Below are positions 1 to 64,000 of a DNA stretch of 64,000 bases, piece by piece (within the stretch, counting starts at the first letter, position 1; each line of letters opens with the position of its first letter). Both the position numbers and the translations under genes were made by a program. The notes under the pieces were generated by a model, which saw only the letters and a list, made by a program, of their open reading frames with translations, searched no databases and had not been told where the DNA came from. Source of the stretch: Silicimonas sp. (GTDB lineage Bacteria > Pseudomonadota > Alphaproteobacteria > Rhodobacterales > Rhodobacteraceae); NCBI GenBank assembly GCA_022824525.1, contig JAJDZT010000153.1, positions 1 through 64,000 of the forward strand, written 5' to 3'.

Positions 1-18
1 CAGGTTCGAGAGATCCAT
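1..18 (-). CDS. Possible 5' end of a minus-strand gene running off the window
   Basis: On the minus strand an ATG at base 18 is preceded by a CAGAGG ribosome-binding-like motif five bases upstream, and six sense codons (MDLSNL) run to the window edge. It would be divergent from the aldolase gene that starts at 219, with about 200 bases of shared upstream DNA. Only six codons are visible, so no function can be given and the gene may not be real. Confidence 0.3.
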
Positions 19-218
19 TGCGGCCTCTGATTCGATTTCAGTCAGAAAACGTCATAGACGGTTGACAGAAGAATGTCCAGCCTGTTCAGAAAACCCAATG
101 TAAAAATAGACGATCATGCACAGAAAAAATTCGCCGTGGCGTTTCACCGCTTCTTTATTGACATCCAAGTATCCAGACCATGAAGTCAGCGCGTTGGGTC
201 GCCTGAAGGACATGAGAT

Positions 219-1007
219 ATGGAAAATGCGCTGCGTGCGATTTGGAATCGTGATGAACCAGCACTGAATGCTTGGCTGAACATTGGCCACACATTCTCTG
301 CGGAGATCATGGCGAGCCAGGACTTTGATTCCCTGACCATCGATTGCCAGCACGGACCGATCGATTACTCATCTCTTCTTCCGATGTGCCAGGCGATGCG
401 CGCTTCCGGAAAAACTATCATGGCACGCGTCCCGTGGCGGGATCCTGTGTGGATCATGAAGTTTCTGGATGCAGGCGCCATGGGCATCATATGCCCGATG
501 GTCAACACGCCGGATGAGGCTGCAGAGTTCGTAAGCTACCTTCGGTATCCCCCTCACGGGCAGCGAAGCTGGGGGCCGACGCGCGCCATTTTTGCCCAAC
601 CGGACTACAACAAGGACGGTGCAAACGACGCGGTACTGGCGTTTGCGATGATCGAAACCGGAACGGCCCTCGAAAATCTGGACGCCATATCCCGAACGCC
701 GCATCTCGACGCACTTTATGTCGGCCCGTCGGATCTGTCGCTGGGGATGAGCAACGGACGGCTGAAACCCGGGCTTGATCGCGAAGAAGCCGAAGTGATC
801 GACACGTTGAAGCACATCGTCGGTGTCGCCCACGACAACGGGATTCGCGCCGCACTTCACTGTGCAACGCCGGAATACGCCGCTCGCGCGGTTGCGTGGG
901 GCTACGACATGGTCACCGTGGGCACCGATAGTGCAATACTCGCGCAGGGTGCCAAGGCGACGACTGCGGCGGTCCGTACCCTCATTCAAGAGAATAGAGG
1001 CGGGTGA
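219..1007 (+). CDS. HpcH/HpaI-family aldolase (class II, 2-oxo-acid type)
   Basis: The 262-residue protein has the length and motifs of the HpcH/HpaI aldolase/citrate lyase family, which cleaves or forms 2-keto-3-deoxy or hydroxy-oxo acids with a divalent metal in the cytoplasm. Visible family signatures are the early LTIDCQHGP stretch, ARVPWRD with the conserved substrate arginine, GAMGIICPMV, the metal-ligand glutamate in AMIETGTALEN and the aspartate in YVGPSDLSLGM. Members act on 4-hydroxy-2-oxo-heptanedioate, 2-dehydro-3-deoxyglucarate or related aldols, and sequence alone does not decide the substrate. It stands alone: no sugar-acid or homoprotocatechuate genes are nearby, and the SoeABC cluster starts 180 bases later. 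The ATG at 219 is the first in frame. The following 180 bases contain no gene and no clear promoter that I can see. Confidence 0.85.
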   Translation: MENALRAIWNRDEPALNAWLNIGHTFSAEIMASQDFDSLTIDCQHGPIDYSSLLPMCQAMRASGKTIMARVPWRDPVWIMKFLDAGAMGIICPMVNTPDEAAEFVSYLRYPPHGQRSWGPTRAIFAQPDYNKDGANDAVLAFAMIETGTALENLDAISRTPHLDALYVGPSDLSLGMSNGRLKPGLDREEAEVIDTLKHIVGVAHDNGIRAALHCATPEYAARAVAWGYDMVTVGTDSAILAQGAKATTAAVRTLIQENRGG

Positions 1008-1187
1008 AAAACCGCAGTTTACCGCTGGCAGACTTTGCGTCCCAGCCTGAGCTTGGCCTTCTGGACTTAAGCAATCATTGTTTTGGCCTTAATTCCAGCT
1101 CGGCCCGGATATAGGATCTTTGCGGTAAAGACTTTAGGTTAGCGTGAAGAGTGTCCTCAGGGGGCCGGGACAGGGAATACTGCCAAA

Positions 1188-4013
1188 ATGAATGTCCAAC
1201 TAAACACATCGCCCAAAGTCTCGGACGAAGTTCGAAAGACGACGTGCTACATGTGCGCCTGCCGCTGCGGCATCAACGTGCATCTCAAAGACGGCAAGGT
1301 TGCCTATATCGAGGGCAACAAGGATCACCCGGTAAACAAAGGTGTGCTCTGCGCCAAAGGGTCGTCGGGGATCATGCAACATCTTTCGCCTGCACGACTA
1401 CGGTCTCCGCTGAAGCGCGTGGGGCCGCGTGGTTCAGGCGAGTTCGAAGAAATTTCCTGGGAAGAAGCCCTTGAGACTGCGGTGTCGTGGCTAAAGCCGC
1501 TCCGCGATTCCGATCAGTCCAAACTTGCCTTCTTCACCGGACGCGACCAGTCGCAATCCTTCACATCCTTCTGGGCGCAGGCGTTTGGCACACCGAACTA
1601 CGCAGCTCACGGCGGCTTTTGTTCCGTCAACATGGCAGCCGCCGGCATCTACACAATGGGCGGCGCGTTTTGGGAGTTCGGACAGCCAGACTGGGATCGC
1701 ACCAAGCTGTTCATGATCTTTGGCGTTGCCGAAGATCACGACAGCAACCCCATCAAGATGGGACTTGGCAAACTCAAGGCGCGTGGCGCGAAGGTCATTG
1801 GCGTCAACCCGATCCGGACAGGCTACAACGCCATTTCCGATGAATGGGTCGGCATCACCCCCGGAACGGACGGGCTTTTCATTCTCAGTCTGGTCCATTG
1901 TCTCATGAAGGCCGGCAAAATCGATCTCGATTACCTGGCGCGTTTCACGGACGCTCCCTGCCTTGTGAATGGAGACGAAAAGTCCGACGAGTTCGGCTTG
2001 ATCCTGAAAGACGCGGCCGGAAAAGCGCTCGTCCTGGACCGCAAGACCGGCAAACCGACCCCGTTCGATGACCCTGACGTCGAACCGGATCTTTCCGGGA
2101 GCTATCGCCACGCAGGCATCACCCACCGACCTGTCCTGCACCACATGGCGGATCGCTACCTATCCGACACCTACGCACCGGAAACCGTTGCGGCCAAAAT
2201 CGGCATAACCGCTGAACGCATCCGTGCCATCGCCGCCGACCTTGCACGCGTGGCGTTTGACGAAGCCATCGAGCTTGACCGGGAATGGACAGATTTCCGC
2301 GGAAAGAAGCACAGCAAGATGGTTGGTCGACCGGTCGCGTTCCATGCAATGCGCGGGATCAGCGCTCATTCCAACGGATTTCAGACCTGCCGTGCCTTGC
2401 ATGTCCTGCAAATCATTCTGGGCAGCGTCGAAGTGCCTGGCGGCTTCCGTTTCAAGCCGCCCTACCCCAAGCCCTTCTGGGCGCATCCCAAACCACATGC
2501 CACGCATCAACCTGGCCAGCCGCTGGACGGGCCGCATCTGGGTTTCGTGCACGGACCGGACGACCTTCTGCTGAAGAATGACGATCCGCAGATCAATGAT
2601 CCGAACACGCCGAAACGCATCGACAAGGCCTTCAGCTGGGAAAACCCGATGAGCAGCCACGGGTTGATGCACATGCTCATCTCCAACGCGCATGCGGGCG
2701 ACCCGTACAAGATCGACACCATGATGCTCTACATGGCGAACATGTCGTGGAATTCGTCCATGAACACGTCGGGCGTCATGCAGATGCTGACTGACAAGGA
2801 TGAAAACGGCGACTACGTCATACCGCGCATCATCTATTCGGACGCCTATTCCTCCGAGATGGTGGCCTATGCCGACCTGATCCTGCCAGACACGACCTAT
2901 CTTGAGCGTCATGACTGCATTTCCCTCCTCGACCGCCCGATTTGCGAAGCGGAGGCGGCAGCAGACGCAATTCGTTGGCCAGTGGTTGAGCCCGACCGTG
3001 ACGTGCGCGGCTTCCAGTCCGTCCTCTGCGATCTTGGCGGACGGCTTGGCCTGCCCGGCTTCACGAACGAGGACGGCAGTACGAAGTACAAGGACTATGC
3101 CGACTACATACAGAACCACGAGCGCAAGCCGGGTGTGGGTCCTCTGGCGGGGTGGCGTGGCAACGGAGACGAGCACGGACGCGGTGGAGCGAACCCCAAT
3201 CAGATCGAGAAGTACATCGAGAACGGCAGTTTCTGGGTAAGCCACATTCCGGAAGAAGCTGAATTCTACAAACCCTGGAACGCCGCCTATCAGGATTGGG
3301 CCGTGAACCTTGGCTTGTATGACGCGCCGACACCCTATCTTTTCACGCTCTGGAGCGAGCCGCTTCGACGCTTCCAACTTGCAGCCGAGGGCAAACACCG
3401 TCTTTCCCCTCCCGAGCATCTGAAAGCGCGCTATGCCGAAACGATGGATCCCCTCCCGCTCTGGTATCCGCCATTTTCTGATGCTGATGAAGGTTACGAT
3501 GTCCATGCGCTGACGCAGCGACCGATGGCCATGTATCACTCTTGGGGATCGCAGAACGCCTGGCTTCGACAAATTCACGGTCGTAACCCGCTCTATGTGC
3601 CGACAAAGATCTGGGAAGCGAACGGCTTTGAAGACGGAGATTGGGCGAAGGTCACGTCACCGCATGGCAACATCACGGTGCCGGTCGCTCACATGGCCGC
3701 TCTTAATGAAAATACAGTGTGGACCTGGAACGCTATCGGCAAACGGAAAGGAGCGTGGGCCCTTGAACCCGATGCGCCGGAGGCGACCAAGGGTTTTCTT
3801 CTGAACCACATCATCCACGAACTGCTTCCTCCCAAAGGCGATGGCCTTCGCTGGGCCAACTCAGACCCGATTACGGGACAGGCCGCGTGGTTCGACTTGC
3901 GGGTCAAGATCGAGAAGACCGAAGCTCCCGAGGAAAGCCAGCCGAGCCACCCGGGTCAGAAGAGTCCGGTTGGTGCTGGCCCATCCACAGTGAAACAGAA
4001 GCTCGGCGAATGA
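1188..4013 (+). CDS. soeA: Molybdopterin oxidoreductase, probable sulfite dehydrogenase catalytic subunit SoeA
   Basis: This 941-residue protein of the DMSO reductase superfamily carries an N-terminal [4Fe-4S] motif (C20-x2-C23-x3-C27-x27-C55) and the bis-MGD binding architecture. A cysteine in GGFCSVN (about residue 145) lies where the molybdenum ligand of the polysulfide/tetrathionate/sulfite branch is expected. There is no twin-arginine signal peptide before the cluster, so the enzyme should be cytoplasmic, as known for SoeABC and unlike periplasmic DmsA or PhsA. The two following genes encode the iron-sulfur and DmsC-like membrane subunits in SoeABC order. SoeABC oxidises sulfite to sulfate and feeds electrons to the quinone pool. 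In roseobacters it serves sulfite released from taurine and other sulfonates or from thiosulfate. No sulfonate genes are in the window. The alternative is another cytoplasmic-facing molybdoenzyme of the same branch. Confidence 0.82.
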   Translation: MNVQLNTSPKVSDEVRKTTCYMCACRCGINVHLKDGKVAYIEGNKDHPVNKGVLCAKGSSGIMQHLSPARLRSPLKRVGPRGSGEFEEISWEEALETAVSWLKPLRDSDQSKLAFFTGRDQSQSFTSFWAQAFGTPNYAAHGGFCSVNMAAAGIYTMGGAFWEFGQPDWDRTKLFMIFGVAEDHDSNPIKMGLGKLKARGAKVIGVNPIRTGYNAISDEWVGITPGTDGLFILSLVHCLMKAGKIDLDYLARFTDAPCLVNGDEKSDEFGLILKDAAGKALVLDRKTGKPTPFDDPDVEPDLSGSYRHAGITHRPVLHHMADRYLSDTYAPETVAAKIGITAERIRAIAADLARVAFDEAIELDREWTDFRGKKHSKMVGRPVAFHAMRGISAHSNGFQTCRALHVLQIILGSVEVPGGFRFKPPYPKPFWAHPKPHATHQPGQPLDGPHLGFVHGPDDLLLKNDDPQINDPNTPKRIDKAFSWENPMSSHGLMHMLISNAHAGDPYKIDTMMLYMANMSWNSSMNTSGVMQMLTDKDENGDYVIPRIIYSDAYSSEMVAYADLILPDTTYLERHDCISLLDRPICEAEAAADAIRWPVVEPDRDVRGFQSVLCDLGGRLGLPGFTNEDGSTKYKDYADYIQNHERKPGVGPLAGWRGNGDEHGRGGANPNQIEKYIENGSFWVSHIPEEAEFYKPWNAAYQDWAVNLGLYDAPTPYLFTLWSEPLRRFQLAAEGKHRLSPPEHLKARYAETMDPLPLWYPPFSDADEGYDVHALTQRPMAMYHSWGSQNAWLRQIHGRNPLYVPTKIWEANGFEDGDWAKVTSPHGNITVPVAHMAALNENTVWTWNAIGKRKGAWALEPDAPEATKGFLLNHIIHELLPPKGDGLRWANSDPITGQAAWFDLRVKIEKTEAPEESQPSHPGQKSPVGAGPSTVKQKLGE

Positions 4014-4077
4014 CACGAAACCTTGCCAGAAACGCGCGCCGCGATGTGCGCCCCATGATCCAATACGGGCTTTTGCC

Positions 4078-4827
4078 ATGACGACACTGCCGCAGCATAC
4101 TGAAAAGTCACTTGGCCTTGTGATCGACCTAGATACCTGTGTCGGTTGCCATGCCTGCGTCACCGCCTGCAAAGGCTGGAACACGGAAAACTACGGCGCG
4201 CCACTGGCCGATACCGATGCTTACGGCGCCAACCCCGTCGGCAGCTTCCTGAACCGCGTCCATTCCTATGAGGTTCAGCCCGAGACCGGGCCCGCCCAAC
4301 TCTTCCACATGCCGAAGTCGTGCCTCCACTGCGCCGACGCGCCCTGCGTCACCGTTTGCCCCACGGGTGCCAGCTACAAGCGCGTGGAAGACGGCATCGT
4401 TTTGGTCAACGAACAGGACTGCATCGGCTGCGGCCTCTGCGCCTGGGCCTGCCCCTACGGCGCGCGCGAAATGGACCCATCCGAAGGTGTGATGAAGAAA
4501 TGCACCCTCTGCGTCGACCGGATCTATAATGAAAACCTGCCGGAAGAAGATCGCCAACCGGCATGCGTTCGGACCTGCCCGGCAGGCGCACGTCATTTCG
4601 GAGACCTCTCCGACCCGGAAAGCGACGTCTCGAAGCTTGTGGCAGAGAGGGGCGGTATCGATCTGATGCCCGAGCAGGGAACGTCGCCGGTGAACCAGTA
4701 CCTGCCACCGCGCCCACGAGATGAAGCGCCGGAATTCGACGTGCTTGCCCAGTTTCTTGAACCAGTCGCCGAGGAACCTTCTGGCTTCCTCGGTTGGCTG
4801 GATCGCACGCTCTCCAAGGTGTCCTGA
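4078..4827 (+). CDS. soeB: 4Fe-4S ferredoxin electron-transfer subunit, probable SoeB
   Basis: This 249-residue protein has four cysteine clusters in the DmsB/NrfC pattern: CVGCHACVTAC near residue 21, CLHCADAPCVTVC in the middle, CIGCGLCAWACPYG, and CTLCVDRIY followed by CVRTCPAG. Four [4Fe-4S] clusters form the wire between the molybdenum subunit and the quinone-reacting membrane subunit. There is no signal peptide, in agreement with a cytoplasmic SoeA. It begins 64 bases after soeA, and its stop codon overlaps the soeC start by one base (TGATG), which points to translational coupling. The C-terminal tail after the last cluster (about 70 residues) is acidic and proline-containing and probably contacts SoeC. 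Confidence 0.85.
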   Translation: MTTLPQHTEKSLGLVIDLDTCVGCHACVTACKGWNTENYGAPLADTDAYGANPVGSFLNRVHSYEVQPETGPAQLFHMPKSCLHCADAPCVTVCPTGASYKRVEDGIVLVNEQDCIGCGLCAWACPYGAREMDPSEGVMKKCTLCVDRIYNENLPEEDRQPACVRTCPAGARHFGDLSDPESDVSKLVAERGGIDLMPEQGTSPVNQYLPPRPRDEAPEFDVLAQFLEPVAEEPSGFLGWLDRTLSKVS

Positions 4828-5696
4828 TGCATCCCGCTCCCTCAATCATCCTTTTCACGACACTCTCGGGCCTGGGCTTCGGCATGCTGGCCTTCTTGGG
4901 ACTTGATGTACCCGCACCCCGCGGATGGATCGCTTTCTGGTTCTTCCTGATCGCTTACGTTCTTGCGGTCGGAGGACTCTTGGCATCGACCTTTCATCTC
5001 GGTCATCCGGAACGCGCGCTGAAAGCCTTCACGCAATGGCGATCGTCATGGCTTAGCCGGGAAGCGTGGCTTGCCGTGGCAACCCTTGTCCTCATGGGAA
5101 TATACGCGCTTGGCCTTGTCTTCTTTGATGTCAGGCTCAGGCTTTTCGGCATTGCCGGCGGCTTGCTTGCGCTCGGAACGGTCTTCGCAACATCGATGAT
5201 CTACACGCAAATGCGCACGGTGCCGCGGTGGAACCACTGGACCACGCCAATTCTGTTCTTGGCCTACGCCATTGTCGGCGGTGCGCTCCTGACAGGACGC
5301 GTGGAACTTGCGCGCGCCCTGTTACCTCTCCTTTTGATCCTTCAAGTCTTTGCGTGGATCGACATGGACCGGCACGAAAAAGCCGACCCGACGAACATTG
5401 GCACCGCCACCGGGCTGGGTGATCGTGGAACGGTGCGTGCCTTCGAGGCACCCCATACCGGTGAGAATTATCTCACGAAGGAGATGGTCTTCCGCGTTGG
5501 CAGAAAGCACAGTTCCGTGCTCAAGGTTCTCGCGCTTTTCATTGGTATGCTGCTGCCGGCATTTCTGCTCTTCCTCCCGTTCAATCACGTGTTCGCCGCG
5601 TTTGCGGTCCTGCTACATCTCACAGGTGTTCTGGTCCAACGCTGGCTCTTCTTCGCTGAGGCGCGACACGTGGTCAGCTTTTACTATGGGCGTTGA
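4827..5696 (+). CDS. soeC: DmsC-like membrane anchor subunit, probable SoeC
   Basis: Taking the ATG that overlaps the soeB stop (TGATG at 4825-4829) gives a 289-residue polytopic membrane protein. The track ORF starts 11 codons earlier, inside soeB, and is less likely. About eight hydrophobic segments are visible, starting with the one in LFTTLSGLGFGMLAFLGL. A histidine lies in LASTFHLGHPERA and the family-typical PRWNHWTTP occurs near the middle. DmsC-family anchors hold the catalytic module on the inner face of the membrane and hand electrons to or from quinone. The gene ends the soe operon. A 110-base gap separates it from phaA, which has its own control site. Confidence 0.82.
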   Translation: MHPAPSIILFTTLSGLGFGMLAFLGLDVPAPRGWIAFWFFLIAYVLAVGGLLASTFHLGHPERALKAFTQWRSSWLSREAWLAVATLVLMGIYALGLVFFDVRLRLFGIAGGLLALGTVFATSMIYTQMRTVPRWNHWTTPILFLAYAIVGGALLTGRVELARALLPLLLILQVFAWIDMDRHEKADPTNIGTATGLGDRGTVRAFEAPHTGENYLTKEMVFRVGRKHSSVLKVLALFIGMLLPAFLLFLPFNHVFAAFAVLLHLTGVLVQRWLFFAEARHVVSFYYGR

Positions 5697-5766
5697 ACGC
5701 ATAACGGGTATGAGTGCGTAGCGGCATTCCGTGCATTGCGTTTTTTCAGCAATCGCCTATTAAATG

Positions 5767-5777
5767 CTGCAGTGCAG
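5767..5777. promoter_or_regulatory. Candidate PhaR operator upstream of phaA
   Basis: The perfect palindrome CTGCAGTGCAG lies 30 bases before the phaA start. It fits the CTGC-N3-GCAG pattern that I recall for PhaR, the repressor of PHB genes in Rhodobacter and Paracoccus. Its position close to the ribosome-binding site would allow PhaR to block transcription of phaA-phaB. The phaR gene itself is not in this window, so the link is inferred from motif and context. Confidence 0.5.
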
Positions 5778-5806
5778 AAAAACTCTGCTTCTGAGGAGGA
5801 AGCCAT

Positions 5807-6982
5807 ATGACCAACGTCGTTATCGCCTCTGCTGCCCGTACCGCGGTCGGCAGCTTCAACGGTAGTTTTGCGAACACCCCCGCCCATGATCTTGGCGCCA
5901 CCATGCTGGAAGCACTGGTCGAGCGCGCGGGCGTCGAAAAATCAGATGTCTCCGAAACCATTCTGGGTCAGGTGCTGACCGCTGGCCAAGGTCAAAACCC
6001 GGCGCGCCAGGCGCATGTGAATGCCGGCCTTCCGATCGAAAGCGCTGCGTGGGGCATCAACCAGGTTTGCGGTTCCGGCCTTCGCGCCGTCGCGCTTGGC
6101 GCACAGCACATCCAACTGGGCGACGCGTCGATTGTTGCTGCTGGTGGTCAGGAAAACATGTCGATGAGCCCCCACGCTCAGGCAATCCGCGCCGGACAGA
6201 AGATGGGCGACCTGAAACTGATCGACACGATGATCAAGGATGGTCTCTGGGACGCATTCAACGGCTATCACATGGGCCAGACGGCCGAGAACGTTGCCGA
6301 GAAGTGGCAGATCAGCCGTGAGCAGCAGGACGAGTTTGCCCTCGCCTCTCAGAACAAGGCCGAAGCCGCTCAGAATGCAGGCAAGTTCGACGATGAGATC
6401 ACGCCTTTCACCGTGAAGACCCGCAAGGGCGATATTGTTGTCGACAAGGATGAGTACATCCGCCACGGCGCAACGATCGACAACATGACAAAGCTCCGTC
6501 CGGCTTTCACAAAGGAAGGTTCGGTCACGGCAGGAAACGCATCCGGCATCAACGACGGCGCTGCCGGTGCTCTCTTGATGAGCGCGGACGAAGCAGAAAA
6601 GCGCGGGATCGACCCGCTTGCACGCATCGTTTCCTACGCAACGGCCGGCCTTGATCCTTCGATCATGGGCGTAGGTCCAATTCACGCCTCCCGCAAAGCT
6701 CTGGAAAAAGCGAACTGGAAGGTTGAGGATCTGGATCTCGTTGAAGCCAACGAAGCCTTTGCGGCCCAGGCCTGCGCCGTGAACAAAGACATGGGGTGGG
6801 ACCCTGAGATCGTGAACGTCAACGGCGGAGCGATCGCGATCGGCCACCCAATCGGTGCATCTGGCGCACGCGTTCTCAACACGCTGCTGTTCGAGATGAA
6901 ACGCCGCGACGCCAAGAAAGGCCTCGCTACGCTTTGTATCGGCGGCGGCATGGGTGTTGCGCTTTGCGTTGAACGCCCCTGA
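5807..6982 (+). CDS. phaA: Acetyl-CoA C-acetyltransferase (beta-ketothiolase) PhaA
   Basis: The 391-residue protein is a full-length thiolase. The nucleophilic cysteine is in [11 protein letters not shown] (about residue 87), the catalytic histidine in [16 protein letters not shown] and the second cysteine in the C-terminal [10 protein letters not shown]. It condenses two acetyl-CoA to acetoacetyl-CoA, the first step of polyhydroxybutyrate synthesis, and can run in reverse in acetate or ketone-body metabolism. A strong GAGGAGG ribosome-binding site precedes the ATG. The acetoacetyl-CoA reductase gene phaB follows after 89 bases, so the two form the biosynthetic pair. No PHB synthase, phasin or depolymerase gene is in the window. 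A candidate PhaR box lies just upstream. Confidence 0.95.
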
Positions 6983-6991
6983 GGCAATGAC

Positions 6992-7020
6992 GTGATGGCG
7001 CAGTCCTACTGCGCCATCAC
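6992..7020 (+). other. Perfect stem-loop between phaA and phaB
   Basis: GTGATGGCGCAG (6992-7003) is repeated in reverse complement at 7009-7020 around a five-base loop, giving a perfect 12-bp hairpin. No T-run follows, so it is unlikely to be a full intrinsic terminator. It could protect the phaA 3' end, partially attenuate, or mark an RNA processing point that sets the phaA to phaB ratio. Confidence 0.7.
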
Positions 7021-7071
7021 AGCGTATCTCGTGACAAGATTCCAAATCACACATTTCTCGAGGAGGAGAAC

Positions 7072-7794
7072 ATGACCCGTGTAGCACTGGTCACCGGCGG
7101 CTCGCGTGGCATCGGTGAAGCTATTTCCAAGGCACTCAAGGCAGATGGTTTTGAAGTTGCCGCCACCTATGCAGGCAACGACGAAAAGGCAGCTGCCTTT
7201 ACCGCGGAAACCGGCATCAAGACGTACAAGTGGAACGTGGCAGATTACGAAGCGTCCAAGGCAGGCATTGCTCAGGTGGAAGCCGATCTTGGCCCAATCG
7301 ATACCGTCATTGCCAACGCTGGCATCACGCGGGATGCGCCTTTCCACAAGATGAGCCCGGAGCAGTGGAAAGAGGTGATCGACACCAACCTCACCGGTGT
7401 CTTCAACACCATTCACCCGATCTGGCCTGGAATGCGCGAACGCAAGTTTGGCCGTGTTGTGGTGATCAGCTCGATCAACGGCCAGAAAGGACAGTTCGCT
7501 CAGGTGAACTATGCCGCAACAAAGGCGGGCGATCTGGGCATCGTGAAATCGCTTGCGCAGGAAGGCGCGCGGGCAGGCATCACGGCGAATGCCGTTTGCC
7601 CCGGTTACATTGCCACCGAAATGGTCATGGCTGTGCCGGAAAAGGTTCGCGAGAGCATCATCGCCCAGATCCCGGCCGGTCGCCTTGGGGAACCGGAAGA
7701 GATCGCGCGCTGCGTGTCTTTCCTCGCCCGCGAAGACTCAGGTTTCATCAACGGCTCGACGATTTCTGCCAACGGGGCGCAGTTCTTCGTTTGA
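7072..7794 (+). CDS. phaB: Acetoacetyl-CoA reductase PhaB (SDR family)
   Basis: This is a classical short-chain dehydrogenase of 240 residues. It has the nucleotide-binding glycine motif GGSRGIGEAI at residue 7 onward, NAG in VIANAGITRD, the active-site serine in VVISSINGQKGQ and the YAATKAG tyrosine-lysine pair. The sequence around the active site (INGQKGQFGQ-like) and the ending NGSTISANGAQFFV are typical of PhaB, which reduces acetoacetyl-CoA to (R)-3-hydroxybutyryl-CoA with NADPH. A GAGGAGGAG ribosome-binding site sits just before the ATG. The gene follows phaA and is closed by a strong terminator, so phaA-phaB is a two-gene unit. Confidence 0.95.
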   Translation: MTRVALVTGGSRGIGEAISKALKADGFEVAATYAGNDEKAAAFTAETGIKTYKWNVADYEASKAGIAQVEADLGPIDTVIANAGITRDAPFHKMSPEQWKEVIDTNLTGVFNTIHPIWPGMRERKFGRVVVISSINGQKGQFAQVNYAATKAGDLGIVKSLAQEGARAGITANAVCPGYIATEMVMAVPEKVRESIIAQIPAGRLGEPEEIARCVSFLAREDSGFINGSTISANGAQFFV

Positions 7795-7812
7795 CGCCAC
7801 CCAAGTAATGTC

Positions 7813-7848
7813 AAAAGGGCCGGTCGAAATGACCGGCCCTTTTTTTTG
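7813..7848 (+). terminator. Rho-independent terminator after phaB
   Basis: AAAGGGCCGGTC and GACCGGCCCTTT pair around a GAAAT loop and are followed by a run of eight T, ending the phaA-phaB transcript 20 to 50 bases after the stop codon. Confidence 0.92.
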
Positions 7849-7872
7849 TATCGTTCCGGTCGCTTGCAACGA

Positions 7873-7974
7873 TTACCGGAAGACACGGAAGATGTTTGCG
7901 AAAGCTTTTGCGCGTTCCTGGTGGGCTGCGCGAATAGCATCACGGGTGCGGGCATTTGCTGTCGGTTCGTACAT
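7873..7974 (-). CDS. 33-residue small protein, DUF1127/RSP_7527-like
   Basis: This minus-strand ORF is too short for the supplied track. It has a GAGG ribosome-binding motif six bases before its ATG and encodes 33 residues beginning MYEPTANARTRD and ending FANIFRVFR. The Arg/Ala-rich amphipathic helix with R-A-x-x-R-A-x-A spacing resembles the very short DUF1127 or RSP_7527-type proteins common in Rhodobacterales, whose C-terminal arginine patch has been linked to RNA turnover. That assignment is by pattern only. It is transcribed divergently from the LysR gene at 8085 across a 110-base region with inverted repeats, so it is a plausible target of that regulator. The phaB terminator lies 25 bases beyond its stop. 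Confidence 0.5.
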   Translation of the reverse strand: MYEPTANARTRDAIRAAHQERAKAFANIFRVFR

Positions 7975-8003
7975 CGGGGACCTCATTAGGTTTGAATTTC
8001 TGA

Positions 8004-8078
8004 ATTGAACTCAATATGGCCACCAGTCTTTAAACTGACAAACGAGACTTTACGCACCTTCAATTAAGATATATTGAA
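8004..8078. promoter_or_regulatory. Inverted repeats in the LysR divergent promoter region
   Basis: TTCAATTAAGATATATTGAA (8059-8078) is a perfect 6-bp inverted repeat with an 8-bp spacer. It ends six bases before the LysR start codon. ATTGAACTCAAT (8004-8015) is a second copy of the ATTGA half-site in closer arrangement. LysR-type regulators usually bind such T-N11-A sites between themselves and a divergent target, so both autoregulation and control of the 33-codon gene are plausible. Confidence 0.5.
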
Positions 8079-8084
8079 CTGAAA

Positions 8085-9035
8085 ATGGCAGACCGACTTC
8101 CTCCTCTCACAGCTCTCCGCGCTTTCGAAGCCGCCGCACGTCACATGTCTTTTGCCAAGGCCGCTGAGGAACTGAATGTCACTCCGGCCGCTTTGTCATT
8201 TCAGATCAAATCGCTGGAGGAGCATCTGGGGCGACCGGTTTTCAACCGCCTGAACAGGGCTGTCGAGTTGACTGAAGTCGGTACATTGCTTGCGCCAGGC
8301 ATCAGGAACGGGTTTGACGAGATCTCGCGCGCATGGAGCCGAGGCCGCCGCCACGCGGATCAAAGCATTTTGACGGTAACCGCAGGCCCTGCATTCACTG
8401 CGCTTTGGCTGGCCCCACGACTGTTCAGCTTCGCGACCGAGCATCCTGAGATAGAGTTGAGGTTTTCGGCCAGCCTACGTCTCGTGGATTTCGATCGGGA
8501 TGACGTTGACCTGGCCATCAGGTTTGGACCGCGGCCGGATGAAAGCCTGTTCTCGCGCGCGTTAGCCGAAGAATGGGCAACACCGATGATGTCGCCGGAA
8601 CTGGCGGGGCGCGTCAAATCTCCGGAAGACCTGAAGGACATTCCGCTTCTGACGGATGAGGTGTCCGAGTCGATACGGCCGTCAATAGGATGGGAAGCAT
8701 GGCTGAAGGCGGCGGGGCTACCGCCCATAGAAACGCATGGTGCACGCTTCAACCAGGCAGATCACGCCGTCAGCGCCGCAGTTGCAGGAACGGGCGCAAT
8801 CATGGGGCGTGGATCACTGACAGAGGCCGCCCTGCGGGAAGGGCGACTGAGCATGCCGTTCAAGCTCTCGCTTCAAACCGCCTCAAAATACCGGCTGGTT
8901 TGCCCACATGGAGTAGAGACGCGACCGCACGTTGCGGCGTTTATGGATTGGATCGACGAGCAGGCCTCTAGCTTGCGCGAGCTTGCGAGAGACCGGGTCT
9001 TCGCCGATCCCCAGAGCATCAATGTCGTTGACTGA
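8085..9035 (+). CDS. LysR-family transcriptional regulator (GcvA-like)
   Basis: The 316-residue protein has the LysR N-terminal winged helix-turn-helix (LTALRAFEAAARHMSFAKAAEELNVTPAALSFQIKSLE) and a C-terminal periplasmic-binding-like effector domain. The PPLTALRAFEAAAR opening and VDLAIRFGPRP in the effector domain place it in the GcvA/AmpR-like subgroup. Its ligand is unknown. The 5' region contains two ATTGA-type inverted repeats and a divergent small gene. The 3' end overlaps the convergent DUF465 gene by 17 bases. Confidence 0.9.
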   Translation: MADRLPPLTALRAFEAAARHMSFAKAAEELNVTPAALSFQIKSLEEHLGRPVFNRLNRAVELTEVGTLLAPGIRNGFDEISRAWSRGRRHADQSILTVTAGPAFTALWLAPRLFSFATEHPEIELRFSASLRLVDFDRDDVDLAIRFGPRPDESLFSRALAEEWATPMMSPELAGRVKSPEDLKDIPLLTDEVSESIRPSIGWEAWLKAAGLPPIETHGARFNQADHAVSAAVAGTGAIMGRGSLTEAALREGRLSMPFKLSLQTASKYRLVCPHGVETRPHVAAFMDWIDEQASSLRELARDRVFADPQSINVVD

Positions 9036-9189
9036 GGCGCTCGATTTCTTCTTTAATCTTTAGTTTTTGCTTTTTGAGCGCAGAAAGTTGGAGGTCATCG
9101 AAAGCCGGGCTGCGCTGCGCCTCTTCGACTTCCACTGAGAGATGTTGGTGTTTCTTGCGGAGTTCCTGAAGGTGTGAACTCAAGCTCAT
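9019..9189 (-). CDS. DUF465 (YdcH-like) small protein
   Basis: This 56-residue minus-strand gene is below the ORF-track length limit. It has a very strong GGAGG ribosome-binding site (AGGAGGACGACA before ATG). The product opens MSLSSHLQELRKKHQHLS and continues with an acidic linker and a second Lys/Glu-rich helix ending EEIERLSQRH. This is the two-helix, leucine-zipper-like layout of DUF465/YdcH, whose biochemical role is not established. Its 3' end overlaps the end of the LysR gene on the other strand by 17 bases. A clear gene-free spacer of about 100 bases separates it from the methyltransferase gene upstream. Confidence 0.85.
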   Translation of the reverse strand: MSLSSHLQELRKKHQHLSVEVEEAQRSPAFDDLQLSALKKQKLKIKEEIERLSQRH

Positions 9190-9295
9190 TGTCGTCCTCC
9201 TGTGTTAGTGGGCAACGCACTGAGTGCAGCACGAAAATCGATTCGTGTCACGCGCCTCTGAGAATCTGGGCCGAAAGGATTGTCAGAAGGTTAAT

Positions 9296-10039
9296 TTACA
9301 GGGGAAGTGCTCGTCCGTCCCGCAAGACAGATTTCGCTAATTGGGAGTAATTGTCTCCGTCTCGAACATGTCTGGCGCCATCATGAAGGATGATTGGCGG
9401 CAAAAGTGTCATGGGCGCCCGGGCCCCTTTTCGGGCGGTCAAAAGAAACAGTTTCGCAGCTCGACCTTCACGTGACGACAAGGGAAGCACCTTCAGGGCG
9501 CCGGCCCTTTGATCCACAACACGAATACACTCCGGCATCTGCTCGATACGATTGATCAGCGTCAGCGAACCTTCCGGCCGCACTCTTCGCAACGCGATAT
9601 CGAGCCAAGTCTCAATCGACATTGACATGCGGCGGCTGGCATCCCGTCCTGCCTCTGTCGCCGGACTGCTCTTTGCAGGCTCAAAGAAGGGCGGGTTCGT
9701 CATTACGTGGTCAAAGCTCTGTTCGCGAATGGAGGATGGCAGTTTTCCGATATCGGCCAAAACGATATCGCCTGCCAGGTTGTTCAGCCCGAGGTTCTCC
9801 CGGGCCAGCCGAGCAAGGTCTTCTTGAAGCTCAACACCAGTGACGTTCACCTCGGGGAGCCGGGCTTTGAGACAGAGCATCGCCGTGCCTACGCCACACC
9901 CAAGATCAAGCACCTTGTCTCCTGCCTTTGCGTTGATCGAGGACGCAAGGAACACCGGATCAGCGCCTGCACGATAACCCGACTTTGGCTGCCTGATCCT
10001 GAGCCGCCCGCCCAAGAACAGATCGTCCGTCGTTTCCAT
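9296..10039 (-). CDS. Class I SAM methyltransferase, TrmN6-like (tRNA1(Val) adenine-N6)
   Basis: The 247-residue protein has the SAM-binding motif DLGCGVGTAML (near residue 46), an acidic motif II in VTGVELQEDLA and the NPPFFEP catalytic motif of N6-adenine methyltransferases. The opening (DLFLGGRLRIRQPKSGYRAGADPVFLA) and length match the YfiC/TrmN6 group, which methylates A37 of tRNA1(Val). A small-subunit or other tRNA substrate cannot be excluded. The start codon overlaps the stop of the upstream DUF2007 gene by one base, so the two are translationally coupled. Confidence 0.85.
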   Translation of the reverse strand: METTDDLFLGGRLRIRQPKSGYRAGADPVFLASSINAKAGDKVLDLGCGVGTAMLCLKARLPEVNVTGVELQEDLARLARENLGLNNLAGDIVLADIGKLPSSIREQSFDHVMTNPPFFEPAKSSPATEAGRDASRRMSMSIETWLDIALRRVRPEGSLTLINRIEQMPECIRVVDQRAGALKVLPLSSREGRAAKLFLLTARKGARAPMTLLPPIILHDGARHVRDGDNYSQLAKSVLRDGRALPL

Positions 10040-10254
10040 CAGCCTTCGACCGGAATGTCGTTGTCTTTCATCACCGCACTTGCACGGAAATGATCACTGT
10101 CCCGCACCATCAAACGACGCGGGAGTACTCCGATCGACCCTTCAAGGACGCTCATGTGGACGTCCATCTCGAAGCAGTCTATATGCTCGCCCTCAAGCAG
10201 GGCTTTGGCGAAAGCGATGACCGTGGGGTCGTTGGTGCGCAAAAGTTCCTTCAT
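10039..10254 (-). CDS. DUF2007 small protein
   Basis: Starting at MKELLRTNDPT gives a 71-residue protein of the DUF2007 type (PII-like fold, unknown role). The signature is the opening LLRTNDPTVIAFAKALLEGEHI, followed by a V-x-D-V-H-M-S-V-L-E-G-S-I stretch and the ending RRLMVRDSDHFRAS. The longer track ORF is not supported because its extra N-terminal part overlaps the divergent prenyl synthase. No strong ribosome-binding site is visible before this ATG. It overlaps the methyltransferase gene by one base and is divergent from the polyprenyl synthase gene at 10310. Confidence 0.82.
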   Translation of the reverse strand: MKELLRTNDPTVIAFAKALLEGEHIDCFEMDVHMSVLEGSIGVLPRRLMVRDSDHFRASAVMKDNDIPVEG

Positions 10255-10309
10255 GAGATGGACATAAGAACAGACCGATTGGTTTGTCGAGCAGCCTGAC
10301 AGGGGTGTG

Positions 10310-11314
10310 ATGAGCTTGGACACCGATAGTTCGGGAAAACCGCACGAAAGACTGGCCGATTTCCTGCGAGACGATCTTGCCGCCGTGGACCGCCTGATCC
10401 GTGAACGTATGGCATCCGAGCATGCCCCGCGCATTCCGGAAGTCACCGCGCATCTCGTGGACGCTGGCGGCAAACGGGTACGGCCCATGCTCACGCTCGC
10501 CGCCGCGCGGCTTTGCGGGTACGAGGGCGACAACCATCATAAGCTGGCAGCGACGGTCGAATTCATTCACACGGCAACGCTTCTGCATGATGACGTGGTC
10601 GACGAAAGCGGTCAGCGGCGCGGTCGCCCGACCGCGAACCTGCTTTGGGACAACAAGTCATCCGTGTTGGTTGGCGACTACTTGTTCGCGCGTTCCTTCC
10701 AACTGATGACGGCAACCGGTTCGCTGAAGGTTCTTGATATTCTCGCCGACGCCGCTGCCACGATTGCCGAAGGTGAGGTTCTTCAATTGACGGCCGCGGC
10801 CAACCTGGCGACGACCGAAGACATTTATCTGAAAGTCGTTCGCGGAAAGACAGCGGCGCTCTTTGCAGCAGCGGCCGAGGTCGGCGGTGTCATCGCCGAC
10901 GTTGACGAGGCGAAGATCGAAGCGCTGCGCACTTACGGAGACGCACTTGGCATCGCCTTCCAGATCGCCGACGACCTGCTCGACTATGGCGGCGACACGA
11001 CGGCCACCGGCAAGAACCTCGGCGACGATTTCCGTGAACGCAAACTGACCCTGCCTGTGATCAAGGCGGTCGCGAAAGCAGATGAAGACGAACGGACGTT
11101 CTGGCAACGCACCATCGAAAAAGGCGATCAGAGGGAGGGCGACCTCGATCAGGCTCTGTCACTTATTGCCAAACACGGCACAATGGACGAAACCCGAAGC
11201 CATGCCCTTGGCTGGTCATCGAAGGCGAAAGATGCGTTGGAAGTCTTGCCCGGGCATGAATTGCGGGAGATGCTAAGCGACCTCGCCGACTATGTCGTGG
11301 CTCGGATCAGCTAG
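10310..11314 (+). CDS. ispB: Polyprenyl diphosphate synthase (octa/decaprenyl type)
   Basis: This is a trans-prenyltransferase of 334 residues with the first aspartate-rich motif in LLHDDVVDES (near residue 85), the conserved GKRVRPML opening motif and the second aspartate-rich motif in FQIADDLLDYGGD. It elongates farnesyl or geranylgeranyl diphosphate with isopentenyl diphosphate to make the ubiquinone side chain. The chain length (Q8 or Q10) is not readable from sequence, although alphaproteobacteria usually make Q10. I chose the ATG at 10310 over the GTG immediately before it. The 3' end overlaps the convergent ispE gene by eight bases, placing two isoprenoid-pathway genes tail to tail. 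Confidence 0.92.
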   Translation: MSLDTDSSGKPHERLADFLRDDLAAVDRLIRERMASEHAPRIPEVTAHLVDAGGKRVRPMLTLAAARLCGYEGDNHHKLAATVEFIHTATLLHDDVVDESGQRRGRPTANLLWDNKSSVLVGDYLFARSFQLMTATGSLKVLDILADAAATIAEGEVLQLTAAANLATTEDIYLKVVRGKTAALFAAAAEVGGVIADVDEAKIEALRTYGDALGIAFQIADDLLDYGGDTTATGKNLGDDFRERKLTLPVIKAVAKADEDERTFWQRTIEKGDQREGDLDQALSLIAKHGTMDETRSHALGWSSKAKDALEVLPGHELREMLSDLADYVVARIS

Positions 11315-12176
11315 ACTGGACTTTCGTTACTTCGACCCACCAGTCTTCGTGCGACGCTCGCAACTGGTCAGCGGCACGCCGGGCCAAGCTCTCTCTTTCG
11401 AACAAACCCCAACAAGTACTGCCAGAACCAGACATGTTGGCAATGGAACACCCCTCGAACGGGCGCAGCGCCCAGATGCATTCCAAAACACCCATTTGAA
11501 AGTCATACATACACATCGTCAAATCGTTACGCGTGCCGGACAACCAAAGCTCGAAATCGGAGTAGCTGCTTAGCTTAGGCATTTCTTCCATGGGTGGGTT
11601 ATCTACGCTGAAATGCTTGTGCAACCTGCCAAACACCTGAGCAGTCGGCACCACGATCCCGGGATTGATCAAAACCAACCAGCATTCCGGCAAATTTTGG
11701 GAGGTGCGGATAATATCGCCAATGCCACCCATGAACGCCGGCTTTGGTGCATGCAAACACACCGGTAGGTCTGCGCCAAGGGTGAGTGCGTCATCCGCTG
11801 ATAACGGCGGAACCTGCCATAGTTTGGCAAGCGCACGTAAGGCCGCCGCCGCGTCCGCAGAACCACCGCCTACTCCGCCACCGTGAGGAAGGTTCTTCAA
11901 AATACTTATGGACGCTCCACGGGTTACACTTCGCTTCGACCGAAGCAGTTTCGCGGCCTTAAGAGCAAGGTTTCTGTCGTCTACCGGGATACCCGAAGAA
12001 AATGGCCCAGACACCGACAGTGAAAGCTCTTCGGAGGGACCGATCGTCAACTTGTCTCCGACATCTCGGGCAAAAACGACCAAGCTGTCCAGCAAGTGAT
12101 AGCCGTCATCCCTTTGTCCGGTGACATGGAGTGTCAGATTGATCTTCGCTGGCGCAAAAACCTCAACCGTCGTCAT
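11307..12176 (-). CDS. ispE: 4-diphosphocytidyl-2-C-methyl-D-erythritol kinase IspE
   Basis: This is a GHMP-family kinase of 289 residues with the early lysine and PAKINLTLHV substrate motif (residue 8 onward), the glycine-rich ATP loop PHGGGVGGGSADAAAALRAL, and the C-terminal motif SGSGSTCWGLF. It phosphorylates CDP-methylerythritol in the non-mevalonate isoprenoid pathway. IspD of the same pathway is encoded at 34.5 kb. The start lies 14 bases inside the upstream TPR gene, which suggests the two are co-transcribed on the minus strand. The stop overlaps the end of the convergent prenyl synthase gene. Confidence 0.95.
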   Translation of the reverse strand: MTTVEVFAPAKINLTLHVTGQRDDGYHLLDSLVVFARDVGDKLTIGPSEELSLSVSGPFSSGIPVDDRNLALKAAKLLRSKRSVTRGASISILKNLPHGGGVGGGSADAAAALRALAKLWQVPPLSADDALTLGADLPVCLHAPKPAFMGGIGDIIRTSQNLPECWLVLINPGIVVPTAQVFGRLHKHFSVDNPPMEEMPKLSSYSDFELWLSGTRNDLTMCMYDFQMGVLECIWALRPFEGCSIANMSGSGSTCWGLFERESLARRAADQLRASHEDWWVEVTKVQSS

Positions 12177-13869
12177 TGGCGACCCGAAGTGGCGGCGCGC
12201 CTTCTTCTTCCAGAACCTTGTAAAGACCGACGTCCAACTTGCGACGGATGCGATCCGGATCGATGTCGTTCAGATCGGTGTCGTCCGTGATAAACGAGAG
12301 CGCCCGATGCCACTGGAACTCCGCCTCACGATAACGGCCGACAGCCCAATACACATCGCCGAGATGGTCGTTGACGATGGGATCGACCGGCATCTTTTCA
12401 ACGGCGTTCTCCATGTGACCGACCGCCTCTTCGTATCGGCCAAGGCGGAACAAACCCCACCCGAGCGAGTCGATGATGTAACCTGACTCCGGCTGAAGCT
12501 CGACGGCGCGTTCAATCATCGAAAGCGCTTCGTCATAGTTGGTCTTCATCTCAAGGAAAGAGTAACCGAGGTAGTTCAAAACCTGTGGCTGGTCCGGACG
12601 TAGCTCCAGAGCTTTTCGGAAGTCAGCCTCAGCAGGTTCCCATTGTTGTGTGCGCTCAAACGAGATGGCTCGCGCGAAGAACACGATCCAATGCTGTTCC
12701 TCCGGCGTGTCGATAAGAGAAATTGCCTTGTTGTAGGAAACCAGCGCTTCTTCAAAACGCTCCATTCCACGAAGGGTGTCGGCAAGCGTGACATGAACCA
12801 ACGGAAGGTCACCATGGCTTTCAGCAAGCTGGTTAAGTACCTCGATTGCGGCTTCCTGCCGTCCTGAACGTCTTAAGGCTTCCGCACGTCCGATTTCCGC
12901 CGCATGGAACGACGGGTCATCTCGGGGAACCCGATCATAGACCTCGGTCGCCAAATCGAAACGCTGGAGGCTTTCGAGAAGCTCCGCAGAAAGCAACAGG
13001 GCATCGATATGGTCCGGGCGAATGGTAGCCGCCATCCGAGAATACAGAACCGTGTAGGCCGGCTGCGCCTCGACACGGAGGGCGTTTGCGATCGAGAAAT
13101 AGACTTCGGCAACGCCTTCTGCAGGGGATGTCACCGTTTCAAAGCTCAGGGTCTCCCCTGCTTCGAGGCGAATGCGAAGATCTTCCAGATAGGGGTCCAG
13201 CGAAGACCCGAAGGAAGCGGAAATTAACTCGATGGCATCCGCGTTTCTTTCGAGTTGGCTCAATACTTCCGCATAGGCCACCACACCGCGCCGCGACAAA
13301 CGCAGCTCGGTGCCGCCTTCGCCGGACATGATGGTCGCCGCGCCTTCGAAGTCGCCTACGGAGGCAAGCGCCAATGCCTTGTGATAGAGGCCAAATGCCT
13401 GAACGCCCGCATTCGCCGACACCTCGTCAAACGCGTCGACAGCCGCCGTCATGTTGCCGGAACCGACCAACGACCAAGCTTGCACCAAACCGTCAAACAA
13501 TGGTCCCACGGACAGGCCACGGTCGAAGCCGCCGCGCAGATCGTCCCATGCACCGGCCTTTGCATTCGCGCCCGTCAAAATCAGACCGCCCAACTGTCCG
13601 GTGGACCCGGCCGACACCATACGGCGTGCAATTTCGGTTGCGCGATCCAGATCGCCCAATCCGACATAAGCGGTCGCGGCACTCTCAAGCAGCGTCAGAT
13701 TGCCGGGATCACGGATCAAGGCGCGGGAAAAGTACTCCGCCGCGGCATCATAATCGCTCGCTGCGATGGCCGAACGGGCTGCAAGATAGCTTCCGCTGTC
13801 AGCAAGGCTCGCGGATGGCGAAAGGCCAACGCTCAAGGCAATCGCAAGGGTCAGTTGTGTAAGCCGCAT
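12163..13869 (-). CDS. Exported TPR-repeat protein
   Basis: Starting at the ATG at 13869, which has an AAAGG motif at good spacing, gives a 568-residue protein with a clean Sec signal peptide (MRLTQLTLAIALSVGLSPSASLA). The mature part is made almost entirely of tetratricopeptide repeats. The clearest are in the C-terminal third (QPQVLNYLGYSFLEMKTNYD, SGYIIDSLGWGLFRLGRYEE and VNDHLGDVYWAVGRYREAE). Such proteins are periplasmic or lipid-anchored scaffolds. The repeats resemble those of the BamD/NlpI/LapB-type and other Rhodobacterales TPR proteins, but I cannot name a partner. It forms a transcription unit with ispE. Confidence 0.88.
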   Translation of the reverse strand: MRLTQLTLAIALSVGLSPSASLADSGSYLAARSAIAASDYDAAAEYFSRALIRDPGNLTLLESAATAYVGLGDLDRATEIARRMVSAGSTGQLGGLILTGANAKAGAWDDLRGGFDRGLSVGPLFDGLVQAWSLVGSGNMTAAVDAFDEVSANAGVQAFGLYHKALALASVGDFEGAATIMSGEGGTELRLSRRGVVAYAEVLSQLERNADAIELISASFGSSLDPYLEDLRIRLEAGETLSFETVTSPAEGVAEVYFSIANALRVEAQPAYTVLYSRMAATIRPDHIDALLLSAELLESLQRFDLATEVYDRVPRDDPSFHAAEIGRAEALRRSGRQEAAIEVLNQLAESHGDLPLVHVTLADTLRGMERFEEALVSYNKAISLIDTPEEQHWIVFFARAISFERTQQWEPAEADFRKALELRPDQPQVLNYLGYSFLEMKTNYDEALSMIERAVELQPESGYIIDSLGWGLFRLGRYEEAVGHMENAVEKMPVDPIVNDHLGDVYWAVGRYREAEFQWHRALSFITDDTDLNDIDPDRIRRKLDVGLYKVLEEEGAPPLRVANDDG

Positions 13870-13990
13870 CAAGGGCACCTTTCCTGATTTCCGTCAAAGC
13901 CTAGTGCTCGCACGGGCGTCAGGCAATGCAGGCGCGCAGAATGACGCAGTATTCTGACAGAACTGTTACACACGGTCCCCGGATCGCATG

Positions 13991-15643
13991 TCACATATTC
14001 GGATAGTTGGGCCCGTCACCACCCTGTGGAACCGTCCACGTGATGTTTTGGCTTGGATCCTTGATGTCGCAGGTCTTGCAGTGCACGCAGTTCTGAAAGT
14101 TGATCTGAAAGCGGCGTTCCGCGTCCTCGCCCACGAATTCGTACACACCTGCTGGACAGTAGCGGGCCGACGGTCCGGCATATTTCTCCCAGTTCACCTT
14201 CACAGGAACTTCAGGATCCGCAAGTTTCAGGTGCGCTGGCTGGCTTTCCTCATGGTTGGTGAAGGAAAAGCTCACATTGGTCAGGCGGTCGAAAGACAGC
14301 TTACCGTCGGGCTTTGGATACTCGATCGGTTCGTGCTGAGACGCCGGCTCGGTGGCTTCGGCGTCCGTTTTTCCATGGCTCAACGTCCCGAACAGGCTGA
14401 ACCCGCCGAAAAGCGTCTGAAACCACATGTCGAACCCGCCAAGTGTGAGACCGCCGAGTGGCCCATATTTCGCGTTGAGCGGCGCGACGTTTCGGACCCG
14501 CTTCAAATCGCGCCCAACCGGACCCTCGCGCAGGTTGTAGTCGTAGCTTTCCAACACATCGCCCTGCCGGCCCGCCTGTATCGCGCCGTAGGCCGCTTCA
14601 GCCGCCTCGATGCCGGAATGCATGGCGTTGTGGTTGCCTTTGATGCGAGGGAGATTGACAAGGCCAATCGAACACCCAAGAAGCGCTCCGCCCGGGAAAG
14701 CCGCCTGCGGGATCGACTGATACCCGCCTTTCGTCACCGCACGCGCGCCGTACGCGACGCGTTTGCCCCCGTCCAGGACCTTTGCGATCGCAGGATGGTG
14801 CTTGAACCGCTGGAATTCCATGTAGGGGAAGAGATGCGGGTTCTTGTAGTTCAGATCGACGATGTAGCCAACGTAAACCTGATTATTATCAAGGTGGTAC
14901 ATGAAGCTACCCCCGGACTGCTTCCAGCCTAGCGGCCAGCCCATGGTGTGAAGCACAAGCCCTTCGTCATGGTTCTCCGGCTTGATTTCCCAGATTTCCT
15001 TCATGCCCACGCCGAATTTCGGCACATCGCAATCGGCGGCCAGATCGTATTTCGCGATCACCTCTTTCGAAAGCGATCCGCGCACGCCTTCCGACAGGAA
15101 GACATACTTGCCAAGGAGTTCCATGCCCGGCTCGGTGTTTTCGCCGATACTTCCATCGGCTTCCAAACCGAATACACCCGCGACAACGCTTTTGACCTCG
15201 CCGTTGTCACCGTAGACCAGGTCGGAGCAAGACATGCCCGGGAAGATTTCCACGCCCATCTCCTCGGCTTGCTCCGCCATCCACCGACAGACATTTCCCA
15301 TCGAGACGATGTAGTTGCCGTGGTTGTTCATCAAAGGCGGCATCAGGAAATTCGGCAGGCGGAGTTTGCCTGACTCGCCCAGAACAAAGAACTTGTCCTT
15401 CTTGACCTCGACCGTGACCGGCGCCCCCCGCTCTTTCCAGTCCGGCATAAGCCGGGTCAGACCGGATGGGTCCAGAACCGCACCGGAAAGGATATGCGCC
15501 CCGACCTCGGAGCCCTTTTCCAAGACAACCACATTCAGGTCAGCATCAAGCTGTTTCAACCGGATCGCCGCCGACAGGCCAGCCGGCCCCGCGCCCACGA
15601 TAACCACATCGTATTCCATGCTTTCGCGTTCGATCTCGGCCAT
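13991..15643 (-). CDS. Electron transfer flavoprotein-ubiquinone oxidoreductase
   Basis: With the start at the MAEIERESMEYD methionine (GAGGG ribosome-binding site), the protein is 550 residues, the normal size of ETF-QO. It has an N-terminal FAD dinucleotide fold (VVIVGAGPAGLSAAIRLKQ), a central quinone and FAD region and a C-terminal [4Fe-4S] module (CPAGVYEF, then CVHCKTCDIKDPSQNITW). It passes electrons from reduced electron transfer flavoprotein, loaded by acyl-CoA and amine dehydrogenases, to ubiquinone at the membrane. The etfAB genes are not in the window. The 21 extra residues of the track ORF upstream of this start are not needed. Confidence 0.95.
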   Translation of the reverse strand: MAEIERESMEYDVVIVGAGPAGLSAAIRLKQLDADLNVVVLEKGSEVGAHILSGAVLDPSGLTRLMPDWKERGAPVTVEVKKDKFFVLGESGKLRLPNFLMPPLMNNHGNYIVSMGNVCRWMAEQAEEMGVEIFPGMSCSDLVYGDNGEVKSVVAGVFGLEADGSIGENTEPGMELLGKYVFLSEGVRGSLSKEVIAKYDLAADCDVPKFGVGMKEIWEIKPENHDEGLVLHTMGWPLGWKQSGGSFMYHLDNNQVYVGYIVDLNYKNPHLFPYMEFQRFKHHPAIAKVLDGGKRVAYGARAVTKGGYQSIPQAAFPGGALLGCSIGLVNLPRIKGNHNAMHSGIEAAEAAYGAIQAGRQGDVLESYDYNLREGPVGRDLKRVRNVAPLNAKYGPLGGLTLGGFDMWFQTLFGGFSLFGTLSHGKTDAEATEPASQHEPIEYPKPDGKLSFDRLTNVSFSFTNHEESQPAHLKLADPEVPVKVNWEKYAGPSARYCPAGVYEFVGEDAERRFQINFQNCVHCKTCDIKDPSQNITWTVPQGGDGPNYPNM

Positions 15644-15738
15644 GAAACGTTCCCTCTTAGCATTGTTCGGAAAGACGTAGTCAGAAGCCCGTTCCGGGTC
15701 AATCAAGACGGTGCGTTACGGGGGAATTCACAAGGCTC

Positions 15739-15767
15739 TTGGGCGCGACCCAATAAGGCGCGCCCAA
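15739..15767 (-). other. Stem-loop upstream of the ETF-QO gene
   Basis: TTGGGCGCG (15739-15747) and CGCGCCCAA (15759-15767) form a perfect 9-bp stem with an 11-base loop in the gap between the 104-residue membrane protein gene and ETF-QO. There is no T-run on either side, so it is at best a weak terminator for the OmpA unit. The rest of the 195-base gap shows nothing I recognise. Confidence 0.5.
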
Positions 15768-15838
15768 AGCAATTTTGCGCTCGTCTGCTCTGGCAGATAA
15801 CCGGTCGTCGACAGGATCGCCGACCGCCGCGAGCGTCT

Positions 15839-16153
15839 CTAGCCCGGAAGCGACTGAGACGGATTGGACGGCAGCGCATTTTCCGATGAAGGGCGCGTCA
15901 CAACTCTGCGGCGCGAAACCGGTCTGCTCGGATGCTCCGACATGGGCCGCGAAACCGGCTGCCCTTCTTGCAGGTTCCAGAGTTCCATGCGGCTCTGATC
16001 AAGGCTCTTCTTCCAGAACTGGGCCTTGGCCTCGAGGTCATTCATGGCTGCTCTCGAAACGCCGCCATAGCGCCAGAGCGACCAGCCAAGGAATACCCCC
16101 AACAGGAACGTGCAGGTCATGAAAGCAAAAAGCTGGATAAGTGCTGGTGACAT
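15839..16153 (-). CDS. Small single-pass membrane protein, unknown function
   Basis: The best start is MSPALIQLFAFM at 16153, nine bases after the OmpA stop and behind a TAGGA motif that overlaps that stop. This gives 104 residues. One hydrophobic segment (IQLFAFMTCTFLLGVFLGW) near the N-terminus is followed by a short helix and an Arg/Ser/Pro-rich tail that is probably disordered. The tight coupling to the OmpA-like gene suggests that both act at the envelope. I do not recognise a family. Confidence 0.65.
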   Translation of the reverse strand: MSPALIQLFAFMTCTFLLGVFLGWSLWRYGGVSRAAMNDLEAKAQFWKKSLDQSRMELWNLQEGQPVSRPMSEHPSRPVSRRRVVTRPSSENALPSNPSQSLPG

Positions 16154-16161
16154 TTGGGTTC

Positions 16162-17532
16162 CTATCCGTCGACGTTGTACGTTGTTTCTTCTTCGGCCGT
16201 GTCGTCTTCCCGCATCTGCCACGTGAAGGTGATGCGGCGGTTCTGGGCGCGCCCGACCGGTGTGTCGTTGGTCGCAATCGGCTGCGATTCACCGTAGCCC
16301 ACGGCGATCATCGTGTCGGCGGGGATGCCCCGTCCGATCAGGAAGTCGCGGACCGAGTTGGCACGCGCCTCGCTCAACCTTTGGTTGGCGGCTTCAGCAC
16401 CCTGGCTGTCGGTGTGTCCTCCGATTTCGATGAACATCTCGTCGCTTTCACACCCGATCGCGAGATCGCGCAGGTGATCGAGCGTTGCGGTGGACTGTTC
16501 GGAAATGGACGACGTGCCCGTTCCGAACTTGATCTGCGAAATCTCGAAGATCTTGTTCGCGCGATCGATACAGGCCGACGCCATTTCCATGGGCGAAGCC
16601 GGTTTCTGGTCAAAGCCCATCCGGAGGTGCGAGATGGTTTCCGTTTGGGAATCGACAAGTCCAGTCAACTCAGCGAGCCGCGCCGACAAGCTTTGAAGCT
16701 CTTCCGACGGGTCACCATCGGTCTCGCTCGCTACACTCGCAGTTTCAATAGCTTCCGCCTTCTCTTCCAACTCCGCCTGCAATTGCGCAACCGTTGCTTC
16801 ACGGTCGCGGAGTGTTTCGGTGACCTCGGACAGGCGGGCCGCGGAATCGGCCGCAGCACTGTTGAGTTCATCGATGGTCGCCCGCGCGAGTTCCAACTCT
16901 TCAGCGAGGGCTGCGGTTGCGTCATCGCCTTCGGCAACCGGCGCAGCGGTCGCTGTGTCATCCCATGCGTCGATACGCTCTTGCAGCTCTGAGATGGCCT
17001 CATCGCGCGATGCCAGTTTCATGTTGAGCGCGGCGATTTCCGCAATGAGTTCCGCACTTTCTGGCGAATTCTCGGGCGCGCCCGATCCGTCCTGACCGAG
17101 GGTTTCGATCTGGGCGGTCAATGCACCAAGCTCGGCATCTTTGGCTTCCAGAGATGCGTCCCGCGCCGCGATCTCTTCGGCGAGATCAAGGTTCTTGGCC
17201 TCAAGCTCACTGATGGTTTCGCGGATCGCATCCGCCGCACTGCGTGCGACCGCAACTTGCGTCATAAGGTCTTCTTTTGCAGATGACAGGTCTTCAACCG
17301 TCCCGGTCAAAGCGGCGACCTGCGCCTCTGCCGCGGTCTTTCCATCCGTCAAAGCTGCAATCTCGTCCGCAAACTTCGCGTCGGATTGTTTCATATGTTC
17401 TTTCAGCGCGGCTTCGATCGTCGTCTGCTGCTCAAGCGCCACTGTTCGCTCGCTTGCAGAAGTCAATCGTTCGGCAGCAACAAACGTCCCGGCTGTCAGG
17501 CAGAGGCCCGTAGTGACAAGAAGTTTTCGCAT
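16162..17532 (-). CDS. OmpA-family peptidoglycan-binding protein with long coiled coil
   Basis: The true start is MRKLLVTTGLCLTAGTFVAA at 17532, behind a GGGAG motif, giving 456 residues. The track ORF extends 118 codons upstream through non-coding DNA. After a signal-like N-terminal segment there is a long heptad-type region rich in Ala, Glu and Leu (about residues 30-310). The C-terminal OmpA domain (GTSSISEQSTATLDHL, then IEIGGHTDSQG and NQRLSEARANSVRDFL) normally binds diaminopimelate in peptidoglycan. The protein could span the periplasm between membrane and wall. A small membrane-protein gene follows after eight bases. The 275 bases upstream lead back to the dispersed repeat at 17808-17890. 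Confidence 0.88.
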   Translation of the reverse strand: MRKLLVTTGLCLTAGTFVAAERLTSASERTVALEQQTTIEAALKEHMKQSDAKFADEIAALTDGKTAAEAQVAALTGTVEDLSSAKEDLMTQVAVARSAADAIRETISELEAKNLDLAEEIAARDASLEAKDAELGALTAQIETLGQDGSGAPENSPESAELIAEIAALNMKLASRDEAISELQERIDAWDDTATAAPVAEGDDATAALAEELELARATIDELNSAAADSAARLSEVTETLRDREATVAQLQAELEEKAEAIETASVASETDGDPSEELQSLSARLAELTGLVDSQTETISHLRMGFDQKPASPMEMASACIDRANKIFEISQIKFGTGTSSISEQSTATLDHLRDLAIGCESDEMFIEIGGHTDSQGAEAANQRLSEARANSVRDFLIGRGIPADTMIAVGYGESQPIATNDTPVGRAQNRRITFTWQMREDDTAEEETTYNVDG

Positions 17533-17807
17533 TATTGGCTCCCAGAGCAAAAGGTCGAAAGGGTGTCTAATCCCTGCTTCTGAGGGAATTTGGATACGAA
17601 TTGAGAAAATATTGAGGCAAATAATGGGACTAATCGCGATCTGACACGGTGATTTGCCGTCCTCTTTCACGAAATCGCGAGTTTTAGCGGGCAATGCGCG
17701 AACTTGGACGGGCGAGACCGCTGGATAGCTCCCCAAAAGAAACTTCTCGTAAACCTTTCTTAACGATACCTGCCGCCAGGTAATGGTTGGGTGCAGAAAC
17801 AGATCCC

Positions 17808-17890
17808 TGCACCGACGCAATACCGACGTAGGGACCGACGTATTACCGACGTCGCGTTTGCAGCGCATACCCTTGTTTGCTTGCATTAAC
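17808..17890 (-). repeat. Dispersed repeat copy 1 with four ACCGACG iterons
   Basis: This 83-base block matches 46535-46617 in reverse complement at roughly 80 percent identity. It contains four direct ACCGACG units starting at 17811, 17822, 17834 and 17845, that is, at 11-12 bp spacing, so they lie on one face of the helix. It is bordered by the conserved TGCATTAAC. Read on the minus strand it lies 276 bases upstream of the OmpA-like gene. A separate hairpin (GTGCAG at 17791, CTGCAC at 17807) abuts it. The remaining gap to greA and to the OmpA start (17533-18019, 487 bases) holds no gene that I can support. A near-CtrA motif (GTAA-N7-TTAA) lies around 17749-17763. Confidence 0.8.
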
Positions 17891-18019
17891 TCAACGCCAG
17901 CAGGTCGGCGGTCTCAAGCCGGCGAACGAGGTGTTAACCGTTCCGCGCCAGACAGGGCCTTGCCCTACCCGACAATCGGACGCTAGAACGGTCCAGACTT
18001 TCTCGTAAGGTTGGTTTCC

Positions 18020-18490
18020 ATGGAAAAGATACCGCTGACACGCGCGGGGCAAACCGCGCTGAATGATGAATTGAAGAAGCTGAAATCGGTGGAACGGCCT
18101 GCCGTTATCCGTGCCATTGCGGAAGCGCGCGAGCACGGCGATCTAAGCGAGAATGCGGAGTATCACGCAGCACGCGAAAAACAGAGCTTCATCGAAGGCC
18201 GCGTGAAGGAGCTCGAGGGCATTCTGTCGCTTGCGGATGTCATTGATCCGGCATCACTTTCTGGCTCCATCAAGTTTGGCGCAAAGGTCACAATCGTCGA
18301 TGAAGACACCGACGAGGAAAAAACCTACCAGATCGTGGGCGAGCCCGAGGCGGACATCGAGAACGGAAAGCTGAACATCAAATCCCCGCTTGCACGCGCA
18401 TTGATCGGCAAGGATGAGGGCGACAGCGTCGAGGTGCGCACGCCCGGCGGCGAAAAGAGCTATGAGATTTTGAGCATCGAATACAGTTAG
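18020..18490 (+). CDS. greA: Transcript cleavage factor GreA
   Basis: The ATG at 18020 has a TAAGG ribosome-binding site at nine bases and gives a standard 156-residue GreA. The track adds a TTG start three codons upstream. The N-terminal coiled coil carries the family signature [37 protein letters not shown] with the catalytic acidic pair at its tip, followed by the C-terminal FKBP-like domain ([23 protein letters not shown]). GreA rescues backtracked RNA polymerase. It begins about 130 bases after the dispersed repeat on the opposite strand. Confidence 0.96.
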
Positions 18491-18505
18491 AGGCAGTGGA
18501 TCACA

Positions 18506-19522
18506 GTGTCTGAAACTCCTAATTCTCCCCCCGTCGATCTCGGAATTTACGGGCGGGTGGACAAGCGAGAAGGTCTTGATGCGACCGATCGTCTGGCTCT
18601 GGTAGCAAGCGTCGCTTGGGGGCTGGCAGCAATTGTCTTCCTCCTCGTTGCTGGTCTGGGCAGCGATGCATCGCTCGGCCCATTACGTTTTCTCATCGTC
18701 ATTCTGGCGATTGGATTGCCAATCGCGCTGATCTGGATTGCCGCAATCGCGCTGAAGAGCGCGCGGGTAATCCGCGAGGAGAGCGAACGCCTTCAGGCGT
18801 CAATGGACGCGATGCGCCAGATTTATGTCAGCCAGGCCCAGATTGCGGCGACAACCATGGGTCCGAATGTCGAACGAAAGATCGACGAGATCGTCAAAGC
18901 TCAGAAACGTGCCGAAGAAACCCTTCATCACTTCACGGCAGTGAAACCTGAACGTCCGTCAACGGAGCCTGCTACCGACGCGCCTCTCCTATCTGCCAAG
19001 GCGGTCGAGACGCAGCCCGTTCTGGAATTCGGGGCGGCACCCCCCGTCCCGGCAGTCTCGACACCTGACTTCCTGGCAGCTTTGAACTTCCCAGAAACGG
19101 CCGAGGATCGAGCCGGTTTCGATGCGCTGCGGCGTGCCTTGAACGATCCACGTGTCGCGCCACTCATCAGAGCCAGTCAGGACGTGCTGACCCTTCTCAG
19201 CCAGGACGGCATATACATGGATGATCTGACGCCGGATCGCACACGACCAGAAATTTGGCGGAAGTTCTCGGCAGGAGAACGCGGGCCTGCAATATCAGGG
19301 ATTGGCGGCATCCGAGATCGGTCTTCGCTTGCCCTCAGTTCCGCGCGCATGCGCCAAGACACGATCTTCCGCGACTCCGTTCACCATTTTTTGCGAACGT
19401 TCGACCGCACGCTTGTGAACATGACAGAATCATTGTCCGACCAGGAACTGGCGATCTTGGCCGAAACGCGCACTGCCCGAGCATTCATGCTACTCGGTCG
19501 CGTCGCTGGAACGTTTCACTAA
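18506..19522 (+). CDS. Conserved two-TM protein with coiled coil
   Basis: This 338-residue protein starts at GTG, 15 bases after greA. A short cytoplasmic-looking N-terminus is followed by two transmembrane segments (LALVASVAWGLAAIVFLLVAG and FLIVILAIGLPIALIWIAAIAL). A helical region with coiled-coil character (EESERLQASMDAMRQIYVSQ) comes next, then a Pro-rich linker and a C-terminal helical domain of about 150 residues with the repeated DFLAALNFPETAED and ELAILAETRTARAFMLLGRV. I do not recognise a characterised family. The layout suggests an inner-membrane structural protein. It is probably co-transcribed with greA. Confidence 0.75.
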   Translation: MSETPNSPPVDLGIYGRVDKREGLDATDRLALVASVAWGLAAIVFLLVAGLGSDASLGPLRFLIVILAIGLPIALIWIAAIALKSARVIREESERLQASMDAMRQIYVSQAQIAATTMGPNVERKIDEIVKAQKRAEETLHHFTAVKPERPSTEPATDAPLLSAKAVETQPVLEFGAAPPVPAVSTPDFLAALNFPETAEDRAGFDALRRALNDPRVAPLIRASQDVLTLLSQDGIYMDDLTPDRTRPEIWRKFSAGERGPAISGIGGIRDRSSLALSSARMRQDTIFRDSVHHFLRTFDRTLVNMTESLSDQELAILAETRTARAFMLLGRVAGTFH

Positions 19523-19528
19523 CTGCCG

Positions 19529-20449
19529 TCAGACCAAAAGGTCGAGTGGCGGCTCTTCCTGATCGATAATGTGCTCACAGAGGCCGACACAGCCACAGGG
19601 ATTGGGTTGTTTCGTGAAATCGATCACCGGCAGATATGCCTCTGCCGTTTCACCGTGGACATGATAGCCGTGAACACAATTATGCGCTCCCAGAACAAGC
19701 ACATCGTCTGAAGGCGCATCACCTACATCGTCGCTGTCATTGTTGCTGTCGCTGACGGCTTTGCCAGCGGCCATTGCGACGGCTGCACCTGCCCCACCCG
19801 TGAAGAGCGATGCAACCAACCCGAGAAGCGCCACAAGGAGCCCAAGGGCACCGCCACCGCCGCCGCCGTCATCTCCTCTGCCAGCACCACCGGTCGATTG
19901 TTCAGGTTGTTCCACGACCACATCACCGGCATCAGTCCCGTAGATGAACTGTGCGCCCGCGATATCGATCGTGCTGAGATCACCAACCGAAATCACGCTG
20001 TTCATGATTTGGCTCGAATCGGGCGGCTGTGGATGGTCCAGCCCGATAACATGACCAATCTCGTGTACGGCCACGGCATAGAAATTCACCGTGTCGAACA
20101 CTCCGCCAAAAGGAGACCAGGTTTCGTTGCTGCTGAACTCAACATTGGCAGAGGTCATGGTGAAGATGCCGGTGTGGCTTACTGGGAACGGTCCAGCCTG
20201 TCCGACCACCGGCGACGTCAGGTCTGCCGTACCGACGGAGACAAGACCGCCCGTTGCAACCTCTTGGAAATCAATGGCCGCCACATTCTCCCAAGCGTCA
20301 AAAGCCGAACGTAGCGCACCCGTGATGTCATTGAGATCGAACCCGCTTGCGATGTCGAAATCGCCGCCAAGCTCAGAAGACCAAGTGATGGTTCCACTGG
20401 GAGTGCCGAACGTGGGGTCACCCCATTTCACATCGAGCAACTCGAACAT
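19529..20449 (-). CDS. Matrixin-like zinc metalloprotease with Cys/His-rich tail
   Basis: This 306-residue protein has an N-terminal metzincin catalytic domain with the zinc motif HEIGHVIGLDHP (about residue 131) and the Met-turn candidate in IMNSVIS. It is followed by a Gly-rich linker, a hydrophobic Gly/Ala segment (GALGLLVALLGLVASLFTGGAG), an Asp/Ser linker and a short C-terminal region with HNCVHGYHVHG and PNPCGCVGLCEH. No classical signal peptide is present. Roseobacter matrixins of this kind are often exported by type I systems, but no RTX repeats are visible here. It could be membrane-tethered through the central segment. The convergent gene ends six bases away. Confidence 0.75.
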   Translation of the reverse strand: MFELLDVKWGDPTFGTPSGTITWSSELGGDFDIASGFDLNDITGALRSAFDAWENVAAIDFQEVATGGLVSVGTADLTSPVVGQAGPFPVSHTGIFTMTSANVEFSSNETWSPFGGVFDTVNFYAVAVHEIGHVIGLDHPQPPDSSQIMNSVISVGDLSTIDIAGAQFIYGTDAGDVVVEQPEQSTGGAGRGDDGGGGGGALGLLVALLGLVASLFTGGAGAAVAMAAGKAVSDSNNDSDDVGDAPSDDVLVLGAHNCVHGYHVHGETAEAYLPVIDFTKQPNPCGCVGLCEHIIDQEEPPLDLLV

Positions 20450-20556
20450 CTAATCACACCCGCTCAAAATCCTCTTCCCGAGAGAAATTTTAAGGGGCGC
20501 GGCGAGCCGAAACAACGGTATTTGGAAATGTCGGGGCAATCATATTGAATCCCCTC

Positions 20557-21030
20557 TCAACCGTGTTCTTTAAGCAACCTCTGCTTTTGCCGATTCCAGT
20601 CGCGCCTTGCCTGTGTTTCGCGTTTATCCTGTGTTTTCTTGCCCTTAGCGATGCCGATTTTGATCTTGGCCATGCCGCGGTGATTAAAATAGAGCACAAG
20701 CGGCACGAGGGTCATGCCCTTCCTCTGGGTTGCATTCCAGAGATCGGAAAGTTCTTTCTTGGAAACCAAAAGCTTACGTCTGCGGCGATCCTCGTGACCG
20801 AACATCGCTTGCTCATACGGCGCGATGTAGCTGTTCACCAGCCAGAGTTCCCCATCCTCCACCGCCGCGTAGCTTTCGGCTATATTGGACTGTCCAGTGC
20901 GCAGAGATTTCACCTCGGATCCCATGAGCTGGATGCCACATTCAATATCGTCCTCGATCGCATAATCGAAACGAGCGCGCCGGTTTTCGGCGATCACCTT
21001 GTAGTTTTCGTTGTCGGGCTTCTTGGACAT
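20557..21030 (-). CDS. smpB: SsrA-binding protein SmpB
   Basis: The 157-residue protein carries the SmpB signature throughout: [34 protein letters not shown], the central [21 protein letters not shown] and the basic C-terminal tail ([20 protein letters not shown]) that enters the ribosomal decoding site. It delivers tmRNA to stalled ribosomes. No tmRNA gene is detectable within the window. It lies downstream of the dapA/permease pair on the same strand with a 66-base gap. Confidence 0.96.
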
Positions 21031-21096
21031 GGTCGCGAGGAGATAAGGTGTTCGGACCTACCTGTCTAGGGCAGCGCCCATCAAGTGCGCGGCGCT

Positions 21097-21939
21097 CTAG
21101 GCGTCGGCAGACCGTCGACCCCGGAAAACGATGTAAAGCCCGGACGCCACGACAACCACACCTCCAAGAACCGTCAGCGCATCAAGTGCTTCGCCAAACA
21201 CGGCCACACCAAGGCCGACGCCGAACAGGATGCGGCTGTAGCGAAAAGGGGCGACCGTGGCGATTTCGCCGGTTCGCATGGCCATTGTAAGCGCCGTGTA
21301 AGCGGAAACACCAAATAGAATGGCGAGCCCCAGCCAAGCCATGCCGGCACTTTCAGGAACAACAGCGGGACGGCCTTCAACAAACGACCACAGGCCGCCC
21401 GCCACGAAGATCGCAAGAAAGCCCCATACACCAAGTGTAGCGGGGCCAAGGCTGCGAGGACTCGCGCGCGTCGCCAGATCCCTTGCTGCGAAACCAAACA
21501 TGCCGAGCACAGCGTAAATCGCAGGAACCAAGGCAACCCCGTTGGCATCTGGCCGTATCATCAGTGCGACGCCTGCAAACCCGACAAAAATGGCCAGCCA
21601 GCGACGCCACCCGACATGTTCTCCGAAGAAGATCGCGGCTCCAGCAACGACGACAAGCGGTGAAGCCTGCAAAACGATTGTCGTAAAGGCCAGCGGCGCG
21701 TGAATGAAGGCGAGCGTATAGAAGAGCCTTCCCATGATGTCGAAAGCGCCCCGGACAAGCATTGTGGGCTGGAACGCCTCTGGTGGCGCAATGCGTTCGC
21801 CACGCAGACGGGCGGCCAAAAAGAAGACGATCGCGCCCAGCCCACCAAAGGCGACCATGACCTGCCAAGCAGGAAGATCGGCCGCTGCCAGTTTGAGGAC
21901 CATATCTTCTACGGCGAACCCCGCCATGGCAGCCACCAT
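21097..21939 (-). CDS. DMT-superfamily (EamA) permease
   Basis: This is a polytopic membrane protein of at least 280 residues with the two EamA repeats of the drug/metabolite transporter superfamily, including LMIRPDANG at the centre and a short basic C-terminus (YIVFRGRRSADA). The first ATG (21939) would remove the start of the first membrane helix. The reading frame stays open upstream through [16 protein letters not shown], which looks like a normal DMT N-terminus beginning at a CTG codon (21985-21987) that overlaps the dapA stop region. No ATG, GTG or TTG lies between. Substrate unknown. It is immediately downstream of dapA on the same strand. Confidence 0.85.
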   Translation of the reverse strand: MVAAMAGFAVEDMVLKLAAADLPAWQVMVAFGGLGAIVFFLAARLRGERIAPPEAFQPTMLVRGAFDIMGRLFYTLAFIHAPLAFTTIVLQASPLVVVAGAAIFFGEHVGWRRWLAIFVGFAGVALMIRPDANGVALVPAIYAVLGMFGFAARDLATRASPRSLGPATLGVWGFLAIFVAGGLWSFVEGRPAVVPESAGMAWLGLAILFGVSAYTALTMAMRTGEIATVAPFRYSRILFGVGLGVAVFGEALDALTVLGGVVVVASGLYIVFRGRRSADA

Positions 21940-21983
21940 CCAGAGGCTGCCAACAAAGTTCGCTCGTACGACGGAAGGCGCGT

Positions 21984-22859
21984 TCAGTTCAGGAGACCCG
22001 CATGGATCATGGCGTTCTTGATGGCCTTTTGCGTTGGCTCGGTCACCTGCGTCATCGGCAGGCGAATTTCGTTTTCGCAGCGACCGAGCAAAGACAAACC
22101 GTACTTTGCACCCGCCAGCCCAGGCTCCATGAAGATGGCCAAGTGAAGCGGCATCAAGCGATCCGTGATCTCCAGTGCAGTGGCGTAGTCACCTTTCAAA
22201 GTGGCGCTCTGCATCTCGGCGCAGAGTTTCGGAGCCACATTGGCGGTCACACTGATGCAGCCCACGCCTCCATGAGCGTTGTAGCCAAGCGCCGTCGCAT
22301 CCTCGCCGGAGAGCTGTACGAAATCCTTGCCACAGGCGAGTCGTTGCTTCGGAACACGGGCCAGGTCGCCTGTCGCATCCTTGACGCCCACGATCCTCGG
22401 CAATTCGGCGAGGCGTGCCATGGTTTCAACCGACATGTCGATCACCGAGCGACCCGGAATGTTGTAGATAATGATCGGAAGCTCCGCAGCGTCGTGCATG
22501 GCCTTGAAGTGCTGGAAAAGGCCTTCTTGCGTTGGCTTGTTGTAGTACGGCGTCACAACAAGTGCGCCATCGGCCCCAACGGCCTTGGCATGGCGCATGA
22601 AACGTATGCCCTCATCTGTGTTGTTCGAGCCCGCACCCGCGATCACGGGGACCCGGCCCGCAGCGGCCTTCACGACCTCTTCGATCACCATTTCGTGCTC
22701 TTCGTGGCTGAGAGTCGGGCTTTCGCCGGTCGTGCCGACCGGAACCAAACCGTGCGAACCGCTTTCGATCTGCCATTCGACCAGTTTTTTCAGGGCCTCG
22801 ACATCGACGGAGCCGTTCTTGAACGGCGTGACCAATGCAGGCATGGATCCCTGAAACAT
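21984..22859 (-). CDS. dapA: 4-Hydroxy-tetrahydrodipicolinate synthase DapA
   Basis: This is a TIM-barrel lyase of 291 residues with the class signatures [34 protein letters not shown] with its catalytic tyrosine, [13 protein letters not shown], and the Schiff-base lysine in [14 protein letters not shown]. It condenses pyruvate with aspartate semialdehyde in the pathway to lysine and diaminopimelate for peptidoglycan. The start at 22859 is preceded by an AAGGAGTGAG ribosome-binding site. It is divergent from the lytic transglycosylase gene, placing peptidoglycan synthesis and turnover genes on either side of one 124-base promoter region. Confidence 0.95.
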
Positions 22860-22983
22860 TTTCTCACTCCTTGGCAGATATTAAGCGGGCGGACACTATC
22901 TGTCGGTAACGGAATTGCCAAGCAGGTCCCTTATGTGCTTTTCTTCGGATGCTGAGGGGCGAAAGAAGAACGGACAGCTGCCA

Positions 22984-25107
22984 ATGTTCAGAGCCCTACT
23001 TGCGGCTTCTCTGATCAGTGTGAGTGGCGCCTCGGCCGAGGAATCGGTCGGGTTCGCGTCCGTGGCTGCTGTGGCGGTTCAAGATCAGGCGGTCGACCGG
23101 ATCGTTGCACCCGTGATTCCGATAGACCCAGCCATCGCCCGCGACATTGGCGAATGGCAGCGACTTAGGGCGGGTCGCGGCACGTTTTCAGACGCCATCC
23201 GTTTCATAAATGCCCACAAGGATTGGCCCGGCCTGGCGTTGCTTCGCAAGAAAACCGAAGCCGAGTTGCCGATAGGATCCCGCACAGACGAGGTCATCGC
23301 GTTTTTCGAGGGCAATGGGCCGCAGACCGGGCGCGGGGCAAGGGCACTCATCGCTGCGTACCGGGAATCCGGGGCCACCGATGCCGCTGAGGACCTTTTG
23401 GTGCGTACTTGGCGCACGATGATTTTGACGGCAGAGGACGAAAACGCCCTGATCGGTGCTTATGGCGATGTCTTGAAGGATCATCACGAAGCCCGGCTGG
23501 ATATGTTGCTGTGGCGTGGCGTGTCTGGCGGCGCGGAGCGGATGATACCGCAGGTCGGCGACGGGTGGCAGAAGCTTGCAAAGGCACGCATGGCACTCCG
23601 CGCGCGCAAGAAGGGCGTCAATGCGCTGATCGATGCCGTGCCAAAGTCACTGCAATCCGATCCGGGGCTTGCCTTTGAACGCATGCAGTGGCGCGCGCGG
23701 AACAAGAAAAGTGCTGATGCAATGGCACTCATGACGGCAGCCAGTCCCGATGCCTTGGGCGAACCGGAACGATGGGCCGGTTGGCGCCGGTCTTTTGCCC
23801 GGTCGGAGATGCGGGCAGGACGGATCGAAAAGGCCTATGAACTGGCTTCCAAACACGGTCTTTCGAGCGGATCGCACTTTGCGGACCTTGAATGGCTTTC
23901 AGGGTACCTTGCGCTGACCTACAAAGGAGACCCCGAGAAAGCTCTCAAGCACTTCCTGAGATTCCGAAGTGCGGTGGAAACGCCAATTTCGCTCGGTCGC
24001 GCCGGATATTGGGAAGGTCGCGCTCACGAGGCGAAAGGAGATATCGAGGCCGCGCTGCTCGCGTATGCCTTCGGCGCGGAGTACCAGACCAGTTTCTACG
24101 GGTTGTTGGCTGCGGAGCGCGCGGGTCTTCCCATGGACGAAAACCTGACCGCGAAAGCCACGTATCCGGACTGGCAGTCGACGTCCTTCGCCGATACCTC
24201 TGTTTTTCATGCAGCCCGCTATTTCATCGCGACTGGCAAGCGAAACCTGGCGGAACAGTTCGTTCGGCACATGACCGAGACCCTGCCTGCCGCCGAAATT
24301 GGCAGCCTTGGCGATTTCGTTCTTGCGGAAGACGAGCCGCATTTGGCGGTGATGATCGGCAAACAGGCGGCACGTCGCGGGATTGTTGTGCCGAGGGCGT
24401 ATTATCCAGTAACGCCACTGGGGCAGGTCGGATCACCTGTCCCGCGCGAGTTGTCGCTCGCCATCGCGCGACGGGAAAGCGAATTCGATCCGATCGTGAC
24501 CAGCCATGCGGGAGCGCGTGGTCTCATGCAGCTCATGCCGGCCACCGCGCGCGCGGTCGCCGCGGATCTGGACATCCGGTATGAAGGCGACCGTCTTCTC
24601 ACCGACCCGGCCTACAATGCGAAACTCGGAAACGCCTATCTGGACGAGTTGCTCGAAGTCTTTGACGGCAATGTCGTCATGACCGCCGCCGGTTACAATG
24701 CCGGTCCGGGCCGCCCGATCAGATGGATGCGCCAACGCGGCGACCCACGGCGCGGCGAAATAGACATCGTCGATTGGATCGAACACATCCCCTTCGACGA
24801 GACGCGCAACTACGTGATGCGTGTTGCCGAGAGTTTGCCGGTCTATCGTGCCCAGCTCGCAGGAAAGACGGCGCCCCTTACATTTACCCAAGAGCTAACG
24901 GCTCGACCGGGCTATGTTCGAAAGGTCACGAGAGAAGCGTTTGTCCGACCAAAACCTCGCCCCAAAGACTTGGGACAAGCGACATTGCCTGATGTTGAAG
25001 CGGCCAGCACTACCCTTGATGCTTCAAACGGCGCCGAGACTGTTCGTCTGCCAGAAACCCCAAGGCCTCGTGCCCGGGTCCTTCCGGAAAGTCAGGACGC
25101 ATCCTGA
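22984..25107 (+). CDS. slt: Soluble lytic murein transglycosylase
   Basis: The preferred start is MFRALLAASLISVSGASA at 22984, which begins a signal peptide and gives 707 residues. The track ORF uses a TTG 23 codons upstream. A long N-terminal alpha-superhelical region (residues 50-480) is followed by the lysozyme-like SLT domain with the catalytic glutamate in IARRESEFDP, then HAGARGLMQLMPATA and AGYNAGPGRPIRWM. The protein cleaves glycan strands with formation of 1,6-anhydro-muropeptides in the periplasm. The last 80 residues are a Pro/Arg-rich tail absent from the enterobacterial Slt70. Confidence 0.9.
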   Translation: MFRALLAASLISVSGASAEESVGFASVAAVAVQDQAVDRIVAPVIPIDPAIARDIGEWQRLRAGRGTFSDAIRFINAHKDWPGLALLRKKTEAELPIGSRTDEVIAFFEGNGPQTGRGARALIAAYRESGATDAAEDLLVRTWRTMILTAEDENALIGAYGDVLKDHHEARLDMLLWRGVSGGAERMIPQVGDGWQKLAKARMALRARKKGVNALIDAVPKSLQSDPGLAFERMQWRARNKKSADAMALMTAASPDALGEPERWAGWRRSFARSEMRAGRIEKAYELASKHGLSSGSHFADLEWLSGYLALTYKGDPEKALKHFLRFRSAVETPISLGRAGYWEGRAHEAKGDIEAALLAYAFGAEYQTSFYGLLAAERAGLPMDENLTAKATYPDWQSTSFADTSVFHAARYFIATGKRNLAEQFVRHMTETLPAAEIGSLGDFVLAEDEPHLAVMIGKQAARRGIVVPRAYYPVTPLGQVGSPVPRELSLAIARRESEFDPIVTSHAGARGLMQLMPATARAVAADLDIRYEGDRLLTDPAYNAKLGNAYLDELLEVFDGNVVMTAAGYNAGPGRPIRWMRQRGDPRRGEIDIVDWIEHIPFDETRNYVMRVAESLPVYRAQLAGKTAPLTFTQELTARPGYVRKVTREAFVRPKPRPKDLGQATLPDVEAASTTLDASNGAETVRLPETPRPRARVLPESQDAS

Positions 25108-25129
25108 AACGGCAAAACGTGTCGGGCGC

Positions 25130-26383
25130 TCAACGCAAGGCTCTGCCCTTGATGATTGCATCTGATCCAAACCGAGCGCGAATATCGTCGGAAGCACGTT
25201 CCGCGCCGGCGCGTTGCCGTGCCTGAGGGTCCAGAAGATCACCTTCGCTGTCGGCCATATCGGCATCCGAAAGGTGTGAAATGCCCACCCCTACCAACCG
25301 ATACGGCCCCTCGTCTCCAACCTGGTCGAAGAGCGCTCGCGCCGTCCGATAGATGCGATCGGCAATCTGTGTCGGATCCGTCAAGCGCGATTGTCGCGTA
25401 AGACTGCTGTGATTGGCGCGTTTCAGCTTGAGCGTCACAACATGCCCGGCTTTCTCCTTGGCCTTCGCTCTATCGGCAACATTCTCGGCAAGGCGCCAGA
25501 TATGGCCATCCAGAATATCAGGATCGTTGGTGTCTTCGCCAAAAGTGGTTTCGTTGGAGATCGACTTCACCGGGGCATGAGCGCTGACGCGGCGGCGATC
25601 CTCCCCGCGCGCAAGATGCCAGAGCCGTTCCCCCATGGACCCGAACCGCGCCACGAGGTCCGTTTTCTCCCAACGGATCAGATCGGAAAATGTGCGGATA
25701 CCGACCTTTTCCAGCGAGGCCTGTGCCTGATGTCCAACGCCCCAAATCAAGCGCACCGGTTTGTCATGCAGGAACTCGGCCGTTTCCGCCTTCCCAATAA
25801 TGGCAAAGCCTCTTGGCTTATCGATATCGGACGCAACCTTGGCAAGAAACTTGTTGTGAGAAAGGCCGATCGAGCCGGATATGCCAAGCTCCGTCTCCAT
25901 GGCCCGCACAAGACCAGCCAACATGACAGCCGGTGGCTTTCCGTGAAGCCGGGCCGTTCCGGTGAGATCAAGAAAAGCCTCATCCAATGACAGCGGCTCA
26001 ACAACCGGTGTCAGATCATCCATCAACGCGCGTATCTGTCGGCTGACATCCACGTAGGCGCTCATCCGCCCCCTGACGACGACCGCGTCCGGGCAGAGCT
26101 TCAGAGCCTGAAACATCGGCATGGCAGATCGCACACCCTTGATCCGCGCAATGTAGCAAGCGGTGGAGACCACGCCGCGCCTCCCACCACCAATGATGAC
26201 AGGTTTGTCGCGTAACTCCGGATTGTCGCGCTTTTCGACGGAGGCATAGAACGCGTCACAGTCCATATGCGCAATTGAGAGATCGAAAAGCTCCGGATGC
26301 TCAAGAACGCGCGGTCGGCCACAGGACGGACAACGTGGGCCGGTCTCGAAGGTCTCAAGGCAATCGCGGCAAAGAGCGGGCAT
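25130..26383 (-). CDS. dinB: DNA polymerase IV with N-terminal zinc finger
   Basis: This Y-family polymerase has 417 residues. The palm motifs are AHMDCDAFYASVEKRDNPEL and the catalytic SLDEAFLDLTGT; helix-hairpin-helix and little-finger regions follow (GSIGLSHNKFLAKVASD, FGSMGERLWHLARGED). Unusual compared with E. coli DinB is a 35-residue N-terminal extension carrying two CxxC pairs (MPALCRDCLETFETGPRCPSC), which should form a small zinc ribbon. I believe this extension recurs in Rhodobacteraceae. It performs error-prone bypass synthesis. The gene is convergent with slt. Upstream on the same strand lie a hairpin and an unlisted small basic gene. Confidence 0.93.
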   Translation of the reverse strand: MPALCRDCLETFETGPRCPSCGRPRVLEHPELFDLSIAHMDCDAFYASVEKRDNPELRDKPVIIGGGRRGVVSTACYIARIKGVRSAMPMFQALKLCPDAVVVRGRMSAYVDVSRQIRALMDDLTPVVEPLSLDEAFLDLTGTARLHGKPPAVMLAGLVRAMETELGISGSIGLSHNKFLAKVASDIDKPRGFAIIGKAETAEFLHDKPVRLIWGVGHQAQASLEKVGIRTFSDLIRWEKTDLVARFGSMGERLWHLARGEDRRRVSAHAPVKSISNETTFGEDTNDPDILDGHIWRLAENVADRAKAKEKAGHVVTLKLKRANHSSLTRQSRLTDPTQIADRIYRTARALFDQVGDEGPYRLVGVGISHLSDADMADSEGDLLDPQARQRAGAERASDDIRARFGSDAIIKGRALR

Positions 26384-26497
26384 CAGAGGTCCAAATTATC
26401 GCGCTTCGGTTTCTTGAGACAGGTCTTTCTTGCCGAAGTAGCTTTCGATCACTGGAACGGTGTCTGGACCAAGGCCGCAAGATCAGACGGGAGGTTC

Positions 26498-26523
26498 GTC
26501 CGGGGGAGTGATTCCCCCCGGAC
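26498..26523 (-). other. Strong GC-rich stem-loop between the small basic gene and dinB
   Basis: GTCCGGGGG (26498-26506) and CCCCCGGAC (26515-26523) form a perfect 9-bp stem with an eight-base loop, 31 bases beyond the stop of the small basic gene on the minus strand. There is no poly-U tail. It could act as an attenuator or RNA end between that gene and dinB. Confidence 0.6.
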
Positions 26524-26554
26524 CAGCCGGACACAAAGGCAATCACGGCGCTGC

Positions 26555-26725
26555 TTAACGGCCGCCTGTGCGACCCGGGAACCTTGGTGGTCGCCCTCCT
26601 CGCGTCTGACCGTTTTTTCGTTGTCCTTTGCCACGCGGGTCGAACCGCGCAGGGCTCTTTCTAGGGCGGACAGGCAAGAGAGATACGGCCCCTGACACAG
26701 GGGGTTTCTTTGAGTTGTTGGGCAT
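26555..26725 (-). CDS. Unlisted small Arg/Gly/Pro-rich basic protein
   Basis: This 56-residue ORF is below the track cutoff. It opens with an AAAGG-type ribosome-binding site eight bases before the ATG. The product begins MPNNSKKPPVSGAVSLLPVR and continues RPRKSPARFDPRG before an Arg/Gly/Pro-rich tail ending PPRFPGRTGGR. The central SLLPVRPRK-PARFDPRG segment looks like a conserved motif, and the rest resembles RGG-type nucleic-acid-binding tails. No family is recognised. Its leader contains the duplicated mini-ORF module described separately, and dinB lies 172 bases downstream on the same strand. The competing 98-residue track ORF in another frame has no ribosome-binding site. Confidence 0.55.
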   Translation of the reverse strand: MPNNSKKPPVSGAVSLLPVRPRKSPARFDPRGKGQRKNGQTRGGRPPRFPGRTGGR

Positions 26726-26754
26726 TTTCGTGCCTTTCGATGCAATGGATCGTT

Positions 26755-26890
26755 GCGGGCATGTTGCCCGCGAGGGCGGTGTCAGCCGAGTTTGTCCATC
26801 GTCAGTGCACTCCTTGAGAAAGTGACGCCGCCAAGAGCGGCAAAGCTACGCGCGGATTAAGCGGCTTGGTCCATTGTCTGTGCACTCCTT
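26755..26890 (-). promoter_or_regulatory. Leader with two mini-ORFs and two hairpins
   Basis: Reading the minus strand, AAGGAGTGCACAGACAATGGAC starts an 18-base mini-ORF (26857-26874, MDQAA), then a GCCGC/GCGGC hairpin (26827-26841). AAGGAGTGCACTGACGATGGAC starts a second 18-base mini-ORF (26782-26799, MDKLG), followed by a GCGGGC/GCCCGC hairpin (26755-26771). The small basic gene starts 30 bases later. Each mini-ORF has a near-ideal ribosome-binding site. The arrangement looks like a duplicated translated leader or mini-ORF regulator. Transcription of the region is inferred, not shown. Confidence 0.5.
26794..26890 (-). repeat. Direct repeat of a ribosome-binding-site/mini-start module
   Basis: The 22-base segments at 26794-26815 and 26869-26890 are identical at 20 of 22 positions and are spaced 75 bases apart. 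On the minus strand each reads AAGGAGTGCAC-GAC-ATGGAC. I find no further copy in the window. Confidence 0.75.
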
Positions 26891-27015
26891 CTCAAGAGCC
26901 TCTTTAGTGCCCGTTAATCTCGCGTGTGTCAAATTCGGCAAGTTTTCGCAATGCACTGGCCGCTGCCAAGTCGCGACCCTATCTCAAGCGCAAAGCCTCA
27001 AACGGAGAATGATTG

Positions 27016-27255
27016 ATGCAGTGCCCAATTGACGGAACTCAGCTTGTTATGTCGGACCGCCAAGGTGTCGAAATCGATTACTGCCCTCAGTGCCGAGGCG
27101 TCTGGCTGGACCGCGGCGAGTTGGACAAGATCATTGAGAGAAGCGCGCAAGCGTCTCCCCCGCCACCTCCGCAATCGACACGCGATTACCGCGAACCGCG
27201 CGAACGCAAGAAGAAGGGCATGAGCAGCTTCCTCGACGACATTTTCGACTTCTGA
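27016..27255 (+). CDS. TFIIB-type zinc-ribbon protein
   Basis: The ATG at 27016, nine bases after GGAGA, gives 79 residues. The N-terminal half is a zf-TFIIB domain with CPIDGTQL, YCPQCRGVWLDRGELDKIIE (cysteines at residues 3, 24 and 27 plus the W-x-D-R-G-E signature). The tail is Pro/Arg/Lys-rich and ends in FLDDIFDF, a motif shared by this family in proteobacteria. The molecular role is unknown; nucleic acid or protein binding is inferred from the zinc ribbon. The gene is isolated, with a 632-base region upstream to dinB on the opposite strand. Confidence 0.88.
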   Translation: MQCPIDGTQLVMSDRQGVEIDYCPQCRGVWLDRGELDKIIERSAQASPPPPPQSTRDYREPRERKKKGMSSFLDDIFDF

Positions 27256-27267
27256 ACTGGCGTCGCG

Positions 27268-28347
27268 TCAAAACACCAGCCGACGATCTGTGCGTGGGAC
27301 GATGCGCACAGTGCCTTGATGAGGATGGTTGTCGCGGTCGGGTGTCTCAATCATCTGGGGTTGCCCGGTTTTTGCCGCAGCCTCGATCGCCAGCAGGGCA
27401 CGCACGTCCGCCAGACCCTCTTCACCGTCGGGAACGGGACGTTCGCCCTTTAAGATGCAATCAGAGAAATATGCGGCCTGACCGCCAAAATGGTCACTGT
27501 CCGGCACCTCGATCGCGCGACGCTCCCGTCCCTGGGTCAACCAGATACGGGGAGAGAAATGAAAGTCGTAACATTGTTCGACAGTGATCTCGCCCTTCGT
27601 GCCAATGATGCGATACGTGTCGGTGTCATCCGTTTCGAAGCTGAACACAAACTGCGCGAGACGTTCGCCCGGAAAAGCGAGGGTGACCGCCATCGTACCT
27701 TCGACTTCACGGAACCGCGGGTCACCAGCCCCGTGCCCCTTCATCGCAATGGCCTGAGTTGGTTCGGCGCCAAGCGTATGTCGCGCGGCATTGAGGCAGT
27801 AGACACCGATGTCCTGCAACGGTCCTCCCCAATGCTCCGCAAGCAGTCGGTGATTGTCCTCACCGGACTGGAAGGAAAATGTTGAAGCAAAAATGCGCGG
27901 CTCGCCAATCTCGCCGGAACGGATGAGATCAAGAACCTTGACCGTTCCGGGTTCGGAATGCAGCCGATACGCCGTCATGAGGTAGACGTCGTTCTCTTCC
28001 GCAGCCGCGATCATCGCCTCGCACTCGGCAACCGAGATGGCGAGAGGTTTCTCGACCAGCGCGTGTTTTCCGGCCTTCATGGCGCGGATGGCATAGTCCG
28101 CATGGAGCGAGTTCGGGAGTGCTATGTAGACAGCGTCAATAACGTCTTCGGCAAGCATCGCGTCAAACTGATCATAATCGTATACACGTTCGATCCCGTA
28201 GAACTCTGCGAGTTTCCCCGACGTTTCGGGGTTGCCTGAAACGATTGCGGTCACAGTGGAATTCTCGACCTGAGGTATGGCCGGCAAAAAGGCTTCCTGG
28301 CTGATCCAACCAGCCCCAACGACGGCATATCGGACTGGGGAATTCAT
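27268..28347 (-). CDS. Gfo/Idh/MocA-family oxidoreductase
   Basis: This is a 359-residue NAD(P)-dependent oxidoreductase with an N-terminal Rossmann fold (YAVVGAGWISQEAFLPAIPQV), the family EKPLAIS motif near residue 97 with its catalytic lysine, and the C-terminal alpha/beta substrate domain (DIGVYCLNAARHTLG). Family members oxidise sugars, inositols or related polyols. The substrate cannot be read from the sequence. Its start codon overlaps the stop of a 39-residue ORF immediately upstream, which may couple its translation. It lies downstream of ureG on the same strand with a 190-base gap, and I see no reason to link it to urea metabolism. Confidence 0.88.
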   Translation of the reverse strand: MNSPVRYAVVGAGWISQEAFLPAIPQVENSTVTAIVSGNPETSGKLAEFYGIERVYDYDQFDAMLAEDVIDAVYIALPNSLHADYAIRAMKAGKHALVEKPLAISVAECEAMIAAAEENDVYLMTAYRLHSEPGTVKVLDLIRSGEIGEPRIFASTFSFQSGEDNHRLLAEHWGGPLQDIGVYCLNAARHTLGAEPTQAIAMKGHGAGDPRFREVEGTMAVTLAFPGERLAQFVFSFETDDTDTYRIIGTKGEITVEQCYDFHFSPRIWLTQGRERRAIEVPDSDHFGGQAAYFSDCILKGERPVPDGEEGLADVRALLAIEAAAKTGQPQMIETPDRDNHPHQGTVRIVPRTDRRLVF

Positions 28348-28463
28348 TCGACGGGCTCCTTCCTCGAAACTCGCTGTTCGGGGCTTCTTTCGTTCACCTG
28401 TGTTCGGCGCAGTGCAAAAGCTCCGCTGCCGACAAAGTATGAGAAAATTCGATGCGTGTTCAT
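28344..28463 (-). CDS. Possible 39-residue leader or small protein coupled to the oxidoreductase
   Basis: This short ORF begins at an ATG seven bases after a run of six G followed by AG (AAAGGGGGGAGCA), an excellent ribosome-binding site. It ends by overlapping the oxidoreductase start (ATGA). It encodes MNTHRIFSYFVGSGAFALRR followed by a charged tail. The hydrophobic stretch is too short for a certain membrane segment. The strong initiation signal and the four-base overlap support real translation. Conservation in related genomes would decide. Confidence 0.45.
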   Translation of the reverse strand: MNTHRIFSYFVGSGAFALRRTQVNERSPEQRVSRKEPVE

Positions 28464-28536
28464 TGCTCCCCCCTTTTGCCGGGCAGCTTCAGCCCGAGGA
28501 CGGGAAGGGTCAAGGGCAAGTTAGGTGGGCCGAGGG

Positions 28537-29169
28537 TTACTCCGCAGCGTCGCGGCCAAGATCGAGGCCACCGATCCCGGCGATCAACTCGACAACGTCC
28601 GCAACGCCATGCCCATGGCGCAGTTGCGTGAAGACAAACGGTTTGTCGCCGCGCATCCGTTTTGCATCACGCTCCATAACCGCAAGGTCCGCGCCGACAT
28701 GCGGCGCAAGATCAGTCTTGTTTATGATGAGCACGTCGGACTTCGTGATGGCGGGGCCGCCCTTGCGGGGAATCTCCTCGCCGGCCGCAACATCAATCAC
28801 GTAGAGCGTCAGATCAGCCAATTCCGGACTAAACGTCGCCGAAAGGTTGTCCCCGCCACTCTCGATCAGGACCACCTCGACCTCCGGATGCCGGTCAACC
28901 ATTTTCGCCACTGCTGCAAGGTTGATCGAAGCATCTTCCCGGATCGCCGTGTGCGGACAACCACCGGTTTCGACCCCTATGACACGTGAGGCAGGTAGAA
29001 TCTGCATCCGCATCAGGGCCTCGGCATCCTCTTGCGTGTAGATGTCATTCGTAATGACACCGATGGAAACCCGGTCTTTCAAAGCTTCCGACAATCGGGC
29101 GGTCAAAGTGGTCTTTCCGGCTCCCACAGGGCCACCGATCCCGACGCGAAGTGGGCCGTGTCTGCTCAT
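28537..29169 (-). CDS. ureG: Urease accessory GTPase UreG
   Basis: This is a SIMIBI-class GTPase of 210 residues with the P-loop [15 protein letters not shown], the [11 protein letters not shown] metal-binding Cys-Pro-His motif, and the [25 protein letters not shown] and [11 protein letters not shown] guanine motif. It delivers nickel to apo-urease with UreD, UreF and UreE. It is the last urease gene of the operon. Its start overlaps the ureF stop by four bases. Confidence 0.97.
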
Positions 29170-29795
29170 GACTGAAAAATCCTCGGGCTTTGGGTTTCGT
29201 GGCGCATCGCCTGAATGTCAGACAGAAATGCGGCGTTTGCCAGATCGTCGAGTGTGAAGGACTGCGCCTCGGAGGCGAGAGCCTCGCACTGGTTCTGAAG
29301 TCGCGCCAGCACAGCCTGACCTTCCGTTTGTCCAAGGGGCACAAGACGGATCGCAGCCGAAACCAGGTTGGCGCAAAAAGCGTGCGCATAAAGGGCAACC
29401 GTGGCTTCCAACGGAATACCCCGAAGCGCGGCAGCGCGCCCGACGGCCACGGGGTAAGCGAGGTCAGGAAGATCGAGTTGCCATGCATCACGAACAGTCC
29501 GACAGAAAGCCGAGCCAAGCTGGGTCGTCTCTAGAAGGCGTTCTGAGGACGGTTGGAAGGCAAGGGCAGCGGATTGGACGGCGTCCGGGGCGGCCGCTTT
29601 GTACGCATTAGCAAGAAGCACGGCGTCAGTCCGCCCCGACCCGAATTCGAGAAGATCATGGAGCCAGATCTCAAGTTCTGACCCGTCTGACACCAGTTGA
29701 TCTCGGATCGCCGTTTCAAGCCCATGCGAGAACGCGAAGGCACCCACGGGGAACGCAGGCGACAACCATTGGGTGAGAGTCAGCAAATCCTTCAT
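29166..29795 (-). CDS. ureF: Urease accessory protein UreF
   Basis: The start at [27 protein letters not shown] (29795) gives 209 residues and the expected N-terminus. A GTG immediately after the ureE stop would add 26 unrelated residues. UreF is an all-helical protein that bridges UreD and UreG in the urease activation complex. Conserved features are [12 protein letters not shown], the central [13 protein letters not shown] and the C-terminal [12 protein letters not shown]. Confidence 0.93.
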
Positions 29796-29873
29796 TCCAG
29801 CAGGGCCATGCCCGAGGTCGCCTTCAGGCGCAATGCACACCATCCTGTGCCATGCGCCGGGGGAAATGCGCAC

Positions 29874-30344
29874 TCAATGCGCATGTGCAGTAGCCCCGTG
29901 CTCATGCGAATGGGTCCGCCCGTGTCCATACGCACCACCTTCCGGTGTGAATGGTCGCGTGACTTCCGTCAGTTCTGCACCAAGGTGTTCCAGCATATGA
30001 CCAATGACCTTGTCCTGCTGAATTAGCAGACAGTCATTGGCTATCTGACAAGGTGTGTGGCGATTGCCGATATGCCAGGCGAGGCGGGCCATGTCCGCTC
30101 CTCTCACCTGATAAAGTGGTTCCGCAGCGGCAACGATTTCGACGAGACGACCATCGGACAGTTCGAGGGCTTCACCCTCATTGAGCGACGTCGTCTTCTC
30201 GAGATCGACAACGAAGGACAAACCGGCTTCGGTGGTCAGCCGCTTGCGTCGAAGAAAACGCTCGTCATAGGTGAGAGTCACGCGGTCTGCGGACCCCTCC
30301 CAGGAACCTGCATCGCGGACCAGTTCTGCAACCAACCCGCTCAT
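29874..30344 (-). CDS. ureE: Urease nickel metallochaperone UreE
   Basis: The 156-residue protein has the N-terminal UreE peptide-binding domain (LTYDERFLRRKRLTTEAGLSF) and the metal-binding core with the conserved histidine in WHIGNRHTPCQI. Its C-terminal tail is rich in histidine (GHGRTHSHEHGATAHAH), which stores nickel ions. It supplies nickel to UreG. It sits between a DUF1127 gene and ureF. Confidence 0.95.
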   Translation of the reverse strand: MSGLVAELVRDAGSWEGSADRVTLTYDERFLRRKRLTTEAGLSFVVDLEKTTSLNEGEALELSDGRLVEIVAAAEPLYQVRGADMARLAWHIGNRHTPCQIANDCLLIQQDKVIGHMLEHLGAELTEVTRPFTPEGGAYGHGRTHSHEHGATAHAH

Positions 30345-30354
30345 AGGTCCGACC

Positions 30355-30585
30355 TCAGATCATGTAGATGTCGCGGAATACGTGGTGCGTGATACGGTCC
30401 CGGGGAATGCCCAGCTTTGCCAGCTCGGTATCCGAAAGCGCCTGCAACCGGTGAACTTCGCGAAGACGCGCCTCGGCTGACGCGTTGATCGTGATTGCTT
30501 TCGCCAGAGTTTGGCCGATTGCCTCTACGGCGGCCGCGATCCGATAGAAGATGCCGCTGTCGGCATCGAGTGAAACATTTGCCAT
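30355..30585 (-). CDS. DUF1127 (YjiS-like) protein inside the urease operon
   Basis: The MANVSLDADSGIFYRIA start has a TGAGG motif at seven bases and gives 76 residues. The C-terminal half carries the DUF1127 pattern: R-x-x-x-L-x-x-L-S-D-x-x-L-x-x-x-G-I-x-R-x-x-I (REVHRLQALSDTELAKLGIPRDRI). Such proteins are common in Rhodobacterales and several bind RNA or affect RNA turnover. Its position between ureC and ureE, ten bases before the ureE stretch begins, suggests co-expression with urease. A role in urease itself is not known to me. Confidence 0.8.
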   Translation of the reverse strand: MANVSLDADSGIFYRIAAAVEAIGQTLAKAITINASAEARLREVHRLQALSDTELAKLGIPRDRITHHVFRDIYMI

Positions 30586-30719
30586 TGGAAACCTCACACA
30601 TTCGAGTTTCGGGTTTCCTCCCTTGGCAGGAAAAGTAGTCAAAGGATGTCATCCGGACCACTCTCAATCGGGTATTTCCGCCATGCGCCACGTGCATATC
30701 AGAAGTCTTAACCTTTGTA

Positions 30720-32480
30720 TTAGAACAAGAAATATCTCTGCGCCATCGGCAACTCCGATGCAGGCTCACATGTCAGAAGTTCACCATCCGCGCGCACTTC
30801 GTAGGTTTCGGGATGAACCTCGACCTCAGGAGTGGCGTCGTTCAACAGCAAATCCTTCTTTCCGATGTCGCGGGTGTTTCGCACCGCAATCGTGGATTTG
30901 GCGAGACCGAGCGCATCACCAATCCCGGCTGCTGCGGCAGCCTCGGAAACGAATGTGACGGCAGAATTCTCAACCGAGCGACCGTAAGCCCCGAACATCG
31001 GGCGGGTATAAACCGGTTGCGGTGTCGGAATGGACGCATTCGGATCACCCATCTGGGCGCAGGCGATCGTCCCACCCAAAAGCACCATCTCGGGTTTCAC
31101 GCCGAAGAAGGCCGGGCTCCAAAGACAGATGTCGGCACGTTTACCGACCTCGATCGAACCGATCTCATGCCCAATCCCATGAGCGATCGCCGGGTTGATG
31201 GTGTACTTCGCCACATACCGGCGAACCCGGAAATTGTCGTTGTCGCCGGTTTCTTCGGCAAGCCGCCCACGCTGCTTCTTCATCTTGTCAGCTGTCTGCC
31301 AAGTGCGGATCACGACCTCGCCCACGCGACCCATGGCCTGGCTGTCGGACGCAATGATGCTGAAGGCTCCCATGTCATGCAGAATGTCCTCAGCCGCGAT
31401 GGTTTCGCGGCGGATACGGCTTTCAGCAAAGGCCACATCCTCCGGGATCGATTTGTCGAGGTGGTGACACACCATGAGCATATCCAGATGCTCTTCCAAC
31501 GTATTCACGGTGAAAGGCCGCGTCGGGTTGGTCGAGGACGGCAGCACGTGATCCTCGCCGCAGATCTTGATGATGTCGGGGGCATGCCCGCCGCCCGCGC
31601 CTTCGGTGTGGAACGCGTGGATCGTGCGGCCTTTCATGGCCTTGACCGTGTTCTCCACAAAACCGCTTTCGTTAAGCGTGTCGGTGTGGATCATCACCTG
31701 CACATCCATGGCATCGGCCACGGACAAACAGCAATCGATGGCACCTGGCGTCGTGCCCCAGTCCTCGTGCAGCTTCAACGCGCAGGCACCGGCATTCACC
31801 TGTTCCTCAAGTGCCGCTGGCAGCGAGGCGTTCCCCTTCCCGGCAAATGCCAAATTCATCGGGAAGGCGTCGGCGGCCTGCAACATGCGCCCAATGTGCC
31901 AAGGCCCGGGCGTGCAGGTCGTGGCCAATGTACCATGCGCCGGCCCCGTGCCACCGCCCAACATGGTTGTAAGACCCGAATGAAGCGCATCCTCGATCTG
32001 CTGAGGGCAGATGAAATGGATATGGCTGTCGAAGCCACCCGCGGTCAGAATGCGCCCTTCACCGGCTATGGCTTCGGTTCCCGGTCCAACGATAATATCC
32101 ACGCCGGGCTGAGTGTCCGGGTTGCCAGCCTTGCCAATCCCGGCAATACGCCCGTCCTTCAAGCCAATATCCGCCTTGTAGATACCTGTATGATCGACCA
32201 CGAGCGCATTGGTGATAACAGTATCGACAGCACCTTCCGCACGGGTCGTCTGAGCCTGCCCCATGCCATCGCGGATGACCTTGCCACCCCCAAATTTTAC
32301 CTCTTCGCCGTAGACCGCGGCGTTCTGACCAGTGCCGCCCGAGACTGCCGCGCCCACGGCTTCTGCAGTGAGATCCCGCTCGACCTCAATGATGAGATCG
32401 GTATCTGCAAGCCGCACTTTGTCACCGGTAGTCGGGCCAAACATGGCAGCATAGTCGGAACGGGAGATTTTGGCTGGCAT
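30720..32480 (-). CDS. ureC: Urease subunit alpha UreC with a 17-residue insertion
   Basis: This is the catalytic subunit, with metal ligands in [14 protein letters not shown], the carbamylated lysine in ALKLHEDWG, the His motif [14 protein letters not shown], the mobile flap with [22 protein letters not shown], and [10 protein letters not shown]. It hydrolyses urea to ammonia and carbamate at a nickel pair in the cytoplasm. At 586 residues it is about 17 longer than usual. The excess is an in-frame Ala/Gly-rich insertion ([17 protein letters not shown]) between DLT and [12 protein letters not shown] near residue 40. All active-site residues are retained, so activity is expected. Confidence 0.97.
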
Positions 32481-32609
32481 ATCAGTTACTAACCCTCATG
32501 GTCTCGAAGTTTCTGGTGCGCTGCGAAGCCGGAAACGCTAGATCGCAACGGCACCTCATGCATTCTGGGGATCCCGCAAGGCTCTGCGGCTGCCTGTTCG
32601 CAGCACCCA

Positions 32610-32909
32610 TCACCGGCGCCCCCTGCTCAAACGCTTTGCGTTCGACCGTGTCTTGCGGCTGATCGGCTGCAAGGCCGCCGACGCTATTTCATCCGGACGC
32701 TTGCCCCGCATCGCTGCCACCGTCGCATCGCCATAGGCGCGCATGAAGGCCGGGCCCTTTTCAAAGAACATGCGCGTGTTTTCGGATGGAGATACGGGCC
32801 ACCCGCCTGCCATGCCTGCAACACGGAATGCGATGACCGCTTGCGCCTCCACAATCATTTGCGCCGTTCTTATCCCCAAGGCCCAGTAAGCGATCGGAAC
32901 GAGGTGCAT
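32610..32909 (-). CDS. Unknown protein encoded between ureB and ureC
   Basis: The 99-residue protein begins [23 protein letters not shown] and continues with VIAFRVAGMAGGWPVSPSENTRMFFEKGPAF and a basic tail RKTRSNAKRLSRGRR. It overlaps the ureB stop by one base (TGATG), so it is translated with the operon. The pattern (hydrophobic helix, SENxRMxxEK, amphipathic helix, basic tail) resembles small phasin-like Rhodobacteraceae proteins of unknown function. It has no known urease motif. The 129 bases before ureC contain nothing else that I can support. Confidence 0.75.
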   Translation of the reverse strand: MHLVPIAYWALGIRTAQMIVEAQAVIAFRVAGMAGGWPVSPSENTRMFFEKGPAFMRAYGDATVAAMRGKRPDEIASAALQPISRKTRSNAKRLSRGRR

Positions 32910-33214
32910 CAGAGCTCTCCCATGACCGCTTGATTGAACCCGAATATCTTGCGCGAACCGCTGATCGGGATAAGAGACACCTCCCGCCTTTGGCCCGGTT
33001 CGAACCGTACGGCTGTACCCGCCGCGATATCCAACCGCATGCCACGCGCCGCCTCACGATCGAAATCAAGCGCGGCGTTCGCCTCGCCAAAATGGTAATG
33101 CGAACCAACCTGAACAGGGCGGTCGCCTGTGTTGGCAACCATGAGTGTGATGGCCTCACGATCCGAGTTCAGGGTGATCTCGCCATCGGCCACGAAATAC
33201 TCTCCGGGGATCAT
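32909..33214 (-). CDS. ureB: Urease subunit beta UreB
   Basis: The 101-residue protein shows the beta-subunit signature [53 protein letters not shown] with the conserved SHYHFFE-like loop. A strong AAGGAGAG ribosome-binding site precedes the ATG. It is a structural subunit of the (alpha-beta-gamma)3 enzyme. Confidence 0.97.
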
Positions 33215-33251
33215 GGTGCTCTCCTTTTCCTCTTGTTCAAAACGCGGCCAT

Positions 33252-33554
33252 TCATCGGATCGGCTGGTGCACCGTCACCAGTTTCGTGCCGTCCGGAAAG
33301 GTCGCCTCCACCTGCACTTCGTGGATCATCTCAGCGATCCCATCCATGCATTGATCGCGGGTGATCACATGCGCGCCGGCCTCCATCAGATCGGCAACGG
33401 AGCGGCCGTCACGTGCGCCTTCGACCACGGCATCCGTGATCAAGGCAATTGCTTCGGGATGGTTCAGCTTCACACCACGTGCCAAGCGTTTGCGCGCCAC
33501 TTCCGCGGCCATGGCCACCAACAGCTTGTCGCGTTCTCTCGGAGTCAGGTTCAT
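33252..33554 (-). CDS. ureA: Urease subunit gamma UreA
   Basis: The 100-residue protein begins [35 protein letters not shown] and ends with [10 protein letters not shown], both typical of the gamma subunit. Its ATG follows the ureD stop by one base (TGAGATG), an arrangement that implies re-initiation. Confidence 0.97.
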
Positions 33555-33555
33555 C

Positions 33556-34410
33556 TCAGATCATCCATGGTCTTGGGATTTGGTCGCCGTGCAAGGTTTC
33601 GATCACCGGCAACAGAGTTTTTCGGAGTTCAAAGGCGTCGGTTGCCAAGAACCTGGCAACCAGAACGGTATCACGCACGAGGCTGACACCGGCCGTTTCT
33701 GGCAAGAGGGGTCTCAAGCGGTCACGGGCGACTTCCACGGCGTCATCGACAAGAACAAGAATTGCCATCGCCCTCGCGCCGCTAGCAACAGCCGGCCGTC
33801 CAAGCGCAGCGGCAATGTCACCACCAAGCTGGGTGCGGTCCTTGAAGACCACTTGTTTGTCGATGGAGATATCAATCTGATCGGAAAACGCCCCGGAATG
33901 GACCTCTTCTCCCATCGCCGAACGACCAAAGACGACTGGCTCCACCAAAAGCGCAGACGCGCCCGCAGACACCTCAAGGCTCAGTCGCCGCGAAAAGTTA
34001 CAGCCGTCAAACAAGATGGTTTCTTGGGGAAGCCAGTGGAGGCGGCCTCGTCCGGAGACGCTCAACGTGGTGTCGATCCGCCCGATCTGCCCAGGTTGTG
34101 CCTTGTAGGCACGTTCGGCGGCTTGCGTGGTAATCGTGACCGCCCCACCGGTCATTGAGATGTCGTTGAGGAACCTGTCGCCGCCGGTCACGCCCCCGGA
34201 AGTATTGGTGAGAACCATTTGAAGAGACTTCGAAGCCGTTCGCGGAAAAAGAGCGCTTGACGATCCTGCCTGCCTAAGTGTCGCGAGCCGTGTAACCCCG
34301 CGCCCCGCATCAAACGAAGCGCGCACCTGTCCGCGCGCGCGCGGCTGCACGGTGGTCATCGGCTTGAGTAGTTCCGTCACATTACCCCCAGGGGTCGGCA
34401 GTCCTGACAT
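33556..34410 (-). CDS. ureD: Urease accessory protein UreD
   Basis: This is a 284-residue beta-helical scaffold protein with the conserved [26 protein letters not shown] and [13 protein letters not shown] motifs. UreD binds apo-urease and guides nickel to it with UreF and UreG. It is the first gene of the minus-strand urease operon, whose order is ureD, ureA, ureB, unknown, ureC, DUF1127, ureE, ureF, ureG. No urea ABC transporter genes are next to it, and no promoter could be defined in the 97 bases upstream. Confidence 0.95.
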
Positions 34411-34507
34411 GTGTAAACTGCCGTTGATAAGACCGAAAAGCCCGGCGCGGGTAAAACGGGTGGATTGAGGCCTGCTTTACGTTCATCTGCTGCTTTTTTA
34501 AGCAGTT

Positions 34508-35203
34508 TTAGGTGGGAGCCCGAGACGTCCGCAATCGTTCGGCATCGGATATGGCACGAGCGAGGTCGTCTGCGGTCGTGATCTTGTAGCCTGCTTCTGC
34601 GCCGGGAACGAAACGCACCTCCATCCCGGCCTCTCGGGCAACCGCCACGTCGTCGGCCCCACTTCCATCATGGCCTCGGTGCGCTTTCAGGATCGAGCCA
34701 AACCGGAAGCCCTGCGGCGTCTGCGCGCGCCAAAGATTGTGTCGCGGCACAGACGTCTCCGCGACCGCGTCACGAGCCGACCAAAGTGCATCGACGACGG
34801 GAAGAGCCGCGCAAGCCCCTTCCGCTTGTGTCAGCGCATCGATGACTTCGGAGATTACGTTGGCCGGCATAAACGGGCGCGCCGCGTCATGTATCAATAC
34901 ATTGTCGGGCGCGTCGGACGCCAATGCGTCCAGACCCGCCAGCACGGACGCAGCGCGTGTTTCACCCCCAAGCACCGGAGGGACCAGCTTCGGGTCCACC
35001 AATCCCAGCATCGCGTCTTCGTAAAGCGCACGATCATCCGCGTGGATGACCACAAGAACGCGAGTAACGCCCGGCACGCCCAGGAACAGCTCAACCGAGC
35101 GACGCAGGGCAGATCGTCCGTCGAGCGGGATGTATTGCTTGGGTATCTCTGCGCCCAGACGGGACCCGCGCCCCGCCGCAACGATTAGAGCGGCGCTCTT
35201 CAT
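34508..35203 (-). CDS. ispD: 2-C-methyl-D-erythritol 4-phosphate cytidylyltransferase IspD
   Basis: The start at MKSAALIVAAGRGSRLGAEIPKQYIPL (35203) gives 231 residues, the size of stand-alone IspD. Many alphaproteobacteria have an IspDF fusion, and no IspF domain is present here. Motifs include the nucleotide-binding AAGRGSRLG-x3-PKQY and LIHDAARPFMPANVI. It makes CDP-methylerythritol in the non-mevalonate pathway, one step before IspE encoded at 11.3 kb. It follows the Hint-domain gene on the same strand. An imperfect CTGCTT/AAGCAG hairpin lies just past the stop. Confidence 0.95.
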   Translation of the reverse strand: MKSAALIVAAGRGSRLGAEIPKQYIPLDGRSALRRSVELFLGVPGVTRVLVVIHADDRALYEDAMLGLVDPKLVPPVLGGETRAASVLAGLDALASDAPDNVLIHDAARPFMPANVISEVIDALTQAEGACAALPVVDALWSARDAVAETSVPRHNLWRAQTPQGFRFGSILKAHRGHDGSGADDVAVAREAGMEVRFVPGAEAGYKITTADDLARAISDAERLRTSRAPT

Positions 35204-35272
35204 AACTCGGACATCTTGGTCATCATGACTGGCGTCTACCACTCTGAAAGCGGAACGGGAACCAGCGCGTCG

Positions 35273-36343
35273 TCAGGCAGCGGAGGCTTTGAGCAAAGCA
35301 GCGTCAGACTTGCTCAGCGTCCGCCGAACCGATGGACCAAAGTTGGCAGTGTCTTCCATCAAGTCGGGCATCACATCGAAAAGTCGCATGCGCTGGTCTT
35401 CTTCGATGGCATCCAAGGCCGCCATGCCGGGGTGGAAGCTCTCCGATTCAACACCGTTGGCGACGACCACATGGTGCTGTTCCAGCATGAGATGATGGTA
35501 TGTAACTGATTTTGCTGCCAAATCACGACAAATTCGAGTTCCATCGATGAGATCGCGGGCCGCCACCAGAACCTCGTCTTCGCCCCACAACGCCTCCGCC
35601 GATTTCCCGCGGATCAACATGCGATGATCCGGCGAGACGATCAGGTCGCTTTTGGGACAATCCATGCCAAGCGCACCTTCACGAATGCGAACCGGGCGCA
35701 GGTCGGGCATTGCATAAAGACGCGCGCCGGAAACGCTGCGGCTTCCGGCCCAAACGATCTGTTGTGCGCCGGCGTCCTTTGTGACCACGCGATCACCGGC
35801 AACAAGGTCTTCGACCGCACGCAGTCCATCAGGTGTTTCGAGCAGCGTGCCCGGCGTGAAACATACCACACCTTCGGCCTCACCTGTCAGGCGAGCCGGG
35901 AGTGCGGGCTCGGCAAGACCTTCTGAAATGTAGAGCGGTGTATCGGCGGGCGGCATCTGGCCCGCGAACATGAGCAGCGGCCGCGCAATCTCTGGCATTT
36001 CGATAAGCGTGCCCGTCCATGAGTTCTGGCCATCCGTCAGAACAAAAGCCCTGTCGAATTCCACGACGTCGTCGACATAGGGTGTGCGAACGCCCTCGAG
36101 CACCAGAGCCCGTGCCACGATCCGGCGCGCACTTGCAGCGGCGCGGCGTCGATGATCCGCAGTTTCAGCGATACCCTGTCCCGAAAAGCGCCCTGACGCG
36201 CCGTCGATTTGCACCGGGGTGCCATGCCACATCCATACAGCGCCTGCATCGAGAGACGCTACGGGCGCCGCGACGATGCCATCGACCTCGGTTTGCGCCC
36301 AGGAAATGACGAACGTGCCCGCCGGGCTCGCCATCATGTTCAT
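35273..36343 (-). CDS. Hint (hedgehog/intein)-domain protein
   Basis: The 356-residue protein has an N-terminal domain of unknown type (residues 1-155). A Hint_2-type domain follows, beginning VVCFTPGTLLETPDGLRAVEDLVAGDRVVTKD with the catalytic-position cysteine at about residue 160, a histidine in LIVSPDHRMLI and ARDLIDGTRI. These domains are abundant in roseobacters, usually at the end of secreted proteins. No homing-endonuclease part or obvious C-extein is present, so self-splicing of a host protein is unlikely; autocleavage is possible. There is no signal peptide. An AGGTAG motif precedes the ATG. Confidence 0.82.
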   Translation of the reverse strand: MNMMASPAGTFVISWAQTEVDGIVAAPVASLDAGAVWMWHGTPVQIDGASGRFSGQGIAETADHRRRAAASARRIVARALVLEGVRTPYVDDVVEFDRAFVLTDGQNSWTGTLIEMPEIARPLLMFAGQMPPADTPLYISEGLAEPALPARLTGEAEGVVCFTPGTLLETPDGLRAVEDLVAGDRVVTKDAGAQQIVWAGSRSVSGARLYAMPDLRPVRIREGALGMDCPKSDLIVSPDHRMLIRGKSAEALWGEDEVLVAARDLIDGTRICRDLAAKSVTYHHLMLEQHHVVVANGVESESFHPGMAALDAIEEDQRMRLFDVMPDLMEDTANFGPSVRRTLSKSDAALLKASAA

Positions 36344-36396
36344 CTACCTGCCTCGGTATTTTTTGTTAGTTCTTTGTTAAGGAAGGTTAACGCGAG

Positions 36397-36405
36397 TTAT
36401 CCACA
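36397..36405. promoter_or_regulatory. Consensus DnaA box upstream of the Hint gene
   Basis: TTATCCACA is an exact DnaA-box consensus, 54 bases before the Hint gene start and between it and the nrdJ stop. A single box can occur by chance, so binding is not established. The 204-base gap otherwise shows only AT-rich TTAA-containing sequence. Confidence 0.35.
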
Positions 36406-36547
36406 GGGCAAGCAAAATGGGAAAGTGTCAGAGTGAGGTCTGAACTCTTGAGTCTTTCTTGCAACGGGTGACTGAACGCGCGCTCTGAGGTGGTGCGTTG
36501 CGCCGGTTCACCGTCATCCTGTCAGGACCTCATCTGGAGAGATGTCA

Positions 36548-38818
36548 TCAGCCGCATTTCGAGTGTCCGCAATTCGGACATGTCATGCAGCCCTCGATCA
36601 TCTGCATGCCGAACTGTCCGCAATTCGGACAAGCAGGCCCCGGGGTCTCACCCAAATTGACGACCTGAGCTTGCGGATCGCTTTTCAACCCCATTCCCTC
36701 GCCTTCGATGAAGCCGATCGAAATCATATGACGCTCGATCACACCGCCAATGGCTGCAAGGATGGAAGGAACGTATTTTCCGTTCATCCATGCGCCCCCG
36801 CGCGGATCGAAAACCGCCTTCAGCTCTTCCACGACAAACGACACATCGCCGCCGCGTCGGAACACTGCAGAAATCATGCGTGTGAGCGCAACCGTCCAGG
36901 CAAAGTGTTCCATGTTCTTGGAATTCACGAAGACTTCGAACGGCTGGCGCCGTCCGCCAATGATGATGTCGTTCACCGTGATGAACAGCGAATGCTCCGA
37001 TCCTGGCCACTTCACTTTATAGGTCTGGCCTTCCAGCGCGGCAGGGCGATCCAAGGGCTCCTCGATATAGATGACTTCTCCGGTCGCCGCTTCATTGGCC
37101 TGCTCCGGTGCTTCGGCTTCCGAGACACTCAGGACCGATCCCGTCACCGCGTTCGGACGATAGGTTGTGCATCCTTTGCAGCCCGTTTCATACGCCTGCA
37201 TGTACACATCCTTGAAGGCCTCGAAGGAGATGTCTTCCGGCACGTTGATTGTCTTCGAAATCGACGAGTCGACCCATTCCTGTGCGGCGGCCTGCATGCG
37301 AACATGGTCAGCGGGTGCGAGTGTTTGCGCGTTGACGAAATAGTCCGGCAACGGTTCATCCCCCTTCAGATCACGCCACATCTGAACGGCATAGTCGACC
37401 ACTTCCTCTTCGGTTCGCGAACCGTCCTTTTGGAGCACTTTGCGGGTATAGGCATGGGCAAAGATGGGCTCGATGCCGGAGGAAACATTTCCTGCAAACA
37501 GGGAAATGGTTCCGGTCGGCGCAATCGAGGTAAGCAGCGCGTTTCGGATGCCATGTTCCCTGATCAACTGCCGAACACCTTCATCCATTTGCGCCAGCGC
37601 ACCGCTCTCAAGGTACTTTTCGGCATCAAAAAGCGGGAAAGCGCCTTTCTCGGCCGCCAGATGCGCCGAAACCGTGTAGGCGGCGCGGGCGATCCGCTCC
37701 AACCAGCGGGACGTTAGGCGCGCCGCTTCCTCGGAACCATAGCGCACACCCACCATGGCAAGCGCGTCCGCCAGCCCGGTCACACCAAGACCGATCCGGC
37801 GCTTGTCCAAGGCCTCCTGCTCCTGCTCTTCCAACGGGAAGCGTGACGCATCAACCACGTTGTCCATCATGCGGATCGCCGTGGTGACCAAATCGTCCAG
37901 CGACGTTTCGCAAAGGTGGGCCTTCTCGTCCTCGAAAGGATACCAGACAAGCCTAGCCAGGTTTATCGATCCCAGAAGGCACGCACCGTAGGGCGGCAGC
38001 GGTTGCTCCCCACACGGGTTTGTTGCGCTGATCGTCTCGCAATATTGCAGGTTGTTCATGGCGTTGATGCGATCGATAAAGATTACACCGGGTTCGGCAT
38101 AGTCATAGGTCGCGCGCATGATGCGGTTCCAGAGGTCCCGCGCCTTCACCGTCTTGTAGACCTTTCCGCCGAATGTGAGGTCCCATGGACCGTCTGCCTT
38201 GACCGCATCCATGAACGGATCGGTGACGAGGACGGATACATTGAAGTTCCGCAGCCGCGCGGGGTCGGACTTCGCCGTGATGAAATCTTCGATATCCGGG
38301 TGATCGCAACGCATGGTTGCCATCATCGCGCCCCGCCGGGAGCCTGCCGACATGATCGTCCGGCACATCGCGTCCCAGACATCCATAAACGAGAGCGGAC
38401 CCGAGGCATCGGCCGCCACGCCTTTTACATCAGCGCCCTTGGGCCGGATGGTCGAGAAGTCGTAACCGATGCCTCCGCCTTGCTGCATTGTCAGCGCGGC
38501 TTCCTTCAGCATGTCGAAGATGCCACCCATGCTATCGGGGATCGTGCCCATGACAAAACAGTTGAAAAGCGTCACGGAGCGATCAGTGCCCGCTCCTGCC
38601 ACGATCCGACCGGCGGGGAGGAACTTGAAATCCTCCAGCGCGGAATAGAACGTGTCTTCCCACTTGGCAGGCTCAGCCTCCTGTTCGGCCAAAGCACGCG
38701 CAATCCGCCGCCAAGTATCTTCGATCGTCGCATCAACGGGCGTGCCCTCCGCCGTTTTGAGGCGGTACTTCATATCCCAGATCTGTTCGGCGATCGGCGC
38801 GGCGAATCGGCTCATCAC
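36548..38818 (-). CDS. nrdJ: Adenosylcobalamin-dependent (class II) ribonucleotide reductase NrdJ
   Basis: The 756-residue protein has the class II layout. It has a substrate-channel cysteine in LFNCFVMG, QQGGGIGYDFS, the active-site NPCGEQPLPPYGACLLGSINL loop, SIAPTGTISLFAGNVSSGIEP, a TSCPD domain (residues 600-700) and a C-terminal redox CPNCG...CPNCGHSKCG swinging arm. It reduces ribonucleotides using a B12-derived radical, without oxygen or an NrdB partner. No cobalamin riboswitch fits in the short 110-base upstream region, which instead holds a palindrome and near-DnaA boxes. It is a single-gene system as usual for roseobacters. Confidence 0.96.
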   Translation of the reverse strand: MMSRFAAPIAEQIWDMKYRLKTAEGTPVDATIEDTWRRIARALAEQEAEPAKWEDTFYSALEDFKFLPAGRIVAGAGTDRSVTLFNCFVMGTIPDSMGGIFDMLKEAALTMQQGGGIGYDFSTIRPKGADVKGVAADASGPLSFMDVWDAMCRTIMSAGSRRGAMMATMRCDHPDIEDFITAKSDPARLRNFNVSVLVTDPFMDAVKADGPWDLTFGGKVYKTVKARDLWNRIMRATYDYAEPGVIFIDRINAMNNLQYCETISATNPCGEQPLPPYGACLLGSINLARLVWYPFEDEKAHLCETSLDDLVTTAIRMMDNVVDASRFPLEEQEQEALDKRRIGLGVTGLADALAMVGVRYGSEEAARLTSRWLERIARAAYTVSAHLAAEKGAFPLFDAEKYLESGALAQMDEGVRQLIREHGIRNALLTSIAPTGTISLFAGNVSSGIEPIFAHAYTRKVLQKDGSRTEEEVVDYAVQMWRDLKGDEPLPDYFVNAQTLAPADHVRMQAAAQEWVDSSISKTINVPEDISFEAFKDVYMQAYETGCKGCTTYRPNAVTGSVLSVSEAEAPEQANEAATGEVIYIEEPLDRPAALEGQTYKVKWPGSEHSLFITVNDIIIGGRRQPFEVFVNSKNMEHFAWTVALTRMISAVFRRGGDVSFVVEELKAVFDPRGGAWMNGKYVPSILAAIGGVIERHMISIGFIEGEGMGLKSDPQAQVVNLGETPGPACPNCGQFGMQMIEGCMTCPNCGHSKCG

Positions 38819-38833
38819 AGTTTTTCCCCAGAG

Positions 38834-38877
38834 TTACCCACAATTTGTGGGGCTTCAAACGCTAGCACATATCCACA
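38834..38877. promoter_or_regulatory. Palindrome and near-DnaA boxes upstream of nrdJ
   Basis: CCCACAATTTGTGGG (38837-38851) is a perfect 15-base palindrome about 20 bases before the nrdJ start. It overlaps TTACCCACA (38834-38842), one mismatch from the DnaA consensus. ATATCCACA (38869-38877) is a second one-mismatch DnaA site. The palindrome is also the right size and symmetry for an NrdR box, but I cannot confirm that assignment. The same region separates nrdJ from the divergent DUF1489 gene. Confidence 0.45.
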
Positions 38878-38928
38878 TCTGGTGCCAGCGCATTGCACTC
38901 GCGCCAGAAAGCCCTACTGTCCCGTTGC

Positions 38929-39360
38929 ATGTCTGGAACACTCAACCTGATCAAGCTTTGCGTCGGCGCTGAAACCGTCAAGGACCTGACCGACTGGCAG
39001 ACAAACCCGCGCGCCAAAGGCCCGGATGGCTTGCCACGCCACGTCACCCGGATGTGGCCAAAGCGCGAGGCGGAGCTTTTGGACGGTGGCTCGCTCTACT
39101 GGGTGTTCAAGGGAGTTGTCCTTTGCCGTCAACGCATACTCCGCCTCGACGAGGTCGATCGCGGCGATGGTATCCGGCGGTGCGGCATCGTTCTGGATCC
39201 CGATGTTGTCCGGGTCGAAGGCTATCCGAAGCGGCCGTTCCAAGGGTGGCGCTACCTGACCGGTGAAGACGCCCCTCGTGACCTGACGGCCGGGAGCATC
39301 GCCAACGACGACCTTCCGCCGAAGCTGCTTATCGCGCTGTCCGAAGTGGGCGTCCGATAA
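38929..39360 (+). CDS. DUF1489 protein
   Basis: The start MSGTLNLIKLCVGAETVKDL gives 143 residues, the normal size for DUF1489, a family confined largely to alphaproteobacteria and of unknown function. Characteristic segments are HVTRMWPKREAELLDGGSLYWVFKGVVLCRQRI, GIVLDPDVVRVE and PFQGWRYLTGEDAPRDL. The PKR-x6-GGS-x2-W-V-x-K-G pattern is suggestive of nucleic acid or lysate-stable binding, but no activity is established. It is divergent from nrdJ. Confidence 0.88.
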   Translation: MSGTLNLIKLCVGAETVKDLTDWQTNPRAKGPDGLPRHVTRMWPKREAELLDGGSLYWVFKGVVLCRQRILRLDEVDRGDGIRRCGIVLDPDVVRVEGYPKRPFQGWRYLTGEDAPRDLTAGSIANDDLPPKLLIALSEVGVR

Positions 39361-39408
39361 AGGCTGGTTCCCAGGCCTGCCCGCAAATCACACATGCGGG
39401 ACGCAACC

Positions 39409-40095
39409 TCAGGTCAAACGTGCGAGAAAGGCGTCCAGGTGGGCGCTTTCTTCCGATGTAAGTTGTGCGACTTGGGACCTGAAAAGAGTCGCTTGGCTCG
39501 CGTGGATGACGTCGCCAATGACTTTCAGGTGGTTTGCGTCAAGCGTTGCACCTGTTGAGGTGATGTCGGCAATCGCCTCGGCCGTTCCATTTGCCACAGT
39601 CCCTTCCGTAGCGCCCTGACTATCAACGAGCTGATATCCGGCAACACCGGACTGTCGAAGGTGCGCACGCACAAGTCGATGGTACTTCGTCGCGATACGA
39701 AGCCTCATGCCGTGGGTTTGCCAGAACGCCTGAGCGACAGCATCGAGATCGGAAAGATCTGAAACATCGGTCCATGTCTTGGGAACTGCGAGCACAAGAT
39801 CGGCATGGCCGAAGCCCATTGGTGCAATCGGCGTCACTTTGCCCTGCCAGCCTGCAACCTTTTCCTGGACCACATCCGTTCCGGTCACCCCAAGGGCTAT
39901 GCGGCCGGAGGCAAGCTCCCGGGGAATTTCGCCAGCGGCCAGCAAAACGAGTTCTATACCGTCCGCGCCTTCAACACGCCCCGCATACTCACGATCGGTT
40001 CCCGTTCGCTCGATCCGCACGCCCCGCGTGGCGAACCAGTCGAACGTATCCTGCATAAGGCGGCCTTTCGACGGGATCCCGAGCTTGACTGTCAT
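39409..40095 (-). CDS. hisG: ATP phosphoribosyltransferase catalytic subunit HisG (short form)
   Basis: This 228-residue protein lacks the C-terminal regulatory ACT-like domain, so it is the short HisG that needs HisZ. It shows LGIPSKGRLMQDTF, the central GVTGTDVVQEKV, and the PRPP-binding DITSTGATLDANHLKVI loop. It catalyses the first step of histidine synthesis. Its start overlaps the hisZ stop by four bases, giving one hisS-hisZ-hisG unit. Confidence 0.95.
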   Translation of the reverse strand: MTVKLGIPSKGRLMQDTFDWFATRGVRIERTGTDREYAGRVEGADGIELVLLAAGEIPRELASGRIALGVTGTDVVQEKVAGWQGKVTPIAPMGFGHADLVLAVPKTWTDVSDLSDLDAVAQAFWQTHGMRLRIATKYHRLVRAHLRQSGVAGYQLVDSQGATEGTVANGTAEAIADITSTGATLDANHLKVIGDVIHASQATLFRSQVAQLTSEESAHLDAFLARLT

Positions 40096-41117
40096 GACCC
40101 ATCCCTCAGCGACAGCACGACTTCTGGCCGGATGATGCCCCCGACCGCGGGTGCTGGGGCGCCGCCATTCAGCGCGGCCGTCAACAGATCGTAGCGCCCG
40201 CCAGTTGCCGCAGGCGCTTGACCGTCTGCGGTGAAACCAAAGACGAAGCCGGAGTAGTACTCGAGTGATGTCAATCCAAAGCTCGCCTGGAACTGCAGAA
40301 GGCTCGGGTCCTGACCCTGGTCTGCCATTGCGTCCAGTCGCATCGACAATCGCTCCGCCGAAGCAGGTTCAGAGAGCTGTTTCAGCTTGGACACGGCATC
40401 GGTTGCGGGACCTTCAACTTTCTCAAGAGCACGCAGCCGCTTTATCTCGGCTTCGGCGATCGGTGGCGTTTCGGCCTCCTCGCGAAGAACTGCGATCCGC
40501 CTCGCGATATCGTCGCGACTGCGGAGACCCACGTGGGTCACATCATCCGCTGGCAGGTCAGGAGGCGGTGGCGCGGGTCGTGAAAAACGGTCGAGCAGCG
40601 CATTGAACCGCTGCGGGCGCCATATGTGGCGCAGCAACGCCTTCTTGCGCCGATCAGGCGTGTCGAGGTGTTCGATGGCCGAAGTGAGAACGCCGAAATC
40701 GCCGATGATTGCCCGAACCGGCAAGCCGGAAAGGGCGTCTGCCATCGCAGCGAATACTTCGGCGTCGGCGTCCAACCCGCCACCGAAGACCTCGAACCCA
40801 ACCTGCAGGTACTCGCGGGGACGGCTGTCGTCGTCCTCCTGTCGCCGGAAGACTTCGCCTGCATAGGTGTAACGGGTGGCCGAACCGCTTTCGAGGTGGC
40901 GCTGCACAAGCGGCACAGTGAAGTCGGGGCGCAGCATCATTTCACCGCGCAGCGGGTCCTGCGTTACGAAGGCGCGGGCCCGGATATCCTCGCCGTAAAG
41001 CTCCAGAAGTGCGCCCGCCGGTTGCAGGATATCAGCTTCGAAAACCTCCGCGCCGCGCGCTTCGAACTTGGCCCGCAAACGGTCGGCTTCGGCCCGGATG
41101 TCGGCCTTGAGGGTCAC
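40092..41117 (-). CDS. hisZ: ATP phosphoribosyltransferase regulatory subunit HisZ
   Basis: This is a HisRS paralogue of 341 residues. It retains class II motif 2-like ([33 protein letters not shown]) and the final [13 protein letters not shown] segment but lacks the anticodon-binding domain. HisZ forms the hetero-octamer with short HisG and mediates histidine feedback. Both ends overlap the neighbouring genes by four bases (ATGA), typical of tight translational coupling. Confidence 0.93.
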
Positions 41118-42580
41118 TTGTCCAGAAGCTTTCGGACCTCGGCGACCAGGTCGTCGCGGTTCGCTTCAAACTGCTGCTTCTGCTCTTTCCACTCTTCGAC
41201 GGAGGCCGTTTCGGCAATCTCGGCGCCTAGAATGAGGTCCTTGATCTGGACAACACCCCGTTCAGCTTCGTCGCTACCTTGGATGATCGCGACAGGAGAT
41301 GCGCGCTTGTCGGCGTATTTGAGCTGGTTGCCGAAGTTCTTCGGGTTGCCAAGATAGACTTCGGCCCGGATGCCCGCAGCCCGGAGTTCATTCGCCATCG
41401 CCTGATAGTCGGACATACGATCGCGGTCCATCACGGTGACGACGACAGGACCTTGGGCGGCCGTGTCGAGGCGCCCTTTGGCGTCGAGCGCGGCGAGGAG
41501 GCGGTCGACACCTATTGAGACACCGACCGCGGGCACGGCCTGCCCGGTGAAGCGCTTGACGAGGTCGTCGTAGCGGCCACCTCCGGCGACGGAGCCGAAC
41601 TGGCGGGGGCGGCCTTTTTCGTCGGTGATCTCGAAGGTGAGTTCGGCTTCGAAGACCGGGCCGGTGTAGTAGCCGAGGCCACGGACGACGGAAGGGTCGA
41701 TGACGATGCGGTCTTCGCAAAGTTCTTTGATGCCACGTAGTTCGGCGATACCTTCCTTACCGGTTTGGTTGTCACCAACCAAACTGGATAGGATGTTTAT
41801 TGGATTGCCATCCGCGAAACCAGCCTCAACAAACCTCATTATGGTGGCGGCTGTATTGCCAGCGAGTCCAGCCCCCTCCGTAAAGTCTCCGCTTTCGTCC
41901 TTCCGCCCTTCTCCCAACAGCGCGCGTACACCATCCGGCCCCAGCCGATCCAGCTTGTCGATGGCGCGCAGCACGATCCCACGCGTGCGCTCATCGTCCT
42001 CGGCGATCCCCGCGACCTCCAGCACCCCGTTCAGCACCTTGCGGTTGTTCACGCGGATCACGTAGTCGCCGCGCTCGATGCCGACGGCTTCCAGCGCGTC
42101 TGCCAGCATCATGCAGATCTCGGCATCCGCCGCGACCGACGCTGTGCCGACCGTGTCCGCGTCGCATTGATAGAACTGCCGGAAGCGGCCCGGCCCCGGC
42201 TTCTCGTTCCGCCAGACCGGCCCCATCGCGTAGCGGCGGTAAGGCGTCGGCAGATCATTCCGATGTTGCGCGAAGACACGGGCCAAAGGTGCGGTCAGGT
42301 CATAGCGCAAAGCCAGCCAGTCGCCGGGCTTTTCGGCCTCCGCATCCTCCTGCCACGCGAAGACGCCCGCGTTCGGGCGGTCGACGTCCGGAAGGAAGGA
42401 CCCCAACGCCTCAACCGTTTCGACGGCGGACGACTCCAGCGCGTCGAACCCGTAGCGATGATAGACGGCGGCGATCTTGTCGAGCATCGCCTTGCGGCTC
42501 TCGACTTCGCTGCCGAAGTAATCGCGAAAGCCCTTTGGCGTCTCTGCCTTGGGGCGCGGGGTTTTCTTGGTCTTGGCCAT
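41114..42580 (-). CDS. hisS: Histidyl-tRNA synthetase HisS
   Basis: This is a class II synthetase of 488 residues. It has [12 protein letters not shown] at the start, motif 2 in [29 protein letters not shown], the histidine-specific [13 protein letters not shown], motif 3 in [11 protein letters not shown] and a C-terminal anticodon-binding domain. It charges tRNA-His. It is the first gene of the his cluster and divergent from slyX. Confidence 0.96.
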
Positions 42581-42638
42581 GGCCCTTGCCTTGCGTTAAT
42601 GCGGGGTCGCTTTATCCCGCACGGGCAAAGGGAGCAAG

Positions 42639-42836
42639 ATGAGCACGGAAATCGAAGAACGACTGGCGCATCTGGAACGCCTTACGGATGAACTGAATGA
42701 CGTGGTCGCGACACAGGCGCGCGAAATTGACCGGCTCACCGCGCGGGTGGCCATGTTGATGGAACGCGAAGCTGCGCGGGAGGCCGAAGGTGGAGGCGGT
42801 ATCATTCTCGGTGACGAGAAACCTCCGCACTACTAA
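42639..42836 (+). CDS. slyX: SlyX-family protein
   Basis: The 65-residue acidic coiled-coil protein (EERLAHLERLTDELNDVVATQAREIDRLTARVAML) ends with the typical EKPPHY. Function is unknown throughout the family. It is divergent from hisS across 58 bases. Confidence 0.88.
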   Translation: MSTEIEERLAHLERLTDELNDVVATQAREIDRLTARVAMLMEREAAREAEGGGGIILGDEKPPHY

Positions 42837-43029
42837 CTGCCGTTGTTTCAGACCATCCACGCTTGGCGTGAGGCGTCACCAAACTGATTCATAACCCGAC
42901 TAGACAAGGCCCGCGGGTTCCCCGACTCGCCGAAGGTCAGCCACCCCTCGTCCCACCCGGTGATCGCTGCCATGCGTGCCACCTGGCTGTCCCTTCGAGA
43001 GCATCGAATGTCCAAGCCCGATGTTCTTG
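42837..43029. other. Unexplained 190-base segment before an orphan terminator
   Basis: No protein gene can be assigned between slyX and the terminator at 43030. On the minus strand the frame of the 134-residue track ORF ends in a protein-like stretch (MAAITGWDEGWLTFGESGNP and onward), but it has no ribosome-binding site and would cross the terminator. A CACGC/GCGTG hairpin lies near 42858-42873. A structured small RNA ending at the terminator, or the slyX 3' UTR, are the two simplest readings. Confidence 0.3.
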
Positions 43030-43064
43030 CCCCCGGCGACATAGCACGCCGGGGGTTCTTTTTT
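43030..43064 (+). terminator. Strong Rho-independent terminator
   Basis: CCCCCGGCG and CGCCGGGGG form a perfect 9-bp stem with an eight-base loop, followed by TTCTTTTTT. It lies 190 bases after slyX and 80 bases before the VOC gene, so it ends either a long slyX transcript or an unannotated RNA. Confidence 0.9.
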
Positions 43065-43142
43065 GCACACCAAAAGTGCATAAAGCGGCGTTTTGTGCGC
43101 AACTGCGTGTCGCTATCTTCCGGGTCAAAGGAGTTTGGCGTT

Positions 43143-43628
43143 ATGACATACACTGTTGATCCCGGAATGTCGGTTGGGCATGTCCATTTGAAGGTCTCAG
43201 ACCTCGACCGGTCCATTGCCTGGTACAAAGAGGTGCTGGGGCTTGAAATCATGCAAACCTACGGGAAAGCTGCCGCTTTCATGAGCGCGGGTGGGTATCA
43301 TCATCATCTGGGTCTGAATACTTGGGAAAGCCGTGGGGGCGGGCGCCCCCCCTCGAACACAACCGGATTGTACCATGTCGCGTTTCTCTTCCCGGACCGA
43401 GCGGCCCTCGGCGCGGCCGTAGCGCAGGTTCTTCGCAGTGGCGTTAAACTGATTGGTGCCGCCGATCACGGCGTCTCCGAGGCCGTCTATCTAGAAGACC
43501 CGGATGGGAACGGGATAGAATTGTATCGTGACCGCGGCAGAGATGAGTGGCCCCGCGACCAGAACGGAGAATTGTCGATGGTGAACGAACCGCTCGACGT
43601 GGAAGCACTGGTCGCCGAAGCGGCCTGA
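43143..43628 (+). CDS. VOC (glyoxalase/extradiol dioxygenase-fold) protein
   Basis: The ATG at 43143, ten bases after AAGGAG, gives 161 residues with two beta-alpha-beta-beta-beta modules. Metal-ligand candidates are the histidine in GHVHLKVSDLDRS, GLYHVAFLFP and the glutamate in DPDGNGIELYRD. The SDLDRSIAWYKEVLGLE opening and the HHHLGLNTW segment match catechol-2,3-dioxygenase-like VOC proteins. The substrate is unknown. The track ORF's 61 upstream codons cross a terminator and are not coding. Confidence 0.88.
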   Translation: MTYTVDPGMSVGHVHLKVSDLDRSIAWYKEVLGLEIMQTYGKAAAFMSAGGYHHHLGLNTWESRGGGRPPSNTTGLYHVAFLFPDRAALGAAVAQVLRSGVKLIGAADHGVSEAVYLEDPDGNGIELYRDRGRDEWPRDQNGELSMVNEPLDVEALVAEAA

Positions 43629-43680
43629 TCAGACAATATGCCGCGATACGGTGCGAACATTTGGTTCTTATCTGAAAGTC

Positions 43681-44136
43681 ATGAGCAAAGTTCGCACCAT
43701 ATCTCTGCCGGATGAAAGTTGCCTCCATGCAAGGGTGGCCGAAGGTGACTTCATCGATTGCTATGCCGTCGCGTCTTCTTTGACGCCTCGGAAAGCAGCT
43801 GAAACCATCGTGGATTTCCCGGGATGGGCGCGGTTTCTGCTTGTGATCCGACGCATTGTTGTTGCGCCGTTCGGGTTGTCGAACGATGGACCGGACGCAC
43901 CAGACAAGCTGGGTCCGTTCCCAGTGGAAACCGAGACAGATGAAGAGGTGATTGCGGGCTTCAATGATCGGCACCTCGACTTTCGTGTCAGCGTGTTTGC
44001 GACAGGCGAACAGGTGTCCTTGGCGACTTGGGTCCACCCGCACAACCTGGGCGGAAGGCTGTATTTGCGGACGATCCTTCCGTTCCACATCGCAATTGCG
44101 CGAAACGCGCTCCTCCGGGTCGCGAAGGTAGGATAA
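43681..44136 (+). CDS. DUF2867 protein
   Basis: The start MSKVRTISLPDES gives 151 residues with the DUF2867 pattern: FIDCYAVASSLTPRKAAETI, FPGWARFLLVIRRIVVAPFGL, the central DRHLDFRVSVF and THNLGGRLYLRTILPFHIAIAR-like end. The family is predicted to be cytoplasmic and has no known reaction; it resembles SRPBCC-like ligand-binding folds. It precedes the aminotransferase gene by 58 bases and may share its transcript. Confidence 0.82.
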   Translation: MSKVRTISLPDESCLHARVAEGDFIDCYAVASSLTPRKAAETIVDFPGWARFLLVIRRIVVAPFGLSNDGPDAPDKLGPFPVETETDEEVIAGFNDRHLDFRVSVFATGEQVSLATWVHPHNLGGRLYLRTILPFHIAIARNALLRVAKVG

Positions 44137-44194
44137 ATCGAGGTTTACCCCTTTGCGCCCTGCCCCTAGTGTCTCGCTTCGGGAGGATCCGCAC

Positions 44195-45058
44195 ATGGCA
44201 TTCGGAAGCAAAGTTCGCACCTATTTCAACGGGACATGGCATGATGGCGACGTCCCCGTGATGTTCGCTGCGGATCACGGTGCGTGGCTTGGTTCCAGCG
44301 TGTTCGACGGCGCACGCTACTTCGACGGTGTCGCACCGGATTTGCTCGCGCATTGCCAACGCGTCAACAGATCTGCCGAAGCTCTTATGTTGAAGCCCGA
44401 AGTCTCGGCCGAGGATATGGTGCAGATCATCTGGGACGGCATTCGTGGTTTCGACTGGGACGACGCGATTTACCTGAGACCGATGTACTGGGGCGTCGAT
44501 GGGGATGGCACCGCGATCATTCCCGAGGGAAATGCCGGTTTCGCGATTTGCCTCGAAGAACGCGGCCTCGCACCAACCGAGATCTCGGTCCGAACGACAA
44601 CCACGCGGTTTCGGCGCCCGGTTCTTGAAGATGCCGTGGTGAATGCAAAAGCCGGATGCCTCTATCCGAACAACGCCCGGATGCTGAGGGAGGCAAACTC
44701 GAAAGGCTACCAGAATGCGCTTGTTGCCGATGCCATGGGCAATCTCGCAGAAAGCGCGACAGCAAATGTATTCCTTGTGAAAGACGGGGAAGTGTTCACG
44801 CCTATTCCAAACGGCACTTTCTTGGCGGGGATCACACGCGCTCGTCATATGAAGAACCTGTCAGACGATGGAACCGAAGTGCACGAGACTGTGCTGACAT
44901 TCGACGATGTCCGGAACGCCGATGAAGTCTTCCTGTCCGGAAACATGAACAAGGTGACGCCTGTCACCGAATTCGACGGCACAAACTACCAGGTGGGCCC
45001 TGTGACACGGCGCGTTCGTGAGATGTATTGGGATTGGGCGATGAGCGAGCGCGTGTGA
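44195..45058 (+). CDS. Branched-chain (fold IV PLP) aminotransferase
   Basis: This 287-residue class IV aminotransferase has a GGAGG ribosome-binding site. The PLP lysine is in VVNAKAGCLYPNNARM (about residue 153). The cofactor motif ESATANVFLVKDGEV and ITRARHMKNL follow. Class IV includes BCAT, D-amino-acid transaminase and 4-amino-4-deoxychorismate lyase. The length and ending (PVTEFDGTNYQVGPVTRRVREMYWDW) resemble the BCAT-like enzymes of Rhodobacteraceae. The next gene, an ornithine-cyclodeaminase homologue, overlaps by one base, which suggests a shared amino-acid or imine pathway rather than general Ile/Leu/Val synthesis. Confidence 0.88.
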   Translation: MAFGSKVRTYFNGTWHDGDVPVMFAADHGAWLGSSVFDGARYFDGVAPDLLAHCQRVNRSAEALMLKPEVSAEDMVQIIWDGIRGFDWDDAIYLRPMYWGVDGDGTAIIPEGNAGFAICLEERGLAPTEISVRTTTTRFRRPVLEDAVVNAKAGCLYPNNARMLREANSKGYQNALVADAMGNLAESATANVFLVKDGEVFTPIPNGTFLAGITRARHMKNLSDDGTEVHETVLTFDDVRNADEVFLSGNMNKVTPVTEFDGTNYQVGPVTRRVREMYWDWAMSERV

Positions 45059-45993
45059 TGGTCCTGTATCTGCCGGACGACGCCCTTGAGGCGATGGACA
45101 TTGCTCCGGCTGCCATCGCCGACGCAATCGAAGCGGCGTTGATGGAAAAAGCCGAGGGGCACCTCCATGTTTCGCCCAAAGCCGCGATTCTTCCGGGTGA
45201 AGGCAGATACATGATGTCGACCTTGGCTGTCGGCGGCGTCACCGTCGTGAAGCAAGTCACGGTTTCACCAGACAATCCACAAAAAGGGCTACCGGCAATC
45301 AACGGCGCAATCATGGTGTTGGATGCTGAAACAGGCTTGTTGCGGGCTTTGATGGGGGCAAACTGGATTACGGCGCATCGTACCGCCGCGCTCTCCGCCG
45401 TTGCGGCCCGCCGGTTGGCAGACCCGGACGCTTCCACGATTGCTTTTGTGGGTTGTGGTGTACAGGCGCACAGCCATTTGCGGGCCTTTCGCGAAATGTT
45501 CCCATTGAAAAAAGTGATCGCGGTTGGCCGCAGCCAGTCCACTGTCGACACCTTTCTCCAGCATGCAGTGGCGCAAGGTTTCGAGGCAATACAGGCCGCA
45601 CCTGAAGACGCCCTGGGCGAAGCGGACCTGATCGTGACATCCATTACGCTCAACTACGACACAACACCCTTTCTGGATGCGCGTTGGCTCAAGCCCACAG
45701 CATTTGCAGCGATCACCGACCTTTGCATTCCTTGGGTCGATGCTTCGATGGAAGCCTTCGGAACCGTCGTTGTCGATGACCTGGAACAGGAGCGAACCGC
45801 GGAAAAGCCGATGCTGAATTCAGAGATGATCGCTGGCGACCTGACAGGCTTGGTGACGGATGATATCGGCACGCCACCACTTGGCAGGCCAGCGGCCTTT
45901 GCCTTTCGCGGCATCGCCCTTGGTGACTATGCGGCTGCAGCTCTTGCCTTGAAAATCGCCAAAGAAACCGGCGCTGGACAGCGCATCGGTTGA
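45058..45993 (+). CDS. Ornithine cyclodeaminase / mu-crystallin family protein
   Basis: The ATG overlapping the aminotransferase stop (TGATG) gives 311 residues. The NAD-binding motif is FVGCGVQAHSHLRAF and the family MSTLAVGG and GANWITAHRTAALSAVAARRLA segments are present. Members act as ornithine cyclodeaminase, alanine dehydrogenase or ketimine reductase. The aminotransferase partner favours an imine or keto-acid reduction or deamination, but the substrate is not determined by the sequence. Confidence 0.87.
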   Translation: MVLYLPDDALEAMDIAPAAIADAIEAALMEKAEGHLHVSPKAAILPGEGRYMMSTLAVGGVTVVKQVTVSPDNPQKGLPAINGAIMVLDAETGLLRALMGANWITAHRTAALSAVAARRLADPDASTIAFVGCGVQAHSHLRAFREMFPLKKVIAVGRSQSTVDTFLQHAVAQGFEAIQAAPEDALGEADLIVTSITLNYDTTPFLDARWLKPTAFAAITDLCIPWVDASMEAFGTVVVDDLEQERTAEKPMLNSEMIAGDLTGLVTDDIGTPPLGRPAAFAFRGIALGDYAAAALALKIAKETGAGQRIG

Positions 45994-46022
45994 CCGCCAT
46001 CATTCGACGTGGAGGATCGTCC

Positions 46023-46478
46023 ATGCGCAAGTTTCTCGTCATTCTTGATGACAGTCGTGAATGTCTGAACGCCATGCGCTTTGCGGCCATGCGCGCGGCG
46101 CACACCGGTGGCGGTGTCGAAGTTCTCGCTGTCATTCCGCCGGAAGAGTTCAATCACTGGATCGGCGTGGGAGAAATCATGCGCGAGGAGGCACGAGACC
46201 GTATCCATGCCCATTTCGAGGTTTTTGCCAAATGGATGCGGGACCGGCAAAATGTCGACCCCGAACTGGTCATTCGCGAAGGCCAGCCTGTGCAGGAAAT
46301 TCTCAAGCAAATTGAGGAAGATAGCGAGATTGGCGTTCTTGTCCTTGGCGCCTCCGCCGAGAAGGGTGGTCCGGGGCCGATCGTGACCGCGCTCGCCCGG
46401 AACTTCGGGTCCTTACCCGTACCGTTGACCATCGTGCCCGGCGAGTTGTCGAAAGACCGGCTTGAGGCCGTCAGCTAG
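46023..46478 (+). CDS. Universal stress protein (UspA family)
   Basis: The start at MRKFLVILDDSRECLNAMRF, with a GGAGG site nine bases upstream, gives 151 residues. Usp-type features are the N-terminal VILDDS nucleotide pocket and the C-terminal GASAEKGGPGPIVTALARNFGSLPVPLTIVPG, an ATP-binding G-x2-G-x9-G-like loop. It follows the cyclodeaminase gene by 29 bases. A second Usp gene of a different subtype lies at 63.3 kb. Confidence 0.88.
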   Translation: MRKFLVILDDSRECLNAMRFAAMRAAHTGGGVEVLAVIPPEEFNHWIGVGEIMREEARDRIHAHFEVFAKWMRDRQNVDPELVIREGQPVQEILKQIEEDSEIGVLVLGASAEKGGPGPIVTALARNFGSLPVPLTIVPGELSKDRLEAVS

Positions 46479-46534
46479 GCAAAACCGTTAAAGCTTCGGC
46501 CGGACGACATGTCCGTGCGCAACACGACGCATCC

Positions 46535-46617
46535 GTTAATGCAGGAAAACAAGGCGAAAGCGCTAAAAACGCGACGCCGGTATCGCGTCGGTGTTACGTC
46601 GGTATTGCGTCGGTGCA
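46535..46617 (+). repeat. Dispersed repeat copy 2 with four ACCGACG iterons
   Basis: This 83-base block is the counterpart of 17808-17890. On its minus strand four ACCGACG or ACCGGCG units lie at exactly 11-bp spacing (46575, 46586, 46597 and 46608 by left edge). It starts with the conserved GTTAATGCA. Compared with copy 1 the iterons and the outer boxes are kept while spacers differ and two single-base indels compensate in length. It is read in the same direction as the Lys/Ala-rich secreted protein gene, 250 bases upstream of it. The rest of the 388-base gap (46479-46866) shows only two TTAACCAT sites. Confidence 0.8.
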
Positions 46618-46764
46618 TGAGCCGGTTGCGGCATCCGGACGCGGAAGAACGGCAATCAGCGTTAACACAGGTAAATGCCTGGTTGACGAGTGTGCGGAAC
46701 ATTCTGGCGGCACCGAAGTCTCGGCGATGCGCCTCGGCGGGAAGACTCAAGCGTGAACGCAAAA

Positions 46765-46807
46765 TTAACCATAATTAGGCCCGCTTACGCCGCATTGGTA
46801 TGGTTAA
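46765..46807. promoter_or_regulatory. Inverted pair of TTAACCAT (CtrA half-site-like) motifs
   Basis: TTAACCAT at 46765-46772 and its reverse complement ATGGTTAA at 46800-46807 flank 27 bases, 60-100 bases before the Lys/Ala-rich gene. CtrA of alphaproteobacteria recognises TTAA-N7-TTAA and TTAACCAT-type half sites. The second half of each full site is not intact here, so this is a weak call. Confidence 0.3.
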
Positions 46808-46866
46808 TGTTCCGCGGTGGAGAAAAGCCGACAGTTCGGCAAATGTGTTAAAGTGAGTGAGTTGTG

Positions 46867-47571
46867 ATGTTTCGAGTGATGACAGCTATCCTGGCGATAG
46901 CGTTCGCCGCGTCCGGTACGAAATCGGCATATGCAGAAGACTGCAGCACGTTCCTGGGCATTGATCTTTGCCATGAGAGCCAAAGCGCAATAGCAGGCGG
47001 CGCGCCAGAAGACGGCGCATCAGGCAACCTTACCTCGGCAGGCAAAGCGCAGGTTGATCCGGCAGAACTGCTGTCGGCTCGAGCTGAGAAAATGGAAAAG
47101 AAGGCTCAGCGCGCAAAAGCTGAAGCCAAGGAAGCTCAGAAGAAGGCGAAGACGGCCAAGCGAGAGGCGAAGAAGGCGACGCGGGTCGCTGGACGGGCCG
47201 AAAAGCAAGCCACAAACGCTTCAAAGAGGGCAGAAAACGCGGCTGCTCGCGCAGAAAAGACAGCGCAGCAGGCCGAGGCCAAGGCGGAAAAGGCCCTTTC
47301 CAAACCCAATGAGCGCACAAAGAAAGCTGCTGAAAAGGCTGCTGCCCGCGCCGACAAGGCCGCCGTCGCTTCTGAGAATGCCGAAAAGAAGGCAAAGACC
47401 AAGGCCAAGGCCGCGAAGAAAGCAAAGAAGCAAGAAAAGAAATCCGCAAAGCGTGCGGATAAAGCTGCCGCAAAGGCGGAGAAGAAAGCCTCCAAGGCCG
47501 AGAAGGCCGCCACGAAGGCAGACCAGGCTGCCGCAAAGGCTGAGAATGCGGCGTCCAAAGCAAAGAAATAA
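46867..47571 (+). CDS. Exported Lys/Ala-rich helical repeat protein
   Basis: From the ATG at 46867 (a GTG directly precedes it) the 234-residue protein has a signal peptide (MFRVMTAILAIAFAASGTKSAYA) and a short non-repetitive head with two cysteines (EDCSTFLGIDLCHES). About 170 residues follow consisting almost only of Ala, Lys, Glu, Arg and Ser in a KAEKxAxKA-type periodicity. This resembles TolA-like or histone-H1-like helices, predicted as one long, strongly basic helix or coiled coil. It has no C-terminal domain. Function unknown; periplasmic location, envelope crosslinking or polyanion binding are inferences. It lies downstream of dispersed repeat copy 2 and is closed by a terminator. 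Confidence 0.8.
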   Translation: MFRVMTAILAIAFAASGTKSAYAEDCSTFLGIDLCHESQSAIAGGAPEDGASGNLTSAGKAQVDPAELLSARAEKMEKKAQRAKAEAKEAQKKAKTAKREAKKATRVAGRAEKQATNASKRAENAAARAEKTAQQAEAKAEKALSKPNERTKKAAEKAAARADKAAVASENAEKKAKTKAKAAKKAKKQEKKSAKRADKAAAKAEKKASKAEKAATKADQAAAKAENAASKAKK

Positions 47572-47601
47572 GGGGGGAACGTTCCGAACAGGGTTCCCGG
47601 G

Positions 47602-47640
47602 GGCGCTGACCAAGCTGTTCAGCGCCTCCATTTCTTTTTT
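47602..47640 (+). terminator. Rho-independent terminator after the Lys/Ala-rich gene
   Basis: GGCGCTGA and TCAGCGCC pair around a nine-base loop, followed by TCCATTTCTTTTTT, 30 to 70 bases beyond the stop codon. Confidence 0.85.
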
Positions 47641-47787
47641 GCGCATGGCCTGAAGTTTGGCATGGCTTCTTGCCGAGCCTACCGGCAAACGCAGGCCAGA
47701 AGCGGTATTCGCAGTGATGCACCCAATGAGCGCTTCGTCCTCTGATTGGCCAAAACACCAAAGAGGACACGACACCTGCACACCCGC

Positions 47788-47815
47788 TTGACTCGTTCTG
47801 AAAGCCGGATATAAG
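47788..47815 (+). promoter_or_regulatory. Sigma-70 promoter of rpsD
   Basis: TTGACT and TATAAG are separated by 16 bases, ending 106 bases before the rpsD start. No other consensus-like pair is visible in the 280-base gap. The segment from 47641 to 47787 holds nothing I recognise. Confidence 0.65.
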
Positions 47816-47839
47816 CCGCGCTTCATTGGTGTTGGTGGA

Positions 47840-47879
47840 CCCCGCAAGGGGAAACCTGTCGCCCCGGCCAAATCCGGGG
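47840..47879 (+). promoter_or_regulatory. Structured rpsD leader (possible S4 autoregulatory element)
   Basis: Two stable stem-loops follow each other: CCCC-GCAA-GGGG with a GNRA tetraloop (47840-47851) and CCCCGG-CCAAAT-CCGGGG (47862-47879), separated by AAACCTGTCG. They lie between the promoter and the ribosome-binding site of rpsD. S4 represses its own operon in other bacteria by binding leader RNA. This leader differs from the E. coli alpha-operon pseudoknot, so autoregulation is inferred from position and structure. Confidence 0.45.
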
Positions 47880-47920
47880 AGAAGGACAACGCCCTTCGCA
47901 AACGCAGAAGGAGATCAGCC

Positions 47921-48541
47921 GTGACCAAACGCACGTCTGCCAAGTACAAAATCGACCGCCGGATGGGCGAAAACATCTGGGGTCGTCCGAAATCCCCAGT
48001 CAATCGCCGCGAATACGGCCCCGGCCAGCACGGTCAGCGCCGCAAGGGCAAGATGTCCGACTTCGGCCTGCAGCTTCGTGCCAAGCAGAAGCTCAAAGGC
48101 TACTATGGCGATCTGACAGAAAAGCAGTTCCGCCGCATCTTCTCCGAAGCCGAGCGTCTGCGCGGTGACACGGGTGAACTGCTCATCGGCCTGCTGGAGC
48201 GTCGTCTCGACGCTGTCGTGTACCGTGCCAAGTTCGTGCCGACGATCTTTGCCGCCCGCCAGTTCGTGAACCACAAGCATGTCCGTGTGAACGGTCAGGT
48301 CGTGAACATCCCTTCGTATCGCGTGAAGGAAGGCGACGTGATCGAGGTGCGCGACCGCTCGAAGCAGATGGCTCTGGTGCTGGAAGCCGCTCAACTGCCG
48401 GAACGTGACGTGCCGGATTACATTGAGGCTGACCATTCCAAGATGACTGCAACCTTCGTGCGCACACCAGGACTTTCCGATGTGCCGTACCCGGTCATGA
48501 TGGAACCGAACCTCGTCATCGAATATTACGCGCAGAACTAA
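47921..48541 (+). CDS. rpsD: 30S ribosomal protein S4
   Basis: A GTG start with AAGGAG nine bases upstream gives the 206-residue S4. It has the N-terminal [42 protein letters not shown], the S4 RNA-binding domain ([42 protein letters not shown]) and the ending LVIEYYAQN. It initiates 16S rRNA folding of the 30S body. It is a stand-alone gene with its own promoter, leader and terminator, as in many alphaproteobacteria. Confidence 0.98.
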
Positions 48542-48560
48542 GGCTTCTGTTTGCGTTAGA

Positions 48561-48589
48561 AAGGCCCGGGCAAACCCCGGGCCTTTTTT
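48561..48589 (+). terminator. Rho-independent terminator after rpsD
   Basis: AAGGCCCGGG and CCCGGGCCTT pair around a CAAAC loop and are followed by a T-run, 20 bases after the stop. Confidence 0.92.
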
Positions 48590-48647
48590 GGTTCTTGGAC
48601 CCGTCCGTGATCCGAAAGAGCGCCGCCAATGAATATGGCGTCTCCTA

Positions 48648-49082
48648 TCACTCCACGGTGATCGTGATCTGGTCAGACGCCACCACAGGGTCATGCGGCA
48701 CGTGGTTCAGGTCACCGAGTACAAGCTGCAGCGTGTGCTCCCCGGGCGCCAGTTCAAGCGTTGTTTGCGTTTGGCCTCCCCCGAAGTGCAGATGGTTGTC
48801 GTCGGCCGGAAGGCTGTACATCAATTCCTCGGCCCCATCTTCGCCCTCTCCGATAGGCGGTCGATTGACCAGGAGGTGATGATGCCCGGTCTTTTCCTTC
48901 TCCGTACCGGCTGGAGCGACGCCCATGCCTTCCAGACCGAACACGACCGTCACCGGCGAAGAGACGCTTGCGCCATCTTCCAGGTTGATGAAGTAGACCC
49001 GTGCACCTTCGGGCGACATCGTATCTTGAGCCATCGCAAAGCACGGCACTGTGACAAGAGCGGCGAGAATTAGGTGTTTCAT
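48648..49082 (-). CDS. Exported DUF4399 protein
   Basis: The start MKHLILAALVTVPCFAMA gives a signal peptide and 144 residues in total. The mature domain is DUF4399: VYFINLEDGASVSSPVTVVFGLEGMGVAPAG, TGHHHLLVN and NHLHFGGGQTQTTLELAPGEHTLQLVLGD. Conserved histidines (HHH, HLHF, NHVPHDP) suggest metal binding, but no function is established. It is divergent from the ECF sigma factor gene, so both may share control. Confidence 0.88.
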   Translation of the reverse strand: MKHLILAALVTVPCFAMAQDTMSPEGARVYFINLEDGASVSSPVTVVFGLEGMGVAPAGTEKEKTGHHHLLVNRPPIGEGEDGAEELMYSLPADDNHLHFGGGQTQTTLELAPGEHTLQLVLGDLNHVPHDPVVASDQITITVE

Positions 49083-49257
49083 TGCTTTTCCCAGCTTCCT
49101 AGTTTCGTTGCGAGGGGGAGCACGAAACACCCACCTCTGAAACGACAACACTTGGGGCGGCGGAACTATTCGAAAGTTTTTTTCTTCTGCGAGCGAACGG
49201 GAGATTCGAGCGGCGCTGCCGAGCGTCTTCCCACGCCTTTGGCGGTACGCGCTGGCG

Positions 49258-49680
49258 TTGTCGCGCGACCCGAGCGAAGCCGATGACCTTGCGCAGGAGG
49301 CGATGACACAAGGGTTGCGCAAAGCCTCTCAATTCACGCCCGGCACACATGTGGACCGGTGGCTGTTCAGCATTCTCCATCGCCTCTGGCTGAACCGGCT
49401 GAGATCGGCGAAGGTTCGCTCCGGTCAAGGACTTGTCCCGGTCGAGGACGCCGGGTTGACGGCACCGGAAAATCAGGAAGAGACTTTTTTCGGCTCTCAG
49501 GTGTTATCTGCAATAGAGGAACTGTCAGAAGTGCAGCGCGTCGCGGTTATGCTGGTTTATGTCGAAGGATACACCTATGCCGAAGCCGCGGAATTCGTCG
49601 GTGTTCCGGTCGGAACGATCATGAGCCGGCTGGCTGCAGCCCGCACCACCTTGAAGGCCCAGTTGGGAGATACGGAATGA
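49258..49680 (+). CDS. ECF sigma factor; start uncertain, coding probably extends upstream
   Basis: From the track TTG at 49258 the 140-residue product has the end of sigma region 2 (RDPSEADDLAQEAM, HVDRWLFSILHRLWLNRLRS) and region 4 (LSAIEELSEVQRVAVMLVYVEGYTYAEAAEFVGVPVGTIMSRLAAAR). The frame is open upstream to 49141 and reads REIRAALPSVFPRLWRYALALSRD just before this TTG, which is region 2.1 and clearly sigma-like. No ATG, GTG or TTG exists in that stretch, only ATT codons at 49168 and 49204. So the gene uses a rare start, or it is truncated, or a base is wrong. The anti-sigma gene overlaps the stop (ATGA). Confidence 0.88.
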   Translation: MSRDPSEADDLAQEAMTQGLRKASQFTPGTHVDRWLFSILHRLWLNRLRSAKVRSGQGLVPVEDAGLTAPENQEETFFGSQVLSAIEELSEVQRVAVMLVYVEGYTYAEAAEFVGVPVGTIMSRLAAARTTLKAQLGDTE

Positions 49681-50387
49681 CCGAAAGGGACTGGACACAA
49701 GACGACGCCCTTCTGGTCGCCTATCTCGATGGGAACCTGCCAGAAGAAGAAAAGCTCCTTTTGGAAGGTCGCCTTGCCGATGATCCGGAGTTGCGGGCGC
49801 GCCTCGAAGCGATGGATGTCGACCTCGGCCCGCTCCGTTCCGAATTTGACCAAGTTCTGGAAATGGCCCCTCCTTTCGCATCACCGCCACAGCCATCTTT
49901 GAACGTCGTACGTTACGCGGCCGCCGCGTGCTTGGCCTTAGCGCTCCTCTTTGGTGGGTGGATGCTTGGAACCAAAAGCGCGGCAGACGACTGGCGCGAC
50001 TTCGCTGCCGCCTATCACCTGCTCTATCGCTCGGAAACTCTTGCCAGCGCGCGCAGCGGCGATGGTGGCATTGAAAATGTATCGACCGCACTCGGGCGTG
50101 ACCTATCGGCCCTGTCAGATGTAGCAGGCCTCGACTTTCGCCGCGCGCAGGTGCTTGGCTGGAAAGATAAGCCTCTCATTCAATTGGCCTATCTCGATGC
50201 AGACGGTCGTCCATTCGCCATTTGCGTGATCGAGGCGACCGGCGCGAGCACTTCGGTAGAAAGCGAACTGCGTCACGGATTGCCAACCGCTTCATTCGCG
50301 AACGGCCCTTATCAAATCATGGTCATAGGCGCAGAAGGTGCCGAGACCGTCGGCGCGATTGCCCACGAAGTCTCTCAACTGCTTTGA
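49677..50387 (+). CDS. Membrane anti-sigma factor
   Basis: The ATG overlapping the sigma stop gives 236 residues. A cytoplasmic N-terminal anti-sigma domain (LLVAYLDGNLPEEEKLLLEGRLADDPELRARL) is of the RskA/zinc-less type, as no HxxxCxxC is present. It is followed by one transmembrane segment (YAAAACLALALLFGGWMLG, about residue 80-100) and a periplasmic domain that could sense envelope stress. The tight overlap with the ECF sigma gene and the order sigma then anti-sigma are standard. Confidence 0.88.
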   Translation: MTERDWTQDDALLVAYLDGNLPEEEKLLLEGRLADDPELRARLEAMDVDLGPLRSEFDQVLEMAPPFASPPQPSLNVVRYAAAACLALALLFGGWMLGTKSAADDWRDFAAAYHLLYRSETLASARSGDGGIENVSTALGRDLSALSDVAGLDFRRAQVLGWKDKPLIQLAYLDADGRPFAICVIEATGASTSVESELRHGLPTASFANGPYQIMVIGAEGAETVGAIAHEVSQLL

Positions 50388-50486
50388 TCGCGGTTCATGT
50401 GCATTCCTGCATGGTGCACATACGCACTCTCGCAGTTTTGCACGGATGCCGATTGATCTAAGTGGAGGTGCGAAAGGAACAATCTC

Positions 50487-51419
50487 ATGTCAGCGATCGT
50501 GCAGGTCGAGAACCTGAACAAAACCTATGACGGTGGGTTCGAAGCTTTGAAGAATGTCTCGCTCGATATCGAAGAGGGCGAGATACTTGCGCTGCTAGGC
50601 CCCAATGGCGCCGGGAAAACAACCCTGATTTCAACAATTTGCGGGATCACCCAGCCAACATCCGGGCGGATCATGGTCGGTGGCCACAACGTAGTGACGG
50701 ACTGGCGCTCAGCACGGAAACTCGTTGGTTTGGTTCCACAGGAAATCAACCTCGAGCCGTTCGAACCTGTTGGGAACACGGTGCGCTTTTCGCGCGGGCT
50801 TTTCGGCAAAGCTCGCAACGACGCCTTTATCGATCAAGTGCTTTCAGACCTGTCCCTGTTCGAAAAGAAGGACAGCCGCATCTCGCAGTTGTCGGGTGGC
50901 ATGAAACGGCGTGTCTTGATTGCAAAAGCGCTTTCCCATGAACCGCGTGTGCTGTTTCTGGATGAACCGACCGCAGGCGTCGATGTCGAACTCAGGCGAG
51001 ACATGTGGCAATTGGTTGAGCGCCTTCGGGCGGACGGCGTCACGATCATCCTGACAACTCATTACATCGAGGAAGCAGAGGCCATCGCCGACCGGGTTGG
51101 TGTGATCCGCAAAGGTGAGCTGCTGTTGGTTGAGGAGAAGGACCGGCTCATGGCCCGTCTTGGCCAAAAGGAACTGACCATCGAGCTGCGCGCACCGATC
51201 GACGTGGTGCCGGAAGGGCTGGCCGAGTTTGACCTGAGGCGAAGCGATGACGGGCTAAAACTTCATTACACCTACAAGGTGGGAGAAGAGCGAACGGGCA
51301 TCACGCGGTTGATCTCTGGCCTGCAGGCAGAGGGATTGGTCCTCGCTGACCTGCAAACCAATGAAAGCTCCCTCGAAGAGATATTCGTTGGACTGGTTCA
51401 CGATGGAGAGGCCGCATGA
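50487..51419 (+). CDS. ABC-2-type transporter ATP-binding protein
   Basis: This is a 310-residue ABC ATPase with Walker A in [12 protein letters not shown], signature [15 protein letters not shown], Walker B in [12 protein letters not shown] and a switch histidine in [14 protein letters not shown]-terminal domain follows. It is of the YadG/drug-export class and pairs with the permease gene that overlaps its stop by four bases. The transported substrate (drug, lipid or polysaccharide) is unknown. Confidence 0.93.
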
Positions 51420-52177
51420 ACTGGCATGGCGTAGTCGCAATCTGGCGCTTTGAAATGGCCCGGTTCTTTCGGTCGATTGTTCAGTCGGTCGTCTCGCCGG
51501 TCTTGTCGACATCACTCTATTTCGTCGTGTTCGGTGCCGCTATCGGCAGCCGCATCCCGGAGATAGAGGGCGTTTCCTACGGAGCGTTCATCGTACCTGG
51601 CCTGATCATGCTGACGGTTCTGCAACAAGCGATCCAGAATGCGGGGTTTGGAATCTATTTTCCAAAGTTCATCGGCACGATTTTCGAAGTGCTGTCTGCG
51701 CCCCTGAGTTCGTTTGAGATCGTGCTTGGCTATGTCGGCGCGGCCGCTGCGAAGGCACTTCTGATTGGCTGCATCATACTGGGCACGTCCTTCTTCTTCG
51801 TGGACATCAGGATCGAACATCCGTTCTGGATGATCGCGTTCTTGCTGATGACCTCGGTCAGTTTTGCCTTGCTTGGATTCATCCTGGGCATCTGGGCACG
51901 CAATTTCGAGCAGTTGAACCTTGTTCCCCTGCTGGTCGTCACGCCACTCGTGTTCCTGGGAGGGTCATTCTATTCGGTGACCATGCTGCCGCCCTTCTGG
52001 CAGACGGTCTCGATGTTCAACCCGGTGCTTTATCTTGTTTCCGGCTTCAGGTGGTCGTTCTTTGGAATGGCAGACGTGCCGATTGCAGCGAGCCTTGCCG
52101 CTATTCTGATCTTCAGCGGACTTTGCCTTGCCGTGGTGTGGTGGATGTTCAAGACGGGCTACCGCCTCAAGAGCTAA
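51416..52177 (+). CDS. ABC-2-type transporter permease
   Basis: The 253-residue protein has about six transmembrane segments and the ABC-2 membrane signature ([40 protein letters not shown]), which matches the YadH group. It forms the exporter with the preceding ATPase. The 3' end overlaps the convergent sugar-kinase gene by four bases. Confidence 0.92.
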
Positions 52178-53124
52178 AGCTGCGAGACCACGCAATCGCG
52201 ATGCTGCTGTTCGGTCACTTCCGGATCGCACAAACGTGTTGCCTCGGTCATGGTCGCGGCACTTGCCGCGGCGACGCCCCAGCGCAGACAGTCCTCCACC
52301 GGCGCGTTTTGCGAAAGGTGGTAGGTGAACGCACCAACGAAACTGTCGCCTGCGCCGACCTTGGAGATTATTGGCGCGGGAGGGCTGACGCCGTGCCACG
52401 CCCCGTCTTTGGTTGCCATCACGGAACCATCAGCGCCACGTGCGACGACGACGATGCGCGCGACGCCCTTGTCGATCAGTTCTCGTGCAAACGCGGCGGT
52501 ATCTGCGCGGGTCGCCAGCGGACGACCTGCGAGTTCCTCCCCCTCTTCTCCGTTCATGCGGAGCACGTAGAGAGACTCCCGTGGTTGCTCGGCCAGATGG
52601 AACAACGCGGGTCCGGAGGTGTCGACGATCAGGCGCGATCCCTTGCCGGCCACGTGGTCGGAAAGAATTGACGGAAAATCCTTGGCAACACCCGGTGGCT
52701 GACTGCCGGACAGAACGACCAGAGTGTCTCCCCGCGCGGCCTGATCGACAGATGCGAGCGCGCGTGGAACGTCATGGTCCTGCCAGACGGGACCGGGCAT
52801 GACAAAGCGATACTGGCTGCCGGTTTCCTGATCGATGACCGACATGGACTGCCGGGTTTCACCGGGGCCTTGGAAGGCAACCGTCGGCACACCCTCCAGC
52901 GCAAGGAGCTGGAGCAGGTTCGCGCCCGTCGAAGCACCGATCGCCACGAGTGCCGTCGCCTGCCCGCCCAAAAGCCGAATGGCACGGGCGACATTGATCC
53001 CGCCTCCACCGGGGTCGATTTGCGGTTCGGTACAGCGAAGTTTCAAACCCGGTTCAATGCCGGGCGCGGTCATGCAGTAGTCGACCGTCGGGTTAAGCGT
53101 GATCGTAAGAATATGCGCTGCCAT
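52174..53124 (-). CDS. PfkB-family hexose kinase (1-phosphofructokinase/Pfk-II-like)
   Basis: The 316-residue protein has the ribokinase-type PfkB signatures. These are an N-terminal [10 protein letters not shown] and [16 protein letters not shown] substrate region, the [17 protein letters not shown] lid and the catalytic [14 protein letters not shown] with the ATP-site aspartate. The family phosphorylates fructose 1- or 6-phosphate or tagatose 6-phosphate. No fructose PTS or aldolase genes lie nearby to distinguish these. Confidence 0.88.
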
Positions 53125-53263
53125 GGCTTCTTTTCCTCAAGCCTCGGGAACATGGCCCGTTAGCGCAATCACGGCAAGAGTTTTTGCGTTTGCGGGCTGT
53201 GTAGTTGGCTGAAACCGCCGAAAGACCATTAGGTTTTCCGCAAACGAATGCGGATGGCAAAGC

Positions 53264-54586
53264 TCAGAGTGTCGGCTTCTTCGCGAGGAGCGGCATGACA
53301 TCCGCCATTTCCGGCCCGCGATGATGCCCCGTAACCGCCAGGCGGAGCGGCATGAACAAACCCTTGCCCTTGCGACCCGTCGCCTCTTTCACCGCGTTCG
53401 TCCAAGTGGACCAGGTTTCAGCGGAATACGGCGGCTCCCCAAGCATGTCCAAGGCCGTCACCACAAAATCACGATCCTCGTCGGCGACAATGGGCGTTGC
53501 CTGTCCTTGCAGGACCGGCCACCACTTTCCTGCCTCGGAGCGGGTTTCGACGTTGCCGCGAACAGCCAACCAATACGCAGATTGCGCGGCGTCCGGAACG
53601 CCGGATGCTGTCAGCTCTTCGGCCACGTCGTTTGCGTCCAGAGACTGTACGACACGAGCCGTCAAAGGCTTCAGATCTTCCTCGTCAAACTTTGTCGGTG
53701 CCGCGCCAAAATGCGTCAGTTCAAACCCGTCCAGCAGCTCCTGATGCGTCGTTCGCAGTTCGACCGGATCGGATGACCCAAGGCGTGCCATCAATGACAG
53801 AATGGCCATCGGTTCGAGACCCGCGGCGCGGAGGTCCCGAAGTGCCAGTGTGCCAAGGCGTTTCGACAAGGCTTCCCCTTGCGGACCGGTCAACAAGGAG
53901 TGATGGGCGAATGTGGGTGCCGTCTGACCCAGGGCTTCCATGATCTGGATTTGGGTTGCCGTGTTGGTGACGTGATCCGACCCGCGCACGACATGCGTCA
54001 CGCCCATTTCAGTGTCGTCCACTACGGACGCGAGCGTGTAAAGCACCTGTCCGTCCTGCCGGATCAAAACCGGGTCGGAGACAGAGGCGGCGTCGATGGA
54101 GATGTCGCCGAGAATGCCATCGGGCCACTCGATACGCGCATGGTTCAGCTTGAAGCGCCAGACACCGGCACCGCGATCGTCGCGCAGCTTTGTCTTCTCG
54201 TCTTCGGAAAGCGAAAGCGCGGCGCGGTCGTAAACAGGCGGCTTGCCCATGTTGAGCTGCTTTTTCCGCTTGAGATCGAGTTCCGTCGGCGTTTCCCATG
54301 CCTCATAGAACCGCTCGATGTCGCGAAGCTTGTCCGCCGCCTCAGCATATCGATCGAGGCGCATCGACTGACGCTCAACGCGATCCCACGTCAGACCCAG
54401 CCACTCAAGATCCTCCTTGATGGCGTCGACATATTCTTCCTTTGAGCGCTCGGGATCGGTGTCGTCGATGCGCAGAATAAATGTTCCCCCGGCCTTTCGT
54501 GCGATCAACCAGTTGAAGAGCGCGGTCCGAAGGTTGCCGATGTGAATATGGCCGGTCGGCGAAGGGGCAAAGCGGGTGACTGTCAT
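53264..54586 (-). CDS. gltX: Glutamyl-tRNA synthetase
   Basis: The start at MTVTRFAPSPTGHIHIGNLRTALFNW (54586) gives 440 residues. The HIGH-type motif is GHIHIGN and the KMSKS-type loop is ALSKRLG. It has the class I Rossmann core plus a shortened C-terminal anticodon-binding part. The size and ALSKR motif match the second, shorter GluRS of alphaproteobacteria, which often have two gltX genes. The window shows only this one. It is divergent from the small zincin gene. Confidence 0.93.
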   Translation of the reverse strand: MTVTRFAPSPTGHIHIGNLRTALFNWLIARKAGGTFILRIDDTDPERSKEEYVDAIKEDLEWLGLTWDRVERQSMRLDRYAEAADKLRDIERFYEAWETPTELDLKRKKQLNMGKPPVYDRAALSLSEDEKTKLRDDRGAGVWRFKLNHARIEWPDGILGDISIDAASVSDPVLIRQDGQVLYTLASVVDDTEMGVTHVVRGSDHVTNTATQIQIMEALGQTAPTFAHHSLLTGPQGEALSKRLGTLALRDLRAAGLEPMAILSLMARLGSSDPVELRTTHQELLDGFELTHFGAAPTKFDEEDLKPLTARVVQSLDANDVAEELTASGVPDAAQSAYWLAVRGNVETRSEAGKWWPVLQGQATPIVADEDRDFVVTALDMLGEPPYSAETWSTWTNAVKEATGRKGKGLFMPLRLAVTGHHRGPEMADVMPLLAKKPTL

Positions 54587-54633
54587 GGGCCGAGGCTCTT
54601 TCACACGAGGTCCGTTTTGTCCATATCTGAGGT

Positions 54634-55038
54634 ATGGATATGAGCGATATAAAGGCACCGGATGCAGGCGAAATCGAACGTCTCGCCCTTATGGCGCGAG
54701 AGGCATTGCCAGAGCAATTTCGGGGGCCTGCAGGTTCAGTCGCTTTGCGAGTGGTGGATTTTGCAACTGAAGACATGCTGGATGATCTTGGAATCGACGA
54801 TCCTTTCGGACTGACAGGTCTCTATGAAGGGGTCCCGATGACCCTGAAATCCACATCGGATCAACCTGAACGCCCGGACGTCATCTGGCTTTTCCGTCGC
54901 GCCATTCTGGATGAATGGGTTGCGCGGGGGGACGTGACACTCGCCGCTCTGGTGACACATGTCTTTGTGCACGAATTGGCGCATCATTTCGGTTGGTCAG
55001 ACGATGATATCGCAACCATTGATGAATGGTGGCTGTGA
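54634..55038 (+). CDS. Zincin-type metallopeptidase-like protein (MMP/DUF1025)
   Basis: This 134-residue acidic protein has the zinc motif HVFVHELAHHFGWSDDDI near the C-terminus, followed by an acidic residue that could be the third ligand. The N-terminal half (IERLALMAREALPEQFRGPAG) matches the minimal gluzincin family. Proteolytic activity is not established for the family. The divergent gltX gene starts 48 bases away. Confidence 0.85.
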   Translation: MDMSDIKAPDAGEIERLALMAREALPEQFRGPAGSVALRVVDFATEDMLDDLGIDDPFGLTGLYEGVPMTLKSTSDQPERPDVIWLFRRAILDEWVARGDVTLAALVTHVFVHELAHHFGWSDDDIATIDEWWL

Positions 55039-55126
55039 GCCTGCTCACAGGGTGCCTACAAAATTGCACATGGACGCCCGTCCAAGCGGCACTAGGTGCT
55101 AAGGCTGTTCCGAGAGGGAGAACCCC

Positions 55127-56056
55127 ATGATAAAATCCAAAATTACTCGCCGTACTGCCCTTACAGGTGCCGCAGCACTGCCATTGGCGGGCGGACTTGG
55201 CACCGTTTCGACCGCGCTGGCCGACGGGCACGCCGGCCCCAAGAATGCAATCCAAAACACCTTCGGACTTGGTGATTTCCAAGTCTCGACACTGCTTGCA
55301 GGGACCCGGCCCGTCGAAGACATTCAGACCATTTTTGGCATGAACGTCTCCGCCGAAGAGTTCGCCGAAGTGAGCGCGCAGAATTTCATTCCGGCGGACA
55401 AGGCGCAGTTCTTTTTCACCCCTACCGTCGTGCAAACCGGTTCGGATGTCGTTCTTTTCGATACCGGGCTTTCGGCGGCGGGCACCACTGCCGCGCTGAG
55501 CGCTGCCGGGATCGAGGCAAGCGATGTGACGGTCGTCGTTATCACGCACATGCACGGTGACCATATCGGCGGCTTGACCGACGATGCGGGCAACGCGACG
55601 TACCCGAACGCTCGCTACGTGACAGGCCAAGTCGAGTTCGACCATTGGGCCGGAGCGGATAACGAACGCTTTGAGGGCAAGGTGCGCCCGTTCGCTGAGC
55701 AGATGACCTTTATCGGTGACGGCGATTCAGTGGTATCCGGCATGACGGCCGTGGCCGCATTCGGTCACACGCCTGGGCATATGGCTTACATGATCGAGTC
55801 GGGTGGCGAGCAGGTCATGCTGATCGCAGACGCCGCCAACCACTATGTCTGGTCCGTCGGCTATCCCGACTGGGAAGTTCGCTTCGACATGGACAAGGCA
55901 GCGGCAGCGGCAACTCGCCGAAATCTTCTTGGCATGATTGCTGCGGATCGCATTCCGATGATTGGGTATCACATGCCCTTCCCCGGCATTGGATATCTGG
56001 AAACGCGCGACAGCGGTTTCCGCTACGTGCCAGCCACGTATCAACCAATGCTCTAA
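55127..56056 (+). CDS. Exported MBL-fold metallo-hydrolase
   Basis: This is a 309-residue metallo-beta-lactamase-fold protein with an N-terminal ITRRTALTGAAALPLAGGL that looks like a Tat signal. The dinuclear zinc motif is THMHGDHIGG (about residue 145), with further ligands in GHTPGH and IADAANHY. The subclass (SAV-type MBL with a leading LGDFQVSTLLAGTRP) includes lactonases and phosphotriesterase-like enzymes, but the substrate is unknown. It is transcribed alone, convergent with the BMP transporter permease genes. Confidence 0.9.
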   Translation: MIKSKITRRTALTGAAALPLAGGLGTVSTALADGHAGPKNAIQNTFGLGDFQVSTLLAGTRPVEDIQTIFGMNVSAEEFAEVSAQNFIPADKAQFFFTPTVVQTGSDVVLFDTGLSAAGTTAALSAAGIEASDVTVVVITHMHGDHIGGLTDDAGNATYPNARYVTGQVEFDHWAGADNERFEGKVRPFAEQMTFIGDGDSVVSGMTAVAAFGHTPGHMAYMIESGGEQVMLIADAANHYVWSVGYPDWEVRFDMDKAAAAATRRNLLGMIAADRIPMIGYHMPFPGIGYLETRDSGFRYVPATYQPML

Positions 56057-56084
56057 GACCTCAGCAGCGCGATGCGGCGGGTTC

Positions 56085-57053
56085 TTAACGTTCCTTGACG
56101 TAGGGCTCGCCGCCAGCGCGCGGCGGGATGGCCTTGCCGACAAATCCGGCAAGGATGACGACTGTCAGGATGTAGGGCAGCGCATCGAGGAAGGGCCCCG
56201 GGATTTCGGTGCCCACCACGGCTTCAACGACATCCGGACGGAATGAAAGCGCCTGAAAGAAACCGAAGAGTAGGCAGGCAAAGAGCGCGTACCATGGGCG
56301 CCACTTCGCGAAGATCAGGGCGGCGAGCGCGATGAAGCCACGGCCCGAGGACATATCCTTGACGAAACCGGCCTGCAGGCCAGTGGCAAGATAAACGCCA
56401 CCCAATCCGCAGAGCACTCCGCAGATCACGATGGCCGAATAGCGCAGCCGCACCACCGAGATGCCTGCGGTGTCGACAGCGGCCGGGTTTTCGCCGACCG
56501 CGCGCAGCCGCAAGCCAAAACGCGTGCGAAACAGGACCCACCAGACGAGCGGCACGGTCAGGAAACCAACATAGACCAACAGCGAATGGCCGGAAAAAAG
56601 CTCGGCATAGCTTTGACCGATGTAAGGAAGACCTTCGAACATATTGGCGAAGGGCAGAGTGATTTCCTGAAATCGCTCACCATCCCCGAGAGACGGGGTG
56701 CGCCCGCCCTGTTGGAACCAGCTTTGGGCAATCAGAACGGTCAGACCTGCCGCAAGAAAGTTGATGGCGACGCCTGAGATCAGCTGATTGCCCCGGAAGG
56801 TGATCGATGCCAGCCCGTGGATGAGGCTGAACGCCAGCGATGCCCCCACTCCGGCCAAAAGGCCGACCCAGACCGATCCGCTCACGGCTGCGACGGCCGC
56901 CGAGAAAAACGCGGCCGCCAGAAGTTTGCCTTCAAGCCCGATATCGAAAATGCCGGCACGTTCGGAGACGAGGCCTGCGAGGCAGGCAAACAGAAGCGGG
57001 GTCGCCAGCCGCACGGTCGTATCGAGGATCTGAAGAAGTGTCAGGAAATCCAT
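56085..57053 (-). CDS. BMP-type ABC transporter permease 2
   Basis: This 322-residue inner-membrane permease is of the BPD_transp_2 (LIV-H/nucleoside) family with about eight to nine hydrophobic helices and the family motif ENPAAVDTAGISVVRLRYSAIVICG. It is the second permease of the nucleoside-like importer (NupQ/YufQ position). It starts four bases after the stop of the first permease gene. Confidence 0.92.
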   Translation of the reverse strand: MDFLTLLQILDTTVRLATPLLFACLAGLVSERAGIFDIGLEGKLLAAAFFSAAVAAVSGSVWVGLLAGVGASLAFSLIHGLASITFRGNQLISGVAINFLAAGLTVLIAQSWFQQGGRTPSLGDGERFQEITLPFANMFEGLPYIGQSYAELFSGHSLLVYVGFLTVPLVWWVLFRTRFGLRLRAVGENPAAVDTAGISVVRLRYSAIVICGVLCGLGGVYLATGLQAGFVKDMSSGRGFIALAALIFAKWRPWYALFACLLFGFFQALSFRPDVVEAVVGTEIPGPFLDALPYILTVVILAGFVGKAIPPRAGGEPYVKER

Positions 57054-57056
57054 CGC

Positions 57057-58148
57057 TCACGCCTCCGGCTTGCGGAACATCAGGAACAGGCGTTCCAGCG
57101 GCATCCGGACCATGTTGTCCAACGCCCCCGTGAACAGGATCACCAGCGCCTGGATCACGATGATGAGTTCGCGTGGGATGTTGGTCCAGAAATCGATCTC
57201 CGCTCCGCCCTGCACGAGGAACCCGAAAAGGAGCGCCGCGAGGAGGACGCCCACGGGATGCGAACGCCCCATCAACGCCACCGCGATCCCGATGAAACCC
57301 GCGCCCTCGACAGAGTTCAGGACGAGGCGCTCTGCCGCCATGACATTGTTGATGGCCATACATCCCGCCAGCCCGCCGGAAATGAGCATGGCAACAATGA
57401 TGATTTTCGTGGGCGAGATGCCTGCGTAAAGCGCTGCAGTTTCGCTGTGTCCGTAGGCCCGGATCTCGTAGCCGAGCCGCGTGCGCCAGACGAGGAGCCA
57501 GAACAGAAAACACGCGAGAAGCGCAATGAAGAAGCTGACGTTTACCGGAGCGGCATCGGAAAACGGAATGCCGATGGCGCCTAGAATGTCGGACATCCGC
57601 GGGAGGTGCGTGCCTTCGGGAAACCGCGGTGTCGCCGGATCCATGGAGCCTGCCGGTTTCAGGACCTCGACAAGGAGATAGACCAGAAGCGCCGAAGCGA
57701 TGAAGTTGAACATGATCGTCGTGATGACGATATGGCTGCCGCGCTTGGCCTGAAGATACGCCGGGATCAGCGCCCAAAGCGCCCCGAAAAGCGCACCGCC
57801 GATCAGCGCCACGGGCAGCGCAATCGTCCAATGTGGCAATGGCAGAGAAAGGCAGACCAGGGCCACGCCGAGGCCGCCGAGCATTGCCTGGCCTTCGCCG
57901 CCGATGTTGAAGAGACGTGCGTGGAAGGCGATAGCGACGGCAAGACCGGTGAATATGAAATTGGTGGCGTAGAACAGCATGAAGCCGATGCCGGCCGAGT
58001 TGCCAAACGTGCCCTGCACCATGAGTTGCAGCGCACGAACCGGGTCTTCACCGATGGCGAGAATGACTAGAGCCGAGATAATGAAGGCCAGGATGATCGA
58101 GATCAGCGGGATCAGTATCGCGTCGGCCCACTTCGGAATTACATCCAT
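57057..58148 (-). CDS. BMP-type ABC transporter permease 1
   Basis: The 363-residue permease of the same family carries the N-terminal ILAFIISALVILAIGEDPVRAL and the repeated PVGVLLAALLFGFLVQGGAE near the C-terminus. The family signature GYEIRAYGHSETAALYAGIS appears in the middle. It corresponds to NupP/YufP. It precedes the second permease gene by three bases. Confidence 0.92.
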   Translation of the reverse strand: MDVIPKWADAILIPLISIILAFIISALVILAIGEDPVRALQLMVQGTFGNSAGIGFMLFYATNFIFTGLAVAIAFHARLFNIGGEGQAMLGGLGVALVCLSLPLPHWTIALPVALIGGALFGALWALIPAYLQAKRGSHIVITTIMFNFIASALLVYLLVEVLKPAGSMDPATPRFPEGTHLPRMSDILGAIGIPFSDAAPVNVSFFIALLACFLFWLLVWRTRLGYEIRAYGHSETAALYAGISPTKIIIVAMLISGGLAGCMAINNVMAAERLVLNSVEGAGFIGIAVALMGRSHPVGVLLAALLFGFLVQGGAEIDFWTNIPRELIIVIQALVILFTGALDNMVRMPLERLFLMFRKPEA

Positions 58149-58254
58149 TGACCACCTCCAGTCCCGAGGTCGACGGCGAGCATGGCTTTCGCGGAAGATG
58201 CGGTTCCTGCCGCGCCCTTGTCCTTCAAGGTGCCATCCCGGGCCACAGGATCAA

Positions 58255-59796
58255 TCATGCTGCGCTCGTTTGGTTGGTGACGCCGGCCATCAGAAGTCCC
58301 AGCTCCGCTTCGTTGGTTTCGCTGGCCATACGTTCTCCCATGATCTTCCCATCGAACATCACGGCGATGCGGTCAGCGAGCGAAAGAATCTCATCAAGTT
58401 CGACCGACACGAGCAGGATCGCCTTCCCCTTGTCGCGCAGTTCCACGATCTGCTTGTGAATGAATTCGATGGCGCCGATATCGACACCCCGCGTTGGCTG
58501 CCCGACGAGCAGGAGATCGGGGTCGCGTTCGATTTCCCGAGCCAGCACGATCTTCTGCTGGTTTCCACCGGAAAAATTCTTGGCGGCCAAACCCGGAATC
58601 GGAGGCCGAACGTCAAAACGTTCCATCTTGGCTTCCGTGTCTTTTCGGATGGCGTCATTGTCCATAAACCAGCGGTTCTTCTGGTATTCTGGCGCATGGT
58701 GGTATCCGAAGACGATGTTTTCCCATGCGAAGTAATCCAGGATAAGGCCTTCCTTGTGTCGGTCTTCCGGAACATGGCAGATGCCGCGCGCGCGACGCGT
58801 TTGCCCGTCGGAGGCCGCTCCGGTCAGGTCAATCTCCTCGCCATTCAAACGAATGCTGCCGGTGCCCGTCATGTAGCCACCAAGGACTTCCAAAAGCTCG
58901 GACTGACCGTTCCCCGCCACCCCAGCTATCCCGAGAATTTCACCAGCGCGCACGTCAAGGCTGACCGACTTGAGGCGTTCCACACCGTCTTCGTCGGTGA
59001 CGCTCAGGTTCTTGACCTCGAGCACCTTGTCGCCCGGCGTTGCCGGAACTTTGTCGACACGAAGAAGCACTTTGCGGCCCACCATCAGCTCGGCCAGCTC
59101 AGCTGGGCTGGTGTCGGCGGTTTTTACCGTTGCCGTCATCTCTCCACGGCGCATCACGCTCACCGTGTCCGTCACTTCCATGATCTCGCGGAGCTTGTGG
59201 GTGATGAGGATGATGGTCTTACCTTCGTCGCGCAGGCCCTTGAGGATGCGAAAGAGGTGATCGGCCTCGGACGGGGTCAACACGCCGGTCGGTTCATCAA
59301 GGATAAGGATGTCCGCATGGCGGTAAAGCGCTTTCAGGATCTCGACGCGCTGCTGGTACCCAACGGAAAGTTCCTCGATCGTCGCGTCAGGATCGACGTT
59401 CAGCTCATATTCCTTGGCAAGTTCCGTCAGGAGTTGCCGGGCCTTTGCAAGTGATGGTGTCAGGCGGGCCCCGTCTTCGGCACCAAGAACAACGTTTTCG
59501 AGCACGGTGAAGTTCTCAACCAACTTGAAGTGCTGGAACACCATGCCGATTCCCGCGGCAATGGCAGCCTGACTGTCAGGTATCTCTGTCTTTTTGCCAG
59601 ATATGAAGATTTCGCCCGCGTCGGCCTTATAGAAGCCGTAGAGGATGGACATCAGCGTGGACTTGCCTGCTCCGTTTTCGCCAATGATCCCGTGAATGGT
59701 ACCGGGCATGACACGTATCGAGATGTCTTTGTTGGCCTGTACAGGGCCGAACGCCTTTGAAATGCCTTTCAGTTCAATCGCCGGGTCAACGCTCAT
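58255..59796 (-). CDS. BMP-type ABC transporter tandem ATPase
   Basis: The start MSVDPAIELKGISKAFG gives 513 residues with two ABC domains. The first has GENGAGKSTLMSILYGFY, a switch glutamine and LILDEPTGVLTPSE. The second has GIAGVAGNGQSELLEVLGG as a degenerate Walker A and NFSGGNQQKIVLAREIE as its signature. It energises the importer. It begins one base after the NTF2-like gene's stop (TGAGATG), so the two are coupled. Confidence 0.94.
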   Translation of the reverse strand: MSVDPAIELKGISKAFGPVQANKDISIRVMPGTIHGIIGENGAGKSTLMSILYGFYKADAGEIFISGKKTEIPDSQAAIAAGIGMVFQHFKLVENFTVLENVVLGAEDGARLTPSLAKARQLLTELAKEYELNVDPDATIEELSVGYQQRVEILKALYRHADILILDEPTGVLTPSEADHLFRILKGLRDEGKTIILITHKLREIMEVTDTVSVMRRGEMTATVKTADTSPAELAELMVGRKVLLRVDKVPATPGDKVLEVKNLSVTDEDGVERLKSVSLDVRAGEILGIAGVAGNGQSELLEVLGGYMTGTGSIRLNGEEIDLTGAASDGQTRRARGICHVPEDRHKEGLILDYFAWENIVFGYHHAPEYQKNRWFMDNDAIRKDTEAKMERFDVRPPIPGLAAKNFSGGNQQKIVLAREIERDPDLLLVGQPTRGVDIGAIEFIHKQIVELRDKGKAILLVSVELDEILSLADRIAVMFDGKIMGERMASETNEAELGLLMAGVTNQTSAA

Positions 59797-59797
59797 C

Positions 59798-60145
59798 TCA
59801 GGGTGCACCCGTGCCCACGAAACCGGTCATGCGAGCGATTGGTCCGTCAGCCGGTTCGACGAAATACTGGCCGTGCTGCTCCATACCACCGGGCATCCGG
59901 AACGCGACGGTGACTCGGGTCATGCCTTGCGTGCTGTCGGTTTTGACAACTTCGGCAACCGCGCCGGGCGCTGATTGGCTGAACAAACCGATATACTCCA
60001 CCAACCCCTCTGCTCCTGCGATGGGCGCTTCGGTCCTTGGGTCTGCATAAATCACGTCCGCCGCAACGACGGCTTCAATCGCTGCCTTGCGGTCCGCGGA
60101 GTCTGCCATGCCCCAGGCTGAAAAGAACTGTTCGACCGGTGTCAT
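59798..60145 (-). CDS. NTF2/SnoaL-like protein inside the BMP transporter operon
   Basis: The ATG at 60145, behind GAGGG, gives 115 residues with the cone-shaped NTF2/SnoaL fold pattern: MTPVEQFFSAWGMADSADRKAAIEAVVAADVIYADPRTEAPIAGAEGLVEYI and a C-terminal PDGMEQHGQYFVEPADG-like strand. Such proteins are isomerases, hydrolases or binding proteins, and no catalytic set can be assigned. Its location between the substrate-binding protein and the ATPase, coupled to the latter, suggests a role on the transported compound. Confidence 0.82.
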   Translation of the reverse strand: MTPVEQFFSAWGMADSADRKAAIEAVVAADVIYADPRTEAPIAGAEGLVEYIGLFSQSAPGAVAEVVKTDSTQGMTRVTVAFRMPGGMEQHGQYFVEPADGPIARMTGFVGTGAP

Positions 60146-60171
60146 GGCATCCCTCAAAAGTCAGAAAGTGA

Positions 60172-60199
60172 ACGGGGCCAGAGACTCCTCTGGCCCCGT
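60172..60199 (-). terminator. Attenuating stem-loop after the BMP binding-protein gene
   Basis: ACGGGGCCAGAG and CTCTGGCCCCGT form a perfect 12-bp stem around a four-base loop, immediately after the binding-protein stop. On the minus strand it is followed by a weak T-rich stretch. Such structures usually let a binding protein be made in excess over its permease. Confidence 0.8.
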
Positions 60200-60204
60200 C
60201 TTGA

Positions 60205-61206
60205 TCAGAAGTCCAGCGCCGGGCAGCTGTCGTTCTCGTAATAGGCCACGACATTCAGATCGCCCGCGATGATCTTGGCTTTTGCCTCGTCGACTGCGGC
60301 CTTCATCTCGTCGGTGATGAGGCTTTCGTTGTTCTCATCAAGTGCATAGCCGACACCGTCGTTGGCCAAGGACATGGTGTGTACACCAGGCTCGAACCCA
60401 TCAACGCCTGCCGAGAAGACATCGTAGACAGCGTTGTCGACACGCTTGAGCATCGACGTCAGAACTTCGCCCGGGTGAAGGTGGTTCTGGTTCGAGTCAA
60501 CTCCGATGGACAGGATGTCGGCGTCCGCGGCAGCTTGCAGCACACCAACGCCGGTGCCGCCTGCGGCAGCATAGACCACGTCAGCGCCCTGGCTGATCTG
60601 GCTCTTGGTCAGTTCGCCGCCCTTCACCGGGTCATTCCACGCCGCAGGTGTGGTGCCGGTCATGTTGGCGATGACGGTGATGTCAGGGTTCACGGCCTTG
60701 GCGCCCTGCGCATAACCACAAGCAAAGTGACGGATCAGCGGTACATCCATGCCCCCGATGAAGCCGACCGTGTCGCTTTCGGAGGCCATCGCGGCGAGCA
60801 TGCCGACAAGGTAGGAGCCTTCATGTTCGGCAAAGGTGATCTGACGCAGGTTCGGAATATCGAGCCAGCCAACATCGATAATGGCAAACTTGGTGTCAGG
60901 ATACTTCGGAGCAACTTCTTCCACCGTCGCGGCGTTCTGGAAGCCAAGAACAACAATCGGGTTGTACCCTGCCTCTGCAAGGCGCGTGGCAAACTGAACG
61001 CGCTGTGCTTCAGCGGTCACTTCGATTTCCTGGTAGCTTTCACCTGTTTCGTCGGCCCAGCGCTTGGCGCCGTTGTAGGCAGCTTCGTTGAAGGATTTGT
61101 CGAACTTGCCGCCGAGGTCGTACATCAGCGCAGGTTCGGCGAGCGCGGCACCAGCCATCACGGCCAGAGCGGCGACACCGCCGAGTGCATTCTTCAGATA
61201 GGACAT
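60205..61206 (-). CDS. BMP-family (PnrA-like) substrate-binding protein
   Basis: The 333-residue protein has a signal peptide (MSYLKNALGGVAALAVMAGAALA) and the BMP domain (YDLGGKFDKSFNEAAYNGAKRW, NPIVVLGFQNAATVEEVAPKYPDTKFAIIDV, YAAAGGTGVGVLQAAADAD, GVDSNQNHLHPG). BMP proteins bind purine nucleosides or related ligands. There is no lipobox cysteine, so it is free in the periplasm. It is the first gene of the importer operon. Confidence 0.93.
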   Translation of the reverse strand: MSYLKNALGGVAALAVMAGAALAEPALMYDLGGKFDKSFNEAAYNGAKRWADETGESYQEIEVTAEAQRVQFATRLAEAGYNPIVVLGFQNAATVEEVAPKYPDTKFAIIDVGWLDIPNLRQITFAEHEGSYLVGMLAAMASESDTVGFIGGMDVPLIRHFACGYAQGAKAVNPDITVIANMTGTTPAAWNDPVKGGELTKSQISQGADVVYAAAGGTGVGVLQAAADADILSIGVDSNQNHLHPGEVLTSMLKRVDNAVYDVFSAGVDGFEPGVHTMSLANDGVGYALDENNESLITDEMKAAVDEAKAKIIAGDLNVVAYYENDSCPALDF

Positions 61207-61357
61207 TAACAGTCTCCCAGTTGGTCAATACTGGGGCACCGTGCTGGGCCAAACCCCCCGGCGCCCTTTTTGATAGCACCGATTAAGGCCGTGAACCCCG
61301 GAGAGGGTCAATAGGAGTCTTGGGTAGAACAGCGAAAAACCACTCGATGACGCGGGG

Positions 61358-61777
61358 TTAATCCGTGACCAGGCGTTTCGTCATCAGAATGGCGTCGATC
61401 CGGGCATCTGCGGCTTTGTAATACGCTTTTCGAACACCGGTCTGCTGCCAGTTAGCCGATAGATACAGCGTGATCGCGGCGGCATTGGTTCGAGCGACTT
61501 CAAGGTGGAACGATTTCGCGCCATGTGCTGCCGCTTTGTCCTCGAACGCTGCGAGGCAAAACCGTCCAATTCCCTGCCGCCGCACCGCCGGATCGACGGC
61601 CAGTGTCAAAAGCTCCGCCTCGTCCATCACGACCCTGCCAAGTGCAAAGCCCGCCTGCGCCTTCCAGACGGAGAAAGCGCCGTCCAACTTCGACATGTCT
61701 TCGAAATCCTGAACCGTCCAAGGTGCCGGGACTGTCATGGCCAACGCGTGGATGCGCGCCATATCGGAAGGCGTCAT
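61358..61777 (-). CDS. rimI: Ribosomal-protein-alanine N-acetyltransferase RimI
   Basis: This is a GNAT acetyltransferase of 139 residues with the acetyl-CoA motif [22 protein letters not shown] and the family [29 protein letters not shown]. RimI acetylates the N-terminus of S18, and the TsaB neighbour is its usual partner. Its start overlaps tsaB by four bases. Confidence 0.9.
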
Positions 61778-62493
61778 GGCAGAATCACGGGCGGCGGATC
61801 GGAAGCAGGCGCTGCGTCTGGCGGACGGATGTAGAGGGGGACCGGGCTGGGAATGTCGCCTCCCTTTCCGAGACGGTCTGCGGCCATTTCTGCCACGCAG
61901 GGGGCAAGCCGATGTGCAAAGTCCTCAACGCCTATGGCCGCCGCAACGTCGGGAACCCGCCGACCTTCGACAACGGCGGAGGCTTCGCGCTCCATGCCGT
62001 CAGACCATGGGCCGATGAGCGCGGGTGGCGAGACATGTCCAAAGCACGGCAGGTCTGACCCCGAAATCAACCCGCGGACGTCCGGTGCACCCGTATTGTC
62101 GGTGATCTCGATCAACCATTGATCGCGGGGGGCGGGCAGCGCCGCCAGCCGCTTGCGTCCTTCGATGCCAGCGATGCGAGAAAGCGCCGCAAAGCTTGAA
62201 ACGCCGATCGACGGGATACCCAGCGACAGCGCAAGCCCACGTGCCGCGCTGACGGCAATTCGGATCCCGGTGAAGTTCCCCGGCCCGACGCCGACACCTA
62301 TGGCGTCGATTTCTTCCCAGACCGCACCGACCTCGCCCAGCACCTCTTCGAGCATCGGGAACAGGCACTCTGCCTGCCCTTTCTTCATCTCCATGAAGCG
62401 CGTGGCAACAATCTTGCCATTCATCAGCAAAGCGGCCGCGCAATGCGCGGCCGATGTATCAAAGGCAACAATCGTCGGGCCTGGCCGTGTCAT
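61774..62493 (-). CDS. tsaB: tRNA threonylcarbamoyladenosine synthesis protein TsaB
   Basis: The start [23 protein letters not shown] (62493) gives 239 residues. It has an ASKHA fold with [10 protein letters not shown], the conserved [28 protein letters not shown] and a C-terminal IRPPDA. It forms part of the TsaBDE complex for t6A37 in tRNA. It is translated with rimI and follows the Nfu-type gene. Confidence 0.93.
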
Positions 62494-62509
62494 CTCAACG
62501 CATGATCGC

Positions 62510-63073
62510 TCAGGCGGCGACGGGACGCACCTCGACCACTTCGGGGATGTAGTGCCGGAGCAGGTTCTCAATACCCATCTTCAACGTCAATGTGGACGAC
62601 GGGCATCCGGCGCACGCGCCCTGCATGTGAAGGTAGACGACGCCGCGGTCGAACCCGTGAAACACGATATCACCACCGTCCTGCGCCACGGCGGGGCGGA
62701 CACGTGTATCGAGCAATTCCTTGATTTGGTTGACGATTTCACCGTCTTCGCCGTCATGCTCGGCATGACCGGACACGGCGGCCTCATCCCCATCCATGAC
62801 CGGTTGGCCAGACTGGAAATGCTCCATGATGGCGCCCAAGATCGGGGCCTTGACCACGTCCCAATCGGAGCCATCGTCCTTCGTAACGGTCACGAAATCC
62901 GAACCGAGGAAGACACCGGTCACGCCATCCACATCAAAGATACGCTTGGCCAACGGTGATTTCGCCGCAGCTTCTGCCGACGGGAAGTCTGCCGTTCCCA
63001 TCCCCAGAACACTTTGACCTGGAAGGAATTTCAGCGTTGCGGGGTTCGGCGTAGCTTCGGTTTGGATGAACAT
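62510..63073 (-). CDS. NifU/Nfu-type iron-sulfur cluster scaffold
   Basis: The start [22 protein letters not shown] (63073) gives 187 residues: an N-terminal Nfu_N domain (residues 1-90), an acidic linker and the C-terminal NifU domain with the cluster-binding CAGCPSS (CxxC) motif in [23 protein letters not shown]. It assembles and passes [4Fe-4S] clusters to apo-proteins. A candidate Irr/ICE box overlies its promoter, which fits iron-responsive control of cluster assembly. Confidence 0.93.
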
Positions 63074-63097
63074 GGGCAATCTCCGATCAGGCCTTAA

Positions 63098-63126
63098 CAT
63101 ATGCGGGTCAGCCGGGCGCGTGTCAA
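63098..63126 (-). promoter_or_regulatory. Promoter of the Nfu-type gene
   Basis: On the minus strand TTGACA (63126-63121) is followed at 17 bases by CATATG, or at 19 by TATGTT, ending 25 bases before the start codon. It abuts the ICE-type palindrome, as expected for a repressed or activated iron-responsive promoter. Confidence 0.6.
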
Positions 63127-63129
63127 TAG

Positions 63130-63146
63130 TTTGGAATTATTCTAAA
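63130..63146. promoter_or_regulatory. Candidate iron control element (Irr/ICE box)
   Basis: TTTGGAATTATTCTAAA matches the ICE pattern TTTAGAA-N3-TTCTAAA at all but one position, with correct symmetry, and lies directly upstream of the -35 box of the Nfu-type gene. Irr is the alphaproteobacterial iron and heme-responsive regulator of such genes. Confidence 0.6.
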
Positions 63147-63294
63147 TCGGTACCCGAATGGGCCGATCAGAATCGGATTGAAGAGCCGAAAACTACAAAA
63201 GGCACCGCGCCCCAACCTCACCACGAACCCAAGGATTTCGCGCTTTCTTACGGTCAGACGGCCGCGATGCTTGAAGACGCCAGCCGACGGTCTT

Positions 63295-63708
63295 TCAGCG
63301 CACGACCAGGACAGAGATCTTGGCGTGCGAGGCAAGATAACCCGCGTTTGATGCGAAAACGCGTTCAGCGAAGCCCGGCACGTGGCTGGCCATCACGATC
63401 AGGTCGACGCCCAAATCATCTGCCGCCCGTTCCAAAACGGTATCAAGGTCCACCGCGGGATCATGGCTGATCTCGGAATGCGCTCTGAAACTCACGCCAT
63501 GCGCGTTTGACTGGTCGGCGGCAAAAGTGGCGAGTTTTTCCGCATAGAGCTTTGGTGTCGGCGCAACATCAGTTGGACCGGATTGCGTCACCCCGACCAT
63601 GTAAGCCTCGGCACCGTAGTGCTTGCACAAATCAGCGCATACTTTCAGAGCCTTAGCCAGCCCGTCGGCATGAGCAAGATCGACCGGTATCATGAGTGTC
63701 TTGAACAT
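63295..63708 (-). CDS. Universal stress protein (UspA family)
   Basis: This is a 137-residue Usp with MFKTLMIPVDLAHADGLAKALKVCADLCKHYGAE at the start and the conserved VDLIVMASHVPGFAERVFASNAGYLASHAKISVLVVR end, in which the ATP-binding glycine motif is modified (S-H-x-P-G-x-A-E). AGGAGG precedes the ATG. An FNR-like box 55-65 bases upstream suggests induction when oxygen is low. The 107 bases up to gcvP contain that site only. Confidence 0.9.
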   Translation of the reverse strand: MFKTLMIPVDLAHADGLAKALKVCADLCKHYGAEAYMVGVTQSGPTDVAPTPKLYAEKLATFAADQSNAHGVSFRAHSEISHDPAVDLDTVLERAADDLGVDLIVMASHVPGFAERVFASNAGYLASHAKISVLVVR

Positions 63709-63761
63709 GGGTTCCTCCTTATATCCCGAGGAACCCTAACCGATGGCTTGCAGCACTCGCC

Positions 63762-63775
63762 GTGACCGAGATCAA
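63762..63775. promoter_or_regulatory. FNR/FnrL-like box
   Basis: GTGACCGAGATCAA fits TTGAT-N4-ATCAA on the minus strand as TTGATCTCGGTCAC, with one full half-site and four of five positions in the other. It lies about 60 bases upstream of the Usp start. In Rhodobacteraceae FnrL often controls Usp genes. Confidence 0.45.
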
Positions 63776-63814
63776 ATACGCCGAGAAATTATGCCTTGGT
63801 TCGCGTTAGAGCGT

Positions 63815-64000
63815 TCATTCCGCCGCTTCCGCATATTCCTCCAATGGCGGGCAGGTGCAGACGAGGTTCCGGTCGCCGAATGCATTGTCGACCCGGTTGA
63901 CCGGGGGCCAGTACTTGTCGACGCGGAATGCGCCCGCCGGGTAGCACGCTTCTTCCCTTGAATAGGGTCGGTCCCATTCCCCGACGAGGTCTTCGACCGT
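63815..64000 (-). CDS. gcvP: Glycine dehydrogenase (decarboxylating) GcvP, C-terminal end
   Basis: The final 61 residues of a protein on the minus strand run off the window edge. They include [42 protein letters not shown], the invariant C-terminus of the P-protein of the glycine cleavage system. The rest lies outside the window. Confidence 0.95.

Follow-up and report, generated by a model that had tools for sequence, protein, structure and literature searches.

What function could be served by short arrays of a phased heptamer that lie dispersed, on either strand, in the genome of a member of the Rhodobacteraceae? The question is raised by two elements in a 64,000 nt stretch of Silicimonas sp. 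(Rhodobacteraceae; assembly GCA_022824525.1, contig JAJDZT010000153.1, positions 1-64,000; genome label G000), which we refer to as the window. Copy 1 (17808-17890, plus strand) comprises an iteron array and a downstream block, as delimited by sequence reading, a genome pattern scan and gapped alignment; its neighbours are an OmpA-like gene (minus strand, start near 17532) and greA (start 18020). The array (17811-17851, plus strand) consists of four ACCGACG heptamers at 17811, 17822, 17834 and 17845, separated by the spacers CAAT, TAGGG and TATT and following each other in steps of 11, 12 and 11 bp. The downstream block CCTTGTTTGCTTGCATTAAC (17871-17890, plus strand) recurs beside other arrays, and a TTAAC site about 50 bp upstream of the array (17760-17764, plus strand) lies at a distance similar to that of the GTTAAC sites around other arrays. 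Copy 2 (46535-46617, minus strand), whose neighbours are a universal-stress-protein-like gene (plus strand, 45990-46478) and a lysine/alanine-rich ORF (plus strand, 46864-47571), carries three ACCGACG followed by ACCGGCG at steps of exactly 11, 11 and 11 bp (array at 46575-46614, minus strand), the downstream block CCTTGTTTTCCTGCATTAAC (46535-46554, minus strand) and a GTTAAC about 50 bp upstream (46660-46665, minus strand). An initial annotation had placed both copies at these coordinates with this heptamer spacing and about 80 percent identity. In line with it, BLAST aligns them at 83% identity over 84 columns, and in the gapped alignment each copy shows one 1-bp gap, so that the total length is restored as had been proposed. 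The terminal sequence common to both copies is TGCATTAAC; its reverse complement GTTAATGCA, described as flanking the heptamers on one side, is real, yet it belongs to a downstream block (CCTTGTTTTCCTGCATTAAC) that is found in only a minority of arrays. Pairs of the form ACCGACG-N4-ACCGACG with at most two mismatches occur 7 times in the window compared to 1.1 expected from 100 shuffles, of which none reached 7.

Further intergenic copies, which the annotation had predicted, are found both in the same genome and in its relatives. A whole-genome scan of G000 returned 20 heptamer triples with flexible spacing and 41 heptamer pairs, compared to 0 and 1 for the reversed-pattern control, and these matches resolve into 23 arrays. 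The chromosomes of bearers, which are marine Rhodobacteraceae, carry about 23 to 80 such arrays, with up to about 65 or more in relatives of G000; the arrays are short, evenly scattered and strand-oriented. A scan of GTDB species contigs returned at least 112 matching stretches; among those listed, the genera with arrays of this type include Roseovarius, Shimia, Salinihabitans, Pseudooceanicola, Boseongicola, Silicimonas, Sulfitobacter and other Rhodobacteraceae, and every listed array-type match with a named organism falls into this family. Matches in Streptomyces, Bacteroidetes and others proved to be simple tandem repeats with other spacers. Within a sample of 397 Rhodobacteraceae genomes (one per genus), 18 contain the strict triple. 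Exact overlapping triples number 149 in Salinihabitans flavidus, 110 in Pseudooceanicola atlanticus, 91 in Shimia aestuarii and 79 in one Roseovarius, and among the congeners of the window 108 in G001 (where 53 arrays were read), 8 in G003, 1 in G002 and 0 in G004.

The array unit is ACCGACG followed by YRAT (11 bp), repeated three to six times and usually intergenic (10 of 171 arrays lie inside a gene), with the consensus GY-ACCGACG-YRAT-ACCGACG-TRAT-ACCGACG-YRAT-ACCGAC. The helical phasing is a property of the family: steps of 11, 11 and 11 bp are observed in 77 and steps of 11 and 11 bp in 62 of the 171 arrays, which bears out the expected conservation of iteron spacing in relatives. Arrays of G000 favour steps of 11, 12 and 11 bp in which a C precedes the third unit, a change that most of its arrays share throughout the lineage. 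In most arrays of this genome (L266-L285, window), the middle spacer has gone from 4 bp (ending in AT) to 5 bp or a C-ending form at sites where congeners keep 4 bp; this concerted change suggests either gene conversion or joint evolution with the binding protein. Within 120 bp of arrays, GTTAAC is 25 times as frequent as elsewhere in intergenic DNA and keeps to an 11-bp phase, and together with GTTTT and GATTCG it forms a set of recurring flank elements at fixed distance from the arrays. The CCTTGTT/AACAAGG-type block accompanies about 14% of arrays and lies downstream (29 of 207, compared to 3 of 207 upstream). Strong hairpins (stem of at least 8) occur 16 times in the 70 bp upstream of arrays of all groups compared to once in shuffled sequences; these are perhaps terminators of the upstream genes.

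The annotation could not connect the element to a known one. No Rfam family matches at the arrays, and nothing on this element was found in the open-licence part of PubMed Central. A separate Rfam match in the window, to the 5'-ureB small RNA (RF02514; 31988-32277, plus strand, 121.9 bits), is probably conserved urease coding sequence in antisense reading and not a real small RNA. BLAST gave no match on 72,556 PLSDB plasmids or 50,697 INPHARED phages, a result for which low-complexity masking was ruled out as the cause by a local control; one IMG/VR viral contig (L190) carries an array and may be host DNA. The abstract of PMC3532100 describes STAR elements as interspersed intergenic direct repeats and mentions no strand-asymmetry tract for these or other intergenic direct-repeat families; compared to STAR elements as presented there, unit number and phasing of the arrays are constrained.

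Are these copies remnants of a degraded gene or of a transposon end, or are they maintained? An orthologue in another congener exists for 10 of 12 arrays of G002 and 12 of 23 arrays of G000, in the same places and in the same direction. Upstream flanks of such orthologous arrays are identical only at the level of shuffled sequence, whereas the heptamers are near perfect in G000 and G001, with 0.26 and 0.19 mismatches per unit, respectively, compared to 0.78 in G002 and 0.49 in G003, in which they have decayed; G004 is without arrays. The orthologous place of copy 2 in G002 (L293) holds a decayed array whose downstream block is preserved as CCTTGTTTTGTTGCGTTAAC. Arrays are found upstream of lpd in G000, G001, G002, G003 and also in Shimia haliotis. 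At this dihydrolipoamide dehydrogenase gene, the array lies 22-49 bp before the gene in several species of two genera (L228, L263, L282, L287, L128). Since the heptamers are kept while the flanks are saturated, and since sites and direction are shared, vertical inheritance and purifying selection that acts on the DNA are indicated. The kept sites and saturated upstream flanks also indicate that the arrays are neither gene remnants nor transposon ends, and the initial view of a dispersed, helically phased, predicted protein-binding array gains support from them. Such a pattern is expected where a predicted protein-binding site in the DNA is under selection that has been relaxed in some of the lineages.

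The same observations bear on the possibility that the arrays are a domesticated or decaying mobile repeat without present function, whose strand preference at insertion was dictated by replication, as is the case for single-strand-targeting transposons. Congeneric species differ in copy number, from 0 to more than 50, and some flank elements sit at fixed distance; moreover, four perfect heptamers are unlikely to have arisen de novo at each site, so that on this argument the copies must have been pasted. Against this stand the orthologous copies with preserved orientation and near-perfect heptamers next to saturated flanks, and copies from a recent transposon burst would share their flanks. 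Furthermore, neither conserved inverted repeats nor hairpins of the REP/MITE kind were detected, no transposase lies near the arrays inspected, and where arrays of the G305 chromosome are 2.9 and 4.7 kb apart, no convincing resident transposase or DNA-binding gene was found. In G305, about 8.7 kb of unrelated genes separate rplW from rplB and so interrupt the ribosomal protein operon (L353, C1:80000-99999, 3667-12696); two arrays (5314, 9982) lie in this stretch. In sum, we regard a mobile repeat as unlikely and consider the arrays as selected sites.

If the arrays are selected binding sites, they might be operators of an OmpR/PhoB-type response regulator that controls many genes through pho-box-like tandem repeats. 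Pho boxes consist of 7-bp half-sites with 4-bp AT-rich spacers at 11 bp, and the arrays share exactly this head-to-tail geometry. In G000, almost every intergenic array is directed toward a downstream gene of the same orientation, so that a regulatory role is possible in that genome. In the other genomes, however, gene orientation is balanced; in the pooled set convergent, divergent and tandem gaps are all used, with many convergent ones. The arrays are thus not confined to promoters, the promoter orientation being found only in G000, and the targets are unrelated housekeeping genes. The expectation that copies would lie at similar genes was therefore not borne out in the wider sample, and since arrays are tied neither to similar genes nor to promoters, a common regulon is unlikely in general. 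An operator reading also leaves the strand asymmetry described below unexplained, and we hence judge it quite improbable.

Array direction follows local strand asymmetry and not genes. To compare the two, third-position skew was corrected for coding direction beforehand. The ACCGACG strand is the G-poor strand in 85 of 90 listed GTDB loci from many genera (p 7e-20), and in individual genomes in 52/53 (G001), 16/18 (G305), 16/20 (G000), 7/7 (G002) and 7/8 (G003) cases. In Pseudooceanicola atlanticus (G065), skew and array direction flip together every 50-100 kb, with about 17 of 20 windows in agreement. Within the window, the uncorrected GC skew has negative values near copy 1 (plus strand) and becomes positive at about 42-58 kb around copy 2 (minus strand), as predicted. 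Single CGTCGGT heptamers outside arrays show little or no polarity (41/32, 57/32 and 90/81 on the two strands). The complete G305 chromosome carries 66 arrays over 3.6 Mb, which are spaced more evenly than random (CV 0.72 vs 0.98, p 0.004). In being strand-biased chromosome-wide, the arrays resemble KOPS and AIMS, which are strand-biased along replichores (PMC5993296). Unlike these abundant 8-mers, whose bias rises toward the terminus, the arrays amount to about one 40-bp array per 50 kb with array-centred skew, and their single heptamer is not polar.

Beyond the direction of skew, the arrays lie at the focus of a one-sided tract of skew and third-position GC, of which they mark the sharp edge. 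Over 400 contiguous kb of G305, GC skew peaks at the arrays and decays over about 20 kb on the 5' flank of ACCGACG, compared to only about 3 kb on the 3' flank. A one-sided exponential tract model centred on the arrays yields an R2 of 0.45; the true position and shifts of up to 5 kb are the best of 400 circular shifts, and 0 of 2000 orientation permutations fit as well. For example, skew reaches -0.48 just 5' of one array and is about zero shortly past it; other arrays follow the same course, minus-strand arrays show the mirror image, and some arrays are weak. Third-position GC (GC3) is higher on the 5' side at 127 of 157 loci (p 2e-15), by 3.7 points on average and in all five bearer groups. 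The 5' side also has the more negative skew at 107 of 157 loci (p 2e-6), and on that side AT skew shows A exceeding T on the ACCGACG strand. In the array-less congener G004, skew averages -0.08 compared to -0.32 in the same syntenic genes of G001, the G001 loci having been chosen for strong skew. No dose-response between skew and the number of intact heptamers was detected (rho -0.09, p 0.27). In the genome of the window itself the imprint is weak: in G000 alone one-sidedness is not significant (GC3 11/16, skew 10/16), and after coding correction copy 1 still fits, with negative skew on its 5' flank and values around or above zero on its 3' flank, while the copy 2 flanks do not clearly show the one-sidedness. 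Neither the link between array direction and strand asymmetry nor the one-sided tract could be seen by the initial annotation. Gene calls were made with a codon-usage script and not with a standard caller. The third-position correction, bin sizes and decay lengths were chosen after the data had been seen, against which the circular-shift and orientation-permutation tests and the use of independent genera serve as guards. That skew peaks centre on the arrays goes beyond the mere correlation expected of a mobile repeat, and skew that extends 20 kb to one side would not be expected of a regulon.

Mutation over evolutionary time is what skew and GC3 record; which process could leave such a tract? 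One candidate is a Chi-like signal for AddAB that stimulates recombination 5' of itself. The effect of Chi lies on its 5' side and decays over kilobases, and the arrays share this one-sided, decaying effect; the raised GC3 on the active side would fit recombination with biased gene conversion. AddA is present in 26 of 26 genomes tested (in one draft as a fragment only), yet equally so in array-less genomes, and is therefore not discriminating. At about one per 50 kb, the arrays are far sparser than Chi, a single 8-mer for which a density of at least about one per few kb would be expected; their own single heptamers are not polar. Moreover, the sign of the skew implies that the complementary strand was exposed, opposite to the simplest Chi expectation. 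A Chi-like role thus appears very improbable.

A pac site of the Rhodobacteraceae gene transfer agent, from which processive headful packaging would start and recombination in the recipient would leave a tract, predicts the direction, the reach of about 20 kb, the recombination-raised GC3 and the spread of the arrays, as well as the sign of the skew if uptake proceeds 3'-end first. The arrays are also restricted to a family rich in such agents, and Tomasch et al. in 2018 reportedly found non-random packaging in Dinoroseobacter shibae. What speaks against packaging, and led us to reject it, is that the array-rich genome G251 (100% complete) is without the DUF2460 tail gene, as are the drafts G001 and G066, while array-less relatives have it. 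In addition, the small terminase of RcGTA has been proposed to lack a sequence-specific DNA-binding domain (PMC6854486). This renders a pac site highly improbable. As to the tail gene itself, a DUF2460 match is near universal in sampled relatives and absent in G001, G002, G003, G251 and G066, which may mean that the gene transfer agent has been lost there, although incomplete drafts make up several of these genomes; G305 has three matches (C1:10894, 2617612, 3602764), one of them cut by the contig end, which suggests a duplicated phage-like cluster or wrong circularisation. Finally, a polar guide for a chromosome translocase or a polar fork barrier (KOPS/FtsK or Tus/Ter type), while in keeping with chromosome-wide polarity and even spacing, is scarcely credible, as KOPS-type guides predict no local skew peaks, bearers and array-less genomes alike have exactly one FtsK gamma domain (none was found in the draft G154), and a fork barrier predicts a step of opposite sign compared to the observed signature, which diverges from the array.

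As the density of the arrays, and probably the sign of the skew, disagree with Chi, and as G251 has no tail gene for packaging, we chose an initiator-type reading. The array would be a direct-repeat (iteron) site at which a putative sequence-specific protein occupies three to six heptamers along a single face of the helix, with one heptamer to each turn. This complex would mark the start of a unidirectional DNA transaction that proceeds 5' of the ACCGACG strand, in the direction in which CGTCGGT points, with a reach of about 20 kb. On this side the CGTCGGT strand is rich in G and T, with higher third-position GC. Richness in G and T is typical of leading strands and of DNA that is exposed in single-stranded form, and the CGTCGGT strand may accordingly behave, in the direction away from the array, like a leading strand or one that stays single for longer. 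The most likely sub-type would be initiator-driven local replication or strand displacement. While the sequences show the family, its phasing, purifying selection, polarity and the one-sided tract of skew and GC3, we infer that a bound protein starts a process and that this process causes the imprint, and likewise what its biochemical nature may be. That an initiator-type protein starts a unidirectional replication-like or strand-displacing event at the arrays is, in our estimate, a tentative reading that falls somewhat short of an even chance.

A precedent for such an architecture is the double-strand origin of plasmid pMV158, whose bind locus contains three tandem 11-bp repeats with RepB domains placed on the GC-rich part of each repeat along the same side of the helix, spaced by one helical turn, and whose iterons initiate one-way strand displacement (PMC9943647). 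Like this origin, the arrays are tandem 11-bp iterons with a GC-rich core. In contrast to pMV158, a plasmid element with its nick site in a conserved hairpin, they exist as dozens of chromosomal copies without a conserved hairpin: downstream stems of at least 7 were found in 15 of 207 stretches compared to 5 in shuffled sequences, and CCTTG..CAAGG in only 6. Candidate readers of the arrays were searched for and rejected. The plasmid initiator RPA (PF10134) is absent from G305, G251, G276 and G186; an FtsK paralog does not fit the single FtsK gamma domain per genome with no extra copy in bearers, and recognition repeats of the Streptomyces TraB/clt kind were dropped because no second FtsK-like gamma domain exists.

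To our knowledge, replication origins are the only other bacterial elements on which a local, one-sided tract of strand asymmetry is centred, and we know of none that does so in dozens of evenly spaced copies; both the array direction that follows strand asymmetry and the array-centred one-sided tract are new observations. In its widest form, the initiator-type reading would mean that chromosomes of the bearers have, besides oriC, tens of evenly spaced, site-specific start points for unidirectional replication or strand displacement, each an iteron array with its own protein, and that these and not oriC set much of the genome's strand asymmetry, a proposition we hold to be doubtful. The sites are short and predictable and can be tested in the type strains Salinihabitans flavidus, Shimia aestuarii, Shimia haliotis and Pseudooceanicola atlanticus. 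The arrays would complicate origin finding by GC-skew methods in bearer genomes. If they mark recombination, they would represent a new kind of hotspot, with the array-losing species showing its turnover; and if a DNA transaction does begin at them, start points in bacterial chromosomes can be site-specific and distributed along the molecule.
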